Positions 1 through 43,302 of a stretch of DNA of 43,302 nucleotides are shown in pieces. The stretch lies in the IMG/VR virus record IMGVR_UViG_3300048838_000675, positions 1-43,302 of that record; one strand, written 5' to 3'. Position numbers and translations under genes: made by a program. A model generated the notes under the pieces. It worked only from the letters and a program-made list of their open reading frames with translations. It had not been told where the DNA came from and searched no databases. Each line of letters begins with the position of its first letter. Position 1 is the stretch's first letter. The stretch is from a virus.

Positions 1-11
1 GTTCAGTCACC
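1..11. repeat. Left copy of 11-bp terminal direct repeat; possible cos end
   Basis: The first 11 bases (GTTCAGTCACC) recur exactly as the last 11 bases of the window. The right copy lies just upstream of the small terminase gene, where lambda-type phages keep cos. The repeat could be a cohesive-end overhang present at both ends, or simply the overlap of a circularised assembly. No integrase lies nearby, which makes a prophage att core less likely. Confidence 0.5.
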
Positions 12-150
12 GATCTACCCTCTATCCCGCAGGAGGAACCACCGCTTTTATTTTTGCATATAATAATTTATTTTTTTAATTACAGCGGGTATGCAGGGGG
101 GATAGATGCCTGTATTATTACAATATACTATTGCACTATATTAGACACCG

Positions 151-287
151 TTTACGCTTTTACGGATAAAGGGGTTAATTCATATTCTCCTATATATATT
201 TTTCTTATTACTCCTATACCCTTTATATACTTAAAATAATTTTTTATATACAATTACAATTAGATATATTTTCCGTAAAAGCGTAAA
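151..287. repeat. 16-bp perfect inverted repeat in control region
   Basis: TTTACGCTTTTACGGA at 151-166 is the exact reverse complement of 272-287. The arms are 105 bp apart, too far for a simple terminator. A paired protein-binding site (looping operator) or origin-associated repeat is more likely. Part of the same motif, TCCGTAAA, appears again at 382-389. Confidence 0.65.
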
Positions 288-336
288 TATTTGAGTAAAA
301 AACAGCTTATTTTTATATAATTTTAATAAAATTATA

Positions 337-365
337 TTGACTTTTTAAGTGTTGTATTTTATGTG
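337..365 (+). promoter_or_regulatory. Candidate early promoter
   Basis: TTGACT at 337-342 is followed by TTATGT after 16 bases, or TATGTG after 17. It points toward the ribbon-helix-helix-like gene and the primase. The TTATGT box also occurs in the two minus-strand promoter candidates at 32416-32444 and 34003-34031. The region is AT-rich, so chance matches are possible. Confidence 0.4.
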
Positions 366-408
366 TCTTATTAGTTTTATATCCGTAAATATAAAATATA
401 TTTATAGC

Positions 409-456
409 ATACTATATTAGTGTAATATGTATATAATATAGTATATGTATATAATA
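409..456. promoter_or_regulatory. Operator-like inverted and direct repeats before the first gene
   Basis: ATACTATATTA (409-419) is the perfect reverse complement of 434-444. The 14-mer ATATGTATATAATA occurs at 425-438 and again at 443-456, an 18-bp period. These sit about 30-75 bp upstream of the first gene, whose product looks like a small ribbon-helix-helix protein. An autoregulatory operator is a reasonable inference, not shown. Confidence 0.45.
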
Positions 457-483
457 AATAAATAGAGTACAAAGGGGGCATTA

Positions 484-672
484 GTGGATAATAAAGAGTT
501 AATAAGAGGCATACCGGCGGGTATTGATGAGCCCGTACCGCAGCGGATAGTGTGGGTAAAGAGCCCGCAGCATAGACGGCTTAAGGCATGGGCGGCAGTA
601 CGGGGGATGTCAATGACTGACGCTGTTAGTTTTATTATTGATAAGTATATCGATAGCAATAATACAATATAG
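484..672 (+). CDS. Small ribbon-helix-helix-like protein
   Basis: A 62-residue protein from a GTG start preceded by AAAGGGGG. The second half (from about residue 22) reads as a short strand, RIVWVKSP, then two helices containing HRRLKAWAAVRGMSMTDAVS, the usual strand-helix-helix shape of Arc/MetJ/ParG-type DNA-binding proteins. These act as dimers on repeated operator half-sites, and repeats occur directly upstream. It is the first gene of the rightward early arm and lies 43 bp before the primase gene. The fold assignment rests on pattern only; confidence in the gene is higher than in the function. Confidence 0.65.
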   Translation: MDNKELIRGIPAGIDEPVPQRIVWVKSPQHRRLKAWAAVRGMSMTDAVSFIIDKYIDSNNTI

Positions 673-715
673 CATGAGACAATAGCATAATATAGAATAA
701 CAAGGGGCTTAATAT

Positions 716-3304
716 ATGGACACGGTTTTGAGATCGGGCATTGACATATTATCTAATTATGGGTTTAAGTTTTTTCTATGTAAAGGGGATAAGACACCGG
801 ACACGGCGGGCGATTGGAGAAAAGAAGAAAATCAGATAGACGCAGTAACCGCAGAAGAGATGCAATTTTTAGGCCGTATGATCGGGGCATGGATACCAGA
901 GGATTGTGTTGTTGTTGATATAGATCGGCACGAAGGCCGGGCTGACGGTATCAAGACAATGGAAGAGTTGAATAAGCTGTATCATATCCCGCTTGATTAT
1001 ATCAATAATACTATGGTAGTACAGACAGCGGGCGGAGGATTCCATTTATATTTTACAGTAGAAAAAGGGCATGGATTAAAGCAGGGCACGAATAAAGCGC
1101 CGGGCATTGACTTAAAAACTAATAAAGGTTATGTTATCGCGCCGGGTTCACCGGGTTATAATTCATTGAATGATTACGAGCCGGGTTCATTGCCGCTTGA
1201 ATGGATTTATTTTTTTGAACAGTTAGAAAGTGAAAAGAAAAACGGCGCGGTTAATATTGATAATTCAAACGATAAAGATAATAATATTATCAATGTTGAT
1301 TTTAAGAATAACCAGAAAAATAATAAAACAATAATAAGTTACGGATTATTAAAAAAAATATTAAATCAAGTCGATGTTAAGTCTTTCAGGGAGAACGATA
1401 GATGGATTAAATTTGTAATGTCTGCATTGAGCGTTTCGGGCAATACGAATGAGGCGCGAGCGTTAATTCAGGAATGGTCTGAAAAGGACTCGGCCTATAT
1501 GGGGGATCGGAGCATTGAAAAAAGGATAAATAGCTTTGACGAGATTACAGATATAACAGCCGGGACGTTTATTCATTTTTTAATTAAAGAGGATATCAGT
1601 AAATCGTTAATTAAAAAAATATCTAATGTAGATTATATTGAGACAGAGATAAAAGAACAAAAACAACCTGAAAAAGATTTACCGTTTAAAGACCCCGATT
1701 ACCCTGAATTAGCGAACAGTCAAGAGGCGGTTGAGATGTTAAATATTCAAGGGCATACGGCAGCTGCAAGCGTACTTGTTGAAGCGTTAAAAGACAGGAT
1801 AATATACGTCGACGCTGAAAAAACAGCTTTTTATTTTGATGGCAATAAATGGGTAGAGCTGAATGATTATTATAGCGTTGTTTATACTGTATTATCAAGG
1901 ACGCTGAATTTTCTATATCAAAAAATGAAAAAAGACGGTAACGCTGAAAAGATCGCAGAGAATTATTTAAGCATAATAAAAAAGCTGAATGATTTAAACT
2001 GGAAGCGTTCAGTATGGCAAGAAACACAGGCGCGCGAGCCGATATTTAAAAAGGAAATTGACTGGGATAATCCCGGATTAAAAAATACTATTACCTGTAT
2101 TGATAAAGTGATTGATTTTAATAACGGTCTGATAACATCGAGACGTGGCGAGCGTGAAGAGTACAGGCGGGTATATTTTGAATTTAATGTTGATGATATA
2201 TTGTTTTCGGAGGACTGCCCGCGCTTTAAGGAATTTGTTCACGACTTAATGCCGGATGAAGAGACAGCTAAAACTTTGATTTATACTTCGGCTTTGAGTA
2301 TCAGCGGCAATACAGATAAAAAAAGATTTATGATTTTTGTCGGCGGGAATGATAACGGAAAATCGACGTTTATTGACATTCTAAATAAGACACTCGGCAA
2401 GGATTTGGCGAAGGGATTTAATCCGGAGCTGATAATATTACAGTCGGGAATGCAGCCGTCATTGACTCCGGAGATGGCACAATTCAGGGGTAAGCGTTTA
2501 TTGACATCTTTAGAGACTGAAAAGGGAAAAAAATTTAGCGTCGCGAAAATAAAGAGACTGACCGGCGGCGATGAAATAAACGTAAATCCAAAACATAAAG
2601 ACCCGTTCGATTTTTTTCCGACATGGCAAATGGTTCTTGCCGTAAATGATCTGCCGTCGTTTTCGGCAGATGACACTGCATTCATAAACAGGTTATTGAT
2701 AATACCGTTTAAAATGCAATACTGCCGTAACCAGATGGAATACGACGAGGCCGTGAGTAACGGTAAAGAGACAAAGTATCTCGCGTTTGCAAAGGATAAG
2801 GACGGTATTGTCAATGGTATACGGGAAGAGCGAGCGGGCGTGATAAGATTTTTAATCGAGAGTTATGTTTTTTTAGAGACTGCCCTTGAGGGAAAAATAC
2901 CTGAATCAGAGGAATGTATCAGGGAGAAAAAAAGCTATATAAAAGAAAACGACGATCTCGGCGCGTTCCTTGAGGCCTGCTGCGAAATAGATCATACAGA
3001 GCTTAACGGATGGAAAGAGAGCAGTCAGCGCGTTTGTGATGAGTACAAGGCATATATTGACAGCCAGCGCGTGAGCGTATCCAGTATGTCAAGATCGATT
3101 AAAAAACGGACATACGGTAAAGTTTATTCATGCACGGCGTTAGTTGACTTAAAAGACGAGTGGGGAAATTATACAGGTAAAAAAGTAAAAAAAGCGTTAA
3201 TGAATTTAAGGTTGAAAACAGCAGAAGAGATCGCGAACGATGGAGTTGATAAGGTAAAGAATAAAGAAGCGGATGAGAAGCCGGGCGAGATTCCGTTTAT
3301 GTAA
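716..3304 (+). CDS. Primase-polymerase/SF3 helicase fusion
   Basis: An 862-residue replication protein. The N-terminal third is an archaeo-eukaryotic primase/polymerase domain: the metal-binding pair DID at 68-70, a GGGFH motif at 106-110, and a GIDLK...YVIAPGS stretch near 130-144. A PriCT-like linker (about 215-300) follows. The C-terminal half is a D5/P4-type superfamily 3 helicase with Walker A GGNDNGKS at 543-550 and downstream motifs LLTSLETEKG, ITGG-like RLTGGDEI and LAVNDLPSF. Such fusions prime and unwind phage or plasmid DNA. The tail ends EKPGEIPFM, loosely like an SSB tip. No replicative DNA polymerase was found in the window, so the host enzyme is presumably recruited. Confidence 0.92.
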   Translation: MDTVLRSGIDILSNYGFKFFLCKGDKTPDTAGDWRKEENQIDAVTAEEMQFLGRMIGAWIPEDCVVVDIDRHEGRADGIKTMEELNKLYHIPLDYINNTMVVQTAGGGFHLYFTVEKGHGLKQGTNKAPGIDLKTNKGYVIAPGSPGYNSLNDYEPGSLPLEWIYFFEQLESEKKNGAVNIDNSNDKDNNIINVDFKNNQKNNKTIISYGLLKKILNQVDVKSFRENDRWIKFVMSALSVSGNTNEARALIQEWSEKDSAYMGDRSIEKRINSFDEITDITAGTFIHFLIKEDISKSLIKKISNVDYIETEIKEQKQPEKDLPFKDPDYPELANSQEAVEMLNIQGHTAAASVLVEALKDRIIYVDAEKTAFYFDGNKWVELNDYYSVVYTVLSRTLNFLYQKMKKDGNAEKIAENYLSIIKKLNDLNWKRSVWQETQAREPIFKKEIDWDNPGLKNTITCIDKVIDFNNGLITSRRGEREEYRRVYFEFNVDDILFSEDCPRFKEFVHDLMPDEETAKTLIYTSALSISGNTDKKRFMIFVGGNDNGKSTFIDILNKTLGKDLAKGFNPELIILQSGMQPSLTPEMAQFRGKRLLTSLETEKGKKFSVAKIKRLTGGDEINVNPKHKDPFDFFPTWQMVLAVNDLPSFSADDTAFINRLLIIPFKMQYCRNQMEYDEAVSNGKETKYLAFAKDKDGIVNGIREERAGVIRFLIESYVFLETALEGKIPESEECIREKKSYIKENDDLGAFLEACCEIDHTELNGWKESSQRVCDEYKAYIDSQRVSVSSMSRSIKKRTYGKVYSCTALVDLKDEWGNYTGKKVKKALMNLRLKTAEEIANDGVDKVKNKEADEKPGEIPFM

Positions 3305-3425
3305 TGAGCCGAAAGTCAGGAGGATATACCGTTTGATTGAGAAAATGCTTGACGGCTGATCTATTTATTATTATATTGTTTAAAGTAATTGACTGAAAAC
3401 GGTTACTGAAATTTAAGATTACAAT

Positions 3426-3496
3426 AAACCCGTTTTTTAAGAAGCCGTTTTTCAGCCCGCAGAAATGCGGGGGCTTCTTAAAGAGCGGGTTTTTTA
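3426..3496 (+). terminator. Nested hairpin terminator or leader RNA
   Basis: Three nested stems are visible: an outer AAACCCG (3426-3432) with CGGGTTT (3486-3492); an 11-bp middle stem (3436-3446 with 3472-3482); and an inner CCCGCA (3456-3461) with TGCGGG (3466-3471) capped by a GAAA tetraloop. A T-run follows the outer stem. This can end transcription after the primase gene; the next gene starts 18 bp later with its own AGGGAGG site. The nested form is more elaborate than a minimal terminator. Confidence 0.7.
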
Positions 3497-3513
3497 TTTT
3501 AAGGGAGGAAGGG

Positions 3514-4485
3514 ATGACAGATGCATTACAGTTAAGGGATAACGCAAAATACCAATTAGCAAAAATTAAAGATATTGAAAGTGGTATTGATTATTTAAAC
3601 AAAGTTAAAACAATTGAAACATGGGCAAAGGCAGAGAAAAAAGACGCTGAACTTCAAAACATGATAGCAGAACAAAAAATCAGGACACAGCGCATACTGG
3701 GGAATCTGATAAGAGAGGGTCAAGAGCGGGGAGAGATTGCAAGTCAAGGAAACATGACAGGAAATAATCAATATTCAAATGGAAACATTCCTATGGGTAA
3801 TATTTCCTCTGACAAACCTCGCACTCTTGCGGATGTTGGACTGACGGCAAAGCAATCCCATATATTTCAAAAAGTCGCTGATATTCCAGAAGATACTTTT
3901 GAAGCATTTATTGCAGAAAAAAAAGCCGTCGTCGATAATGCAGTTTCTGAATTAACGACTACCGGAATTTTACATTTTTCAAACACAGGAGCGCACGTTT
4001 CAAATAATAGCGGTGACAATGAATGGTACACGCCGAAAGAATACATAGAATCCGCCCGAGCCGTCATGGGTGAAATTGATATTGATCCCGCTTCAAGTGA
4101 AATTGCAAATAAAATTATTGAAGCAAAAAAAATATATACTATTAAAAATAACGGACTCGATAAAGATTGGAATGGACGGGTATGGATGAACCCGCCATAT
4201 TCACAGCCGGATATAAAATATTTTACTGAAAAATTATTATCTGAAATAAAAAAAGATTTTTGTAAAGAAGCGATTGTGCTTGTTAATAATGCAACAGATA
4301 CGGCATGGTTTCAGAATATGGCCTCGCAATGTCAGTCAATTTGTTTTACTCGTGGAAGAATTAAATTTTGGGCTCCCGATAAAGTTTCGGCACCTCTTCA
4401 GGGGCAAGCAATTCTTTATTTTGGGGAAAATAAAAAATCTTTTAGAAAGGAGTTTTTAAAATATGGATTTATCGCAGAACTTTGA
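3514..4485 (+). CDS. Phage Dam-type DNA N6-adenine methyltransferase
   Basis: A 323-residue protein. The C-terminal half carries the signature of the phage DNA N-6-adenine methyltransferase family: NEWYTPKEY (169-177), EIDIDPASS (187-195) and the catalytic NPPY at 226-229, followed by LVNNATDTAWF. The N-terminal 150 residues are helical and charged, resembling accessory regions often fused in phage members. It methylates adenine in DNA with S-adenosylmethionine, probably to protect phage DNA. A strong AGGGAGGAAGGG site fixes the start. The 3' end overlaps the next gene by 23 bp, implying coupled translation with a nuclease. Confidence 0.9.
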   Translation: MTDALQLRDNAKYQLAKIKDIESGIDYLNKVKTIETWAKAEKKDAELQNMIAEQKIRTQRILGNLIREGQERGEIASQGNMTGNNQYSNGNIPMGNISSDKPRTLADVGLTAKQSHIFQKVADIPEDTFEAFIAEKKAVVDNAVSELTTTGILHFSNTGAHVSNNSGDNEWYTPKEYIESARAVMGEIDIDPASSEIANKIIEAKKIYTIKNNGLDKDWNGRVWMNPPYSQPDIKYFTEKLLSEIKKDFCKEAIVLVNNATDTAWFQNMASQCQSICFTRGRIKFWAPDKVSAPLQGQAILYFGENKKSFRKEFLKYGFIAEL

Positions 4486-5002
4486 AGATAAATTAAAATT
4501 TGGAAAAATAGCAGAATCTAAAATTGCTAAATTTTTTCTTCAGAAAGGATATGCGGTTTTACCTATTTACGAAAAAGAAATACCAGAAAACAAAGGGCCG
4601 GCAATTTATTTTGAAGACAAAGAAATTATCGGAACAGATATGATGATATTTAAGGGCGAACAGGTTTACTGGATAGAAGCAAAACATAAAACTGCTTTTT
4701 CGTGGCATAGAAATACATCAAGATGGGTTACCGGAATAGATATAAAACATTATGAACATTATCAGGAAATTATGAAACGTACAAAATGGCCTGTATGGTT
4801 GATGTTTTATCACGAAGGCGGTCAGGCAAAGGATAGTCCAGCAGATAGTCCTCAAGGTCTTTATGGAAATAAATTATCTTATCTTATAGAAAATGAAAAC
4901 CATAAAAGTTATAATTGGGGTAAATATGGCATGGTCTATTGGGCAATAGATAAGTTAATTTTAATAAAATCTTTTAATAATAACACAAAGGAGCTATTCT
5001 AA
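4463..5002 (+). CDS. PD-(D/E)XK nuclease-like protein
   Basis: A 179-residue protein with a plausible PD-(D/E)XK core: Glu18 in the first helix (GKIAESKIAKFF), Asp59 in GTDMMIF, and the E-x-K pair Glu72/Lys74 in YWIEAKHK. This matches the helix-strand-strand layout of resolvase and restriction-type nucleases. It overlaps the adenine methyltransferase out of frame, with a Shine-Dalgarno inside that gene. The pair could be a compact restriction-modification unit, or an independent recombination nuclease beside a methylase. Specificity cannot be read from sequence. Confidence 0.7.
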   Translation: MDLSQNFEDKLKFGKIAESKIAKFFLQKGYAVLPIYEKEIPENKGPAIYFEDKEIIGTDMMIFKGEQVYWIEAKHKTAFSWHRNTSRWVTGIDIKHYEHYQEIMKRTKWPVWLMFYHEGGQAKDSPADSPQGLYGNKLSYLIENENHKSYNWGKYGMVYWAIDKLILIKSFNNNTKELF

Positions 5003-5003
5003 T

Positions 5004-5321
5004 ATGGCAACCGAACCACTATACAACCCACTGCACGAACTCTATCAAGCGTACTCACTTTTTTACGGCTCCGATAAGCAGATAATTAAAGCAATCGAGG
5101 AAATGTCAGAGCTGCAGAAGGCACTTTGTAAATGCCTGATTGACGGTAAACAGACACAAAACGACCGTAAAGCCGAACTGATCGACGAGATCGCCGACGT
5201 GTCAATAATGCTTGATCAAGTGCGGTATCTGTTCAAAATAGATGAGCAGTTAATCTATGACCGGATACAATTCAAGGTTGACCGCATGAAGTTGAGACTT
5301 GAAGAGGCGCGGGAGGCATAG
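5004..5321 (+). CDS. MazG-like nucleotide pyrophosphohydrolase
   Basis: A 105-residue all-helical protein with the MazG/dUTPase-2-like metal-binding pattern: EEMSELQK at 32-39 and ELIDEIADVSIM at 58-69, where the acidic residues would hold magnesium. The family hydrolyses NTPs or dNTPs to monophosphates and pyrophosphate. Phage members are proposed to clean the nucleotide pool or lower host alarmone signalling. It starts two bases after the nuclease stop, so the two are probably cotranslated. Substrate is unknown. Confidence 0.8.
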   Translation: MATEPLYNPLHELYQAYSLFYGSDKQIIKAIEEMSELQKALCKCLIDGKQTQNDRKAELIDEIADVSIMLDQVRYLFKIDEQLIYDRIQFKVDRMKLRLEEAREA

Positions 5322-5324
5322 AGC

Positions 5325-5525
5325 GTGCCTGCGTATAAAGAACGCCCTGACGTAGGAGTAAACGCGCTTGAATACTCCTGCGTCTGCGGTGAAAAGATAA
5401 TAATAACCCCATCGCACGACGGGGCGGGGAACTATGAAAAGATAACCCGCCTCGTCAGATGCTGGAATTGCCTTGAAGAGTACCCGCATGAGCATTACCC
5501 GGATATACCTGTTAAAAAAAACTAA
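5325..5525 (+). CDS. Small zinc-ribbon-like protein
   Basis: A 66-residue protein from a GTG start four bases after the previous stop, with GGGAGG just upstream inside the preceding gene. It has a SCVCGEK knuckle and a second WNCLEEYPHEH cluster, so Cys/His metal binding is possible. The function is unknown. It is one of a string of small Cys-rich proteins in the early arm. Confidence 0.6.
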   Translation: MPAYKERPDVGVNALEYSCVCGEKIIITPSHDGAGNYEKITRLVRCWNCLEEYPHEHYPDIPVKKN

Positions 5526-5552
5526 AAAAAAATAATAAAATATAGTTTTTTA

Positions 5553-5581
5553 TTGACAGAAATTATTATTACTTGTAAATT
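5553..5581 (+). promoter_or_regulatory. Candidate promoter for the second RHH-like gene
   Basis: TTGACA (5553-5558), a 17-base spacer, then TAAATT (5576-5581). The -35 box is perfect and the -10 matches four of six positions. It sits in the only gene-free gap in this part of the arm, just after an AT inverted repeat (5515-5523 with 5543-5551) that may be a weak terminator for the upstream genes. Confidence 0.5.
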
Positions 5582-5622
5582 GTTTTTATTGATTGAAAAA
5601 AATTAACAGAGGTATAAAACAC

Positions 5623-5799
5623 ATGGAGAAAGAAAAAAAAATCTATAAAAACAAGCACGGCAAGGAATTTATGAGCCTTGCGTTTCGATGTCCGGTAGAA
5701 CTTGCGGCGATAATTGAGACAGACGCAGGGAAATTTGACGAGTCGGTGAGTACTGTGATTGTCAGGCAGTTGAAGAAGGTTTATAATTTTAAGGGATAG
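5623..5799 (+). CDS. Small Arc/RHH-like protein
   Basis: A 58-residue basic protein. I take the ATG at 5623 because AGAGG lies 10 bases before it; an upstream in-frame TTG at 5593 lacks a site. The pattern FMSLAFRCPVELAAIIETDA...ESVSTVIVRQLKKVY suits a strand followed by two helices, as in ribbon-helix-helix regulators. It follows its own promoter and precedes an AT-rich two-gene cassette, which it may regulate. The role is inferred. Confidence 0.6.
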   Translation: MEKEKKIYKNKHGKEFMSLAFRCPVELAAIIETDAGKFDESVSTVIVRQLKKVYNFKG

Positions 5800-5828
5800 A
5801 AAACAAAAATTTAAAACAGGATAAAACA

Positions 5829-6791
5829 ATGTTAAAAAAAAATGATAAATTTGATAATTTAATAGATTATTTAATATATTTTTTAGACATAGAAAATATA
5901 AAAGAAGGTAAAATTAAAATTGATAAAGATGATGTTCGTAGCGATTTTGTCATAGAAAGCAATAGTAATTTTTTCAAATTAAAACCTCAATATCCTAAAA
6001 GGGTAATATTAGAACATGAAAATATAAATTTAAATAATGAAAGATTGCTTTCATGCGTTGAAGATTATTTAATAACAGATAAAAAAGATATGTTTTTTTT
6101 AAAATATGAAATAGCTTTTATGACAGATGATTTTATAAAATGGTCATTTTTAAAAAAAATAAATAAACCCGCTAAAAGATATTCTATATATCCTTTAATT
6201 CAGGAAAATAAAAGACAATACTATGAAGAACATTACAGAGAAATAGACTTAAATGATAATAATAATAAATATATAAGTAGAATTTGTTGTACTGATTATA
6301 AAAATTTTTCAAATGTACTTATTTCTTCAGAACAATTAAAGCAATTATCTTTATTTGATGAAATAAACAAAAATGCTATACTATCAAATTTAAGATGTTC
6401 AATGTTTGAAGATATAGCCGCAATGTGGACTATTGAAATAAAGGATAAAAATATTTCTTTTATAATTGGTTCAGATGAAAAAATAATAAAAGAAATATGC
6501 GACATAAGGGATAATCCAAAACTTAAAAGCGGAAAAAGAAAAAGCATTCTTCATGCAGTATCTAAACATTTAAGAACTTATCAAAATGGAAATATAAAAA
6601 AAATAAATAAACATGTAAGGGGAGTTGAAAGATTTTCAATAGATGGTTTAGATATTGAAATTTGCCCTCCAATAACAATATTTGCAGAAAACAATACTAT
6701 TGTTGAAAATTTCAAAGGAACATTACAATATGATGTTTACAATGCGATTCAAAAAAATAATATAAATAGGAGATTGAGTTATGAAAAATGA
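5829..6791 (+). CDS. AT-rich orphan protein of unknown function
   Basis: A 320-residue Lys/Asn/Ile-rich protein with no domain I can name. The C-terminal part (about 225-300) has a basic helix, KLKSGKRKSILHAVSKHLRTY, then NKHVRGVERFSIDGLDIEI, which may bind nucleic acid or another protein. Codon use is far more A/T-rich than in the flanking MazG-like and SSB-like genes, suggesting recent acquisition. The stop overlaps the start of a 50-residue gene, so the two form a cassette. An anti-host or anti-defence role is possible, but nothing in the sequence proves it. Confidence 0.7.
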   Translation: MLKKNDKFDNLIDYLIYFLDIENIKEGKIKIDKDDVRSDFVIESNSNFFKLKPQYPKRVILEHENINLNNERLLSCVEDYLITDKKDMFFLKYEIAFMTDDFIKWSFLKKINKPAKRYSIYPLIQENKRQYYEEHYREIDLNDNNNKYISRICCTDYKNFSNVLISSEQLKQLSLFDEINKNAILSNLRCSMFEDIAAMWTIEIKDKNISFIIGSDEKIIKEICDIRDNPKLKSGKRKSILHAVSKHLRTYQNGNIKKINKHVRGVERFSIDGLDIEICPPITIFAENNTIVENFKGTLQYDVYNAIQKNNINRRLSYEK

Positions 6792-6933
6792 AAAAAGAGG
6801 ATTAAAATTTACTGGTTCAGATTTTGAATCTATGTTTTCCAAAACTGCATACAACAAAAGCGGCAAAAAGAAAAAAATAAGTAGAAGTAAATTAAATAAT
6901 ATTTTATATATAAAAAAACTTTCATCAAAATAA
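6781..6933 (+). CDS. Small basic protein, partner of the AT-rich orphan
   Basis: A 50-residue lysine-rich protein (GSDFESMFSKTAYNKSGKKKK). Its ATG overlaps the end of the orphan gene by 11 bp, so translation is likely coupled. It shares the low-GC composition of that gene and not that of the next one. No homology is recognised. The pair is best read as a single acquired module. Confidence 0.5.
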   Translation: MKNEKRGLKFTGSDFESMFSKTAYNKSGKKKKISRSKLNNILYIKKLSSK

Positions 6934-6952
6934 TATCACAAAGGAGCAAAAA

Positions 6953-7243
6953 ATGGCAATGAAAAAATTGTACGACCTCGCGGTCGGTACCTCAAAATAC
7001 ACGAACCGCGACGGGCAGGAAAAAACAAACTGGTTGAACGTCGGCGCGATAATGGAGAAAGAGGACGGCTCACGCCTGATATTTCTTGACCGCACGTTTA
7101 ATCCTGCAGGCGTACCGAATCCGGATAACAGGTCAAATGTAATTCTCGGAATGTTCAAGCCGAAGGCGAAAGACGGCACGGCAGATAACGCACCAACACA
7201 AAACGCACCTGCACCGCGAGACGACAATGAAATCCCGTTCTAA
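6953..7243 (+). CDS. SSB-like single-strand DNA-binding protein
   Basis: A 96-residue protein with a compact, strand-rich body (WLNVGAIMEKEDGSRLIFLDRTFNPAGVP), a Pro/Ala/Gln-rich linker and an acidic tip ending DDNEIPF, very close to the DDDIPF tip by which bacterial SSBs recruit partners. It resembles short phage or plasmid proteins with the same FNPAGVPNPD segment. Likely role: coating ssDNA during replication and recombination. A good AAGGAG site precedes the ATG. Its last 17 bases overlap the next gene. Confidence 0.65.
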   Translation: MAMKKLYDLAVGTSKYTNRDGQEKTNWLNVGAIMEKEDGSRLIFLDRTFNPAGVPNPDNRSNVILGMFKPKAKDGTADNAPTQNAPAPRDDNEIPF

Positions 7244-7562
7244 ACTCCCACTCGAACGTACCGGCGATTATAAAAAAGTATGCCCGATATGCGACGCGGT
7301 TTTTTATACCTCGAAGCATAACAAGGTTTACTGCTCGCCCACTTGCGCGGATAGTGCAAAGCTCATAAAAAAAGCTGAATATAATTCTGTCAGAAATTCA
7401 GAGGAGCGCACTGCCCGTAAGCTCGCGAGGTACTTCGAAAACAAGAAAAAAGAAAAGGCCGAACGCGAGATGAGGGAGGCCGAACGAAGCGCTGAAGAGT
7501 ACACCCGAAAACGCGGCGGCCTGCTCATCAGGGAAACGCGCATGGAGTCGTTAAACAAATGA
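7227..7562 (+). CDS. Zinc-finger and charged-helix protein
   Basis: A 111-residue protein starting inside the SSB-like gene. Residues about 14-37 form a CPIC...YCSPTC zinc-binding pair similar to small phage zinc fingers. The rest is a long charged helix rich in Arg, Lys and Glu, probably a coiled coil or nucleic-acid contact surface. Its stop overlaps the next ATG (ATGA). The function is unknown; position suggests an accessory role in DNA metabolism. Confidence 0.65.
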   Translation: MKSRSKLPLERTGDYKKVCPICDAVFYTSKHNKVYCSPTCADSAKLIKKAEYNSVRNSEERTARKLARYFENKKKEKAEREMREAERSAEEYTRKRGGLLIRETRMESLNK

Positions 7563-7678
7563 AACTGACTTGTAAATGCGGATTTGTCCGTACATATGAG
7601 GGCACAATACCGGCGGCAAAAGACATTGACCGGATCTGCCCGAAGTGCGGAGAGGTTATCGAAGTAAAAAAACAATAG
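7559..7678 (+). CDS. Tiny zinc-ribbon protein
   Basis: A 39-residue protein, beginning MKLTCKCGFVRTYEG, with two Cys pairs (C-K-C and CPKCGE) spaced as in a minimal zinc ribbon. It begins at the ATGA overlap with the upstream gene. It is probably a metal-binding mini-protein; no pathway can be assigned. Confidence 0.55.
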   Translation: MKLTCKCGFVRTYEGTIPAAKDIDRICPKCGEVIEVKKQ

Positions 7679-7687
7679 GATTAAAAT

Positions 7688-7873
7688 ATGAAAAAAATAT
7701 TATTTATATTATTTTTTATTTGCGTTACTGAATTTTTTATTATAGTATGGCAGTCAGGCAAAATACATGCTATGGAAAAATTTTTTGACTTTCAGCAAGA
7801 GACTATAAATAGATTACAATATGGATTACCTGAAAGTAACGAAAAGGCTCAAATAGGAGTTGAAGTAAGATGA
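7688..7873 (+). CDS. Small membrane-anchored protein
   Basis: A 61-residue protein with one N-terminal hydrophobic helix (residues 4-21, ILFILFFICVTEFFIIVW) and a hydrophilic tail. It has no lipobox, so it is probably a type II anchored inner-membrane peptide. An AGGA site precedes the ATG. It is the last gene before the tRNA region. Function unknown; superinfection exclusion or membrane signalling would be guesses. Confidence 0.55.
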   Translation: MKKILFILFFICVTEFFIIVWQSGKIHAMEKFFDFQQETINRLQYGLPESNEKAQIGVEVR

Positions 7874-7883
7874 GAATCCGCAC

Positions 7884-7941
7884 GCAGATGCCTAAACGGA
7901 ATCGGCGTTACCGGCGAGGTTTATCCTGACCTCGTATCTGC
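7884..7941 (+). ncRNA. Structured RNA element upstream of the tRNA
   Basis: GCAGAT (7884-7889) pairs with ATCTGC (7936-7941), enclosing a CGAGG/CCTCG hairpin (7915-7919 with 7930-7934). The element ends six bases before the tRNA acceptor stem and begins just after the upstream stop. It may be a processing signal for the tRNA transcript or part of a longer non-coding RNA. No known family was recognised. Confidence 0.45.
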
Positions 7942-7947
7942 AAAAAT

Positions 7948-8043
7948 GACAGCGTGGCGGAATTGGTAGACGCCGAAGAGCATCAGGAGACCGTAAATCT
8001 TCGCCGATGTTTTCGGTTGCAGGTTCGAATCCTGCCGCTGTCA
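7948..8043 (+). tRNA. Unusual class II tRNA, probably tRNA-Tyr(GTA)
   Basis: The acceptor stem is a perfect 7-bp GACAGCG with CGCTGTC. The T arm is canonical (GCAGG, TTCGAAT, CCTGC) and a long variable arm is present (CCGA/TCGG at 8004-8016). The best 7-base anticodon loop is CCGTAAA (7991-7997) on a GGAGA/TCTTC stem, giving anticodon GTA at 7993-7995. Two features are odd: base 33 is C instead of U, and about 10 extra bases (GAAGAGCATCA) lie between the D stem and the anticodon stem. A competing 6-bp stem CGAAGA/TCTTCG would leave an 18-base loop. The D arm looks Leu-like. CCA is not encoded. Confidence 0.65.
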
Positions 8044-8182
8044 AAGTGGCTACTGACGAGTAGATCGTAACCCAGGTATGCCTCTGATCCACTTCATGTC
8101 GGATACACGGATTGAATGACTCTCGGGTCATCAGTTCTGCAAACTTTACTTGCCGGATCGTAAGCCGGACGCCTTCGGGCGT
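8044..8182 (+). ncRNA. Multi-hairpin RNA segment after the tRNA
   Basis: Immediately 3' of the tRNA, AAGTGG (8044-8049) pairs with CCACTT (8089-8094) around two abutting hairpins (CTACT/AGTAG at 8050-8063; ATC..AGG/CCT..GAT at 8064-8088), a neat three-way junction. Further hairpins follow: ATGACT/GGTCAT (8116-8131), CCGG/CCGG (8153-8168) and ACGCC-TTCG-GGCGT (8169-8182). No reading frame with a ribosome site lies here. It could be a non-coding RNA or the leader of the next gene. Confidence 0.5.
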
Positions 8183-8210
8183 TATAATAAAATAACAGGA
8201 GACAAAAAAA

Positions 8211-8489
8211 ATGAAACCTCTACCAGTAAAAATAATCCTTTCAAAATGGTTATTTATTTTTATTTCAATTCTTGTTTTTACCTTTACCGGATTACAAGAA
8301 TGGGCGATTGCTATATCCGCGTTAATTTTTTGTAATATCGGTTTTCAAAAAGATATAGAATTGATAAATGAAAATAACCTTGATAGGATAACTAAAATAT
8401 TAAATCTGTATAGCGAGATGTTGAGTAAGGTTACGGATGAGTTACCGGATGCCGCGACGATAAAGACTGAAAAGATTAAAAAGCATTAA
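8211..8489 (+). CDS. Small two-helix membrane protein
   Basis: A 92-residue protein from the ATG at 8211, preceded by ACAGGAGAC. It has two hydrophobic segments (about residues 12-27 and 31-45) with a tight turn, then a charged helical tail. This hairpin layout resembles small holins or membrane effectors, but it lies in the early arm, far from the lysis genes. Function unknown. Confidence 0.6.
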   Translation: MKPLPVKIILSKWLFIFISILVFTFTGLQEWAIAISALIFCNIGFQKDIELINENNLDRITKILNLYSEMLSKVTDELPDAATIKTEKIKKH

Positions 8490-8535
8490 GCGGTTATTGC
8501 ATATAACTATTACGGCATAGACGAAGGAGGATAGA

Positions 8536-8748
8536 ATGGGAAGTATGAATGAACAAGAAAAGATTGAGTATAATAAAATGTTGAAGGAAACGTCAAAGCC
8601 TCTTTCGTCTCATGCCGTGTTAGCTGAAGTGCGAGCGGATATGTTAATAAGAGCGATGAATTTAATTGAAAATTATCGTCCAGATGAAGAGTGTTGGCTT
8701 GAAAATTATTATGAATTAGAGGCTGAAGTCAGCGAGCATTTCAGCTAA
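8536..8748 (+). CDS. Small acidic protein of unknown function
   Basis: A 70-residue acidic, helical protein after a strong GAAGGAGGA site. No domain is recognised. The stop codon lies inside the left arm (AGCTAAC) of an attC-like imperfect inverted repeat, which is how many integron cassette genes end. Confidence 0.55.
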   Translation: MGSMNEQEKIEYNKMLKETSKPLSSHAVLAEVRADMLIRAMNLIENYRPDEECWLENYYELEAEVSEHFS

Positions 8749-8835
8749 CTTTTCAAGCGTGATCCGATGTGACCGTGGATCAGTGCTTTAATCAGAATAA
8801 GTTTTATCGGTCATATTGGATACGCTTTGTTAGGC
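8743..8835. repeat. attC-like imperfect inverted repeat
   Basis: CTAAC (8745-8749) pairs with GTTAG (8829-8833); then AAGCG (8755-8759) with CGCTT (8823-8827), a small bulge, and a continuous 14-bp stem (8762-8775 with 8808-8821, including two G-T pairs) around a 32-base loop. The right end, GTTAGGC, fits the integron GTTRRRY core; the left end AGCTAAC deviates from RYYYAAC at one base. Size (93 nt) and architecture suit an attC site, but no integron integrase is present and one central spacer is only a single base. Confidence 0.45.
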
Positions 8836-9063
8836 GTAGTTATTCGCCATTATCACAGGAGGTTTAAAAATGTGGAGAACGATGACAGAAAATACAACAT
8901 GGGTATCAAGAACTGATGGATTGCCAGTATGTAAAGATTGTGCTTTTTATGATTCATATTATAAAAAATGTGTTATAAATAGAATGGAAAATTGTAGTTT
9001 AAATTATCCGAGTAGCTGTAATTTTTATCAATCAAAAAAAGTTGGCGAATAATTACGCCTAAC
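8829..9063. repeat. 20-bp inverted repeats framing one gene
   Basis: GTTAGGCGTAGTTATTCGCC at 8829-8848 and GGCGAATAATTACGCCTAAC at 9044-9063 are reverse complements at 19 of 20 positions, enclosing the 60-residue gene. Each arm can also fold by itself (GGCG/CGCC). Another hairpin, GTAATT/AATTAC (9065-9081), follows. The layout suits a mobile mini-cassette or a protein-binding pair. I see no clear target duplication. Confidence 0.65.
8870..9052 (+). CDS. Cys-rich small protein inside inverted-repeat cassette
   Basis: A 60-residue protein with five cysteines (CKDC, KKC, ENC, SSC) in its second half, suggesting a small metal-binding or disulfide-stabilised fold. There is no signal peptide. An AGGAGG site precedes the ATG. 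The coding region is boxed by near-perfect 20-bp inverted repeats. Function unknown. Confidence 0.6.
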   Translation: MWRTMTENTTWVSRTDGLPVCKDCAFYDSYYKKCVINRMENCSLNYPSSCNFYQSKKVGE

Positions 9064-9106
9064 AGTAATTATAAGAATTACGTATAATCTTTTAAATAGG
9101 AAAAAA

Positions 9107-9277
9107 ATGAAAATAAAAGATGCAGTTAAAGTATTAAAAGAACACAATAAATGGCGGCGCGGGGATACAGACAACCAGACCGAACCGTATATCCTTGGCG
9201 CGGCTATTGATACCATAGTTTTATATTTTGATAAAGTCAGCTATAAAAATAAAAATAAATATTTAACGGATTTATAA
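9107..9277 (+). CDS. Small WRRG-motif phage protein
   Basis: A 56-residue protein. The string KEHNKWRRGDTD followed by EPYILGAAIDTIVLYF matches a motif common in short phage early proteins (a His-Asn-x-Trp-Arg-Arg-Gly helix, then a Leu-Gly-x-Ala-Ile-Asp helix). Those are uncharacterised. An AATAGG-like site precedes the ATG, and the next gene starts one base after its stop. Confidence 0.6.
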   Translation: MKIKDAVKVLKEHNKWRRGDTDNQTEPYILGAAIDTIVLYFDKVSYKNKNKYLTDL

Positions 9278-9278
9278 A

Positions 9279-9611
9279 ATGAAAGAATCCATAATCCAGC
9301 AACAAATCTGCGAATATTTATCCATTAGAGGAATATTCTTTTTTTCAATTCCGAATGAACATTACAATATAAGCCATAGGCAGTTAATGACCCTTAAAAA
9401 AATGGGCCTCGTTTCCGGTATGCCGGATTTATGTATATTGCACGGCGGGCGCGTTTATTTTTTGGAAGTAAAAAACGAGACAGGCACGCTGTCGGATAAC
9501 CAAAAAAACATACACGCGATATTATCGGATAAGGGTTATCCGGTGTCAATCGTTCGGAGTGTTGAGAATGTTGAGAGCGCGTTAAGATTGTGGGGGATAT
9601 TGAAATCATGA
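9279..9611 (+). CDS. VRR-NUC domain nuclease
   Basis: A 110-residue VRR-NUC (PD-(D/E)XK superfamily) protein: Gln8 in the first helix, GMPDLCIL with Asp50, YFLEVKNETGTLSDNQ giving Glu63-x-Lys65 and Gln75, then a final strand. It is about the length of standalone phage members. The family acts on branched or structured DNA. It overlaps the SF2 helicase gene, a pairing frequent in phages, suggesting joint DNA processing. Confidence 0.88.
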   Translation: MKESIIQQQICEYLSIRGIFFFSIPNEHYNISHRQLMTLKKMGLVSGMPDLCILHGGRVYFLEVKNETGTLSDNQKNIHAILSDKGYPVSIVRSVENVESALRLWGILKS

Positions 9612-11122
9612 TGCCACATTTACACATTGAACACCCACTCCGCCCCTACCAACTCGAAGCCGTCAAACAATTGCACGCCGGCGTAAACGCCGGACGCAAT
9701 CCGGTTTTTTCATCCCCCACGGGTACCGGAAAAACAAAAACCGCCGTCAAGTTTATTTCCGACCGCGTGAATTTTAAGGAACGGATTTTTATCCTGACCC
9801 CGCAGGTTGAGATTTTTAATCAATGGCTGATTGAATTTCAACACGCAGGGCTCGGACATATAACCGGATATATAAACGATAAAGGCGTAACCGGCCGCAA
9901 CAAGTCGATTTATGTTGTTATGCCGATGTCCCTGATAAATATTTTATCTGTACTGCCGGAAAAATTTAAGCCGGATGTTATTGTCACGGATGAATGCCAC
10001 CGCAGCGAGGCCGTAACATGGCAGGCGATTTATAATTTTTATCCACAGGCGCGGCGCGTAGGATTGACAGCCACGCCGGAGCGCACCGACGGGCAGGGGT
10101 TAATAAATACTTATGGCCAGATAATTCAGACAATCAATATGCAAGAGGCCATTGACGCGGGTTACCTCGTCCGCCCGCTGTTAATCGTGCCGGAGGTTTA
10201 CAAGTTGGATGTCCCTATCCAAAACGGAGAATTTAACACGCAAGAACAGGCCGCACTACTGGGCAAGACTCGAATTATTGGCGACGTGATAGGGCAGTAC
10301 GGCAAGGTATTCAACGGACTGCCGGTGATTGTTGCCTGTTCAACGCATGAGCACGCGGTCAAGATGACAGAGGCGTTCTGCGCTGCGGGCTGGAAGTTTG
10401 AACACATCCACAGTAAATTAAATCATCACGAAAGGGCAGGAATTTTAAAGCGTATAAGGTCAGGAAAAATAAATGGCGTTTGTACTGTTATGATAGGAGT
10501 TGAGGGCCTCGACATCCCCGGACTATATGGCCTGATATGGTTACGCCGTACGATGTCGATTACTATTTATTTACAGCTTATCGGTCGAATACTCCGCCCT
10601 ATGCCCGGCAAGAAATACGGCATAATCCTTGACCCGGTGGGTAACTGCTTTATTCACGGTAGGCCGGAGCTGCCACGCCGTTGGTCATTGATCGGACGCG
10701 AGGACGCGAGACGCGCCGCCGATGGGCAAGCCCCGAAAATGAAGATATGCCCGGTGTGCAGCGTGATGAACGCCGAGTCAAATGACACTTGCCATATATG
10801 CGGGTATAGCTTCGCAGAGGGGCAGCCGGTTGACGGCGCGGGGCGGAAACTGCCTGCAATGGTTGACGGCGATCTGGTATTGCTTGACGATATAGAGTTT
10901 GAGGCACGGGCAGCGGAGGACGCGGCGCGAATGGATGAGGAGCGCGAGCGACTGCGAATAGTCGGCGGGGCAGACGGCGCAGGGAATGGAGACGGCAGAA
11001 CCGGCGCGAGCACGGACGGGCAGCCGCTATACATAACGCAGGCGAAAAAAATGGACATATTAAAAACCGGACTTGAAAAGAGGCGCGGGATGTTCGCGGA
11101 GACGTTAAGAGAGTATTTGTAA
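9608..11122 (+). CDS. SF2 DEAD/DECH-box helicase with zinc knuckle
   Basis: I use the ATG at 9608, 11 bases after GGGGG, giving 504 residues; an in-frame GTG at 9590 is less likely. Visible motifs: the Q-like RPYQLEAV near 12-19, Walker A PTGTGKT (37-43), DECH (128-131), GLTATPER (152-159), and a C-terminal helicase core ending QLIGRILRP. Residues about 380-402 form a zinc ribbon, CPVC...CHICGY. The tail is Ala/Glu/Arg-rich. It is an ATP-dependent DNA helicase/translocase, probably working with the overlapping VRR-NUC nuclease. Confidence 0.9.
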   Translation: MMPHLHIEHPLRPYQLEAVKQLHAGVNAGRNPVFSSPTGTGKTKTAVKFISDRVNFKERIFILTPQVEIFNQWLIEFQHAGLGHITGYINDKGVTGRNKSIYVVMPMSLINILSVLPEKFKPDVIVTDECHRSEAVTWQAIYNFYPQARRVGLTATPERTDGQGLINTYGQIIQTINMQEAIDAGYLVRPLLIVPEVYKLDVPIQNGEFNTQEQAALLGKTRIIGDVIGQYGKVFNGLPVIVACSTHEHAVKMTEAFCAAGWKFEHIHSKLNHHERAGILKRIRSGKINGVCTVMIGVEGLDIPGLYGLIWLRRTMSITIYLQLIGRILRPMPGKKYGIILDPVGNCFIHGRPELPRRWSLIGREDARRAADGQAPKMKICPVCSVMNAESNDTCHICGYSFAEGQPVDGAGRKLPAMVDGDLVLLDDIEFEARAAEDAARMDEERERLRIVGGADGAGNGDGRTGASTDGQPLYITQAKKMDILKTGLEKRRGMFAETLREYL

Positions 11123-11202
11123 AAAATTAAAGTTTTTACCGGCATCAATCCGATAATATTATTATAAGTAAAAAAAATAACATTAAAAACAGGAGTCTAA
11201 AA

Positions 11203-11391
11203 ATGAACACAAAAAAATGTCACCTCTGCGGCGCACCCATTACAGAAAAAACAAACGGCTTTTCAGGATTACTTGATAATTCAGAGTCCGAAAGGCTGTT
11301 AAAAATTCAGAGCGTGCGCGTGTCTCCAGTATGTATAGAATGCAAATACTTACTAATGGCAACCGGTATTTTAAAGCCGTTCTATTTGTAA
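11203..11391 (+). CDS. Small zinc-ribbon protein
   Basis: A 62-residue protein with CHLCGAPI near the start and CIECKYL near the end, a classic pair of CxxC knuckles. An ACAGGAG site precedes the ATG. No function is recognised. It closes the helicase operon before a new promoter. Confidence 0.6.
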   Translation: MNTKKCHLCGAPITEKTNGFSGLLDNSESERLLKIQSVRVSPVCIECKYLLMATGILKPFYL

Positions 11392-11402
11392 AAATTAGTA
11401 AT

Positions 11403-11479
11403 AATCCTGTCAAAAAAAACTAATTTTTTTTAATTTTTTTCAATTTTTACTTGACAGGATTTAAAGGTATGGTTATATT
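11403..11479 (+). promoter_or_regulatory. Promoter with flanking 11-bp inverted repeat (operator)
   Basis: TTGACA (11451-11456), 17 bases, TATATT (11474-11479): a near-consensus sigma-70-type promoter. AATCCTGTCAA at 11403-11413 is the exact reverse complement of 11451-11461, so the right arm covers the -35 box. Between them lies an A-tract/T-tract hairpin. A repressor binding both arms could loop the DNA; alternatively the pair forms a terminator for the upstream gene. Confidence 0.7.
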
Positions 11480-11513
11480 ATATACATAAAGAAAACAAAA
11501 CAGGAGAGACGAA

Positions 11514-11672
11514 ATGAAAACTATAAAAGAAATAACAGAAAAAAGAAACAATAACGAATCGGTCATAGTAAAAGGAATTTATCAATTATCTGATGGAAGC
11601 TATAATTGGATGACATACACCAGAAGCGGAAACTGCAAAACTCTTGTAACTGCGATAAAAAAAATAGGTTAA
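11514..11672 (+). CDS. Small protein of unknown function
   Basis: A 52-residue protein beginning at the ATG after CAGGAGAG, the first gene behind the strong 11451 promoter. It is predicted strand-rich (VIVKGIYQLSDGSYNWMTY) with one cysteine. No family is recognised. Confidence 0.55.
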   Translation: MKTIKEITEKRNNNESVIVKGIYQLSDGSYNWMTYTRSGNCKTLVTAIKKIG

Positions 11673-11676
11673 TAAA

Positions 11677-11838
11677 ATGACTAAATGTACTTTATGCAAT
11701 GAGTATAAAATATCAAATTTTAGTTTTAAAGATGAAAACTTAAATTTGATACCACATTATTTTTGTCATGGATGTAAAGCGCATTTTTTTAAAGCTATAT
11801 GGTACACAAAAAAACAATGGGAAAATATTTTTGAGTAA
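11677..11838 (+). CDS. Small zinc-ribbon-like protein
   Basis: A 53-residue protein with CTLC (4-7) and CHGC (30-33) knuckles 22 residues apart, consistent with one zinc site. It starts four bases after the preceding stop. Function unknown. A GCCGGA/TCCGGC hairpin (11847-11863) follows. Confidence 0.55.
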   Translation: MTKCTLCNEYKISNFSFKDENLNLIPHYFCHGCKAHFFKAIWYTKKQWENIFE

Positions 11839-11886
11839 AACTTTCCGCCGGAGCGTATCCGGCTAATTTAAAATAGGATAATTAAA

Positions 11887-12105
11887 ATGAAAAACACAAT
11901 TACAATAAAATCAAAAATAACCGAAAACGTTATAATAATAAATAAAGATTTAATTTCAGAAATTGAAATAAACAAAGTAAAAGAACCGTTAGGGGAAAAT
12001 GGCGAGCTTGTTGATTTTTTAGAAGTTGAAATTGTAATGAATAACGGACGCCGACATATTGACAATAAACTATATGTTCATATGTCAGAGATAATATATA
12101 TATGA
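11887..12105 (+). CDS. Small strand-rich hypothetical protein
   Basis: A 72-residue protein rich in Ile, Val, Asn and Glu with alternating hydrophobic pattern, so mostly beta. A TAGGATAATT leader precedes the ATG. The stop overlaps the next start (ATGA), implying coupled expression with the lipoprotein-like gene that follows. Confidence 0.55.
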   Translation: MKNTITIKSKITENVIIINKDLISEIEINKVKEPLGENGELVDFLEVEIVMNNGRRHIDNKLYVHMSEIIYI

Positions 12106-12362
12106 ACGTATCAACAAAATTATCAACACTATTCACAGCGGTAATCCTCACTTTTACCGCCTGTGAATATTCAGAAACAGACGAATCGTACAAGTGCAAA
12201 AAATACAAAAATCTATGCGGGAATTATACCATTGATTTTTTTATTTGTTGCAAAACTATTGATAATGATGTCAATACAAATGACTGTTATTATCAGGTTG
12301 AAAAAGGATATATAAAAAAATATGATTTTATCAGTGAGGTTGTAAATGATAACTGTCAATAG
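12102..12362 (+). CDS. Small Cys-rich lipoprotein or secreted protein
   Basis: An 86-residue protein. Residues 5-20 are hydrophobic and end in FTAC, a reasonable lipobox with the modified Cys at 21. The mature part has six or more further Cys residues (YKCKK, NLCGN, FFICC, NDCYY, NDNCQ), unusual for a cytoplasmic phage protein and suggesting disulfides in the periplasm. An early-expressed lipoprotein could block superinfection at the envelope, but that is inference. Confidence 0.55.
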   Translation: MNVSTKLSTLFTAVILTFTACEYSETDESYKCKKYKNLCGNYTIDFFICCKTIDNDVNTNDCYYQVEKGYIKKYDFISEVVNDNCQ

Positions 12363-12531
12363 CGAGTTTTATCGCTGTCCAGTATGCGGATATTTTTTTT
12401 TAGCTGATAAAAAAACAGATAAATACTGCCGCCCCGAATGCGGACGCATGAGTTTTTTAAGTGCCCTGAATCGGTATCCTGTAATTAAGCCGTTTGACAC
12501 GTTTATTGAATTGAGTCATGCCGACTTGTAA
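12346..12531 (+). CDS. Small zinc-finger protein
   Basis: A 61-residue protein with YRCPVCGYFF and KYCRPECGR, two Cys pairs of treble-clef or zinc-ribbon type. It begins inside the end of the lipoprotein gene and overlaps the following gene by 14 bp. Function unknown. Confidence 0.55.
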   Translation: MITVNSEFYRCPVCGYFFLADKKTDKYCRPECGRMSFLSALNRYPVIKPFDTFIELSHADL

Positions 12532-12826
12532 ATCATGCGGGCGCGAGTTTAGGCCGTTATCGGTCAAGCAGTTACGATGTCGGCCGTGTCAATGGAATTA
12601 TCCGCGAGACTATGCAAGGTCACACTATGAGCCGAAAATAAAAGACTCGATAACAAAAAAAGATGATAAAGAACAGGCACTCACAGCAAGTCTTAAAAAT
12701 GAACAGTACAAAAAATTATATGAATTGACTAAAATACAAAAGGATATACAGTTGAAATTAAAGTTTACGGATAAGACTGAAAAGCTGAAACATATGGCAA
12801 GGAATACGATGAGGGGGATAAAATGA
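12518..12826 (+). CDS. Zinc-ribbon and helical-tail protein
   Basis: A 102-residue protein with CKSCGREF (4-11) and RCRPCQW (20-26), then a long basic/charged helical tail. The plan (N-terminal zinc knuckle plus coiled tail) mirrors the gene at 7227. Its stop overlaps the next ATG. Function unknown. Confidence 0.6.
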   Translation: MPTCKSCGREFRPLSVKQLRCRPCQWNYPRDYARSHYEPKIKDSITKKDDKEQALTASLKNEQYKKLYELTKIQKDIQLKLKFTDKTEKLKHMARNTMRGIK

Positions 12827-13050
12827 AAGTATTAGATCAATGCGTAAATTGCAGAGGTTTTTTGAGGGATTGTCCTATTGCGTTTTTTATTTATAATGAT
12901 GAAGATTATAGAAAAAAAGTTTTCGCATATTTTTTTGACCGCGACGATAACTGTATAATGTTTAAAAACATGAAGCCTTTTCTTGAATTGTCAGAAGATG
13001 AAAAAAATCAGCTTGAAATGTTTAAAGACGAAAATCCGAGCGGGTTATAA
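12823..13050 (+). CDS. Small Cys-containing acidic protein
   Basis: A 75-residue protein with CVNCRGFLRDC near the start and one further Cys in DNCIMF; the four could bind a metal. The rest is acidic and helical. ATGA overlap with the preceding gene and TAATG overlap with the next indicate a translationally coupled string. Confidence 0.55.
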   Translation: MKVLDQCVNCRGFLRDCPIAFFIYNDEDYRKKVFAYFFDRDDNCIMFKNMKPFLELSEDEKNQLEMFKDENPSGL

Positions 13051-13202
13051 TGCAAATACCCGATCACGCAATTAACCCGCCGGAATATTTCAACGGCGAT
13101 TATACCGACGAAGAAATACGCGAGGCGCGAGAAGAGAAAAAGCTAAATGATTATATCGAAGAGCTTGAATATAAAAAATACGAACAGGATAAAAATAGAT
13201 GA
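13050..13202 (+). CDS. Small acidic helical protein
   Basis: A 50-residue protein (MQIPDHAINPPEYFNGDY then a Glu/Lys-rich helix). It starts in the TAATG overlap with the upstream stop and ends in ATGA with the next gene. The N-terminal segment before the helix is seen in short phage proteins, but no function is known. Confidence 0.5.
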   Translation: MQIPDHAINPPEYFNGDYTDEEIREAREEKKLNDYIEELEYKKYEQDKNR

Positions 13203-13501
13203 AATATTTATATTACTTTGGACATTATAATCAAAACGTTTTCAGGGTTGCCGTAACTCGCGAAACAGATTCAAATATCTGGTATAAAGGAATAGCAGAA
13301 GAAAAAAAACTTTCTAAAAAAACATATAGAGAAGGATCGGGATGGGATGCTATTCATTACTACGAAGAAACTCCTGAATTGCTTGAACGATATAATTCGA
13401 AACAACTCATGTTGAAATTTAAAAAAAAATTAAAAGAGCTTGAAAATATTACGGATAAAGAAGTAATTAAAAAAGTTTTGAAAATTGAACTAAAACTATA
13501 A
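13199..13501 (+). CDS. Hypothetical protein
   Basis: A 100-residue basic protein, strand-rich at the start (YLYYFGHYNQNVFRVAVTRE) and helical at the end. No family is recognised. It is coupled to the gene before it by ATGA. Confidence 0.5.
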   Translation: MKYLYYFGHYNQNVFRVAVTRETDSNIWYKGIAEEKKLSKKTYREGSGWDAIHYYEETPELLERYNSKQLMLKFKKKLKELENITDKEVIKKVLKIELKL

Positions 13502-13541
13502 AAAATAAAAATGTTAAAAAATACGAACAGGAGCGCAACCG

Positions 13542-13709
13542 ATGAAAAAATACGATGACAACTACATTGAACACGTCGCGGACTTGTATCTGCAAATTAA
13601 AGAGCATAACAAGCTCATAAAAAAATATTCAGTTGCGATACATAAAAAAATTAACGTTCATTCGACATTTGAGCGTTTTCTTCAATTCATGGCGGAGGCG
13701 CGAGTATGA
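13542..13709 (+). CDS. Small hypothetical protein
   Basis: A 55-residue helical protein after an ACAGGAG site. Nothing is recognised. Its stop overlaps the start of a zinc-ribbon gene. Confidence 0.5.
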   Translation: MKKYDDNYIEHVADLYLQIKEHNKLIKKYSVAIHKKINVHSTFERFLQFMAEARV

Positions 13710-13870
13710 CTATTGCAGGGTTAATAAATAAAAAATTAAAATTAGTCAAGGTTTCATACGTTTGTAAATCATGCGGAAACATAATAAAAGATGAAATGAC
13801 ATACGGCGAAGAAAGCCCCGAATATATTTTCGGGGGGATATGTGATAAGTGCATGGAGGCGGGAAAATGA
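13706..13870 (+). CDS. Tiny zinc-ribbon protein
   Basis: A 54-residue protein with VCKSCGNI (19-26) and ICDKCMEA (45-52), a single zinc ribbon. It begins with ATGA overlap and ends overlapping the YqaJ gene start, so it sits at the head of the recombination genes. Confidence 0.6.
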   Translation: MTIAGLINKKLKLVKVSYVCKSCGNIIKDEMTYGEESPEYIFGGICDKCMEAGK

Positions 13871-15000
13871 ATGCCTCGAACGTCAAATTCATCACCAACT
13901 TTCAAAAATCACGCTCCGCCAAAATCGGCGCGTCTGAAATCGCGTCCTGCATTCCTCACCCTGAAAAGTCCGGCTCTGTCGGCGGGTACGATGAGACCGC
14001 GCTCACAATCTGGGAATATAAAACCGGCAGGAAAAAACGCGAGCATGCAGGCGAACTTGCCGAGTTCGGAAATATCATCGAGCCGGTTATTTTAAAAAAA
14101 TGGATCGCGGAAAACGTAGACCGCCCCACCGCCGAAAAATTTTATCGCGGTTATATGCTCTGTGAACTCGATAAAACCGATGACGGTTATCCGCTCGCGT
14201 CAGCTTTTCAGACTACGGATTTTTTACACCATACCCGCGCCGAGACTGACTTTGCTATTTCTCACGCGGATTGCATTAACCCGTCAGCGCATATTATCGT
14301 TGAGGCAAAGTCCCGCAGCTCATGGCTGTCAAAACGCGGCGCGAGCGTTTACGACGGTTACGACATGGAATTAAAAAGCAATCAGGGAATACCATTAAAA
14401 GATTTTTTTCAGTTACAATTTCAAGCGGCTATTTATAACGCGGTATACGGTATCCAGCTTGACCGGCTATATCTCGCGGTATTATTTGACCGCGCCCCGT
14501 TTCATTCATGGGAAATAAAACCGGATATAAAAATACAAGAACGCCTCCTCGAGATCGCGTCCTATATGAAAAAATGTATTGATACGGATACACCCCCGAA
14601 AACTCTTGCAATGAATCAGCATGATATTAAAATAATGTATCCCGCACTTGATGAGGATTATCGGATTGTCAGCGGGGATGAGTTACAAAAAGCGGTTGAC
14701 CTTGCTCATGCCGCCACGCTTGCCGCCGTTCAAGAAAAAATATGGAAATCCCGTAAAGACGACGCGACGGACGCTCTGTCTATAATTTTAAAAGATACTA
14801 AAACAGTAAAGGGAATTATTGACGGGCAGATAATGGACATAGCCTCATGGCAAGAACGCGCCGGAGCTGAAAGGATTATTCCATTATCGGAAATTAAAAA
14901 AGATGATCGGCTGTATAAGTATATGGTAAAAAATGAATTGATTAAAAAGAGTGAGGATATTAGGTTTGTTAAGGTTAAATTAAAAAATACAGGAGAATAA
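13867..15000 (+). CDS. YqaJ-family phage recombination exonuclease
   Basis: I start at the ATG at 13867, preceded by GGAGGCGGG, giving 377 residues; a GTG at 13849 is possible. The YqaJ (lambda Exo-like) nuclease pattern is clear: IGASEIASC (20-28), ELAEFGNIIEP with Glu72, ETDFAIS with Asp128, VEAKS giving Glu146-x-Lys148, and FQLQFQAAIY. The enzyme would resect dsDNA to leave 3' single strands. The next gene encodes the probable annealing partner, as in Red-type modules. Confidence 0.88.
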   Translation: MNASNVKFITNFQKSRSAKIGASEIASCIPHPEKSGSVGGYDETALTIWEYKTGRKKREHAGELAEFGNIIEPVILKKWIAENVDRPTAEKFYRGYMLCELDKTDDGYPLASAFQTTDFLHHTRAETDFAISHADCINPSAHIIVEAKSRSSWLSKRGASVYDGYDMELKSNQGIPLKDFFQLQFQAAIYNAVYGIQLDRLYLAVLFDRAPFHSWEIKPDIKIQERLLEIASYMKKCIDTDTPPKTLAMNQHDIKIMYPALDEDYRIVSGDELQKAVDLAHAATLAAVQEKIWKSRKDDATDALSIILKDTKTVKGIIDGQIMDIASWQERAGAERIIPLSEIKKDDRLYKYMVKNELIKKSEDIRFVKVKLKNTGE

Positions 15001-15001
15001 A

Positions 15002-16090
15002 ATGAACTGTCCAAAATGCAAAAAAGAAATCCCCGTCAAATTTAACGAAAAAGAAGGCCTGCATTTTTTTTACTGCGCTGATTGCAAACTCGGCGGAAAG
15101 GGAAAAACAGAAAAAGAAGCGGGTAAGAAATTTCTTGAGGCGTTCAACGCGCCGGTCAATGCGGCCGCGCCCGCCAACGCGCTCGTAACAATTGCGCCCC
15201 CGAAAAACAAAGGCGAGCTGTCGGCGTGGGCTGTTTCAAATATGGCTGTGCTTGAATCCAGGTCAGCGCAATTTATAGACAAGCCCGCAACAAAACGCAT
15301 GATTGAAAAAAACGTCCGTTACGCGATGACCGCAGAATTAAAGGACGCATGGTCAACGCCGGAGGGTCAGGAATCAATCGTTGACGCGCTTCAGGAATCC
15401 TTTGAGATCGGCGCGACACTGCCGGAGATGGGCTCGCTCGTACCGTTTGGAAAAACGGTTGAGTTTATTCCGTCCGTCAATGCCTATGTTTTCGCGCTGA
15501 CATCGGGCAAAAATCCGCCGTTTCAGAATATAAATATTGAGTGCATATATGAAAACGATCAATTTGAGATAGGAAATAAAAATGGCAATTTTAACTATGA
15601 GATTAAAAAAGTCGGTTTTCCGCGTGGTGACATAAAAGGCGTTATCGTTCAAGCGGTTGAAACAAGCACGGGGCGCGTAATCGGCGACGCTTACGATGAA
15701 CCGCGTCTCATGGAAAAAGCAAAAAAGCACAGCAAGAATTACAAGTACTATCTCGCGGATATGCGCGCACTTGCGGAGGCGCGAACACAGGGGAAAGATT
15801 ACATCGAAAAGTGGGGTAAAAAACTATATGAAAACGACATACAAAACCCATACGTCGGCGCGGATAAGCCGGAGATGCTGAAAAAACTTGCTGGTAAATC
15901 TTTTTTCGCGCCGTACATGAAAGTCAGAAACGCGCGGGCAATGGATGCAGAATGGGGCGATGACAGCGCGCCGGTTGAGGAGATGAGCCATAAACGCACG
16001 GTTAACGCGGTACTTGATACGGCGTTGAGTCAGGTAAAAGACGCTGAAATCGTATCAGAGACAGCGGGCGCGAAATTGTTTGAGGAGTGA
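15002..16090 (+). CDS. RecT-like annealing protein with N-terminal zinc ribbon
   Basis: A 362-residue protein one base after the exonuclease stop. Residues 3-30 hold CPKC and CADC, a zinc ribbon not usual in RecT. The rest looks RecT-like: SFEIGATLPEMGSLVPFGKT, then FQNINIECIYENDQFEI and an IKGVIVQAVETSTGR strand pair, ending in FFAPYMKVRNARAM. RecT proteins anneal single strands made by the partner nuclease. Sequence similarity is recognisable but divergent, so the call rests partly on operon context. Confidence 0.65.
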   Translation: MNCPKCKKEIPVKFNEKEGLHFFYCADCKLGGKGKTEKEAGKKFLEAFNAPVNAAAPANALVTIAPPKNKGELSAWAVSNMAVLESRSAQFIDKPATKRMIEKNVRYAMTAELKDAWSTPEGQESIVDALQESFEIGATLPEMGSLVPFGKTVEFIPSVNAYVFALTSGKNPPFQNINIECIYENDQFEIGNKNGNFNYEIKKVGFPRGDIKGVIVQAVETSTGRVIGDAYDEPRLMEKAKKHSKNYKYYLADMRALAEARTQGKDYIEKWGKKLYENDIQNPYVGADKPEMLKKLAGKSFFAPYMKVRNARAMDAEWGDDSAPVEEMSHKRTVNAVLDTALSQVKDAEIVSETAGAKLFEE

Positions 16091-16096
16091 AATAAA

Positions 16097-16234
16097 ATGA
16101 GCGATAACTACGAAGAATTCGGCGATGAGTGGAAAAAAGAATTAAATAAATTTTCAAAATTAGAACTTATAATGTGGATTAAAAAATTACTTATAGAGAA
16201 AAAACAACTACAGGAGAAAACAGATGAGCAATAA
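16097..16234 (+). CDS. Small acidic protein
   Basis: A 45-residue protein (MSDNYEEFGDEWKKELNKF then a helix). A weak site precedes the ATG, and the 3' end overlaps the next gene by 11 bp. Function unknown. Confidence 0.45.
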   Translation: MSDNYEEFGDEWKKELNKFSKLELIMWIKKLLIEKKQLQEKTDEQ

Positions 16235-16517
16235 AATACAGATGACAGAAGAACAGGCGTTTGATTTATTTTATGAGTGCATAAATCACGCTAATGGATT
16301 GCTTATGAGCGAGTATTTATCGAGGTTAAAACATCATGGCTACATAATAAAATCCCCAGTAGAAGAAGCGGAGGAGATAATTTATAATTTTGAAAACTCA
16401 AAATACGAACCTGATTTTTATGAAACACATAAAAAAGCGCTTGAGCCTTGCATAGAAGATATTAAAAAATTAATAAAAGCTATTAGATATTTAAAAAATC
16501 AGGAGAAAACACCATGA
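16224..16517 (+). CDS. Hypothetical helical protein
   Basis: A 97-residue mostly helical protein after CAGGAG. It overlaps the lipoprotein gene by ATGA, so the two are probably cotranslated. No family is recognised. Confidence 0.55.
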   Translation: MSNKIQMTEEQAFDLFYECINHANGLLMSEYLSRLKHHGYIIKSPVEEAEEIIYNFENSKYEPDFYETHKKALEPCIEDIKKLIKAIRYLKNQEKTP

Positions 16518-17410
16518 AAAAAACATTGACATTTTTTTTAACGCTTGTAATAGTATCGATACAGGCACTGACTCAAATCTCATGCGCTTCGGAGGTACAC
16601 GAATTGAAAACAACCGTAAAATCATCAGCGGGCAAACTGGAATTGACGGTCATCGAACCTAACTACGAATATCAGATGTCAGCCACGATAAAAGTAATCG
16701 GCGGGTATCCGATGACCACGGACGCAGAGTCCGCGCCGATACCATACGATTATGCGGATATACAGATTGACGGCGAGACAATCGGCTCATTCACGCCGGA
16801 CGCCGAGGGGCTGCTCGCGCTTGACTTTGAAATGTTTACGGCAGGCGATCTTGCCTGTCAGGTGCAATTTTACAAAGGCGCTGATATTGTCGGCTCATTT
16901 ATGGATACGGTCTCATACGATATTCAAACATTATTCATACGCGGTTATGATACATACAGGGGTATGAGCTTTGAGTCACCACAGGGCGGTAGTATTTTTG
17001 TTTTTCCCGTGAGCTTTACAGCGGGCTCATGGGATACGATATTTTTAGTCGGCGCACGGATACCGGCAGGGGCAACAATGGACTTGACGCTGACGGGCGC
17101 GAAAATGACAGACACAAATCCCAAGTGGGGAAATATCGTCGGCGCGTATCATTTCAGAGATTACGATTATCGCGGACGGTTCGCGCTGTACGAAGAACCC
17201 GATCAGCCCGCGTATCATATAGATGCAGAGACAGATAAATATATCCATGCGCCAATCGAGGGGCAGGGGCAGGGCGCTCATGAATATTATGTATGTCCTG
17301 ACTTTCCGCATGACCGGACGTTGGTTACTGTCGGATATACGGTACGGTTGAAAAGCGGTGAGACATACACGGGCGCGTTTAAGGCTTATTCTGATTCGTT
17401 GGTATGGTGA
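16514..17410 (+). CDS. Secreted lipoprotein at end of early arm
   Basis: A 298-residue protein with a classic lipoprotein signal: MKK, hydrophobic core (5-21), and lipobox TQISC with Cys24. The mature part is beta-rich and Asp/Gly/Thr-rich, without a recognised domain; aromatic repeats such as YHFRDYDYRGRF suggest an extracellular beta fold. It has higher GC than its two small neighbours. As the last gene before a strong terminator it may be a moron altering the host surface, for example superinfection exclusion. That role is inferred. Confidence 0.7.
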   Translation: MKKTLTFFLTLVIVSIQALTQISCASEVHELKTTVKSSAGKLELTVIEPNYEYQMSATIKVIGGYPMTTDAESAPIPYDYADIQIDGETIGSFTPDAEGLLALDFEMFTAGDLACQVQFYKGADIVGSFMDTVSYDIQTLFIRGYDTYRGMSFESPQGGSIFVFPVSFTAGSWDTIFLVGARIPAGATMDLTLTGAKMTDTNPKWGNIVGAYHFRDYDYRGRFALYEEPDQPAYHIDAETDKYIHAPIEGQGQGAHEYYVCPDFPHDRTLVTVGYTVRLKSGETYTGAFKAYSDSLVW

Positions 17411-17536
17411 CATATACAGTCAGCATAACGCGAGTTTTAGAATATTAAAAAACTAAAGAAAGGAGGCGCGTATTATTTCTATGAGGAGTTAAAGGTTTTA
17501 AGGGAGTGAAGAGCCCAAGTAAAACGAATTAAGAAA
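17411..17536. other. Convergent intergenic gap
   Basis: About 125 bp between the last rightward gene and the bidirectional terminator. It contains two Shine-Dalgarno-like purine runs (AAAGGAGG near 17458 and GAGGAG near 17484), but only trivial frames follow them. I see no gene; the runs may be the remains of a lost one. Confidence 0.5.
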
Positions 17537-17569
17537 AAAAAAGCGCGGTTGTCAATGCCGCGCTTTTTT
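17537..17569. terminator. Bidirectional intrinsic terminator
   Basis: AAAAAAGCGCGG (17537-17548) pairs with CCGCGCTTTTTT (17558-17569) around a 9-base loop. A U-run is read on either strand. It lies exactly between the convergent early and late transcription units. Confidence 0.92.
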
Positions 17570-17576
17570 ATTTATG

Positions 17577-18665
17577 TCAGCCGATTATCCGGACGCAACC
17601 GCCTGCGCCGGTGCCTCCGGCGCCGCCGGTGTATGCGTCTCCCGCGCCACCGCCACCGCATCCACCACCTGAGCCATACGGAATGCCCGCGCCACCCGAG
17701 CCGCCGTTAGCGGCTTTGCCACCAAGTCCCGCGACACCGCCTGAACCATAAAAAGACGCGCCGCCCTGCGATCCATTTTGACCCATCCCGTGACATGCAA
17801 CCGCTGACGCGTATGCTGACGCGCCTCCATTCCCCCCGCGCCCCTCGCCACCTCCGAGGTAGGATATATCGCAACCGGTAACCGCGCCTCCGAGATTGCC
17901 CGCTCGAAGAGTTGATACCCCGTCAGTAAACTGTGTATAATTTGCCGAGTTATTCGTCGCGTCAAACGTTGCCGTCCACTCTGTTCCTGCCTCTACATAT
18001 ATTCTTTTTTTACCAGTAGAACCCGCCTTCCCGCCGAGTGCGCCTTGAGTGCCTGCCGTAAAAGTAGCGGGATTTATATTATCAAAAAAAGCATCATCAC
18101 CATTCCCCCCCGCGCCACCATTCCCCCCTCTACCCGTAACCCACATCTCATAATATTTCGAACGAGGCGCGATCCATGATCCATTCGATGTCAGTATTGT
18201 TTCTTCGGGCTCGTTTATGTCTCCCAATGCCGTGCCCTCTGCCTCCGGTGTCAGTAACCGCGTAACCGTTGGCGTTGTTGACCCGTTCCACCCAATAACC
18301 CAATTCAGCACGCGCCGCCCCGTTGACAAATACCTACCGTTTTTTGACGCGCTGTATGTCCCCGCGTCTGTCCCGATCGTTGGCGTCAGACTCGCCGCAA
18401 CCTCATCGCCCTCTAAATGTATGTAATACCGTCCCGCTGCGGGCAAGGTAAACGACACGTCAGACGACAGCGCGTATAAAACGCCATTATAGTCAACCGG
18501 CCCACCGGTGTATAGCGTGACCTCATCGGTATCGGTTGCCGCGACATACGAGCAGTCAATGCCATTACTGCCCGCCTCGGCGCGGGTATTCTGCGCTTGA
18601 TAGCCGGTGGACACCGCCTCCGGTGTACTTGTCGGGTTATTTATTATTGTTGCTTCGTTTGCCAT
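17577..18665 (-). CDS. Glycine-rich tail fibre / receptor-binding protein
   Basis: A 362-residue protein. The N-terminal half is a beta-rich fibre segment (TLPAAGRYYIHLEGDE). From about residue 165 (WIAPRSKYYEMWVTGRGG) it becomes a glycine-rich domain with runs such as GGSGGAGIPYGSGGGCGGGG, ending GAGGCVRIIG. Such domains form polyglycine-helix tips on phage adhesins. It is the last late gene, directly before the terminator, where receptor-binding tips are usual. It is a strong candidate for host-range determination. Confidence 0.8.
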   Translation of the reverse strand: MANEATIINNPTSTPEAVSTGYQAQNTRAEAGSNGIDCSYVAATDTDEVTLYTGGPVDYNGVLYALSSDVSFTLPAAGRYYIHLEGDEVAASLTPTIGTDAGTYSASKNGRYLSTGRRVLNWVIGWNGSTTPTVTRLLTPEAEGTALGDINEPEETILTSNGSWIAPRSKYYEMWVTGRGGNGGAGGNGDDAFFDNINPATFTAGTQGALGGKAGSTGKKRIYVEAGTEWTATFDATNNSANYTQFTDGVSTLRAGNLGGAVTGCDISYLGGGEGRGGNGGASAYASAVACHGMGQNGSQGGASFYGSGGVAGLGGKAANGGSGGAGIPYGSGGGCGGGGAGDAYTGGAGGTGAGGCVRIIG

Positions 18666-18677
18666 TGGTTATGTCTC

Positions 18678-19088
18678 CTATTTTATCTTTACTGCTTTAA
18701 TTTCAGCAATCGTAGCTGCCTTGTCAACTTCTTTTGTTATATCCCTTAACCTTTTCTTCTCAGCGACAATAGCTTTAGTATCCGCGCCATCTTCGAGTGC
18801 TTTCATATACAAAACATCCTGGCCCTCAAGCAATGCCACACGGTCAGCTCTCAATTTGTTTTTATGTATTTCTTTAGCTTTATCGATATTCTCAACTATC
18901 TTTTCGTTTTTGATTTCCCACGCGTCCCGAAAATATCTATCAGTTGGTATTTCTTTGTTGTCGACTATCCGGGCGGTCGATCTGTATTGAATGGGAACAT
19001 CTTTAGCGAGTACAGCTTCAATTGATAATTCACCAGTCGGATGTAACACGCATACTCCAGTTTCTGTTGTGTATATTATTTTTTTCAT
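18678..19088 (-). CDS. Tail-fibre-associated protein
   Basis: I choose the ATG at 19088, preceded by AGAGGTAATT, giving 136 residues. A beta N-terminus is followed by PTDRYFRDAWEI and a charged helix ending KAATIAEIKAVKIK. The RYFRDAWE motif occurs in small proteins next to phage fibre genes. It probably assists fibre assembly or is a minor fibre component. Confidence 0.6.
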   Translation of the reverse strand: MKKIIYTTETGVCVLHPTGELSIEAVLAKDVPIQYRSTARIVDNKEIPTDRYFRDAWEIKNEKIVENIDKAKEIHKNKLRADRVALLEGQDVLYMKALEDGADTKAIVAEKKRLRDITKEVDKAATIAEIKAVKIK

Positions 19089-19098
19089 AATTACCTCT

Positions 19099-19905
19099 TT
19101 ATCTGAATATTGCAACAGATGTATAGTCCTCGTCTGCTGTCCCGCCATTGCCAATCAACATTTTAATTCTCAAACTGCCTGCTGATTGTGTAACTATTAT
19201 CCATACACCAATATATGGACTACCACCATTCCAACACCCACCGAAAGTAGGACAGTAATTTGCATCAGCAATCGCTGTTGTAAAGTTAACCGTATAATCC
19301 CCCGTACCATTATCCGCAACACTTGATACATTACCACTTCCTCGAATAGTAGTAAAGCCACCTGTATTCGTTGTGCCGTCAAAATTTACCCACGCACGGC
19401 AGGCATAAACAGGGGCAGAACCAGCAGGCATGAGTTGTAATTCAATATTGCCTATTTCCCAATATCCAGAATTACTTGATTGCTGCAAAGATATAACATC
19501 ACCAAGTTTGTAAAGATAGAAAACGTTTAATCCGCCCGCCCCGATTTTATTAGCGTCTGTTGCATTTGGAGATATTTTAACAACATCATTTGATGCATCT
19601 TTTTTTACAAATGCGATTTCAATTCTTCGCCCGACGTTATTAGCAAGCAAAGGCAAGGTTATTTCTATTTCACCCGCACTTGTATCGACTTCTATTCTAT
19701 CGTATCCATCGTCATCAAGTATAATATAACTCGCCTGTGCATATTTTACACTATACTCAACTATGCTTTCTTTTATTGCGGCGGCAAAGTTTGCAATAGT
19801 AATTTTAAAATCACCCGTATCATCACGTCCCGGAACCCTCTCTGTATTATCAAGCGTCGTTTTTGTTCGCGTAATATCATCAATATTTTTTCTGACTATA
19901 CTCAT
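19099..19905 (-). CDS. Tail fibre protein
   Basis: A 268-residue protein. It starts with a tail-binding-like segment (ERVPGRDDTGDFKITIANFAAAIKESI), has a beta-helical middle, and ends in CRAWVNFDGT...IRGSGNVSSVADNGTGDYTVNF, a C-terminal domain recurrent in phage fibres. It sits between the tip protein and the glycine-rich fibre gene, so it probably links or complements them. Confidence 0.75.
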   Translation of the reverse strand: MSIVRKNIDDITRTKTTLDNTERVPGRDDTGDFKITIANFAAAIKESIVEYSVKYAQASYIILDDDGYDRIEVDTSAGEIEITLPLLANNVGRRIEIAFVKKDASNDVVKISPNATDANKIGAGGLNVFYLYKLGDVISLQQSSNSGYWEIGNIELQLMPAGSAPVYACRAWVNFDGTTNTGGFTTIRGSGNVSSVADNGTGDYTVNFTTAIADANYCPTFGGCWNGGSPYIGVWIIVTQSAGSLRIKMLIGNGGTADEDYTSVAIFR

Positions 19906-19919
19906 ATATTTTCATCCCC

Positions 19920-21779
19920 CTAATTTATACCAACGCCTGACACTGACCATAAGTAATCATCGTCGAGTGTCGCGTCGTCCCCGTCAAATGTCAAGACATA
20001 ATTTATCTCTGTCCCCTCGATTGTTATTGTATCCTGTCCGGGATCGGCCTCTTTTACAATCCATTTAGAATACGTCGAAAACGTGCGCGGGTCTCGCGAG
20101 TCTCCGATCTCAAACTCTATCTCGACGGTATCAAGTAAATTTATCCCGAACGTGTCAACGCCAACTCCGACGGTCAGAGTCTCGCGCACCTCGCCGAACC
20201 TGTCAAGGAGCCTATCGCCGAGCGCGGCAACATCTGCAAGCGTTCCGAGGTCGGTCTCAAATCTTGCGGTATAGCTCCGGCGGTATCGTTCAAATATTGC
20301 ACGTTCCATGCTGTCGTCGATGTATGTACGCTCGTATTTATCGGTCAGGTTATTTCTTAAATATTCAATCCGTACAGTAGATAAAAAATATTTATATGCG
20401 TCCTTAAAATTTTTTGACGGCTTTTGAGTTATCAGCCACGACGGAATATGCCATGACTGATATTCCTGTCCCCATTGACGCAGGGATAACAGACTGTTGT
20501 TTTTTTGAATTAAAAAAGCTATATCATTTTTTAATACTTTCTCTACCAAGTCACGCGTTGACCCGCTGTCAAAATAAAAATTTATATCCTTACATATTGC
20601 GAGATAGTCGTCGGTCTCGTCAGTGTCCCATATGCCCGCGACATACGGCAAGTTCTCGTTATTTTCAAGCGCGTAAATAATTATTTCTCCGATACTGTTA
20701 TCAGTCTTGCCCGTAACGCTCGCGCTTTCTGCCTCGATTGCCTCGCCGTCGCCGTCAACTTGAGTCACGCGGATAATGCCGGTTGAGCCCGTGAATGTAT
20801 GAGTAAGGCTGTTCCCCTCGTCGTCGTATACCGCGCTAACGGCTGTTATGTAATCAGGGTCAAGGGCTATGTATTCAATCCACGTGCAAGGGTCTGCGGT
20901 ATCGCGGTTGACTTCGATTACTTCAATTTTTAATAGATCGCCCCACCCGACGGGGATGTCGTTATTTATTTTATCGTCGTCTATGTTTGGATAATCAACG
21001 GCGTTGAATTTTCTACAATAATCAGTATCAAGCGAGTACAGCGCGTCTACCGCCTCGATTGACAGTGTATCAAATGACACCTGAATATCATTGACAAGGC
21101 CGTATCGTATCGGGTTAAATTCTGATATTGTCTGCGCGTCCTGTGATGTTTTGGATATCTTCAATGGTGTATTGAAATATCCGAGAATATCAAACCCGTC
21201 AAAAAAACCGTCAGCGTTATTTATATCAATGCTAAATGAATTATAGACTGTAATTCCTGATATAATATTTGACAGCTTATTATTCAGCGACGGTATTTCA
21301 AGACGCGTAACCGCAGGCACCGGGCCGTATTTTATATCAGATAGATTATTTTCATTTTTCGGAGCGCTCGCAAATGTACTGCCAGGGTTTCCGTAAAGCG
21401 CGGCAAACTCTGAAAAATACTGCCACGGCTTTTTTGTAATATTCATATAAGCAACGTTCGCGGCTTCATCGATATAAAAAGATTCATCAACCGCGAGGAG
21501 TGTTGCGGGTAAATATACTTGCGTTAAAAATTTACCCATATATAATTGCAGGCCATATCCGAACGGATTATCAAAAAAACCGCCGAAAACGTCTATCCAG
21601 TAATTAGTAGGGTCTGTCTCTGCTGTTATCAACGGCGCAATTGAAAATGCGTAAACGTTATTATGTCTCGCGATATTGTTCGGAGCGGTTGCAAGAGTCG
21701 GGCTCCAGTTTTCCGGCCTGAATAATTCAGCAATATATTTTGTCGGCCTGCGAGGCGCGGTTATCGCAACGGCGGTCAT
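19920..21779 (-). CDS. Tail tip / baseplate hub protein
   Basis: A 619-residue protein directly after the distal tail gene. It is beta-rich, with KYIAELFRPENWSP near the start, a DINNADGFFDGFDIL segment in the middle, and a C-terminal region ending EIEFEIGDSRDPRTFSTYSKWIVKE. Length and position fit the central tail tip protein, the counterpart of lambda J or the gp27-like hub. No enzymatic motif is visible. Confidence 0.65.
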   Translation of the reverse strand: MTAVAITAPRRPTKYIAELFRPENWSPTLATAPNNIARHNNVYAFSIAPLITAETDPTNYWIDVFGGFFDNPFGYGLQLYMGKFLTQVYLPATLLAVDESFYIDEAANVAYMNITKKPWQYFSEFAALYGNPGSTFASAPKNENNLSDIKYGPVPAVTRLEIPSLNNKLSNIISGITVYNSFSIDINNADGFFDGFDILGYFNTPLKISKTSQDAQTISEFNPIRYGLVNDIQVSFDTLSIEAVDALYSLDTDYCRKFNAVDYPNIDDDKINNDIPVGWGDLLKIEVIEVNRDTADPCTWIEYIALDPDYITAVSAVYDDEGNSLTHTFTGSTGIIRVTQVDGDGEAIEAESASVTGKTDNSIGEIIIYALENNENLPYVAGIWDTDETDDYLAICKDINFYFDSGSTRDLVEKVLKNDIAFLIQKNNSLLSLRQWGQEYQSWHIPSWLITQKPSKNFKDAYKYFLSTVRIEYLRNNLTDKYERTYIDDSMERAIFERYRRSYTARFETDLGTLADVAALGDRLLDRFGEVRETLTVGVGVDTFGINLLDTVEIEFEIGDSRDPRTFSTYSKWIVKEADPGQDTITIEGTEINYVLTFDGDDATLDDDYLWSVSGVGIN

Positions 21780-21781
21780 CG

Positions 21782-22465
21782 TTAGAACGCCTCACGGAAT
21801 GAAAATTTGTAGCTGTATAAAAAACGATAGCTTGACGATTGCAATAATCCTATCGGAGCGTTTGCGTAAAAGTGCAACATATTTGTCGGCAGTTTGTGCT
21901 GTTCATCGTCGAATAAAATAAAAAACGGAAAGTCCTTTGATATTTGAGAGACATATGCGGTATCGATGTCTGTATATATGTCGGAGTCTATTTTGTACCG
22001 CACGTCCATTTCGGCACGTCTGCCTGAATAACCGCCTGCGCCCGGTATAGTTTGCCCGGATAATGTTTTTCTATTTTCCTGTGTTGAATACCAGCCGATC
22101 TCTTTTGTCGGATTTGTGCCGAGTGTTTTATACATGCCCACTCCCACGCGCCCTATGTATGATCCGTTATGCGAAATAGTAAATGCATCGCCGTATTCAT
22201 CCCCGCCTTGCGTTTCTGATAATAAATATAATCCGTTATGATACGGCGCGTCTTGCGTGATATATATTGTATCTGTTATTATGCCGTCTGTAATAGTAAT
22301 CTCTGTTGCGTCGGTAAATCCGATACCGATACAGTTAATAGATACCGAATCGTCAAACGTTATCGGGATTGTAGTTGCCTCATCGTAAACATCAGACAGC
22401 GCGGCAGACTTCAACGCGGCCGGCGCGTCGCTGTATTGCATGAGGTCATTGAGTAAAATTTTCAT
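21782..22465 (-). CDS. Distal tail protein-like
   Basis: A 227-residue protein between the tape measure and the tip protein, with one base shared with the tape measure stop. Its two-part beta layout (SDVYDEATTIPITFDDSVSINCIGIGF, then ISHNGSYIGRVGVG) and position suit a distal tail (Dit-like) protein joining tube and tip. The assignment is by position and size. Confidence 0.55.
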   Translation of the reverse strand: MKILLNDLMQYSDAPAALKSAALSDVYDEATTIPITFDDSVSINCIGIGFTDATEITITDGIITDTIYITQDAPYHNGLYLLSETQGGDEYGDAFTISHNGSYIGRVGVGMYKTLGTNPTKEIGWYSTQENRKTLSGQTIPGAGGYSGRRAEMDVRYKIDSDIYTDIDTAYVSQISKDFPFFILFDDEQHKLPTNMLHFYANAPIGLLQSSSYRFLYSYKFSFREAF

Positions 22466-25026
22466 TATGCAAAAACTCCTCGCCCGATATTTCTATCTGA
22501 TACATTTATCTTGCCTGTATCGATTCCACGCTGCACGACTCTGAATATAGTATCCTGCCCGACCTGAATATTGATAGTCCGTGTCCCGTCGCTGTCCTCT
22601 CCTCGCGGGGTAACCTGTACGCGCTCGCCTGCGGAGGCCATAACTGCCGCGCGGTCGTTTCGATTCGTGCGCGTATCGGGTACGGTGTAATCAATACCTG
22701 TTTCAGCTTTTGGAATTGGAGTTGAGATAATCGCGGCCTGTTTGGCAAGACCGGCGGCAAGAACGAGGCCGGACTGTACCCAGTTCATCGGGAACGGCAG
22801 GGTCAACGCCTTTGTGAACGCGACATAACTATTTATAGCCGCCTCTGCAATTGCTATTCCACGCAGGGCAAGCGCAACTTTCCGCGATTCCTTGCCGGTG
22901 TTTTTCATGAGCGTCTGAATATCCATGAGCATTGATCCGGTTGTCTGTACGCTGTTTAAAACCATTGACGCGCGGATCTCTGCTTGTTTTTGTTCTATCT
23001 CCATCATTTTTTTGCTATGCGCGTCTTCCATAGCCTCTTTGATTTTTGCATAATCTTCAAACAAAACAATCCCACGCCTGTAATGATCGGCAAGCTGACT
23101 CAATTGATCGCCTACGCGCATAGCCTCAATCTGCGCTTCTGTTTTGCCGCGCTCGTTGACCATACGAAGATATTCTTCGTCGAATTTTTTGTTTTCAGAT
23201 TGCCATGCGCTGTTTGCGGCGGACTGTTGCGCTTTCTTCTGCTGCTGTGCCTGCTCTGCTACCTGCAACATATTATTTGCCGCGTCCATTAACATCTTGA
23301 CTTCTGACTCGGCTTTTTTCCCTTCATATTTTAATTGAGCGTTTCCAAAAATAGACACGTTTTTATTATATTCAGCAAGCGCGGCGGTACGTTTTTTTAA
23401 TACGTCCTCGGCGTTTGCTTTTAACTGCGCGGCGATCTCGGCGTCTGTTTTCCCGCTTTTCTTTAAGTCGTCAATTTGTTTTTGAACGCCTGCAGAGTGC
23501 GCAGCCATTGCCTCTTGAGTTTTTTCAGCCACGCCTTGAGCTTCGGCCTTTTCAGTTTTCATTAACTCAATAGCTTTTTCCTTGCCATATATCATTTCCC
23601 GCATTGACTTGACGTGCTGATCTGTTGAGTTTGTCCCCTCGTTCATCCACTTAACAAACGCTCCGAGGGCTATGGCCACGCCAGATACAACAAGCGCCGC
23701 CGTACCAATAGGAGACATTGACCATGCCATGCTAAACGCCTTGACTGCCGCAGTTGCGAGCCACATGACGGCGGTCTGTACTCCGGTTGCAACCGAGACG
23801 AGCGCCTGCCATTTAGCAACAATAGCTGATTGTATCGCCGCACGCGATACCCACGCGGTATATAAAGTCCATGCGCCGATTGCTATCGGTAGAGCTTTTA
23901 CGCCGATTGTAATTACTGTTTGTATAGTCTCTTTATTATTATTTATAAAATTTAACATCCCGCTTGAAATCTCGATAAAAGAAATAGCAAGCTCTTTAAT
24001 CATCGGCAATAACGCCTGACCAATTCCAGCTGCTGTCATCTTGACGTTATCTGATAGTGTACTGAATACCCCGCTTGTAGTTTTTGACGCGATAATCATA
24101 CCCTGATAAAATATACCGCCCTCGGATGTCATATTTTTAAACGCCTGTATTAGCACGTCGGTGCTGACCGTGCCGGTGCTAATTTGTTTAAAAAACGCGC
24201 CCATCTGATCTTTATTGTATCCCATAGTTTTTCCCATCTCAGAAAAAATAGGAACGCCTGCCTCTGCGATCATATTCAGGGATTCCATGTCAACTTTTCC
24301 CTTGAGCATGGCCTTTGTAAATCCGCGTGTTATTGTATCAAGTTTTTCAGCGTTTCCGCCTGCGGTATCTCCGAGCATTTTAAATGTAGCAACCGTTTTT
24401 TGTATGTCACCTTCCATGACCGGCAATAATTGCTTTGTTGCACTTGCTATTGCGTCAAACTCAAACGGCGTTTCGGCTGCCGCCACGTTTAATGCCTGAA
24501 CAAGTTTAGTCGCTTTCTCCGCCCCGCCCATAAGCGGAGTAAATGCGGCCTGCGCGTCCTCAAGTTTCATAGCCTCGCGGACTATGCCCTTAAACCCGCT
24601 CGCGAGCGCGTTAATTCCACTCTGAATTAAGTTCGCGCCGAGGATCCCTTTTATTATATCCCCGAAGCCGCCTGTTTTTTTTGTAGTGTCTCCGATTTGT
24701 TTTGACACCTCTGCGTATCGGTTACGCAGTTTAGATAGTGCCTCATTTTCCGGATTTATGCCCGCCTTAATCAGCCGTTCAATTTCTGTTCGGAGTGATC
24801 TCTGTTCTGCCATAAGTCCGGCAGTCGGGCCACGCGTCGCAGCAACCGCAAGCGCATTCAGTCTCATCTTCTCACTGTTTGTGCTCATGACTTTCGATAC
24901 TTTTTCAGACGATGAGGCGAGCTCATTCATTTTCTTTTGTAGGTATTCGGAATCGGTAGACATCGCCTTAAATGCTTTATCTGCCTGCGCGAAATCGGCT
25001 TTTATTCTTAATGATATATCAGCCAT
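22465..25026 (-). CDS. Tape measure protein
   Basis: An 853-residue protein with a helical, Ala-rich N-terminus and a tape-measure domain (residues about 135-330: GFKGIVREAMKLEDAQAAFT, GGNAEKLDTITRGFTKAML, MESLNMIAEAGVPIFSEM). Two or three hydrophobic segments follow (about 370-460), then coiled coils and another hydrophobic stretch near 730-770. It sets tail length. At roughly 1.5 angstroms per residue, the tail would be near 130 nm. Confidence 0.92.
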   Translation of the reverse strand: MADISLRIKADFAQADKAFKAMSTDSEYLQKKMNELASSSEKVSKVMSTNSEKMRLNALAVAATRGPTAGLMAEQRSLRTEIERLIKAGINPENEALSKLRNRYAEVSKQIGDTTKKTGGFGDIIKGILGANLIQSGINALASGFKGIVREAMKLEDAQAAFTPLMGGAEKATKLVQALNVAAAETPFEFDAIASATKQLLPVMEGDIQKTVATFKMLGDTAGGNAEKLDTITRGFTKAMLKGKVDMESLNMIAEAGVPIFSEMGKTMGYNKDQMGAFFKQISTGTVSTDVLIQAFKNMTSEGGIFYQGMIIASKTTSGVFSTLSDNVKMTAAGIGQALLPMIKELAISFIEISSGMLNFINNNKETIQTVITIGVKALPIAIGAWTLYTAWVSRAAIQSAIVAKWQALVSVATGVQTAVMWLATAAVKAFSMAWSMSPIGTAALVVSGVAIALGAFVKWMNEGTNSTDQHVKSMREMIYGKEKAIELMKTEKAEAQGVAEKTQEAMAAHSAGVQKQIDDLKKSGKTDAEIAAQLKANAEDVLKKRTAALAEYNKNVSIFGNAQLKYEGKKAESEVKMLMDAANNMLQVAEQAQQQKKAQQSAANSAWQSENKKFDEEYLRMVNERGKTEAQIEAMRVGDQLSQLADHYRRGIVLFEDYAKIKEAMEDAHSKKMMEIEQKQAEIRASMVLNSVQTTGSMLMDIQTLMKNTGKESRKVALALRGIAIAEAAINSYVAFTKALTLPFPMNWVQSGLVLAAGLAKQAAIISTPIPKAETGIDYTVPDTRTNRNDRAAVMASAGERVQVTPRGEDSDGTRTINIQVGQDTIFRVVQRGIDTGKINVSDRNIGRGVFA

Positions 25027-25046
25027 TTATTTTTTACCTCCGCGCA

Positions 25047-25412
25047 TTATGTTACGTTTCCTTTTTTGCTCATCTTCTCTTCAACAAAATATTTAACGCT
25101 CTCGTTCGCTTTCTCAAACGCCTTTAAAATTTCAAGCAGCCATTCGCGCTCTGCATGCCACCCTTTGCCCTGCGGTAAACCGAAATAGTGAAAGTTTTCC
25201 CAGAGCTTGTAATAATACCAAAAACATTCCGGCGCGACGCCCGGCACTCTTACGGGCTCGCCGGTTTCTTCATCGTTTAAAAAAAAGTTTTCACCCCGGA
25301 CGGCTTTTCTTATTTCACGCTGAATAATAAAACCGCCTGGGATATCTTCTGCCTTTGTGTCAAATAACGAGTCGTACTCGCTGTCATCAAGTGCAACATA
25401 GCCCAACAACAA
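25047..25412 (-). CDS. Tail assembly chaperone, frameshift extension (GT-like)
   Basis: Encodes 121 residues from a TTG, but no ribosome site precedes that codon. The frame stays open back through the end of the upstream chaperone gene in the -1 phase, so it is more likely made as a C-terminal extension, as with lambda G/GT. It holds an aromatic, acidic domain (ECFWYYYKLWENFHYFGLP). Placed directly before the tape measure, the long product would guide tail assembly. Confidence 0.6.
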   Translation of the reverse strand: MLLGYVALDDSEYDSLFDTKAEDIPGGFIIQREIRKAVRGENFFLNDEETGEPVRVPGVAPECFWYYYKLWENFHYFGLPQGKGWHAEREWLLEILKAFEKANESVKYFVEEKMSKKGNVT

Positions 25413-25438
25413 GAGCTTGAAAATTGTTGTCAGGCCTT

Positions 25439-25813
25439 CTATTCCCCCGCGCCGACTTCGTCCTCCGCCGGAAAGAGATAATCTCTGATCTCATTGAACA
25501 GCACGTCAAGCCCGCTGTATGCCGCGTTTGCAAGGTCAACGCCGTTTTTAATTTTATCAACGTTCCCGTTTTCAGGGTTTTCTATTTCAAGGTTATCGAT
25601 TTTAGATACAAACGTTGACAATAACATCATATCATTATACTCGATTGATATTTTCCCTTTTCCGTCGGTTGACCATGAGACATAGTTTTTTTTCTCACTC
25701 GTACCGGGAATGCGGGAAAAATAAATAGCGATCTGTTCACTGATCTGTAAATCTTTATTCCCATTCCACTCCGGTATAAATTTTTTGTCTATCCTGACTG
25801 CTCTTAACTTCAT
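25439..25813 (-). CDS. Tail assembly chaperone (G-like)
   Basis: A 124-residue acidic protein after the tail tube gene. Its place between tube and tape measure, and the frameshift-ready end, identify it as the short tail assembly chaperone. It would coat the tape measure during tube polymerisation and be absent from the virion. Confidence 0.7.
   Translation of the reverse strand: MKLRAVRIDKKFIPEWNGNKDLQISEQIAIYFSRIPGTSEKKNYVSWSTDGKGKISIEYNDMMLLSTFVSKIDNLEIENPENGNVDKIKNGVDLANAAYSGLDVLFNEIRDYLFPAEDEVGAGE
25442..25448 (-). other. Candidate -1 frameshift site
   Basis: On the coding strand the last sense codons before the chaperone TAG read GCG GGG GAA TAG. The run GGGGGAA directly before the stop allows the GGG codon to re-pair one base back, after which the downstream frame (G-I-E-G-L-T) stays open into the extension. 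A five-G run beside a stop at this exact gene boundary is typical, though the second codon does not re-pair ideally. Confidence 0.5.
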
Positions 25814-25842
25814 GTTATCTGTCTCCTATTTATTATCAGCTA

Positions 25843-26529
25843 TTACGACGCCGCCGGATAAGTCCTCATGTAAACTTGCGCAGGGCCTTGACCTTTAGTC
25901 CAGCCGTAGTCAGCTTTTAAAACATCTTTAAGCGCAATGTTGTTTGATATGCTGTTCAGTATTGCCGGTACGATAAGCCAGTTAGTAACCTTGCCCTCTG
26001 CTGTCAGATTGCCCTTATTCATTAGGATAAAAAGCAGTAAATCGGTATCGTCTTTTTCGGTTACTGAATATGTCCCCTCTCCGTCGTCCTCAACGATTGT
26101 ATAGAATTTTTTTAGAAAATCCTTTGTTACGCTGACAAGTGCGTCGGTTGTCTCGTCAAATCTCAACATCGTATTGATCGAGCCAGACAGCGCGGTATAT
26201 CCGTCAGGGATGTTTGTAGTATACGGATAATCACATGAGTCTGTTGTCTCGATAACACCCATCTCTCCAGATACTTCAACGTCAACTTTACAGACTTCAG
26301 TCAGTGTCAGCGGCCATACGCTATCGCCGCTCGCGAGTGTTATCGCGTCGCCGCTTTCTTCTGGTGTCTTGAATACTGAACCAAGCGCAAGCTCAGGGAT
26401 TGCCGGAGTTGTGCCGAGTGTTGCTATTTTGTACCATGTGTCTTTAAGCAATACCCCAGTAGTTACGAGCGTCCCCTTTGCGGCTGAATAAAGAATTGAA
26501 TCCGCGCCTTTGTGTTTAATTGATGCCAT
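25843..26529 (-). CDS. Major tail (tube) protein
   Basis: A 228-residue protein with the beta-rich, Thr/Gly/Asp-rich composition of siphophage tube subunits: DTWYKIATLG, CKVDVEVSGEMGVIETTDSC and SGSINTMLRFDETTD. It lies upstream of the chaperones and downstream of the terminator-like protein, the standard place. A good site precedes the ATG. Confidence 0.75.
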   Translation of the reverse strand: MASIKHKGADSILYSAAKGTLVTTGVLLKDTWYKIATLGTTPAIPELALGSVFKTPEESGDAITLASGDSVWPLTLTEVCKVDVEVSGEMGVIETTDSCDYPYTTNIPDGYTALSGSINTMLRFDETTDALVSVTKDFLKKFYTIVEDDGEGTYSVTEKDDTDLLLFILMNKGNLTAEGKVTNWLIVPAILNSISNNIALKDVLKADYGWTKGQGPAQVYMRTYPAAS

Positions 26530-26532
26530 TGT

Positions 26533-26772
26533 CTATACCTCACTTTCAAAAATATTTTTCTCGTCTTTAATCGAGTCTGAATCTATATCCTTAACGGACA
26601 CGCCGTCAAAAAGATCATTGTCAATGTCTGCACTGACGCGCTGATAGCTTAATCGCGGGCGCGGTTGCGTCTTTTTTTTTATCTGGGTAGTCTCGACGGG
26701 CGCAGTCTCTACCGCTTCAATGTTTACCGCGCTTTTATTTTTTCGCGCCCCACATTTAAAAACTTTTTTCAT
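26533..26772 (-). CDS. Small basic/acidic hypothetical protein
   Basis: A 79-residue low-complexity protein, basic in the first half (MKKVFKCGARKNKS) and acidic in the second. It lies immediately before the tail tube gene (3-base gap). Probably a small virion-assembly factor; nothing specific is recognised. Confidence 0.5.
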   Translation of the reverse strand: MKKVFKCGARKNKSAVNIEAVETAPVETTQIKKKTQPRPRLSYQRVSADIDNDLFDGVSVKDIDSDSIKDEKNIFESEV

Positions 26773-26783
26773 CTATACCCCCG

Positions 26784-27191
26784 TTAATCGCATGAATCCA
26801 AATTTTCCAAAACAGACACGTCAAAAAATATAAACGTCGTCCGGTCTTTTGCGTTCGGCCATGTTTCAACGACGATGTTATCGAGTATTGTCATTCCGAT
26901 CCGCTGAAAGTCATAATCTCTTATCCACGCGTAAACCTCATCCGCATATTTTGCCGCGTCAAGTGCCGATACTCCGGGCAATTGCAATTGATAAATTAAG
27001 TCAACGCGATTCATCGTGTCGTCGTGACTGACTTTATCCTGATATATAAAAAAACCTTTGTGCGAGTCGTCGCGGCTTTGTCCGATCTCGTACACGTCCA
27101 TATCGTCAAGCGCGGAGGCATAAAATAAATCAGGTAAATCCGCCGCCGCGTCGGTCTGTATCTGCGTTAATATTTCATAGCTCGTTTGCAT
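26784..27191 (-). CDS. Tail terminator-like protein
   Basis: A 135-residue protein positioned between the Z/gp10-like protein and the tail tube gene. The pattern YEILTQIQTDAAADLP...DDTMNRVDLIYQLQLPG...WIRDYDFQRI suits the alpha/beta tail terminator (lambda U-like) family, which caps the tube at the connector. It is called mostly by synteny. Confidence 0.55.
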   Translation of the reverse strand: MQTSYEILTQIQTDAAADLPDLFYASALDDMDVYEIGQSRDDSHKGFFIYQDKVSHDDTMNRVDLIYQLQLPGVSALDAAKYADEVYAWIRDYDFQRIGMTILDNIVVETWPNAKDRTTFIFFDVSVLENLDSCD

Positions 27192-27196
27192 TTTAG

Positions 27197-27604
27197 TTAT
27201 GCAACCTTATCAAGTTTTCGCTGTAAATATATTCTGTCGTACTCATTTAATATTCCGTTCAATGCGCTTTCCATAACCGGACGAAATTTTCTTGTTATGA
27301 TAAATTTACCAGAGTCCGGCCTTTTATTGGGCTTTTCAAAAAAGTTAGCAGGGTATGATCTTATTTTAACTGCAGATGCACGTTTTGCAATTGTATATGA
27401 TACCGTCCTTCTATTTTTTTTATCTTTCATAGATTTATATCTTAATTCTTGACCATTCAAAAAAGTATTAAATAGTAAATAAGTTCCTTTGTCCCCGACA
27501 TGAGACAGCATATCCGCGCGAATATCCGGAAACGCGTCCGCAAGTTTTCTAAAAACTAAAAACTCATCAGGTTTTATTTCGGTTTCAAGTCTTATACGAG
27601 CCAT
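27197..27604 (-). CDS. Minor tail / neck protein (HK97 gp10 or lambda Z type)
   Basis: A 135-residue basic protein with LETEIKPDEFLVFRKLADAF and a C-terminal helix EYDRIYLQRKL. Its position after the head-tail connector and before the terminator suits the gp10/Z group, which helps tail completion. It overlaps the preceding gene by 13 bp. Confidence 0.55.
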   Translation of the reverse strand: MARIRLETEIKPDEFLVFRKLADAFPDIRADMLSHVGDKGTYLLFNTFLNGQELRYKSMKDKKNRRTVSYTIAKRASAVKIRSYPANFFEKPNKRPDSGKFIITRKFRPVMESALNGILNEYDRIYLQRKLDKVA

Positions 27605-27921
27605 ATAACCTGAACCCCCTGCGCGTCCGCGTCGATCTGCTGAATCTTAAAAGTCTTATCTCTATACGGCAGATATAAACTGACATCGTCGTAAACATCA
27701 AAAGTGAAACCAATTTCAGAGACTACAAAGCGCGGGCCGTCTTTTTTCTGCTGGACGTTACCGCCGCCTTTGTCACCCCTGAAAGAGTTTTCTTCAAAAA
27801 TTCCGTAAATAGTAACTGCCGCCCCTGACGGGTCGAAGATCGCGGACTCCGTAAAGACTCCGCTTTCTCCGAGCTGTTCGTCAAGTACTGACTTGAAATT
27901 GTCAAGGGCGGCTGTCGTCAT
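27592..27921 (-). CDS. Head-tail connector (FII-like)
   Basis: A 109-residue protein right after the major capsid gene. Its beta-rich body (VTIYGIFEENSFRGDKGG, PRFVVSEIGFTFDVYDD, DKTFKIQQIDADAQGVQVIW) fits the lambda FII / ATF-like joining proteins. It would complete the neck before tail attachment. Confidence 0.65.
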   Translation of the reverse strand: MTTAALDNFKSVLDEQLGESGVFTESAIFDPSGAAVTIYGIFEENSFRGDKGGGNVQQKKDGPRFVVSEIGFTFDVYDDVSLYLPYRDKTFKIQQIDADAQGVQVIWLV

Positions 27922-27931
27922 CTGCTATATC

Positions 27932-29017
27932 CTAAGACTCGCTGAATGTTCCCGCACTGCGTGCAGTATGGTTAACGTTAGCCGGTACATAGATATATCT
28001 TGTCGAGCTCCTGAGCCAAGTCTGAACAGGATCTTTAGTAGTGTAGGTATCGAATACAAGATCACCCACCGCCCTGACTGCCTCGCCGTTATCGCCGAGA
28101 ACGTCAACGCCTCGAAGGACTTTGTATCGTCTCGCGCCTATGCCGAACATAACAGCCTCATCGTCAGGAAAAAACGCCGCTGCGGTTGCGCCCTCATAAG
28201 CGGTATATTTATCCTCCGGGCTGTATGAGCAGAGCCATATCGGAGTAGCTTTGCCCGGTATGCGATATCTGCCGATAAGATACAAGTCTTGAGTGTTCAT
28301 CAGCTCTGCCGGGGCCATTTGCGATTCAATTACCGTATTCATCGCGTTTGCCTGCATACGAGTTAATACAGTAGAATCAGATTCAAGCTCCTTGAGCCAC
28401 TTATCGCCGAGGATGCAAACTATATTACCGGGAGACGCGCCCTGCGCCCTGTACGCATCGTAAAGTTCGCCGAGTGCTGTATCAATATCCGCGCCTACCG
28501 CCGTAAAATCATAAGTCACTGACTGCCCGGCATCACGGCCAAAGTCATACTCAAGGCCGATGTCGAAACCGGATGAGCCGAGCGGGCTGAATTTACCATT
28601 ACGGATAACATCAACTGCGAGTTTGCATTTTGTTGCGTAGTGAGCCGCCGCGTGCTGACTGATTATCTGATTGATAAGTACTGCCTCATGTGACGCCTGT
28701 GAGGCTGTCTCTTCAAGCCCAGCGACAACCGCGTCCCTCATTCGCTCGCTGATACCGGTTTTTTCAGATGTTCGCGGTACTTCGATAATATTACCTGTCC
28801 CGCCTTTGTACTGCCTGACTTCTGCCTGCTGACCGTCGCGCCTGAACGCCACGCCCCACGGGGAAACGATCAGAGAGTCAATTGCGAATTCTGCTTGAGT
28901 ACTCACGTCCGGAGTCGAAAAAAGGAATTGATCTATTCCGTTTCTACCGGCGCGCAGGGTATTTGATACCCTTTCATAAAGAACCTTTGCGGTTCTTGTC
29001 ATTGTTCCGAGTGCCAT
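27932..29017 (-). CDS. Major capsid protein, lambda gpE family
   Basis: A 361-residue protein of normal length for gpE-type capsids. Family-like features: a GGTGNIIEVPRTSEKTG loop, GISERMRDAVVAG, and a C-terminal GVDVLGDNGEAVRAVGDLVF plus YIYVPANVNH. It follows the decoration protein and protease, exactly as in lambda (C-D-E). It forms the HK97-fold shell. Confidence 0.88.
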   Translation of the reverse strand: MALGTMTRTAKVLYERVSNTLRAGRNGIDQFLFSTPDVSTQAEFAIDSLIVSPWGVAFRRDGQQAEVRQYKGGTGNIIEVPRTSEKTGISERMRDAVVAGLEETASQASHEAVLINQIISQHAAAHYATKCKLAVDVIRNGKFSPLGSSGFDIGLEYDFGRDAGQSVTYDFTAVGADIDTALGELYDAYRAQGASPGNIVCILGDKWLKELESDSTVLTRMQANAMNTVIESQMAPAELMNTQDLYLIGRYRIPGKATPIWLCSYSPEDKYTAYEGATAAAFFPDDEAVMFGIGARRYKVLRGVDVLGDNGEAVRAVGDLVFDTYTTKDPVQTWLRSSTRYIYVPANVNHTARSAGTFSES

Positions 29018-29034
29018 TATTTTACCCCCTTTCC

Positions 29035-29361
29035 TTATCTCTTAATGTAGAGGCCATCAAGTGCGGCCTGTGCGATTATGTCGTCTGTTACTGTGAGCGC
29101 CGCGCCTGAATCGTTGACGAGTCCAGCCTTATGAACTTCGCCGCCGATTATGATTGAACCGCGATCTGCTGCATCGAGTGCAAGCGTCGGGCCGTTATAT
29201 ACGGCGTTAATCGATCCAGCAGTTGCATTATATGTGTAATAACCCGTGCTGGTATTATAAGTCAGTGTCATTCCGCGATAGTAAGTATCGGCGGCCATTT
29301 TGCCCTCGTCGGTTATAACCGGCCCGGCGATAAGGTCATCGACTATGTAAGTAGTTGCCAT
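29035..29361 (-). CDS. Head decoration protein, lambda gpD-like
   Basis: A 108-residue protein between the protease/scaffold and capsid genes. It is small and beta-rich with NAVYNGPTLALDAADRGSII and GGEVHKAGLV, like trimeric gpD caps that stabilise expanded heads. Synteny supports the call. Confidence 0.75.
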   Translation of the reverse strand: MATTYIVDDLIAGPVITDEGKMAADTYYRGMTLTYNTSTGYYTYNATAGSINAVYNGPTLALDAADRGSIIIGGEVHKAGLVNDSGAALTVTDDIIAQAALDGLYIKR

Positions 29362-29363
29362 AA

Positions 29364-30512
29364 TTAGTATGCCTCCTTTGTAGCATTTTCAAGTTTATCC
29401 GCAAGAGCTTTTGCTCTTATTTCCAGCTCCTCATCTGTGAGCATTTTTTTTGACTGCTCATCGTCCTGATCTGCCGGGGTTTGTTTTGGTACGAGTGCGC
29501 CGAATATTTCGCGCTTGTCGCCTGTCCGTGCCTGCCTCTGTCTGTCAAGCTCGGCGATTGCGTAAGTGCCAACATCCCACCCTTTGTCAAGTGCCTCTGA
29601 AACTGTTTCACTTAATTTAATTTCTGATTTATTCAGAATTGCACAAATGCGCTCGCGTTCTTTTAGAACAGCCTCATTTATTACAGTCTGAATATCCGCT
29701 CCCTGTGCCTGTGCTGATTGAAGGCTTTCTTTCGTGTCAGCCACAGTTTCAGGATTGGTTTTAATTTCTTCCTGTTCTTTCATGCTCGCCTCCATAGTAA
29801 TATTATTTTCAACCGGTTTAACCGGCTCAAAATTCTTGAGTATTGCAGCAGCTTTCATGCTGTTTGTTTTTACGCGGTCAGAATCTCTCATCATTCGCGC
29901 GTTAATTTGCATTATTTTTAATTCGGCTGATTGCCTGATTTCAGGGTCTGTCAGCTTTTCCATTTCTTTATTCATATAGATAATATTTTCTTTTACGGCC
30001 TCTTCTGTCTCTTCGAGTTCATCCGGCGAGTCTATCACGTTGTCGATTATTCCCGCATCGGTCAAGGCTTCCCAGCCGATCAGCCATATTTCATTTTTCA
30101 TCGCGTCGAGGATTTCTTTTTTGTTTTTTTTCAAACGTCCGACATAAGCCTCGGCAAGTACGTTATCCATAGCGTCAGCAATATCAGCCTCACGCCTGAT
30201 TGAATCCGCATCCCCGAACGCAACTGCCTGCGCTTTATGAGCCATGAAAATTGAATTTTTAAACGCGCTGATTTTATCGCCTGACATAATTATATAAGAC
30301 ATCGCGCTTGCCGCCACGCCGTTAATGACAAACTCAACCTCGCCTTTGTACGTCCAGAAGAGATTAAAAATTTCAAACGCGTCAATCACGAATCCGCCGT
30401 ATGAATTAACGACAACCTGTAATTTTTCTTTTGAGTTTTCGTTTATCTGTTCGCGTATCGCGTCCGCTGTTATTTCATAGCCGACTATTCCAGATAGATA
30501 TATTGTTTTCAT
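29364..30512 (-). CDS. ClpP-like head maturation protease fused to scaffold
   Basis: A 382-residue protein. Residues 1-165 form a ClpP/S14-type serine protease: VVVNSYGGFVIDAFEIF, nucleophile Ser69 in GVAASAMSY, and His92 in IFMAHKAQ. The rest is a charged, coiled-coil scaffold domain. As with lambda C/Nu3, an internal start could give scaffold alone (for example the Met near MEASMKEQ). It overlaps the portal gene by 4 bp. Confidence 0.88.
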   Translation of the reverse strand: MKTIYLSGIVGYEITADAIREQINENSKEKLQVVVNSYGGFVIDAFEIFNLFWTYKGEVEFVINGVAASAMSYIIMSGDKISAFKNSIFMAHKAQAVAFGDADSIRREADIADAMDNVLAEAYVGRLKKNKKEILDAMKNEIWLIGWEALTDAGIIDNVIDSPDELEETEEAVKENIIYMNKEMEKLTDPEIRQSAELKIMQINARMMRDSDRVKTNSMKAAAILKNFEPVKPVENNITMEASMKEQEEIKTNPETVADTKESLQSAQAQGADIQTVINEAVLKERERICAILNKSEIKLSETVSEALDKGWDVGTYAIAELDRQRQARTGDKREIFGALVPKQTPADQDDEQSKKMLTDEELEIRAKALADKLENATKEAY

Positions 30513-32050
30513 TCTGTCGCGTCCTCCTCTGTATTGTCATTAACCGCAACCGGCGCGGGCTCTTCGTCATTGCACTCCGAGTTGCGCTCCTCTTCTGACT
30601 CCGCAACTGCCGCCGCCTGTTTTTCGGGGCTCATTTTCTGCCAGAGCGTTTCCTGCGCTGTCCATTCCTCGATTATATTGTCAAACTCATTGCCGTAATC
30701 TGCCGCAGCGTCGGCGCGAGTCCTGAATGCGTTTTCAACTTCAAGTGCCTTTGCTTCGACTTCAACTTTCGGATTTATGTGTCCCGGTACCGGGCCGAGC
30801 CAGTTTCCTGACAATGTCGCGAGCTGGATTATCGGGTCAGTAAAAAACGCCGGATGAGGCATTGACATTTGATTAGTTAAAAATATATGTTTTGCAATTT
30901 CCTTGACTAAAACATTACAGACGATACGGATAAATGTATTTCGTTTTGCCATATAGAATTTTACAAAGTCATTCAGCGCGCCTTTGTGCGCTGTAAACGA
31001 TGTTGAGTATTGACTCATTAAAACTTCCGGCGGCATGTCTGTGCACATTCCGACGATCTCGATATATGCCTTTTGCATTTTGTCAAAATTGCCTGACGGG
31101 GTTTTCAAGTCTGTAAATTTCAGAGACTCGCCGGAATTAAAAGAAAACAGATTGCCCGCGCCGAGTTGTTTAATGTCGGCTTCTGTTTTTAATCCGGTGT
31201 CTGTATTTGTCGCGCCGGTTACTGCTTTTGCAATTTCATTAACCTGATCGTTTAAACTTGCCGGATTACCGCCCTCTTTATATCCGATCATGATCGTTTC
31301 CATGACCGCGCGTTGTAGCATGGCATCCCACCAGCGATCATTATTTTTAGCAAGTGCGATCATTCTATAAGCAATCGGCATGCCGCGTAACTGCCGCGCC
31401 ATTTTTTTATGATAAAACTGGATTACGTTCTGATCTCCGTTTTCATCCGTAAACGGTACATAAGTACCCTGCGCGTCGGCCTGAAAAATGCCTTGTTTCC
31501 TCAAGTATTTATCGTGCTTGATTCCGAGTGTTGCCTGATCGGCATCGCTGTTTTTATAAGTTTTCGTAAAGTCGATCTGATCGCCGCCGGTCTCGATAAT
31601 GTCAAACGGCAGGCCATTCTCCGATGTCAGTCGGTCAAAAAATAAGTTGCCGTCGCCCATTATGTCAGCAGTACGGAAAATAAGACTTTGCTTCTGATAA
31701 AAATTCAGCAGTAAAAAATGATAATGAATAAGGCGCTGAAATTCCATTCCCCAGTCGCGCGCATATTCCTTTGTGACTCCAAGCATACGCCAGTCGGGTT
31801 GACTGCGAAAAACAAGTCCGGGGCCGATTGCATAAGCGTCTGATTTATTAACCGCCGCAGTTACCGGGCCGTGAGAGTGATATAATGTTGTTGAGCGCTG
31901 CGATAATTTACCGTATGATAATGTCAGTAAAGAGTTCGGATCTGTCCCGAAATAGTCCCACGCGTCAAGGTCTCCGGGTATTTTTTCTCCAGTTAGCTGT
32001 TTTGTAAATGCCGATGTCGTGAGCTGCCCTTTATTCAGTATTGCAATCAT
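30509..32050 (-). CDS. Portal protein, lambda gpB family
   Basis: I take the ATG at 32050, two bases after the gpW-like stop, giving 513 residues; an upstream in-frame codon would lengthen it to 526. Portal-like segments include HSHGPVTAAVNKSDAYAIG, RTADIMGDGNLFF, QFYHKKMARQLRGMPIAYRM and MCTDMPPEVLMSQYSTSFT. It forms the dodecameric DNA channel at one capsid vertex. Confidence 0.9.
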   Translation of the reverse strand: MIAILNKGQLTTSAFTKQLTGEKIPGDLDAWDYFGTDPNSLLTLSYGKLSQRSTTLYHSHGPVTAAVNKSDAYAIGPGLVFRSQPDWRMLGVTKEYARDWGMEFQRLIHYHFLLLNFYQKQSLIFRTADIMGDGNLFFDRLTSENGLPFDIIETGGDQIDFTKTYKNSDADQATLGIKHDKYLRKQGIFQADAQGTYVPFTDENGDQNVIQFYHKKMARQLRGMPIAYRMIALAKNNDRWWDAMLQRAVMETIMIGYKEGGNPASLNDQVNEIAKAVTGATNTDTGLKTEADIKQLGAGNLFSFNSGESLKFTDLKTPSGNFDKMQKAYIEIVGMCTDMPPEVLMSQYSTSFTAHKGALNDFVKFYMAKRNTFIRIVCNVLVKEIAKHIFLTNQMSMPHPAFFTDPIIQLATLSGNWLGPVPGHINPKVEVEAKALEVENAFRTRADAAADYGNEFDNIIEEWTAQETLWQKMSPEKQAAAVAESEEERNSECNDEEPAPVAVNDNTEEDATE

Positions 32051-32052
32051 TT

Positions 32053-32298
32053 TTACCAGCCCGCCTGAATTTTTACAGAGCGCGTGCAATTTAGAGACGC
32101 AAGTTCGGCGCGGAGTTTATCGCGTTCGCGCGTCAATGTCTGATAATCGGCCATAGTAACGACGCGCTTTGTCCCCGAACCTGTCATAGTGGTTATTTCA
32201 TACGATTGACCAGTTTTTAAAATTGTAGATATAGCGACGGTTAAAAGCGCTATTTCGGTTTCGAGTTCTACAATTCTTTCGGCGGTCGTTTGTGTCAT
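32053..32298 (-). CDS. gpW-like head completion protein
   Basis: An 81-residue protein with an N-terminal helix, a beta hairpin (SYEITTMTGSGTKRVVTMAD) and a second helix (LTRERDKLRAELASL), the alpha+beta layout of lambda gpW. It is the first gene of the head operon and precedes the portal, as in lambda. It would help close the filled head. Confidence 0.75.
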   Translation of the reverse strand: MTQTTAERIVELETEIALLTVAISTILKTGQSYEITTMTGSGTKRVVTMADYQTLTRERDKLRAELASLNCTRSVKIQAGW

Positions 32299-32360
32299 TT
32301 ATTCTTTTATGCCTTTTTAATTGTTAATTTTTTACAGTTTTTTTTAATTTTTTACAAAAA

Positions 32361-32410
32361 AAACTTAAAAAAACTTATAAATTTTAGTATATACTAAAAT
32401 AAACTTATAA
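32361..32410. promoter_or_regulatory. Perfect palindrome flanked by 10-bp direct repeats
   Basis: ATTTTAGTATATACTAAAAT (32381-32400) is a perfect 20-bp palindrome. It is flanked on both sides by AAACTTATAA (32371-32380 and 32401-32410), with AAACTTAAAA before the left copy. It overlaps or lies just downstream of the expected start of the minus-strand transcript, ideal for a dimeric repressor or late regulator. A-runs repeat every 10 bp, so the DNA may also be curved. Confidence 0.65.
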
Positions 32411-32415
32411 AAAGG

Positions 32416-32444
32416 ACATAAAACATAAAAACTTTAATTGTCAA
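32416..32444 (-). promoter_or_regulatory. Candidate promoter for the head and tail operon
   Basis: Read on the minus strand: TTGACA, a 17-base spacer, TTATGT followed by C. The same two boxes with the same spacing occur before the HNH gene. It would drive gpW, portal and the remaining structural genes, separated from the upstream operon by a terminator. Confidence 0.6.
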
Positions 32445-32506
32445 GCGTTTTTTCTGGTTTATGTATAAAATTATTAATATTTTAATCAGGTTATTTTGAT
32501 ATGTAT

Positions 32507-32532
32507 AAAAAAACCCGCCATTTCTGACGGGT
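32507..32532 (-). terminator. Intrinsic terminator of the lysis/accessory operon
   Basis: On the minus strand ACCCGTCA pairs with TGGCGGGT (one G-T pair) around a GAAA tetraloop, followed by seven Ts. It lies about 50 bp after the ferredoxin stop. Confidence 0.88.
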
Positions 32533-32582
32533 AAATTATATTTTGGAGAGTTTATGGAGAATAAAACGAGGACTATTGTATT

Positions 32583-32780
32583 TTATTTTATGCATTCACC
32601 TGTGCATTCAAGACCGGCCTGACATACCGCGCATCCGAGGCATTTTTCAGGTTTAAATACTATGCCATATAATCCACCCGACGCGATAAACGCATCACCC
32701 GCGCACGTTTCAAGGCACTTCCCGCAGCCGATACAATCTGACGCGAGAAAAACAACCTTGCGCGCGTTCATTTTATGCAT
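32583..32780 (-). CDS. Phage-encoded two-cluster [4Fe-4S] ferredoxin
   Basis: A 65-residue protein with CIGCGKCLETC (Cys16, 19, 22, 26), the exact CxxCxxCxxxC of a [4Fe-4S] ferredoxin, and CLGCAVCQAGLEC (Cys47, 50, 53, 59) plus Cys63, a variant second site. No signal peptide, so it should act in the cytoplasm as a one-electron carrier. Its start overlaps the lipoprotein gene's end, and a terminator follows. It may supply electrons to a host or phage radical or SAM enzyme; the partner is unknown. It could alternatively be structural rather than redox. Confidence 0.8.
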   Translation of the reverse strand: MHKMNARKVVFLASDCIGCGKCLETCAGDAFIASGGLYGIVFKPEKCLGCAVCQAGLECTGECIK

Positions 32781-33079
32781 TCCAGATAATCAGCATATTT
32801 TTTGTATTGTGTTTTATCAAGTCCGGCCTCGCCGTATATCATAGCTTTACAGTGCTTTTCTTTTACCTGCTGACGGATCTCCGCGCGGGCAGTCCGGCAT
32901 TCATTATAAACCGTACCAACAAAGGCGCTGTCGCCCTGACCGGCAGCGGCATAATATTTCATAACCGTATAAAAATCATTGCATTCGTCCGGCTGCCCCT
33001 CGATATTTACAATATCAAAATTACGGCAGCCGATAAAAAAAATAAAAATAAAAATTAAAGCTATTATTATTTTATTCAT
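32768..33079 (-). CDS. Lipoprotein, possible outer-membrane spanin
   Basis: A 103-residue protein with a hydrophobic signal ending FFIGC (lipobox, Cys18). The mature part has several more Cys residues and a charged helix. It overlaps the preceding TM protein gene by 4 bp. A TM-protein/lipoprotein pair near an endolysin is the usual form of a two-component spanin, but the mature domain is longer and less proline-rich than typical. Confidence in lipidation is higher than in the spanin role. Confidence 0.6.
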   Translation of the reverse strand: MNKIIIALIFIFIFFIGCRNFDIVNIEGQPDECNDFYTVMKYYAAAGQGDSAFVGTVYNECRTARAEIRQQVKEKHCKAMIYGEAGLDKTQYKKYADYLECIK

Positions 33080-33279
33080 TTCTTGACCTCTTCAACCGCC
33101 GGCGCAGACTCGTCACCCGGCGCGGCCTCGTCTACAATCTCAACCGGCCCGGCCTTTATTTTATCGGCTCTGATAATCTTGTATATTACCGCAGACATTA
33201 ACGCCGCGACAAGCGCAAGTAATACCGCCCATATTATCGTTTCAAGCGTCGGATCGATTGACTCGAAATATTTAAACAT
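33076..33279 (-). CDS. Small TM protein, possible inner-membrane spanin or holin
   Basis: A 67-residue protein with one long hydrophobic helix (about residues 15-36) followed by a short basic stretch and an acidic Pro/Glu tail. It precedes the lipoprotein gene with overlap. It is either the inner-membrane partner of that lipoprotein or a holin-like protein. Confidence 0.55.
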   Translation of the reverse strand: MFKYFESIDPTLETIIWAVLLALVAALMSAVIYKIIRADKIKAGPVEIVDEAAPGDESAPAVEEVKK

Positions 33280-33394
33280 GATTTAATCCCTCCGGTATTT
33301 TAACAGTCACGCGATCTGCAAACTCTGATTGCTTGCCTTTATTCCACTGACTCACGGGTCTAAAATATCCTACTACACGTTGAAAAATTTCACA
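33272..33394 (-). pseudogene. Glycyl-radical (NrdD C-terminal-like) mini-gene, 3' fragment
   Basis: A reading frame with no start codon of its own begins CEIFQRVVGYFRPVSQWNKG and continues KQSEFADR to a stop inside the next gene. This is the glycyl-radical signature of class III ribonucleotide reductases (RVxGYxRPV-x2-WN-x-GK, with the radical on the Gly of VGY). Phages often carry such a mini-gene of 40-60 codons. The upstream frame is cut off by the HNH gene, whose stop overlaps the fragment. A matching 5' fragment lies on the other side of that gene. Confidence 0.7.
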
Positions 33395-33974
33395 AGGTAC
33401 TATTTTTAAAGTATTCAAAATGATAACCCCCCGCTGTTTTTTTATTATCTGTCAAACATGAACTTATAAGGTTTATGCTTTTATTTATAGTTTTTGCGGC
33501 ATCAGTTACAGAATTAAAAATAATTCCAGTTTCAGCGCAAATTATTTTTTTTCTTCTTGTTTTATATATTGCGCTATCTCTTTTCCCTGACATAAACCCT
33601 TTCAACCCTTTATTCCATGCCTCGCGTTTATGAATATTATTATGTTCAAAAAAATCTATCTGGATTAAATTTGAAATATGATTATTTTCTTTATTGCCAT
33701 CTTTATGATGAATTATTTTATTTTTATCAATATCACCTATGAAATTTTCATATACCAATCTATGTATTGAAATTCTTTTATTTTTAGAATTTAAAAATAA
33801 CTCAATAGAAAAATATCCGTTTGGTCTTTTATTTTGCTTCAATATTTTTCCTACTCTTTTTCTTTCAAACTCTCCATATTTATTTATAGACTTTTCAATT
33901 CTATCAATGCTTTTAATTTGACCGTATTCGTTTATTTGATAATTATTAAATCCTTTTACGATTTTCCATTCCAT
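33390..33974 (-). CDS. HNH homing endonuclease (NUMOD4-HNH-NUMOD1)
   Basis: A 194-residue protein. Residues 1-30 form a NUMOD4 motif (EWKIVKGFNNYQINEYGQIKS), then an HNH core (His71, HHKDGNKENN at 89-98), and a C-terminal NUMOD1-like DNA-binding helix (TGIIFNSVTDAAKTIN). It is AT-rich compared with its neighbours. It has its own promoter and sits between two halves of a glycyl-radical mini-gene, which it seems to have interrupted. It cleaves a specific DNA site to spread itself. Confidence 0.9.
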   Translation of the reverse strand: MEWKIVKGFNNYQINEYGQIKSIDRIEKSINKYGEFERKRVGKILKQNKRPNGYFSIELFLNSKNKRISIHRLVYENFIGDIDKNKIIHHKDGNKENNHISNLIQIDFFEHNNIHKREAWNKGLKGFMSGKRDSAIYKTRRKKIICAETGIIFNSVTDAAKTINKSINLISSCLTDNKKTAGGYHFEYFKNSTL

Positions 33975-34002
33975 ATATTTTTACCTCACATTATTTTTTA
34001 TG

Positions 34003-34031
34003 ACATAAAAATATTTTAATAACACTGTCAA
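34003..34031 (-). promoter_or_regulatory. Candidate promoter for the HNH gene
   Basis: On the minus strand: TTGACA, 17-base spacer, TTATGT then C, identical boxes and spacing to the head-operon promoter. It lies within the inserted segment, so the HNH gene may carry its own promoter. Confidence 0.5.
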
Positions 34032-34039
34032 GTAGAATA

Positions 34040-34063
34040 TTATTCTTTTTTAAGCTCGTCCAT
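34040..34063 (-). pseudogene. Glycyl-radical mini-gene, 5' fragment
   Basis: ATG after GGAGGTGGGCCTG encodes MDELKKE, then meets a stop at the boundary of the HNH insertion. Its ATG overlaps the end of the preceding small TM gene, as usual in this genome. Removing 33395-34042 would give MDELKKE-CEIFQRVVGYF, a plausible intact mini-protein. The match is inferred, since seven residues carry little information. Confidence 0.5.
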
Positions 34064-34151
34064 CAGGCCCACCTCCAGTTGTCGCGTAAATTGTAAAAAG
34101 TAAAAACATAATCGATAATACAGTAATAAGCAATATCAAATTATCCATCAT
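34050..34151 (-). CDS. Tiny single-TM protein
   Basis: A 33-residue frame, MMDNLILLITVLSIMFLLF then TIYATTGGGPDGRA: one transmembrane helix and a short tail. It follows the endolysin gene and ends with a Shine-Dalgarno-bearing overlap into the mini-gene fragment. It could be a holin or antiholin, but its ribosome site is weak. Confidence 0.4.
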   Translation of the reverse strand: MMDNLILLITVLSIMFLLFTIYATTGGGPDGRA

Positions 34152-34162
34152 GCGCGAGTCCA

Positions 34163-34585
34163 TTAAAGGTCAGCCGCGCTTGTAATCGTGCGCTTATATC
34201 TGCCGTTGTCCTCTTCAAAAAAGAAAGGCATTTTTTGCAGTTCGCCGGTCTGTTTATTTCGCGGTCGATTGCCGCCGAGGTCAACGTGTATATGCACGTT
34301 CGGATGTTTGCCCGCCTCGGTTACGCGCTCGGTGTTATCAATTCCAGCGCGAAATAGCCAGTTATCAATCATGTATTTAAACAACTCGTTGTATTCTCGT
34401 ATCGGCGCAAAATTACCGTTATTTTTAAGCGTGATGTCAATCGCGTTTCCCGGCAGCGCGTGAGGACTTGGATTTATATCCCCCTCGCGGTCTCGCGATG
34501 TTATCCGCAGAGATAGTCCGGGTTTATCCATAATTTCGCAGTATTCCATAAAAAAGTCAGTAAATATTTCTTCGCAGTTGCTCAT
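34163..34585 (-). CDS. M15-family peptidase endolysin
   Basis: A 140-residue single-domain enzyme with the zinc-binding signature of peptidase M15: SPHALPGNAIDI (His42, Asp50) and HPNVHIHVDLGG (His98/His100). It would cut peptide cross-links or L-Ala-D-Glu bonds of peptidoglycan at lysis. It has no signal peptide, so a holin is needed for export; the gene before it, overlapping by 4 bp, encodes a TM protein. Confidence 0.85.
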   Translation of the reverse strand: MSNCEEIFTDFFMEYCEIMDKPGLSLRITSRDREGDINPSPHALPGNAIDITLKNNGNFAPIREYNELFKYMIDNWLFRAGIDNTERVTEAGKHPNVHIHVDLGGNRPRNKQTGELQKMPFFFEEDNGRYKRTITSAADL

Positions 34586-34776
34586 TTTTTATGCCTCTCT
34601 GAACAGATTGCTTTTATCGCGCTAATGTCGTTCCGATCATCATTAGTGCGTTTAAACAGTTCGCTGATGTCACTGTCGATGTTTGAAACATAGCGATTAA
34701 CAATAAAACCAAAGATGCCCCAACTACCTGCGAGAACAGCCACGAGGGCCACAATAATTTTTTGTAAATCGTGCAT
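34582..34776 (-). CDS. Holin-like single-TM protein
   Basis: A 64-residue protein with a hydrophobic helix (about 7-25) and a charged C-terminal helix (NIDSDISELFKRTNDDRNDI), similar in layout to small XhlA-type or class III holins. It overlaps the endolysin start, the classic lysis arrangement. Confidence 0.6.
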   Translation of the reverse strand: MHDLQKIIVALVAVLAGSWGIFGFIVNRYVSNIDSDISELFKRTNDDRNDISAIKAICSERHKK

Positions 34777-34802
34777 TTCATTTTCCTGCCTCTATCACGT
34801 TA

Positions 34803-35060
34803 TTATTTTTTCGCGAGTCTCGGAAATATTAAATCCCGCGCACCCTCGTTTTTTTCAATCGAGTTATAGCAATGTTTACGCTGATAAAAAAATATGTTAT
34901 CAATTATTTTTGCAATTAAAGAATCGGGCGCGACACGCCCGACGCGTGAGGATATTGTCTCGTCAGGGTCTCCAAGTAATATCGCGTTTGCGAGCTGATC
35001 AACCGCGATAAAAAGACTTTGAAAGTATTTTATTATATACTGAATTATTGTTTTTATCAT
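34803..35060 (-). CDS. Conserved phage lysis-region protein
   Basis: An 85-residue protein with LANAILLGDPDETISSRVGR, then a helix and QRKHCYNSIEKNEGARDLIFP. The GDPDETxSSR...HC signature is widespread in small proteins next to lysis genes of many tailed phages, without known function. It overlaps the next upstream gene by 4 bp. Confidence 0.65.
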   Translation of the reverse strand: MIKTIIQYIIKYFQSLFIAVDQLANAILLGDPDETISSRVGRVAPDSLIAKIIDNIFFYQRKHCYNSIEKNEGARDLIFPRLAKK

Positions 35061-35569
35061 GTTAGGGATGTCCCGTAAACGTGACCGTAAAATTTTACTT
35101 TAACTGTTCGCGCACTCGTTGTGCTATCTGAAAAACCCGCTGATATTTTTGTATTAGCCGGTTGTTGAGGAACCTGTACAGGCATTGCAGATTCCCTTGA
35201 AAAGTTAGCAGTACGGCCAACGTCAACGGCTCCGATCTTTACTTCTGCCCCTGCAAGTCCTGCGAAAATATCAATCATACCGTAAAGCGCGTCTGATATA
35301 TCCCATACAGAGCACCAGTGCAAGTCAAAGTCTTTAATTATTGTATCGGCAGGTATTATTTCAATAATATTTCCAGTTTCGGCCCATGCCCCCGCCGCGC
35401 TTGTTAGCGTAACCGGTACGGCCTTGTCAGGATATACAAAGGCCGCCCCGTGAACATGATAATATCCCGTACGAATAAAGCCCATCATGTCGTCAGCGTG
35501 CGGGACATACGGCACGTCCACAAGTGACATTTTAGTCCCTATTACATCTCCTTTACCGTTGCCTATCAT
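35057..35569 (-). CDS. Beta-rich, virion-like protein
   Basis: A 170-residue protein with no Lys/Arg-rich enzyme motif. It is Gly/Ala/Val/Thr-rich and reads as a beta sandwich (GYYHVHGAAFVYPDKAVPVTL, TVKVKFYGHVYG). A strong GGGGGG site precedes it. Together with the 102-residue gene before it, it looks like a capsid-surface or spike component. Lying next to glycosyltransferases, it may be their target; that is inference. Confidence 0.5.
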   Translation of the reverse strand: MIGNGKGDVIGTKMSLVDVPYVPHADDMMGFIRTGYYHVHGAAFVYPDKAVPVTLTSAAGAWAETGNIIEIIPADTIIKDFDLHWCSVWDISDALYGMIDIFAGLAGAEVKIGAVDVGRTANFSRESAMPVQVPQQPANTKISAGFSDSTTSARTVKVKFYGHVYGTSLT

Positions 35570-35585
35570 ATCAATCCCCCCTTAT

Positions 35586-35894
35586 TTATGCCGTCCATAC
35601 TACAAGTCGCCCCTGATCGCCCGGAGCGCCGCCGTCATCACAAAAAACATAAACGTCAATGTTTGCGCTGCTGCTGATTACTTCCTGTTCGGGATGGTCT
35701 TGAAATAATATATAGCCTTCGTCTTTTATCTGATCGACTGTCGGCGCGGATCCACCTGTCGCGCGGATCGTGCATAGGTATGTCATTTGACGGCCTATTG
35801 ATCGATGTTTGTTGACCGTGCCGGATGTTTTATTTGTTACAATTTTAATTACTTGACCCTGTGTAAATCCTTTAACTTCAACCGCAACTGCCAT
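35586..35894 (-). CDS. Small beta-rich protein of unknown function
   Basis: A 102-residue protein (VEVKGFTQGQVIKIVTNKT...SANIDVYVFCDDGGAPGDQG) with alternating strands and no enzyme motif. It is placed between a glycosyltransferase and the 170-residue virion-like gene, and probably belongs with the latter. Confidence 0.5.
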   Translation of the reverse strand: MAVAVEVKGFTQGQVIKIVTNKTSGTVNKHRSIGRQMTYLCTIRATGGSAPTVDQIKDEGYILFQDHPEQEVISSSANIDVYVFCDDGGAPGDQGRLVVWTA

Positions 35895-35895
35895 A

Positions 35896-36756
35896 TTATG
35901 CCCCCTGTATGTCTCGCGTCATTATATCGGATATAAAAACTTGATACTCTGATTTGTCAATTATTTTTACAACGCTCTTTAAAAATAATTTTTCAGCTAT
36001 TTTCAAAGGGATTTCTTTAATCTCGCCTTTCTCACCTCTGCAATCTGCCGGACTTCGGACGCGATCTAAAAAATATACAATCGCTGTCATCCGGCCGCGT
36101 GCGTCTCGGGCTCCTTCACCGTAATCGAGTTTAGCACCGCGCCCCTTGCCCTCTTGCGCTTTTGCCACGATCAGGCCCTCTATCCAGTTAATCGGCATCC
36201 GCAAGTCCTCGGTTAACTGCCGTGAGTAATAGTGATCGCCGGCTGTTTTATCGTGCCATGTCGCTTTTAATCTATGGTCTGTATGTAATAAAAAACATTC
36301 AGTCTGAAAACTCTTCTGCCCCCGCCAGTGCCGAGGCCATATATTCCCGTTGCCACGATCTGACCGCGCAATATTTACATGGGTTTTTTTTGCGCGACAA
36401 ATAAACCGCTCGATTGAGTCAGGCGAAACATACATATCATCATCGTCCATGAAATGATACCAGCCCTCGCCGTGTTTATCAACCGGTATTGATTCAAGCA
36501 GTTTATTGCAATACAAATTATACGGCGCGTTTCCCATGTTCGGGCCGTTTTTGCGCTCGCCTCTGATTATTATATCGCCTTGCGCGTAGTCGTCAACGGG
36601 ATTATCAGTATGAACGATTGTAATAATATTCGGGTACGTTTGAGACTTGACCGATTCAAACATACGCTTGAAAAACTTCGGGCGGTTCGATGTACGGATT
36701 AAAATATAGCAGGGTGGGTAGTCTTGTTTTTTTGTTTCGGTTTCTTTTTCAGTCAT
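35896..36756 (-). CDS. GT-A (family 2-like) glycosyltransferase
   Basis: A 286-residue protein beginning with a nucleotide-sugar fold: YILIRTSNRPKFFKRMFESV (17-36), TIVHTDNP and the metal-binding MDDDDMY (103-109, DDDD). A later basic segment and WIEGLIVAKAQEGKGRG follow. It would transfer a sugar from a UDP/GDP donor. It overlaps the PRTase-HAD gene by 4 bp. Confidence 0.75.
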   Translation of the reverse strand: MTEKETETKKQDYPPCYILIRTSNRPKFFKRMFESVKSQTYPNIITIVHTDNPVDDYAQGDIIIRGERKNGPNMGNAPYNLYCNKLLESIPVDKHGEGWYHFMDDDDMYVSPDSIERFICRAKKTHVNIARSDRGNGNIWPRHWRGQKSFQTECFLLHTDHRLKATWHDKTAGDHYYSRQLTEDLRMPINWIEGLIVAKAQEGKGRGAKLDYGEGARDARGRMTAIVYFLDRVRSPADCRGEKGEIKEIPLKIAEKLFLKSVVKIIDKSEYQVFISDIMTRDIQGA

Positions 36757-37622
36757 TTTTTATTTACCTCTTCGTTACAATATTTTTTTTTATATAATGT
36801 CATATTATCAATTGATATTGAGGGAATTTTTTTTCCTATTTTTTCAGCAAGAGCATTTTCGCTTTCAATCATCAAGTTGCATTTATTATCAACAAGATAT
36901 TTTATTTTATCAGTAGATCTTTTATTTTTTTTCCGCTCCGCAGTATTTTTGTATTCTGCCATGCATAAAACTTCATATTTTATATTATTTTTTTCCAACC
37001 ATTGCGAGGTTATTTTTCTATATTTACCAAGCCGAGATGTAATTATTGCTTTTATTTCAAATCCGGGCTTAAATTTTAATGGTGCGTTTTCTATATATTC
37101 AATATATTTTTTTTCATTTTCATCTTCATTGAACGGGGGGTCAGGGCATAAAACCCCGTCAATGTCAACGCCCCATTTTTTGGAATTTTCTCGCGTCATT
37201 ATGTGCCATTCAAAAATTTGCGGATTAGGATTTATTTGATAATATTTCATGTATTCCGGCATTTTCCAGCCGCCATATATTGCAGCGTAATCAATATTGT
37301 ATTTTTCTGATAATTTTTTTTCATTTATTTTTTTTAACACCGCGTTATGTGACGCCCCGCTTGAATATGAATCATCTATTATCAATATATTTTTTTTATT
37401 TTCTTTTTGAATATCAATTCTAAATCCTGAGTTATATCCCTTCTCTGTTTCAATAAAATAATCAAGACTTGAGACATCAATAGAATTTAATTCAGATAAA
37501 ATTAACGCGGGAAACATTCCGGATCTGGGGACTCCGACATACAAATCGTATTTGGGTAGATTTACAGAAAAATTATAAACATCTTGTGCAAGATTATGGT
37601 ATGATTTCCATGTTTTAATCAT
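36753..37622 (-). CDS. Phosphoribosyltransferase-HAD phosphatase fusion
   Basis: From the ATG at 37622, 289 residues in two domains. Residues 1-125 are a type I phosphoribosyltransferase: PRPP loop ILIIDDSYSSGAS at 79-91 and a VGVPRSGM loop at 29-36. Residues 150-285 are a HAD hydrolase: DIDGVLC (153-159, the nucleophile Asp and acid-base Asp), TSR (195-197), Lys240, and LMIESENALA where motif IV is ES instead of the usual DD. It may make and process a ribose-phosphate intermediate for the surrounding sugar-modifying genes. It is AT-rich. Confidence 0.75.
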   Translation of the reverse strand: MIKTWKSYHNLAQDVYNFSVNLPKYDLYVGVPRSGMFPALILSELNSIDVSSLDYFIETEKGYNSGFRIDIQKENKKNILIIDDSYSSGASHNAVLKKINEKKLSEKYNIDYAAIYGGWKMPEYMKYYQINPNPQIFEWHIMTRENSKKWGVDIDGVLCPDPPFNEDENEKKYIEYIENAPLKFKPGFEIKAIITSRLGKYRKITSQWLEKNNIKYEVLCMAEYKNTAERKKNKRSTDKIKYLVDNKCNLMIESENALAEKIGKKIPSISIDNMTLYKKKYCNEEVNKK

Positions 37623-38313
37623 CAATATATACAAGCTCCGTTAATTCAGGCTTAACATAATAATCTTTTTTATCAAGATAATTATTTATGTCTTTTAAAA
37701 TCCAGTCAAGATAATCTTTGTCCATTTTGTTTTTATTTTGCGTTATGCTATTCGGTTGTGTCCTTCTTAAGAATAAACCGCCCGAGGGATAACTAATATC
37801 AATTCCTATTCCTTCTATCCTTTTGTAGAAATCTTTATCCTCAAATATTCTGTAATTTCTATACCCGCCAATTTGCGTTAATACCTGATGTGTTATTGTA
37901 ATCGCGCCCATAGCTCGCAACCCAATTTTTTTAGATTTCAAATTTTCATCTGTCCGGATGGCAAGAGCACGGCAAGCGCCATGCTTGACGGCTGTTATTA
38001 CATTTTTAAAAATATAATCATCGAGCATAATATCATCGCTGTCAAATATCATATATAAATCCGCAGGCGATAAATACAATAACGAGTTACGCATGACCGC
38101 TACGCCTTTATTTTTAAAGCTCATCCAAAATTTTATTTTATTATTTTTTAATACTTCGGCGGTTTTTTCGCATCCGTCTACTCCAATTCTAATATCAATT
38201 TCAAAATTATCTAAAATATTTTGTTTTTTAATAGAATCAAGAGTATGCAATATGTATTTTTCAGTCTTAAACGCCGGAATAATTATTGCTATTTTTAATT
38301 TTTTATTTTTCAT
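37615..38313 (-). CDS. Family 2 glycosyltransferase
   Basis: From the ATG at 38313, 232 residues. IAIIIPAFKTEKYILHTLDSI opens the GT2 fold; DLYMIFDSDDIMLDD (86-99) holds the DxD metal site; RAMGAITITHQVLTQIGGY and FEDKDFYKRI give the acceptor-side ED motif. It overlaps the methyltransferase gene before it and the PRTase-HAD gene after it. It is strongly AT-rich. Sugar and acceptor are unknown. Confidence 0.85.
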   Translation of the reverse strand: MKNKKLKIAIIIPAFKTEKYILHTLDSIKKQNILDNFEIDIRIGVDGCEKTAEVLKNNKIKFWMSFKNKGVAVMRNSLLYLSPADLYMIFDSDDIMLDDYIFKNVITAVKHGACRALAIRTDENLKSKKIGLRAMGAITITHQVLTQIGGYRNYRIFEDKDFYKRIEGIGIDISYPSGGLFLRRTQPNSITQNKNKMDKDYLDWILKDINNYLDKKDYYVKPELTELVYIDD

Positions 38314-38971
38314 TTTTTTTCTCAAAAATAAAAATTTCTCCGCTTATATTATCAGTTTTAACATTCCAGCCCTTAAATCTTTTTGTAAAATCTTTTCCGT
38401 ATCGCCTGACGTGTTCAATACCTCCCGGAAAATATCTTTCATAATATTCCTGTGGAGGAAAATTTTCTGTCTTTTCAAGTTTTTCAAAAAAAGGAATCAT
38501 TATAAAAGCTATGCCGGAAGGCTTTAGAATGCGATTCAATTCTGACATTGCCATTATGTCGTCTTTGACGTGCTCAAGAACGTGTTTGCAAATTATTACG
38601 TCAAAACTTTTATCTTCAAAAATTAAATTTTGAATGTCGGTTATTACATCAATTTTTCCGACTTTCATCCCTTCCGGCTTATAAACAATATCGGCGGTAA
38701 TACATTCGCCGCATAATTCCCTGACTTTTTTCTCAATAGAGGCGTGAGGAGAAAAATATAAAACTTTTTTATCCGACAAGTTAATGCTTTTTATAAAATT
38801 AAAAAATTGCCTTTGCCTTAAAACTGATTTGCATACTCTACAATAAACATTCGGCCTGCCCTGTGGATCTCTATACCCGTCAAATTCTTTAAATTCGTGA
38901 TATCCAGTATTTCCGCAAATCTCGCAAGGTCCACCCTCATATCTGTTTTTGGTTAATTTTTGTTTTTCCAT
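38303..38971 (-). CDS. SAM-dependent methyltransferase with zinc knuckle
   Basis: From the ATG at 38971, 222 residues. A CEIC (16-19) / CRVC (44-47) zinc knuckle precedes a type 11 methyltransferase: VLYFSPHAS (70-78), the acidic loop ITADIVY, and FDVIICKHVLEHVKDD (123-138) with the HVLEHV post-I motif. Such enzymes often methylate sugars or small substrates in glycan pathways. It overlaps the next glycosyltransferase gene. Confidence 0.8.
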   Translation of the reverse strand: MEKQKLTKNRYEGGPCEICGNTGYHEFKEFDGYRDPQGRPNVYCRVCKSVLRQRQFFNFIKSINLSDKKVLYFSPHASIEKKVRELCGECITADIVYKPEGMKVGKIDVITDIQNLIFEDKSFDVIICKHVLEHVKDDIMAMSELNRILKPSGIAFIMIPFFEKLEKTENFPPQEYYERYFPGGIEHVRRYGKDFTKRFKGWNVKTDNISGEIFIFEKKNEK

Positions 38972-38972
38972 T

Positions 38973-39581
38973 TTATCCAACCTGAATAACAATAGTTTTC
39001 TGAAATTCTTTTTTTACAACCGGCATATCTAAAATCATAACCACGCGCGCGTCAAGGCCGGATAGCCATTCCGGTATTTTTTCAATCAGCTCGTCAACCG
39101 TGATTGAAACCGGATCTGTTTTATTTACTGACTTTGATATCTCGCCCGTGTGCTCTTGCCGTTTATCGTATTCAAGCATTATCAGACCGCCCGCCTTGAC
39201 CTGTCCCGCCCATACGCGCAGGGTTTCAACCGGATTAAAAGCATGGTCAAAACTATTGGAATATATAAAATCAAATTTACCTATCCATTCGATATTAACT
39301 TTGTTAAAATCCCATTTGACGGTATTGTCTGAAATTACTCCGCCGATTTCAGAGCCGATGACTTCCATGCCCCCTAAATGCTTCATAAACCATTGCTGCT
39401 CAATTCCCTGTCGTACTCCGTGACATAGACCTCTCATCGCGTTCGGAATAGTTGCGTTTATAAAATCAGATAAATATTCTATATTTTTTTCAACCGCCCA
39501 GAGATTCCATCTCTTGCGGTTAAATGCCGCCGTCTGACATTCGACATACTCATTATAATTTTTGTATTTATAGACTTTCAT
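38973..39581 (-). CDS. Methyltransferase-like protein
   Basis: A 202-residue protein with a Rossmann-like core: GLCHGVRQGIEQQWFMKH (51-68) in the place of motif I, GMEVIGSEIG (71-80), FDFIYSNSFDHAFNPVET (103-120) as the post-II motif, and GGLIMLEYD. The usual GxGxG is replaced by CHGVRQG, so the SAM loop is atypical. It probably acts with the adjacent methyltransferase and glycosyltransferase. Confidence 0.65.
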   Translation of the reverse strand: MKVYKYKNYNEYVECQTAAFNRKRWNLWAVEKNIEYLSDFINATIPNAMRGLCHGVRQGIEQQWFMKHLGGMEVIGSEIGGVISDNTVKWDFNKVNIEWIGKFDFIYSNSFDHAFNPVETLRVWAGQVKAGGLIMLEYDKRQEHTGEISKSVNKTDPVSITVDELIEKIPEWLSGLDARVVMILDMPVVKKEFQKTIVIQVG

Positions 39582-40307
39582 TTATTCAATATCCCCCTTT
39601 TCGATTAGTTCTAAAAATTCTATGTTTTCAATAGCGTTAAAATCATTTTTTTTGTCAATGGTTATATCTTCCGGCCTCAAATGCTCGCGCGAAAATTCCC
39701 ACGCGGCAAATATAACTTTAAAGTCATCGTCAAATGCCGCGTTAACTTTCCATAGTTTAGCTATCTTTTTTTTCTCAATCATTTTTTCAAGTTTCCACGC
39801 CTGACAGCAGGCCTTTCTCCATAGGTCGGTAAAATATTGCTCATAGTCATGCTGTCCAAAAATATGGATACCGCCGTCCCATGTTTTAAATCCGTGTTCG
39901 GCCATTCGCTCGCGGATATAGCTTTCGGGTTTTAATTTTGAAAAACTGTCATCGACATATTGCAATGCCATTTTTAATAAATCTGTCCGATAGATATGAA
40001 CGCCCGCGCGGCGTGAACACATGAAAGTTTTATCCGCTGTTTTACCATCGAGACAAAAAACATTCCGCTCCATGCCTTCGAGTTCGCGCACCGCCCGCCC
40101 GATAGTGTCTTTATATAATAAAACATCCGCGTCAATTACTGCGGTAAATTCCGCGCCGATCTCAATCGCTTTTATGTATGTCTGCCGTATAGATTCCGCG
40201 AACGGTTCAGCGCGTATAACGTGGACATCGCCCTGCTGTTCGGCAAGTTCAATACATTTTTTTTCTGTTCGCTCACCGGCGGCGCGGATTATTATTTGTT
40301 GTTTCAT
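39582..40307 (-). CDS. GT-A fold glycosyltransferase-like protein
   Basis: A 241-residue protein with QQIIIRAAGERTEKKCIELA as first strand and helix and TAVIDADVLLYKDT (55-68), a DxD motif at 59-61, typical of nucleotide-sugar transferases. MCSRRAGVHIYRTDLL and DGGIHIFGQHDYE follow. It starts right after the 55-residue gene. No donor or acceptor can be named. Confidence 0.65.
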   Translation of the reverse strand: MKQQIIIRAAGERTEKKCIELAEQQGDVHVIRAEPFAESIRQTYIKAIEIGAEFTAVIDADVLLYKDTIGRAVRELEGMERNVFCLDGKTADKTFMCSRRAGVHIYRTDLLKMALQYVDDSFSKLKPESYIRERMAEHGFKTWDGGIHIFGQHDYEQYFTDLWRKACCQAWKLEKMIEKKKIAKLWKVNAAFDDDFKVIFAAWEFSREHLRPEDITIDKKNDFNAIENIEFLELIEKGDIE

Positions 40308-40308
40308 A

Positions 40309-40476
40309 TTATTTTAATCCCTGCTTTAACCATAAATTAAAAATACATAATCTAAAAGTTATCGGATGATTTTCAATCATAAAGACTGTCAGGTTTCCCA
40401 GACAAAAACAAATATAAAATTTTCTTAAATTAAAAATTTTAGTTCTGATATAAATATTTTTTTTTGCAAAATACAT
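40309..40476 (-). CDS. Small basic protein after terminase
   Basis: A 55-residue frame with a perfect AGGAGG, overlapping the terminase stop, six bases before the ATG. It is Lys/Phe/Leu-rich, ending NHPITFRLCIFNLWLKQGLK. It may be an unrecognised small product of the accessory block. Function unknown. Confidence 0.55.
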   Translation of the reverse strand: MYFAKKNIYIRTKIFNLRKFYICFCLGNLTVFMIENHPITFRLCIFNLWLKQGLK

Positions 40477-40478
40477 TT

Positions 40479-42371
40479 TTACCTCCTGAAAATCTTATCT
40501 TCATAACTCGCCCATAGCTCCGGCGTCCATAGCGTCAAGTTCAATCGCTCCGCCGCTGCTCTATTTAATATATATGTATCAAGTGGCTCGTTTCTGTCAA
40601 ATACTTTTCTGTATCCCCATTTACCCGGCTCGATCTCCGCGAATACCTCTGACACAAAACCTTTAAAATATTCCTCGCCTGCGTCTTTTGGAAAATGTAT
40701 CTCACCCGATGACCCGCGCGGTAAATCGACCTTTACGAACGTCTCATCTTTAAGCTCATTGACCGCCACGTCGTATCGTCTCTTCAACGGAGACTGACGC
40801 TTGACTCGTTCCTCTTTCAGTATCATATCTTTCAGCTTTGCGTTACCTCGGCAAGCAATCACCCGCGCCGCGTTACGCGCAACGACCTCATAGACAATAT
40901 GCTCCGTTGTTGTATTAGTTCCCGCGTCTCTATCTTCGTCAGGATTGTACCCCGTGTCAATAGCTGTAAGTGTAATTGGTATCTCTATATTTTTCAGCGG
41001 ATATTTTTTAGTCTGAATAAAAGTTTGAAAGTCAGTCCATACCCGCGCCGTGCGCTGTCCGGTCTCGCCGTAAAAATATTGATAGTCAATAACCCATGAC
41101 TCCATGTCAACGCCCCACGCAACAACCTGCAGTTCAATTCTATTTTTCTGTACGTCCGCGCCCGCCGTTAATAGCAATCCACCCGCAGGGATAACGCCCT
41201 TGATATAATCCTCGGCGCGTGCGCGTAATTCCTCCCATGATTTTTTTTCTGCCCGTGACTCCCACGGCTCGCCGAGAATGTTAATTATAAACGCTTTTAA
41301 CTTTGTTATGTTCTGCCCGTAACCGGTTTCAGTCCAGTCCTGACAAACGCGCGTCCATGTGTAAAACATAATAGGGCTCATTAAGTTTGATATATGATAA
41401 CTTCTATACGCAGGATTAACCGGCCGCGCCGTCGGTATCCACTGCCCGCCCGCAAGTAAATCTTGTTTTTGATATTCCTGTATCTGCCCTTTGCATTTTT
41501 CGCAGATATAATGTACTGACTCCGGGATCACCTGATCGACTTTCTCTATCCGTTCCGATTGAAAAGTCAGTCCATAGTCCCGCCCCTCAGTCATCATCCG
41601 CAGTACTTGTAATTCACCGCACAACGGGCAGCGGCAATTATAATATCGTTGGTCTCCCTCTAAAAAATTTCTGTATATACGGCCTTGAGTATTTGTCGGA
41701 GTGCTGATTTTAAATATTTTCAAATTCCGCGCCGTGACACCACGCACGGCAAATAGCGCCTCCGGGTCTCCCTGTCCTTTCAGTTCGTATCCGGCCTCGT
41801 CTAATTCATCCATCAAAATGAGGTCCCAGCTAAATGACTTCGCGTCTGCTATACTATTCCATGATGTCATCATCATTCTGTACCCGCCGGAAAACTCTTT
41901 CCAGAAAGTATTATCGCCCGTCTTTTTTTTCATCCGCGAGCTGATCGGCTTCACGCTGTCGGCAAGCCCGCTATGATCGATCAAGACATCTATCGCCGCG
42001 CTTGACCTTTGCTTTGCCATACTCAACGATGAAATAATATATAATATATTATGCAGTCTGTTTTTTATCGCCCATCCGATGACATGCTCGATAGTTGTTG
42101 TCGCGAGGCTCTGCGTTGATTTCATGACAGTTATTTGTTTTATGCCGCTGTCAGGATGAGCGCAGTCACAAATATCTACCATGTGCGGCGCGATAGCGTG
42201 GTCAATTTTGCCCGGGCGCGCGGTAACTCCCTGTGGTAAATATCTATTTTCTGCCGCCCACTCTGACGGTAGTTCGAGGTATGAAATTATTTTCCATTTT
42301 TCAATAGTTTTTAAAATTTCTTGCCGGGCGTGTTCGTCTATGTCGATTATGAGGTTAGGTTTTTTTGTCAT
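40479..42371 (-). CDS. Terminase large subunit, lambda gpA family
   Basis: A 630-residue packaging ATPase/nuclease of normal gpA length. The ATPase half has an atypical Walker-type loop at MKSTQSLATTTIEHVIGWAI and Walker B LILMDELDEAG; a CPLCGE...CEKC zinc pair lies in the middle. The nuclease half begins LLTAGADVQKNRIELQVVAWG and includes AIDTGYNPDED. It would cut cos and power DNA translocation through the portal. It overlaps the gene before it by 4 bp. Confidence 0.92.
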   Translation of the reverse strand: MTKKPNLIIDIDEHARQEILKTIEKWKIISYLELPSEWAAENRYLPQGVTARPGKIDHAIAPHMVDICDCAHPDSGIKQITVMKSTQSLATTTIEHVIGWAIKNRLHNILYIISSLSMAKQRSSAAIDVLIDHSGLADSVKPISSRMKKKTGDNTFWKEFSGGYRMMMTSWNSIADAKSFSWDLILMDELDEAGYELKGQGDPEALFAVRGVTARNLKIFKISTPTNTQGRIYRNFLEGDQRYYNCRCPLCGELQVLRMMTEGRDYGLTFQSERIEKVDQVIPESVHYICEKCKGQIQEYQKQDLLAGGQWIPTARPVNPAYRSYHISNLMSPIMFYTWTRVCQDWTETGYGQNITKLKAFIINILGEPWESRAEKKSWEELRARAEDYIKGVIPAGGLLLTAGADVQKNRIELQVVAWGVDMESWVIDYQYFYGETGQRTARVWTDFQTFIQTKKYPLKNIEIPITLTAIDTGYNPDEDRDAGTNTTTEHIVYEVVARNAARVIACRGNAKLKDMILKEERVKRQSPLKRRYDVAVNELKDETFVKVDLPRGSSGEIHFPKDAGEEYFKGFVSEVFAEIEPGKWGYRKVFDRNEPLDTYILNRAAAERLNLTLWTPELWASYEDKIFRR

Positions 42372-42553
42372 CGGTTTTTAACAGCCTTTAAAGTTGCTGC
42401 CGCTTTTCCCTTATTTAAAATATAACTCATTTCTAAAAAATAATTATAATCATGTTTAAAAAAATATTTTAACTTTAAAAATATATGCCTCGATCTCTGT
42501 TCTTCATTCATCCTTGACGGCTCATCTATTCCCGCAAATATCCTATTGCTCAT
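42368..42553 (-). CDS. Small protein between terminase subunits
   Basis: A 61-residue basic protein (MSNRIFAGIDEPSRMNEEQRSRHIFLKLKYFFKHDYNYF) overlapping both terminase genes by 4 bp. No homology is recognised. The tight overlaps support a real, coexpressed gene, perhaps a packaging accessory. Confidence 0.55.
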   Translation of the reverse strand: MSNRIFAGIDEPSRMNEEQRSRHIFLKLKYFFKHDYNYFLEMSYILNKGKAAATLKAVKNR

Positions 42554-43185
42554 TTTTTTATTTTAAACCCCTCTTCAATCATACTCTTCTTCAACTGCGC
42601 CACAGCGTCCGCGTTAATCGTCTCTTGCTCCCGCAGTAATAACTTGACCGCCTCTTTACTTTTGCCCGCCCGATATAATGCCTCAAGCTCCGGGCTAATT
42701 TCTTCATAGCGACGGTATCCCCTCTGAATCATCGACTCTGCAAATGAAAAAAAATGTTTCACCAGTCCGATCGGCGCGAGTTCTTTTTTTATCTCTGCTG
42801 TCTTTATTTCCTCCTGTATCGCCCGTTCTTGTTTTATTTTACTTGTTGCAATAACGCCGTATATCCCCGCGAGTCTGACTTGCTCGTCAAGGTCTATATC
42901 CGACGCGGTACGCGGTACGGGCTCGCTGCTCTTCGCGCTTGACGGCCGTACTGCGCCTTTGCTTTTTTTTATCCGCTGACTTTCTGACTTAATTTTATTC
43001 ACCGATGCGTTAAGTCCTTTCTGACTTTCTTTAATTTTCCAATCAGGGTGATCGGTATCAATACGCACGCGCCCGCTCTCATCCTCAACAAAAAACGCCG
43101 GACGCGGGTTTGCGTTTTCGAGGTTCTGCATGTATTGTTTTGTAACTCCGATCTGTCGACCGGCTTCCGATTTTGTTATCAGCAT
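42550..43185 (-). CDS. Terminase small subunit (Nu1-like)
   Basis: A 211-residue protein. The N-terminal MLITKSEAGRQIGVTKQYMQNL is a winged helix-turn-helix of the Nu1 type for cos recognition; the middle is low-complexity and basic; the C-terminal helices contact the large subunit. It is the first late gene, next to the right genome end. Confidence 0.75.
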   Translation of the reverse strand: MLITKSEAGRQIGVTKQYMQNLENANPRPAFFVEDESGRVRIDTDHPDWKIKESQKGLNASVNKIKSESQRIKKSKGAVRPSSAKSSEPVPRTASDIDLDEQVRLAGIYGVIATSKIKQERAIQEEIKTAEIKKELAPIGLVKHFFSFAESMIQRGYRRYEEISPELEALYRAGKSKEAVKLLLREQETINADAVAQLKKSMIEEGFKIKK

Positions 43186-43291
43186 AAATTATTCATCTCT
43201 TTTTTCCTGTCTAATTTTTATAACAAAAAAAATATATTTCTTGAAAAAAGTCAACAAAAATAAAAAAAACTTGTAGGAATTAACAATCCCG
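43186..43291 (-). promoter_or_regulatory. Leader of the terminase operon
   Basis: About 106 bp of A/T-rich DNA upstream of the small terminase. On the minus strand it has a TTGACT element (within 43243-43252) but no clear -10 at 17 bases; TTATAA lies farther downstream. A late promoter probably lies here, but I cannot fix its boxes. Confidence 0.35.
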
Positions 43292-43302
43292 GTTCAGTCA
43301 CC
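43292..43302. repeat. Right copy of 11-bp terminal direct repeat
   Basis: Identical to the first 11 bases of the window. It lies about 105 bp upstream of the small terminase gene, where a cos site is expected. Confidence 0.5.

Follow-up and report, generated by a model that had tools for sequence, protein, structure and literature searches.

A glycosyltransferase and methyltransferase block among the virion genes of an uncultured lambda/WO-like phage: a candidate virion-modification cassette

Among bacteriophages, virion glycosylation has been reported for mycobacteriophages. C-terminal glycans on the capsid and on the tail tube of Mycobacterium phages have been described (Freeman 2023, as cited in PMC12619734), and Firecracker, a relative of Corndog, carries an O-methyltransferase/glycosyltransferase cassette between its portal and protease genes (PMC4351075). 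A separate group of described enzymes, the dual-domain ribofuranosyltransferases (gPRT-PRP; Klebsiella O4/O7 and Hib Bcs3, CriT-CrpP), combines a PRTase and a HAD phosphatase in one polypeptide (PMC11231755, PMC11127046, PMC10299916), an arrangement that recurs in the locus described here. The window analysed is a stretch of 43,302 nucleotides (IMG/VR record IMGVR_UViG_3300048838_000675, positions 1 to 43,302) from an uncultured lambda/WO-like phage. Six enzyme ORFs, all on the minus strand (35896-40307), lie in it between TerL and gpW.

The upstream boundary of the block is formed by the large terminase TerL (40479..42371, minus strand), which matches a WO-phage TerL by tblastn at 32% over 93% and its counterparts in loci L002 and L003 at 64-68%; 171 bp separate it from the first glycosyltransferase gene (39582..40307). 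The first-pass annotation, made from the sequence alone, had set the block between the terminase and the head genes. The six enzymes are indeed found there, but the TerL-W gap (32299-40478) holds more: genes at 34803, 34582 and 34163, an HNH/NUMOD gene at 33390, genes for small membrane proteins, and one at 32583 for a 4Fe-4S protein. Besides the enzymes, the gap contains lysis-like, homing-endonuclease and 4Fe-4S genes. The same annotation described 4-bp overlaps between the genes, which holds only for the junction 36756/36753, whereas at the other enzyme junctions the genes abut in one case and otherwise lie 1 bp apart or overlap by 8 or 11 bp. Because a comparable block occupies the same site in related phages, the block of the window is more than a chance arrangement. 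The block is real and was slightly misdescribed at first. No match to it was returned by megablast against isolated phages.

Three GT-A-like proteins had been proposed for the block, and two of them are clearly of the GT2 type. One (37615..38313, minus strand) matches Pfam Glycos_transf_2 above cut-off (1.3e-8) and a TuaG model at 6e-9, under the curated cut-off of that model, and has relatives in L002 and L114. The other (35896..36756, minus strand; hereafter GT 35896) is a GT-A glycosyltransferase of a phage family with a Pfam GT2 match above cut-off (5e-6), and it is proposed to be the virion-protein glycosyltransferase. The third (39582..40307, minus strand) is probably a GT-A glycosyltransferase as well. 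A DAD motif is conserved in it, and homologues occur in L002, L110 and L124 (50-52%); its own sequence has no Pfam or PDB match, and its L002 homologue matches Glycos_transf_2 at E=0.02 only. Likewise, of two proposed methyltransferase-like proteins, the SAM methyltransferase at 38303..38971 (minus strand) is clear (Pfam Methyltransf_11, 2.8e-12), but the assignment of the second (38973..39581, minus strand) is weak. The latter has no family match of its own, and its 65% homologue in L002 (12194-12793) matches Methyltransf_23 at E=0.008. Homologues also occur in L110 and, diverged, in L003, and are kept adjoining or close to the gene for the third glycosyltransferase. The GC content of that glycosyltransferase gene is phage-typical (0.42); a low-GC cassette begins with the clear methyltransferase (0.33) and includes the GT2 gene at 37615 (0.31) and the PRTase-HAD gene (0.29).

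The PRTase-HAD protein (36753..37622, minus strand) was recognised as a fusion in the first pass, and the follow-up bears this out: full-length bacterial and viral homologues carry invariant PRTase and HAD motifs, and an AF2 model (pLDDT 89) has two domains, with a PRTase fold closest to purine PRTases. Counted from the TTG start at 37634, the acidic pair D87-D88 of the PRPP site and the HAD residues D157 and D159 are invariant in 34 sequences, and T199 and K243 are nearly so. Its bacterial homologues lie in polysaccharide clusters, where their neighbours are mostly GT2, GT4, Wzy and Wzx. From its motifs, the protein looks like a candidate PRPP-dependent ribofuranosyltransferase. A profile search matched neither of two solved enzymes, Bcs3 and that of T. 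composti, and solved ribofuranosyltransferases were absent among the best 50 fold matches listed for the model. RecA matches in the PDB were dropped, as they came from a short repeated segment. In viral contigs a single-sequence scan found nothing, and an alignment built from plasmid homologues recovered relatives; tblastn of the protein and of its upstream methyltransferase found none in isolated phages. The combination of a PRTase-HAD gene with a methyltransferase gene recurs in another phage. In L131, of the HK97 type, this pair and a UDP-glucose dehydrogenase accompany a member of the GT 35896 family that follows the major capsid protein (MCP) gene.

On its other side, the block adjoins two genes for virion-like proteins. 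The first encodes a small virion-associated protein of 102 aa (35586..35894, minus strand), whose homologues in L004 and L007 (39-41%) lie directly 3' of the portal gene. The second encodes a C1q/TNF-like beta-sandwich protein (35057..35569, minus strand) with homologues between portal and protease in the same two loci. Its beta-rich character, noted from the translation, is reproduced by structure prediction: the AF2 model (pLDDT 80) is all-beta and in its fold weakly resembles virion proteins of the C1q/collagen type. The protein is probably a virion decoration or fibre head.

Relatives of GT 35896 were found in about 30 viral contigs, at three sites of the virion operon in three unrelated phage types. 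In Mu-like phages the order is sheath-tube-GT-chaperone-tape measure, in HK97-type phages it is protease-MCP-GT-head-tail adaptor, and in WO-like phages the relatives lie in the TerL-to-W block. The tube-chaperone gap of the Mu-like phages measures 778-1001 bp in 16 loci with the glycosyltransferase (GT+), whereas it does not exceed 253 bp in 43 loci that lack the gene (GT-). Mu-like phages carry the one glycosyltransferase gene alone; WO-like and HK97-type phages carry mosaic cassettes with differing methyltransferases, glycosyltransferases and sugar enzymes. A tblastn search of 50,697 records of isolated phages found no member of the family. For a Spirochaetaceae locus, 393 genomes of its phylum were searched: the family was found in none, and one has a related MCP (22%). 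For a Rhodocyclaceae locus, 398 genomes of its phylum gave no related MCP.

The C-termini of the capsid proteins are associated with this gene. The MCP of the window (Phage_cap_E, 27932..29017, minus strand; Pfam PF03864 at 1.5e-14, PHROG major head protein) is the proposed acceptor and ends in ...ARSAGTFSES, with its last five codons at 27935-27949. In Mu-like phages, a terminal Ser is found in 15/15 distinct GT+ MCPs and in 2/39 GT- MCPs (Fisher p = 1.6e-11, uncorrected for descent), and the tail past the anchor is 19-21 aa long in the former and 14-18 aa in the latter. Among members of the GT+ clade, positions -2 to -9 vary (1.8-2.9 bits) but the last residue does not. On the Mu-like MCP tree the GT+ phages fall into a single clade, and the association therefore represents one evolutionary event in these phages; the present data hold one informative pair for glycosyltransferase versus MCP tail. 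All six GT+ MCPs of the HK97 type end in Thr, and four of five WO-like MCPs, including that of the window, end in Ser. The fifth, from the GT+ locus L114, ends in Ala and is the one exception among the distinct full-length MCPs of GT carriers examined, which otherwise end in Ser or Thr. A terminal Ser or Thr is not exclusive to GT carriers: some GT- MCPs (L168, L188, L217 and L229) have one as well. The HK97-type and WO-like sets are small and each link between glycosyltransferase and tail comes from one clade, which makes the link suggestive and not proof. The MCP of the window had no tblastn match in isolated phages, and hence isolated phages offer no GT- comparison for the WO-like type; no GT- relative of this MCP type with known context was found.

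The block probably modifies the virion proteins of the phage itself, most likely by O-glycosylating the MCP at its C-terminal Ser/Thr. In the glycan model that we infer, as regards enzymatic activity, acceptor, sugar identity and order of steps, the block would be a virion-modification cassette that is presumably expressed late. In the cytoplasm, its soluble glycosyltransferases would assemble a short and partly methylated glycan on the virion proteins themselves. The main acceptor would most likely be the C-terminal Ser of the MCP, perhaps with the tail tube as another. The conserved glycosyltransferase at 39582, the methyltransferase at 38973 and GT 35896 would form a resident core, in which GT 35896 is probably the enzyme acting on the virion protein, and the low-GC insert (methyltransferase 38303, GT2 37615 and PRTase-HAD 36753) may supply variable outer sugars. 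A wider proposition is held more tentatively, at somewhat less than even chances: that uncultured phages with three or more virion architectures O-glycosylate a capsid C-terminal Ser/Thr by means of an unrecognised glycosyltransferase family and that some phages, the window included, add PRPP-derived ribofuranose with a phage PRTase-HAD protein.

The observed gene content, placement, conservation and MCP tail association can be read in other ways. Virion glycosylation with the tail tube or the C1q-like protein as main acceptor is unlikely, although GT 35896 relatives adjoin the tube gene in Mu-like phages, the genes for GT 35896, the 102-aa protein and the C1q-like protein are consecutive in the window, and all three families occur in L004. 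The putative tail tube of the window (25843..26529, minus strand), a second candidate acceptor, has no family match and is assigned solely by its position between connector genes and tape measure; it ends in ...RTYPAAS and so also carries a terminal Ser, and the last residue of four putative WO-like tubes is Ser in two, Thr in one and Ala in one. However, LA, TP and similar endings prevail among Mu-like tubes, with Ser/Thr at the end of one of them, and these C-termini do not support the tube as acceptor there; the difference in tail length between GT+ and GT- phages was in the MCP, and L006-L012 have homologues of the C1q-like protein with no glycosyltransferase seen in the stretch covered.

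Less likely still is a role in superinfection exclusion, in which the enzymes would alter the surface glycan of the infected host. The first-pass annotation had left the target between virion proteins and the cell-surface glycan; fixed virion-operon sites and MCP tails favour the former, and nothing specific for the cell surface was found. The PRTase-HAD and GT2 proteins do resemble capsule/O-antigen enzymes, with bacterial homologues in exopolysaccharide clusters, but the six enzymes have no membrane-spanning segment (maximum 19-residue hydropathy at most 1.22), and the block has no flippase, polymerase, lipid-carrier enzyme or lipid-carrier glycosyltransferase and lacks the membrane flippase and polytopic glycosyltransferase of GtrAB-type O-antigen seroconversion. 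This reading also leaves the MCP tail association unexplained and has to contend with a glycosyltransferase fixed beside MCP or tube in unrelated phages. DNA can be a substrate of phage glycosyltransferases, and phage Thanatos has a cytosine modified with a pentose (PMC12838424), yet hypermodification of phage DNA with glycosylated bases is improbable. The block sits among head and tail genes, and a Pfam scan of the window proteins, several small ORFs excepted, revealed neither a hydroxymethylase nor a TET-like or base-synthesis gene. The first-pass annotation had held that the gene set matches no known DNA-base hypermodification pathway; the proteins scanned include a Dam-like methylase but no hypermodification gene. 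A role of the PRTase-HAD protein, and perhaps of the methyltransferase, in RNA repair is the most remote of these readings. In the PDB, the HAD domain has only one meaningful sequence match, to the phosphatase domain of Pnkp1 (E=4e-4), a protein that belongs to an RNA repair complex (PMC4411300). Pnkp1, however, joins a kinase to its phosphatase, whereas the partner domain here is a PRTase, and on this ground the reading was rejected; moreover, the block has no recognisable gene for an RNA ligase or a Hen1-like protein, and the immediate bacterial PRTase-HAD neighbours are polysaccharide genes.

If O-glycosylation of the MCP C-terminus is correct, a glycosyltransferase family beside capsid or tail genes in three architectures would extend virion glycosylation well past mycobacteriophages, and the predicted single-residue acceptor, the last residue of the MCP, would offer a simple test. 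Such glycans could affect how particles meet surfaces, defences and immune systems, and the enzyme could provide a new tool for C-terminal glycosylation of peptides. The PRTase-HAD protein would then be a phage-encoded ribofuranosyltransferase acting on the virion, and its use of PRPP would add a donor chemistry seldom considered for virions.

The enzyme families of the block are new; the kind of system is known from mycobacteriophage virion glycosylation. As in the window, the mycobacteriophage cassette (Corndog/cluster O) places glycosyltransferase and methyltransferase genes in the virion operon near portal, protease and MCP (PMC4351075, PMC12619734), and the MCP and tail subunit of Firecracker both end in Ser, as do the MCP and putative tube of the window. 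In contrast, the enzymes have no detectable homology: up to E=10, family HMMs match neither gp33-gp37 nor gp39 of Firecracker. The window also adds a PRTase-HAD protein. The bacterial homologues of that protein are embedded in polysaccharide clusters, as are the gPRT-PRP enzymes, but its PRTase comes first and its HAD domain second, the reverse of Bcs3, where the transferase follows the phosphatase (374-591). The architectures also differ from those of mycobacteriophages: they are WO-like, Mu-like and HK97-type, and the IMG/VR relatives of all three share the GT 35896 family inside the virion operon.

The particle genes of the window are lambda/WO-like (TerL, a lambda-family portal, a ClpP-type protease, a Phage_cap_E capsid protein and a tape measure protein), with a TerL 32% identical to those of WO phages; no tRNA genes were found in the 43,302 bases of this IMG/VR virus record. 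The six enzyme genes of the block (35896-40307) lie between TerL and gpW as the first-pass annotation had it, but they are not equally well assigned to families: the evidence is strong for the GT2 proteins 37615 and 35896, the methyltransferase 38303 and the PRTase-HAD 36753, and weak, through a homologue only, for 39582 as a GT and 38973 as a methyltransferase. The 4-bp overlaps described between the block genes are true of one junction only. The 8.2-kb TerL-W interval holds other genes too, including a very AT-rich NUMOD4/HNH homing endonuclease gene inserted in the late operon (33390-33974; GC 0.25) and, between block and gpW, a gene for a small 4Fe-4S ferredoxin-like protein (32583-32780), with a 36% counterpart in the same interval of the related phage L002 (14362-14544).

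The block has two layers. GC is 0.29-0.33 in genes 38303-36753 and 0.40-0.44 in 39582, 38973 and 35896, near that of the neighbouring structural genes. In L002 and L003, whose TerL proteins are 64-68% identical to that of the window, the same site keeps 39582, 38973 and 35896 (L002) or a 38973 relative and 35896 (L003); a third locus, L110, has a 38973 relative, 35896 and 39582 there. The low-GC genes are replaced by others in all three, including Methyltransf_24 proteins in L002 and L003, and L114 carries GT 35896 with a different cassette containing a GT2 37615 relative. The site is thus a mosaic modification cassette, its core partly conserved and its low-GC middle exchangeable. L002 also has a second operon, divergent and on the minus strand (397-3547), which lies upstream of its packaging genes and codes for two methyltransferases, a GT2 and a protein with sigma-70 region 4. 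Just downstream of TerL, on the opposite strand, L003 carries an outer-membrane phospholipase A1 gene (9934-10698; PF02253, 5.9e-35), which suggests that the host is Gram-negative and that the enzyme may act in lysis. Related cassettes carry among their head genes (L132 5268-5684 and 10179-10763; L110 6763-7320; L131 6396-7229) a UDP-glucose dehydrogenase (PHROG 2e-44) and, judged by eye only, nucleotidyltransferase-like and LicD-like proteins.

A profile search with GT 35896 returned 29 viral loci, a few being overlapping or duplicate stretches, and gene-neighbourhood clustering placed its relatives in three contexts. In WO-like phages the gene lies inside the TerL-W block; in HK97-type loci (L130-L134) it follows the major capsid protein (MCP) gene and precedes the head-tail adaptor. 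In Mu-like phages the GT gene stands between the tube and chaperone genes (both named by position), with the sheath gene before the tube and the tape measure gene after the chaperone (both confirmed by PHROGs). The tube-chaperone junction measures 778-1001 bp in 16 loci with the GT and at most 253 bp, empty, in 43 relatives without it. HK97-type members form one well-supported group of the GT tree, separate from Mu and WO members.

Mu-like MCPs end in Ser in 15/15 distinct sequences with the GT, on tails of 19-21 residues past a conserved anchor, and in 2/39 without it, on tails of 14-18. The raw Fisher p of 1.6e-11 overstates this association because, on an MCP tree made without the last 18 residues, the GT-bearing phages are a single clade, i.e. 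one event. Within that clade, however, the last position has zero entropy beside variable positions -2 to -9, a pattern suggesting that the terminal Ser is constrained. HK97-type MCPs with the GT are Thr-terminal (6/6); among WO-like MCPs, those of the window, L110, L122 (L002 contig) and L123 (L003 contig) have a terminal Ser and that of L114 a terminal Ala.

Two domains of the PRTase-HAD protein are modelled with confidence, one having a purine-PRTase-like fold and the other being a HAD phosphatase. PRPP-dependent ribofuranosyltransferases pairing a PRTase with a HAD domain are established (PMC11127046; PMC11231755; PMC10299916); the solved ones matched 36753 neither by sequence profile nor among its top fold matches. 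Homologues on plasmids match it at 30-36% across most of its length, some of them in polysaccharide clusters (Paracoccus); in 35 genome loci, the 64 direct neighbours are dominated by GT2, GT4, Wzy_C and Wzx-type families. PRTase-HAD also occurs in 11 viral loci. In L098, L099, L101/L106, L102 and L131 the gene directly upstream of it encodes a methyltransferase; L131 also combines PRTase-HAD with GT 35896, and in L104 the PRTase-HAD gene directly follows the MCP gene. On architecture and context, 36753 is a candidate to work like these ribofuranosyltransferases. In the large phage L101/L106, a gene run that looks glycan-related by eye (about 3786-10822) ends with the methyltransferase and PRTase-HAD genes.

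Phage DNA could instead be the target of the block, but the window proteins scanned included no base-activating enzyme, only a Dam-like DNA N6-adenine methyltransferase (3514-4485; PF05869, 1.5e-19) adjoining a prim-pol/helicase gene. Action on the cell surface would sit poorly with a block that has neither membrane segments nor lipid-carrier machinery, and for a role in RNA repair the sequence match to Pnkp1 is confined to the phosphatase domain. The virion-like label given to the two beta-rich neighbours fits what was seen: 35057 is predicted to be a C1q/TNF-like beta sandwich (pLDDT 80; fold scores weak), its homologues in L004 and L007 lie between portal and protease, and those of 35586 adjoin the portal. 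The 35057 family spans several different phages (L004, L006-L012), at times within longer proteins (L012, 371 aa).

The block is thus predicted to glycosylate virion proteins, a reading we consider probable, with the MCP C-terminus as the leading acceptor; for a ribofuranose step the chances appear even. Capsid and tail tube C-terminal glycans are reported in Mycobacterium phages (Freeman 2023, cited in PMC12619734), and the Corndog cassette was proposed by its authors to modify the capsid (PMC4351075). Its relative Firecracker, our positive control, has its own portal/O-methyltransferase/GT cassette, and its MCP and major tail subunit are both Ser-terminal. The biology would be of this known kind, with new enzyme families and contexts.
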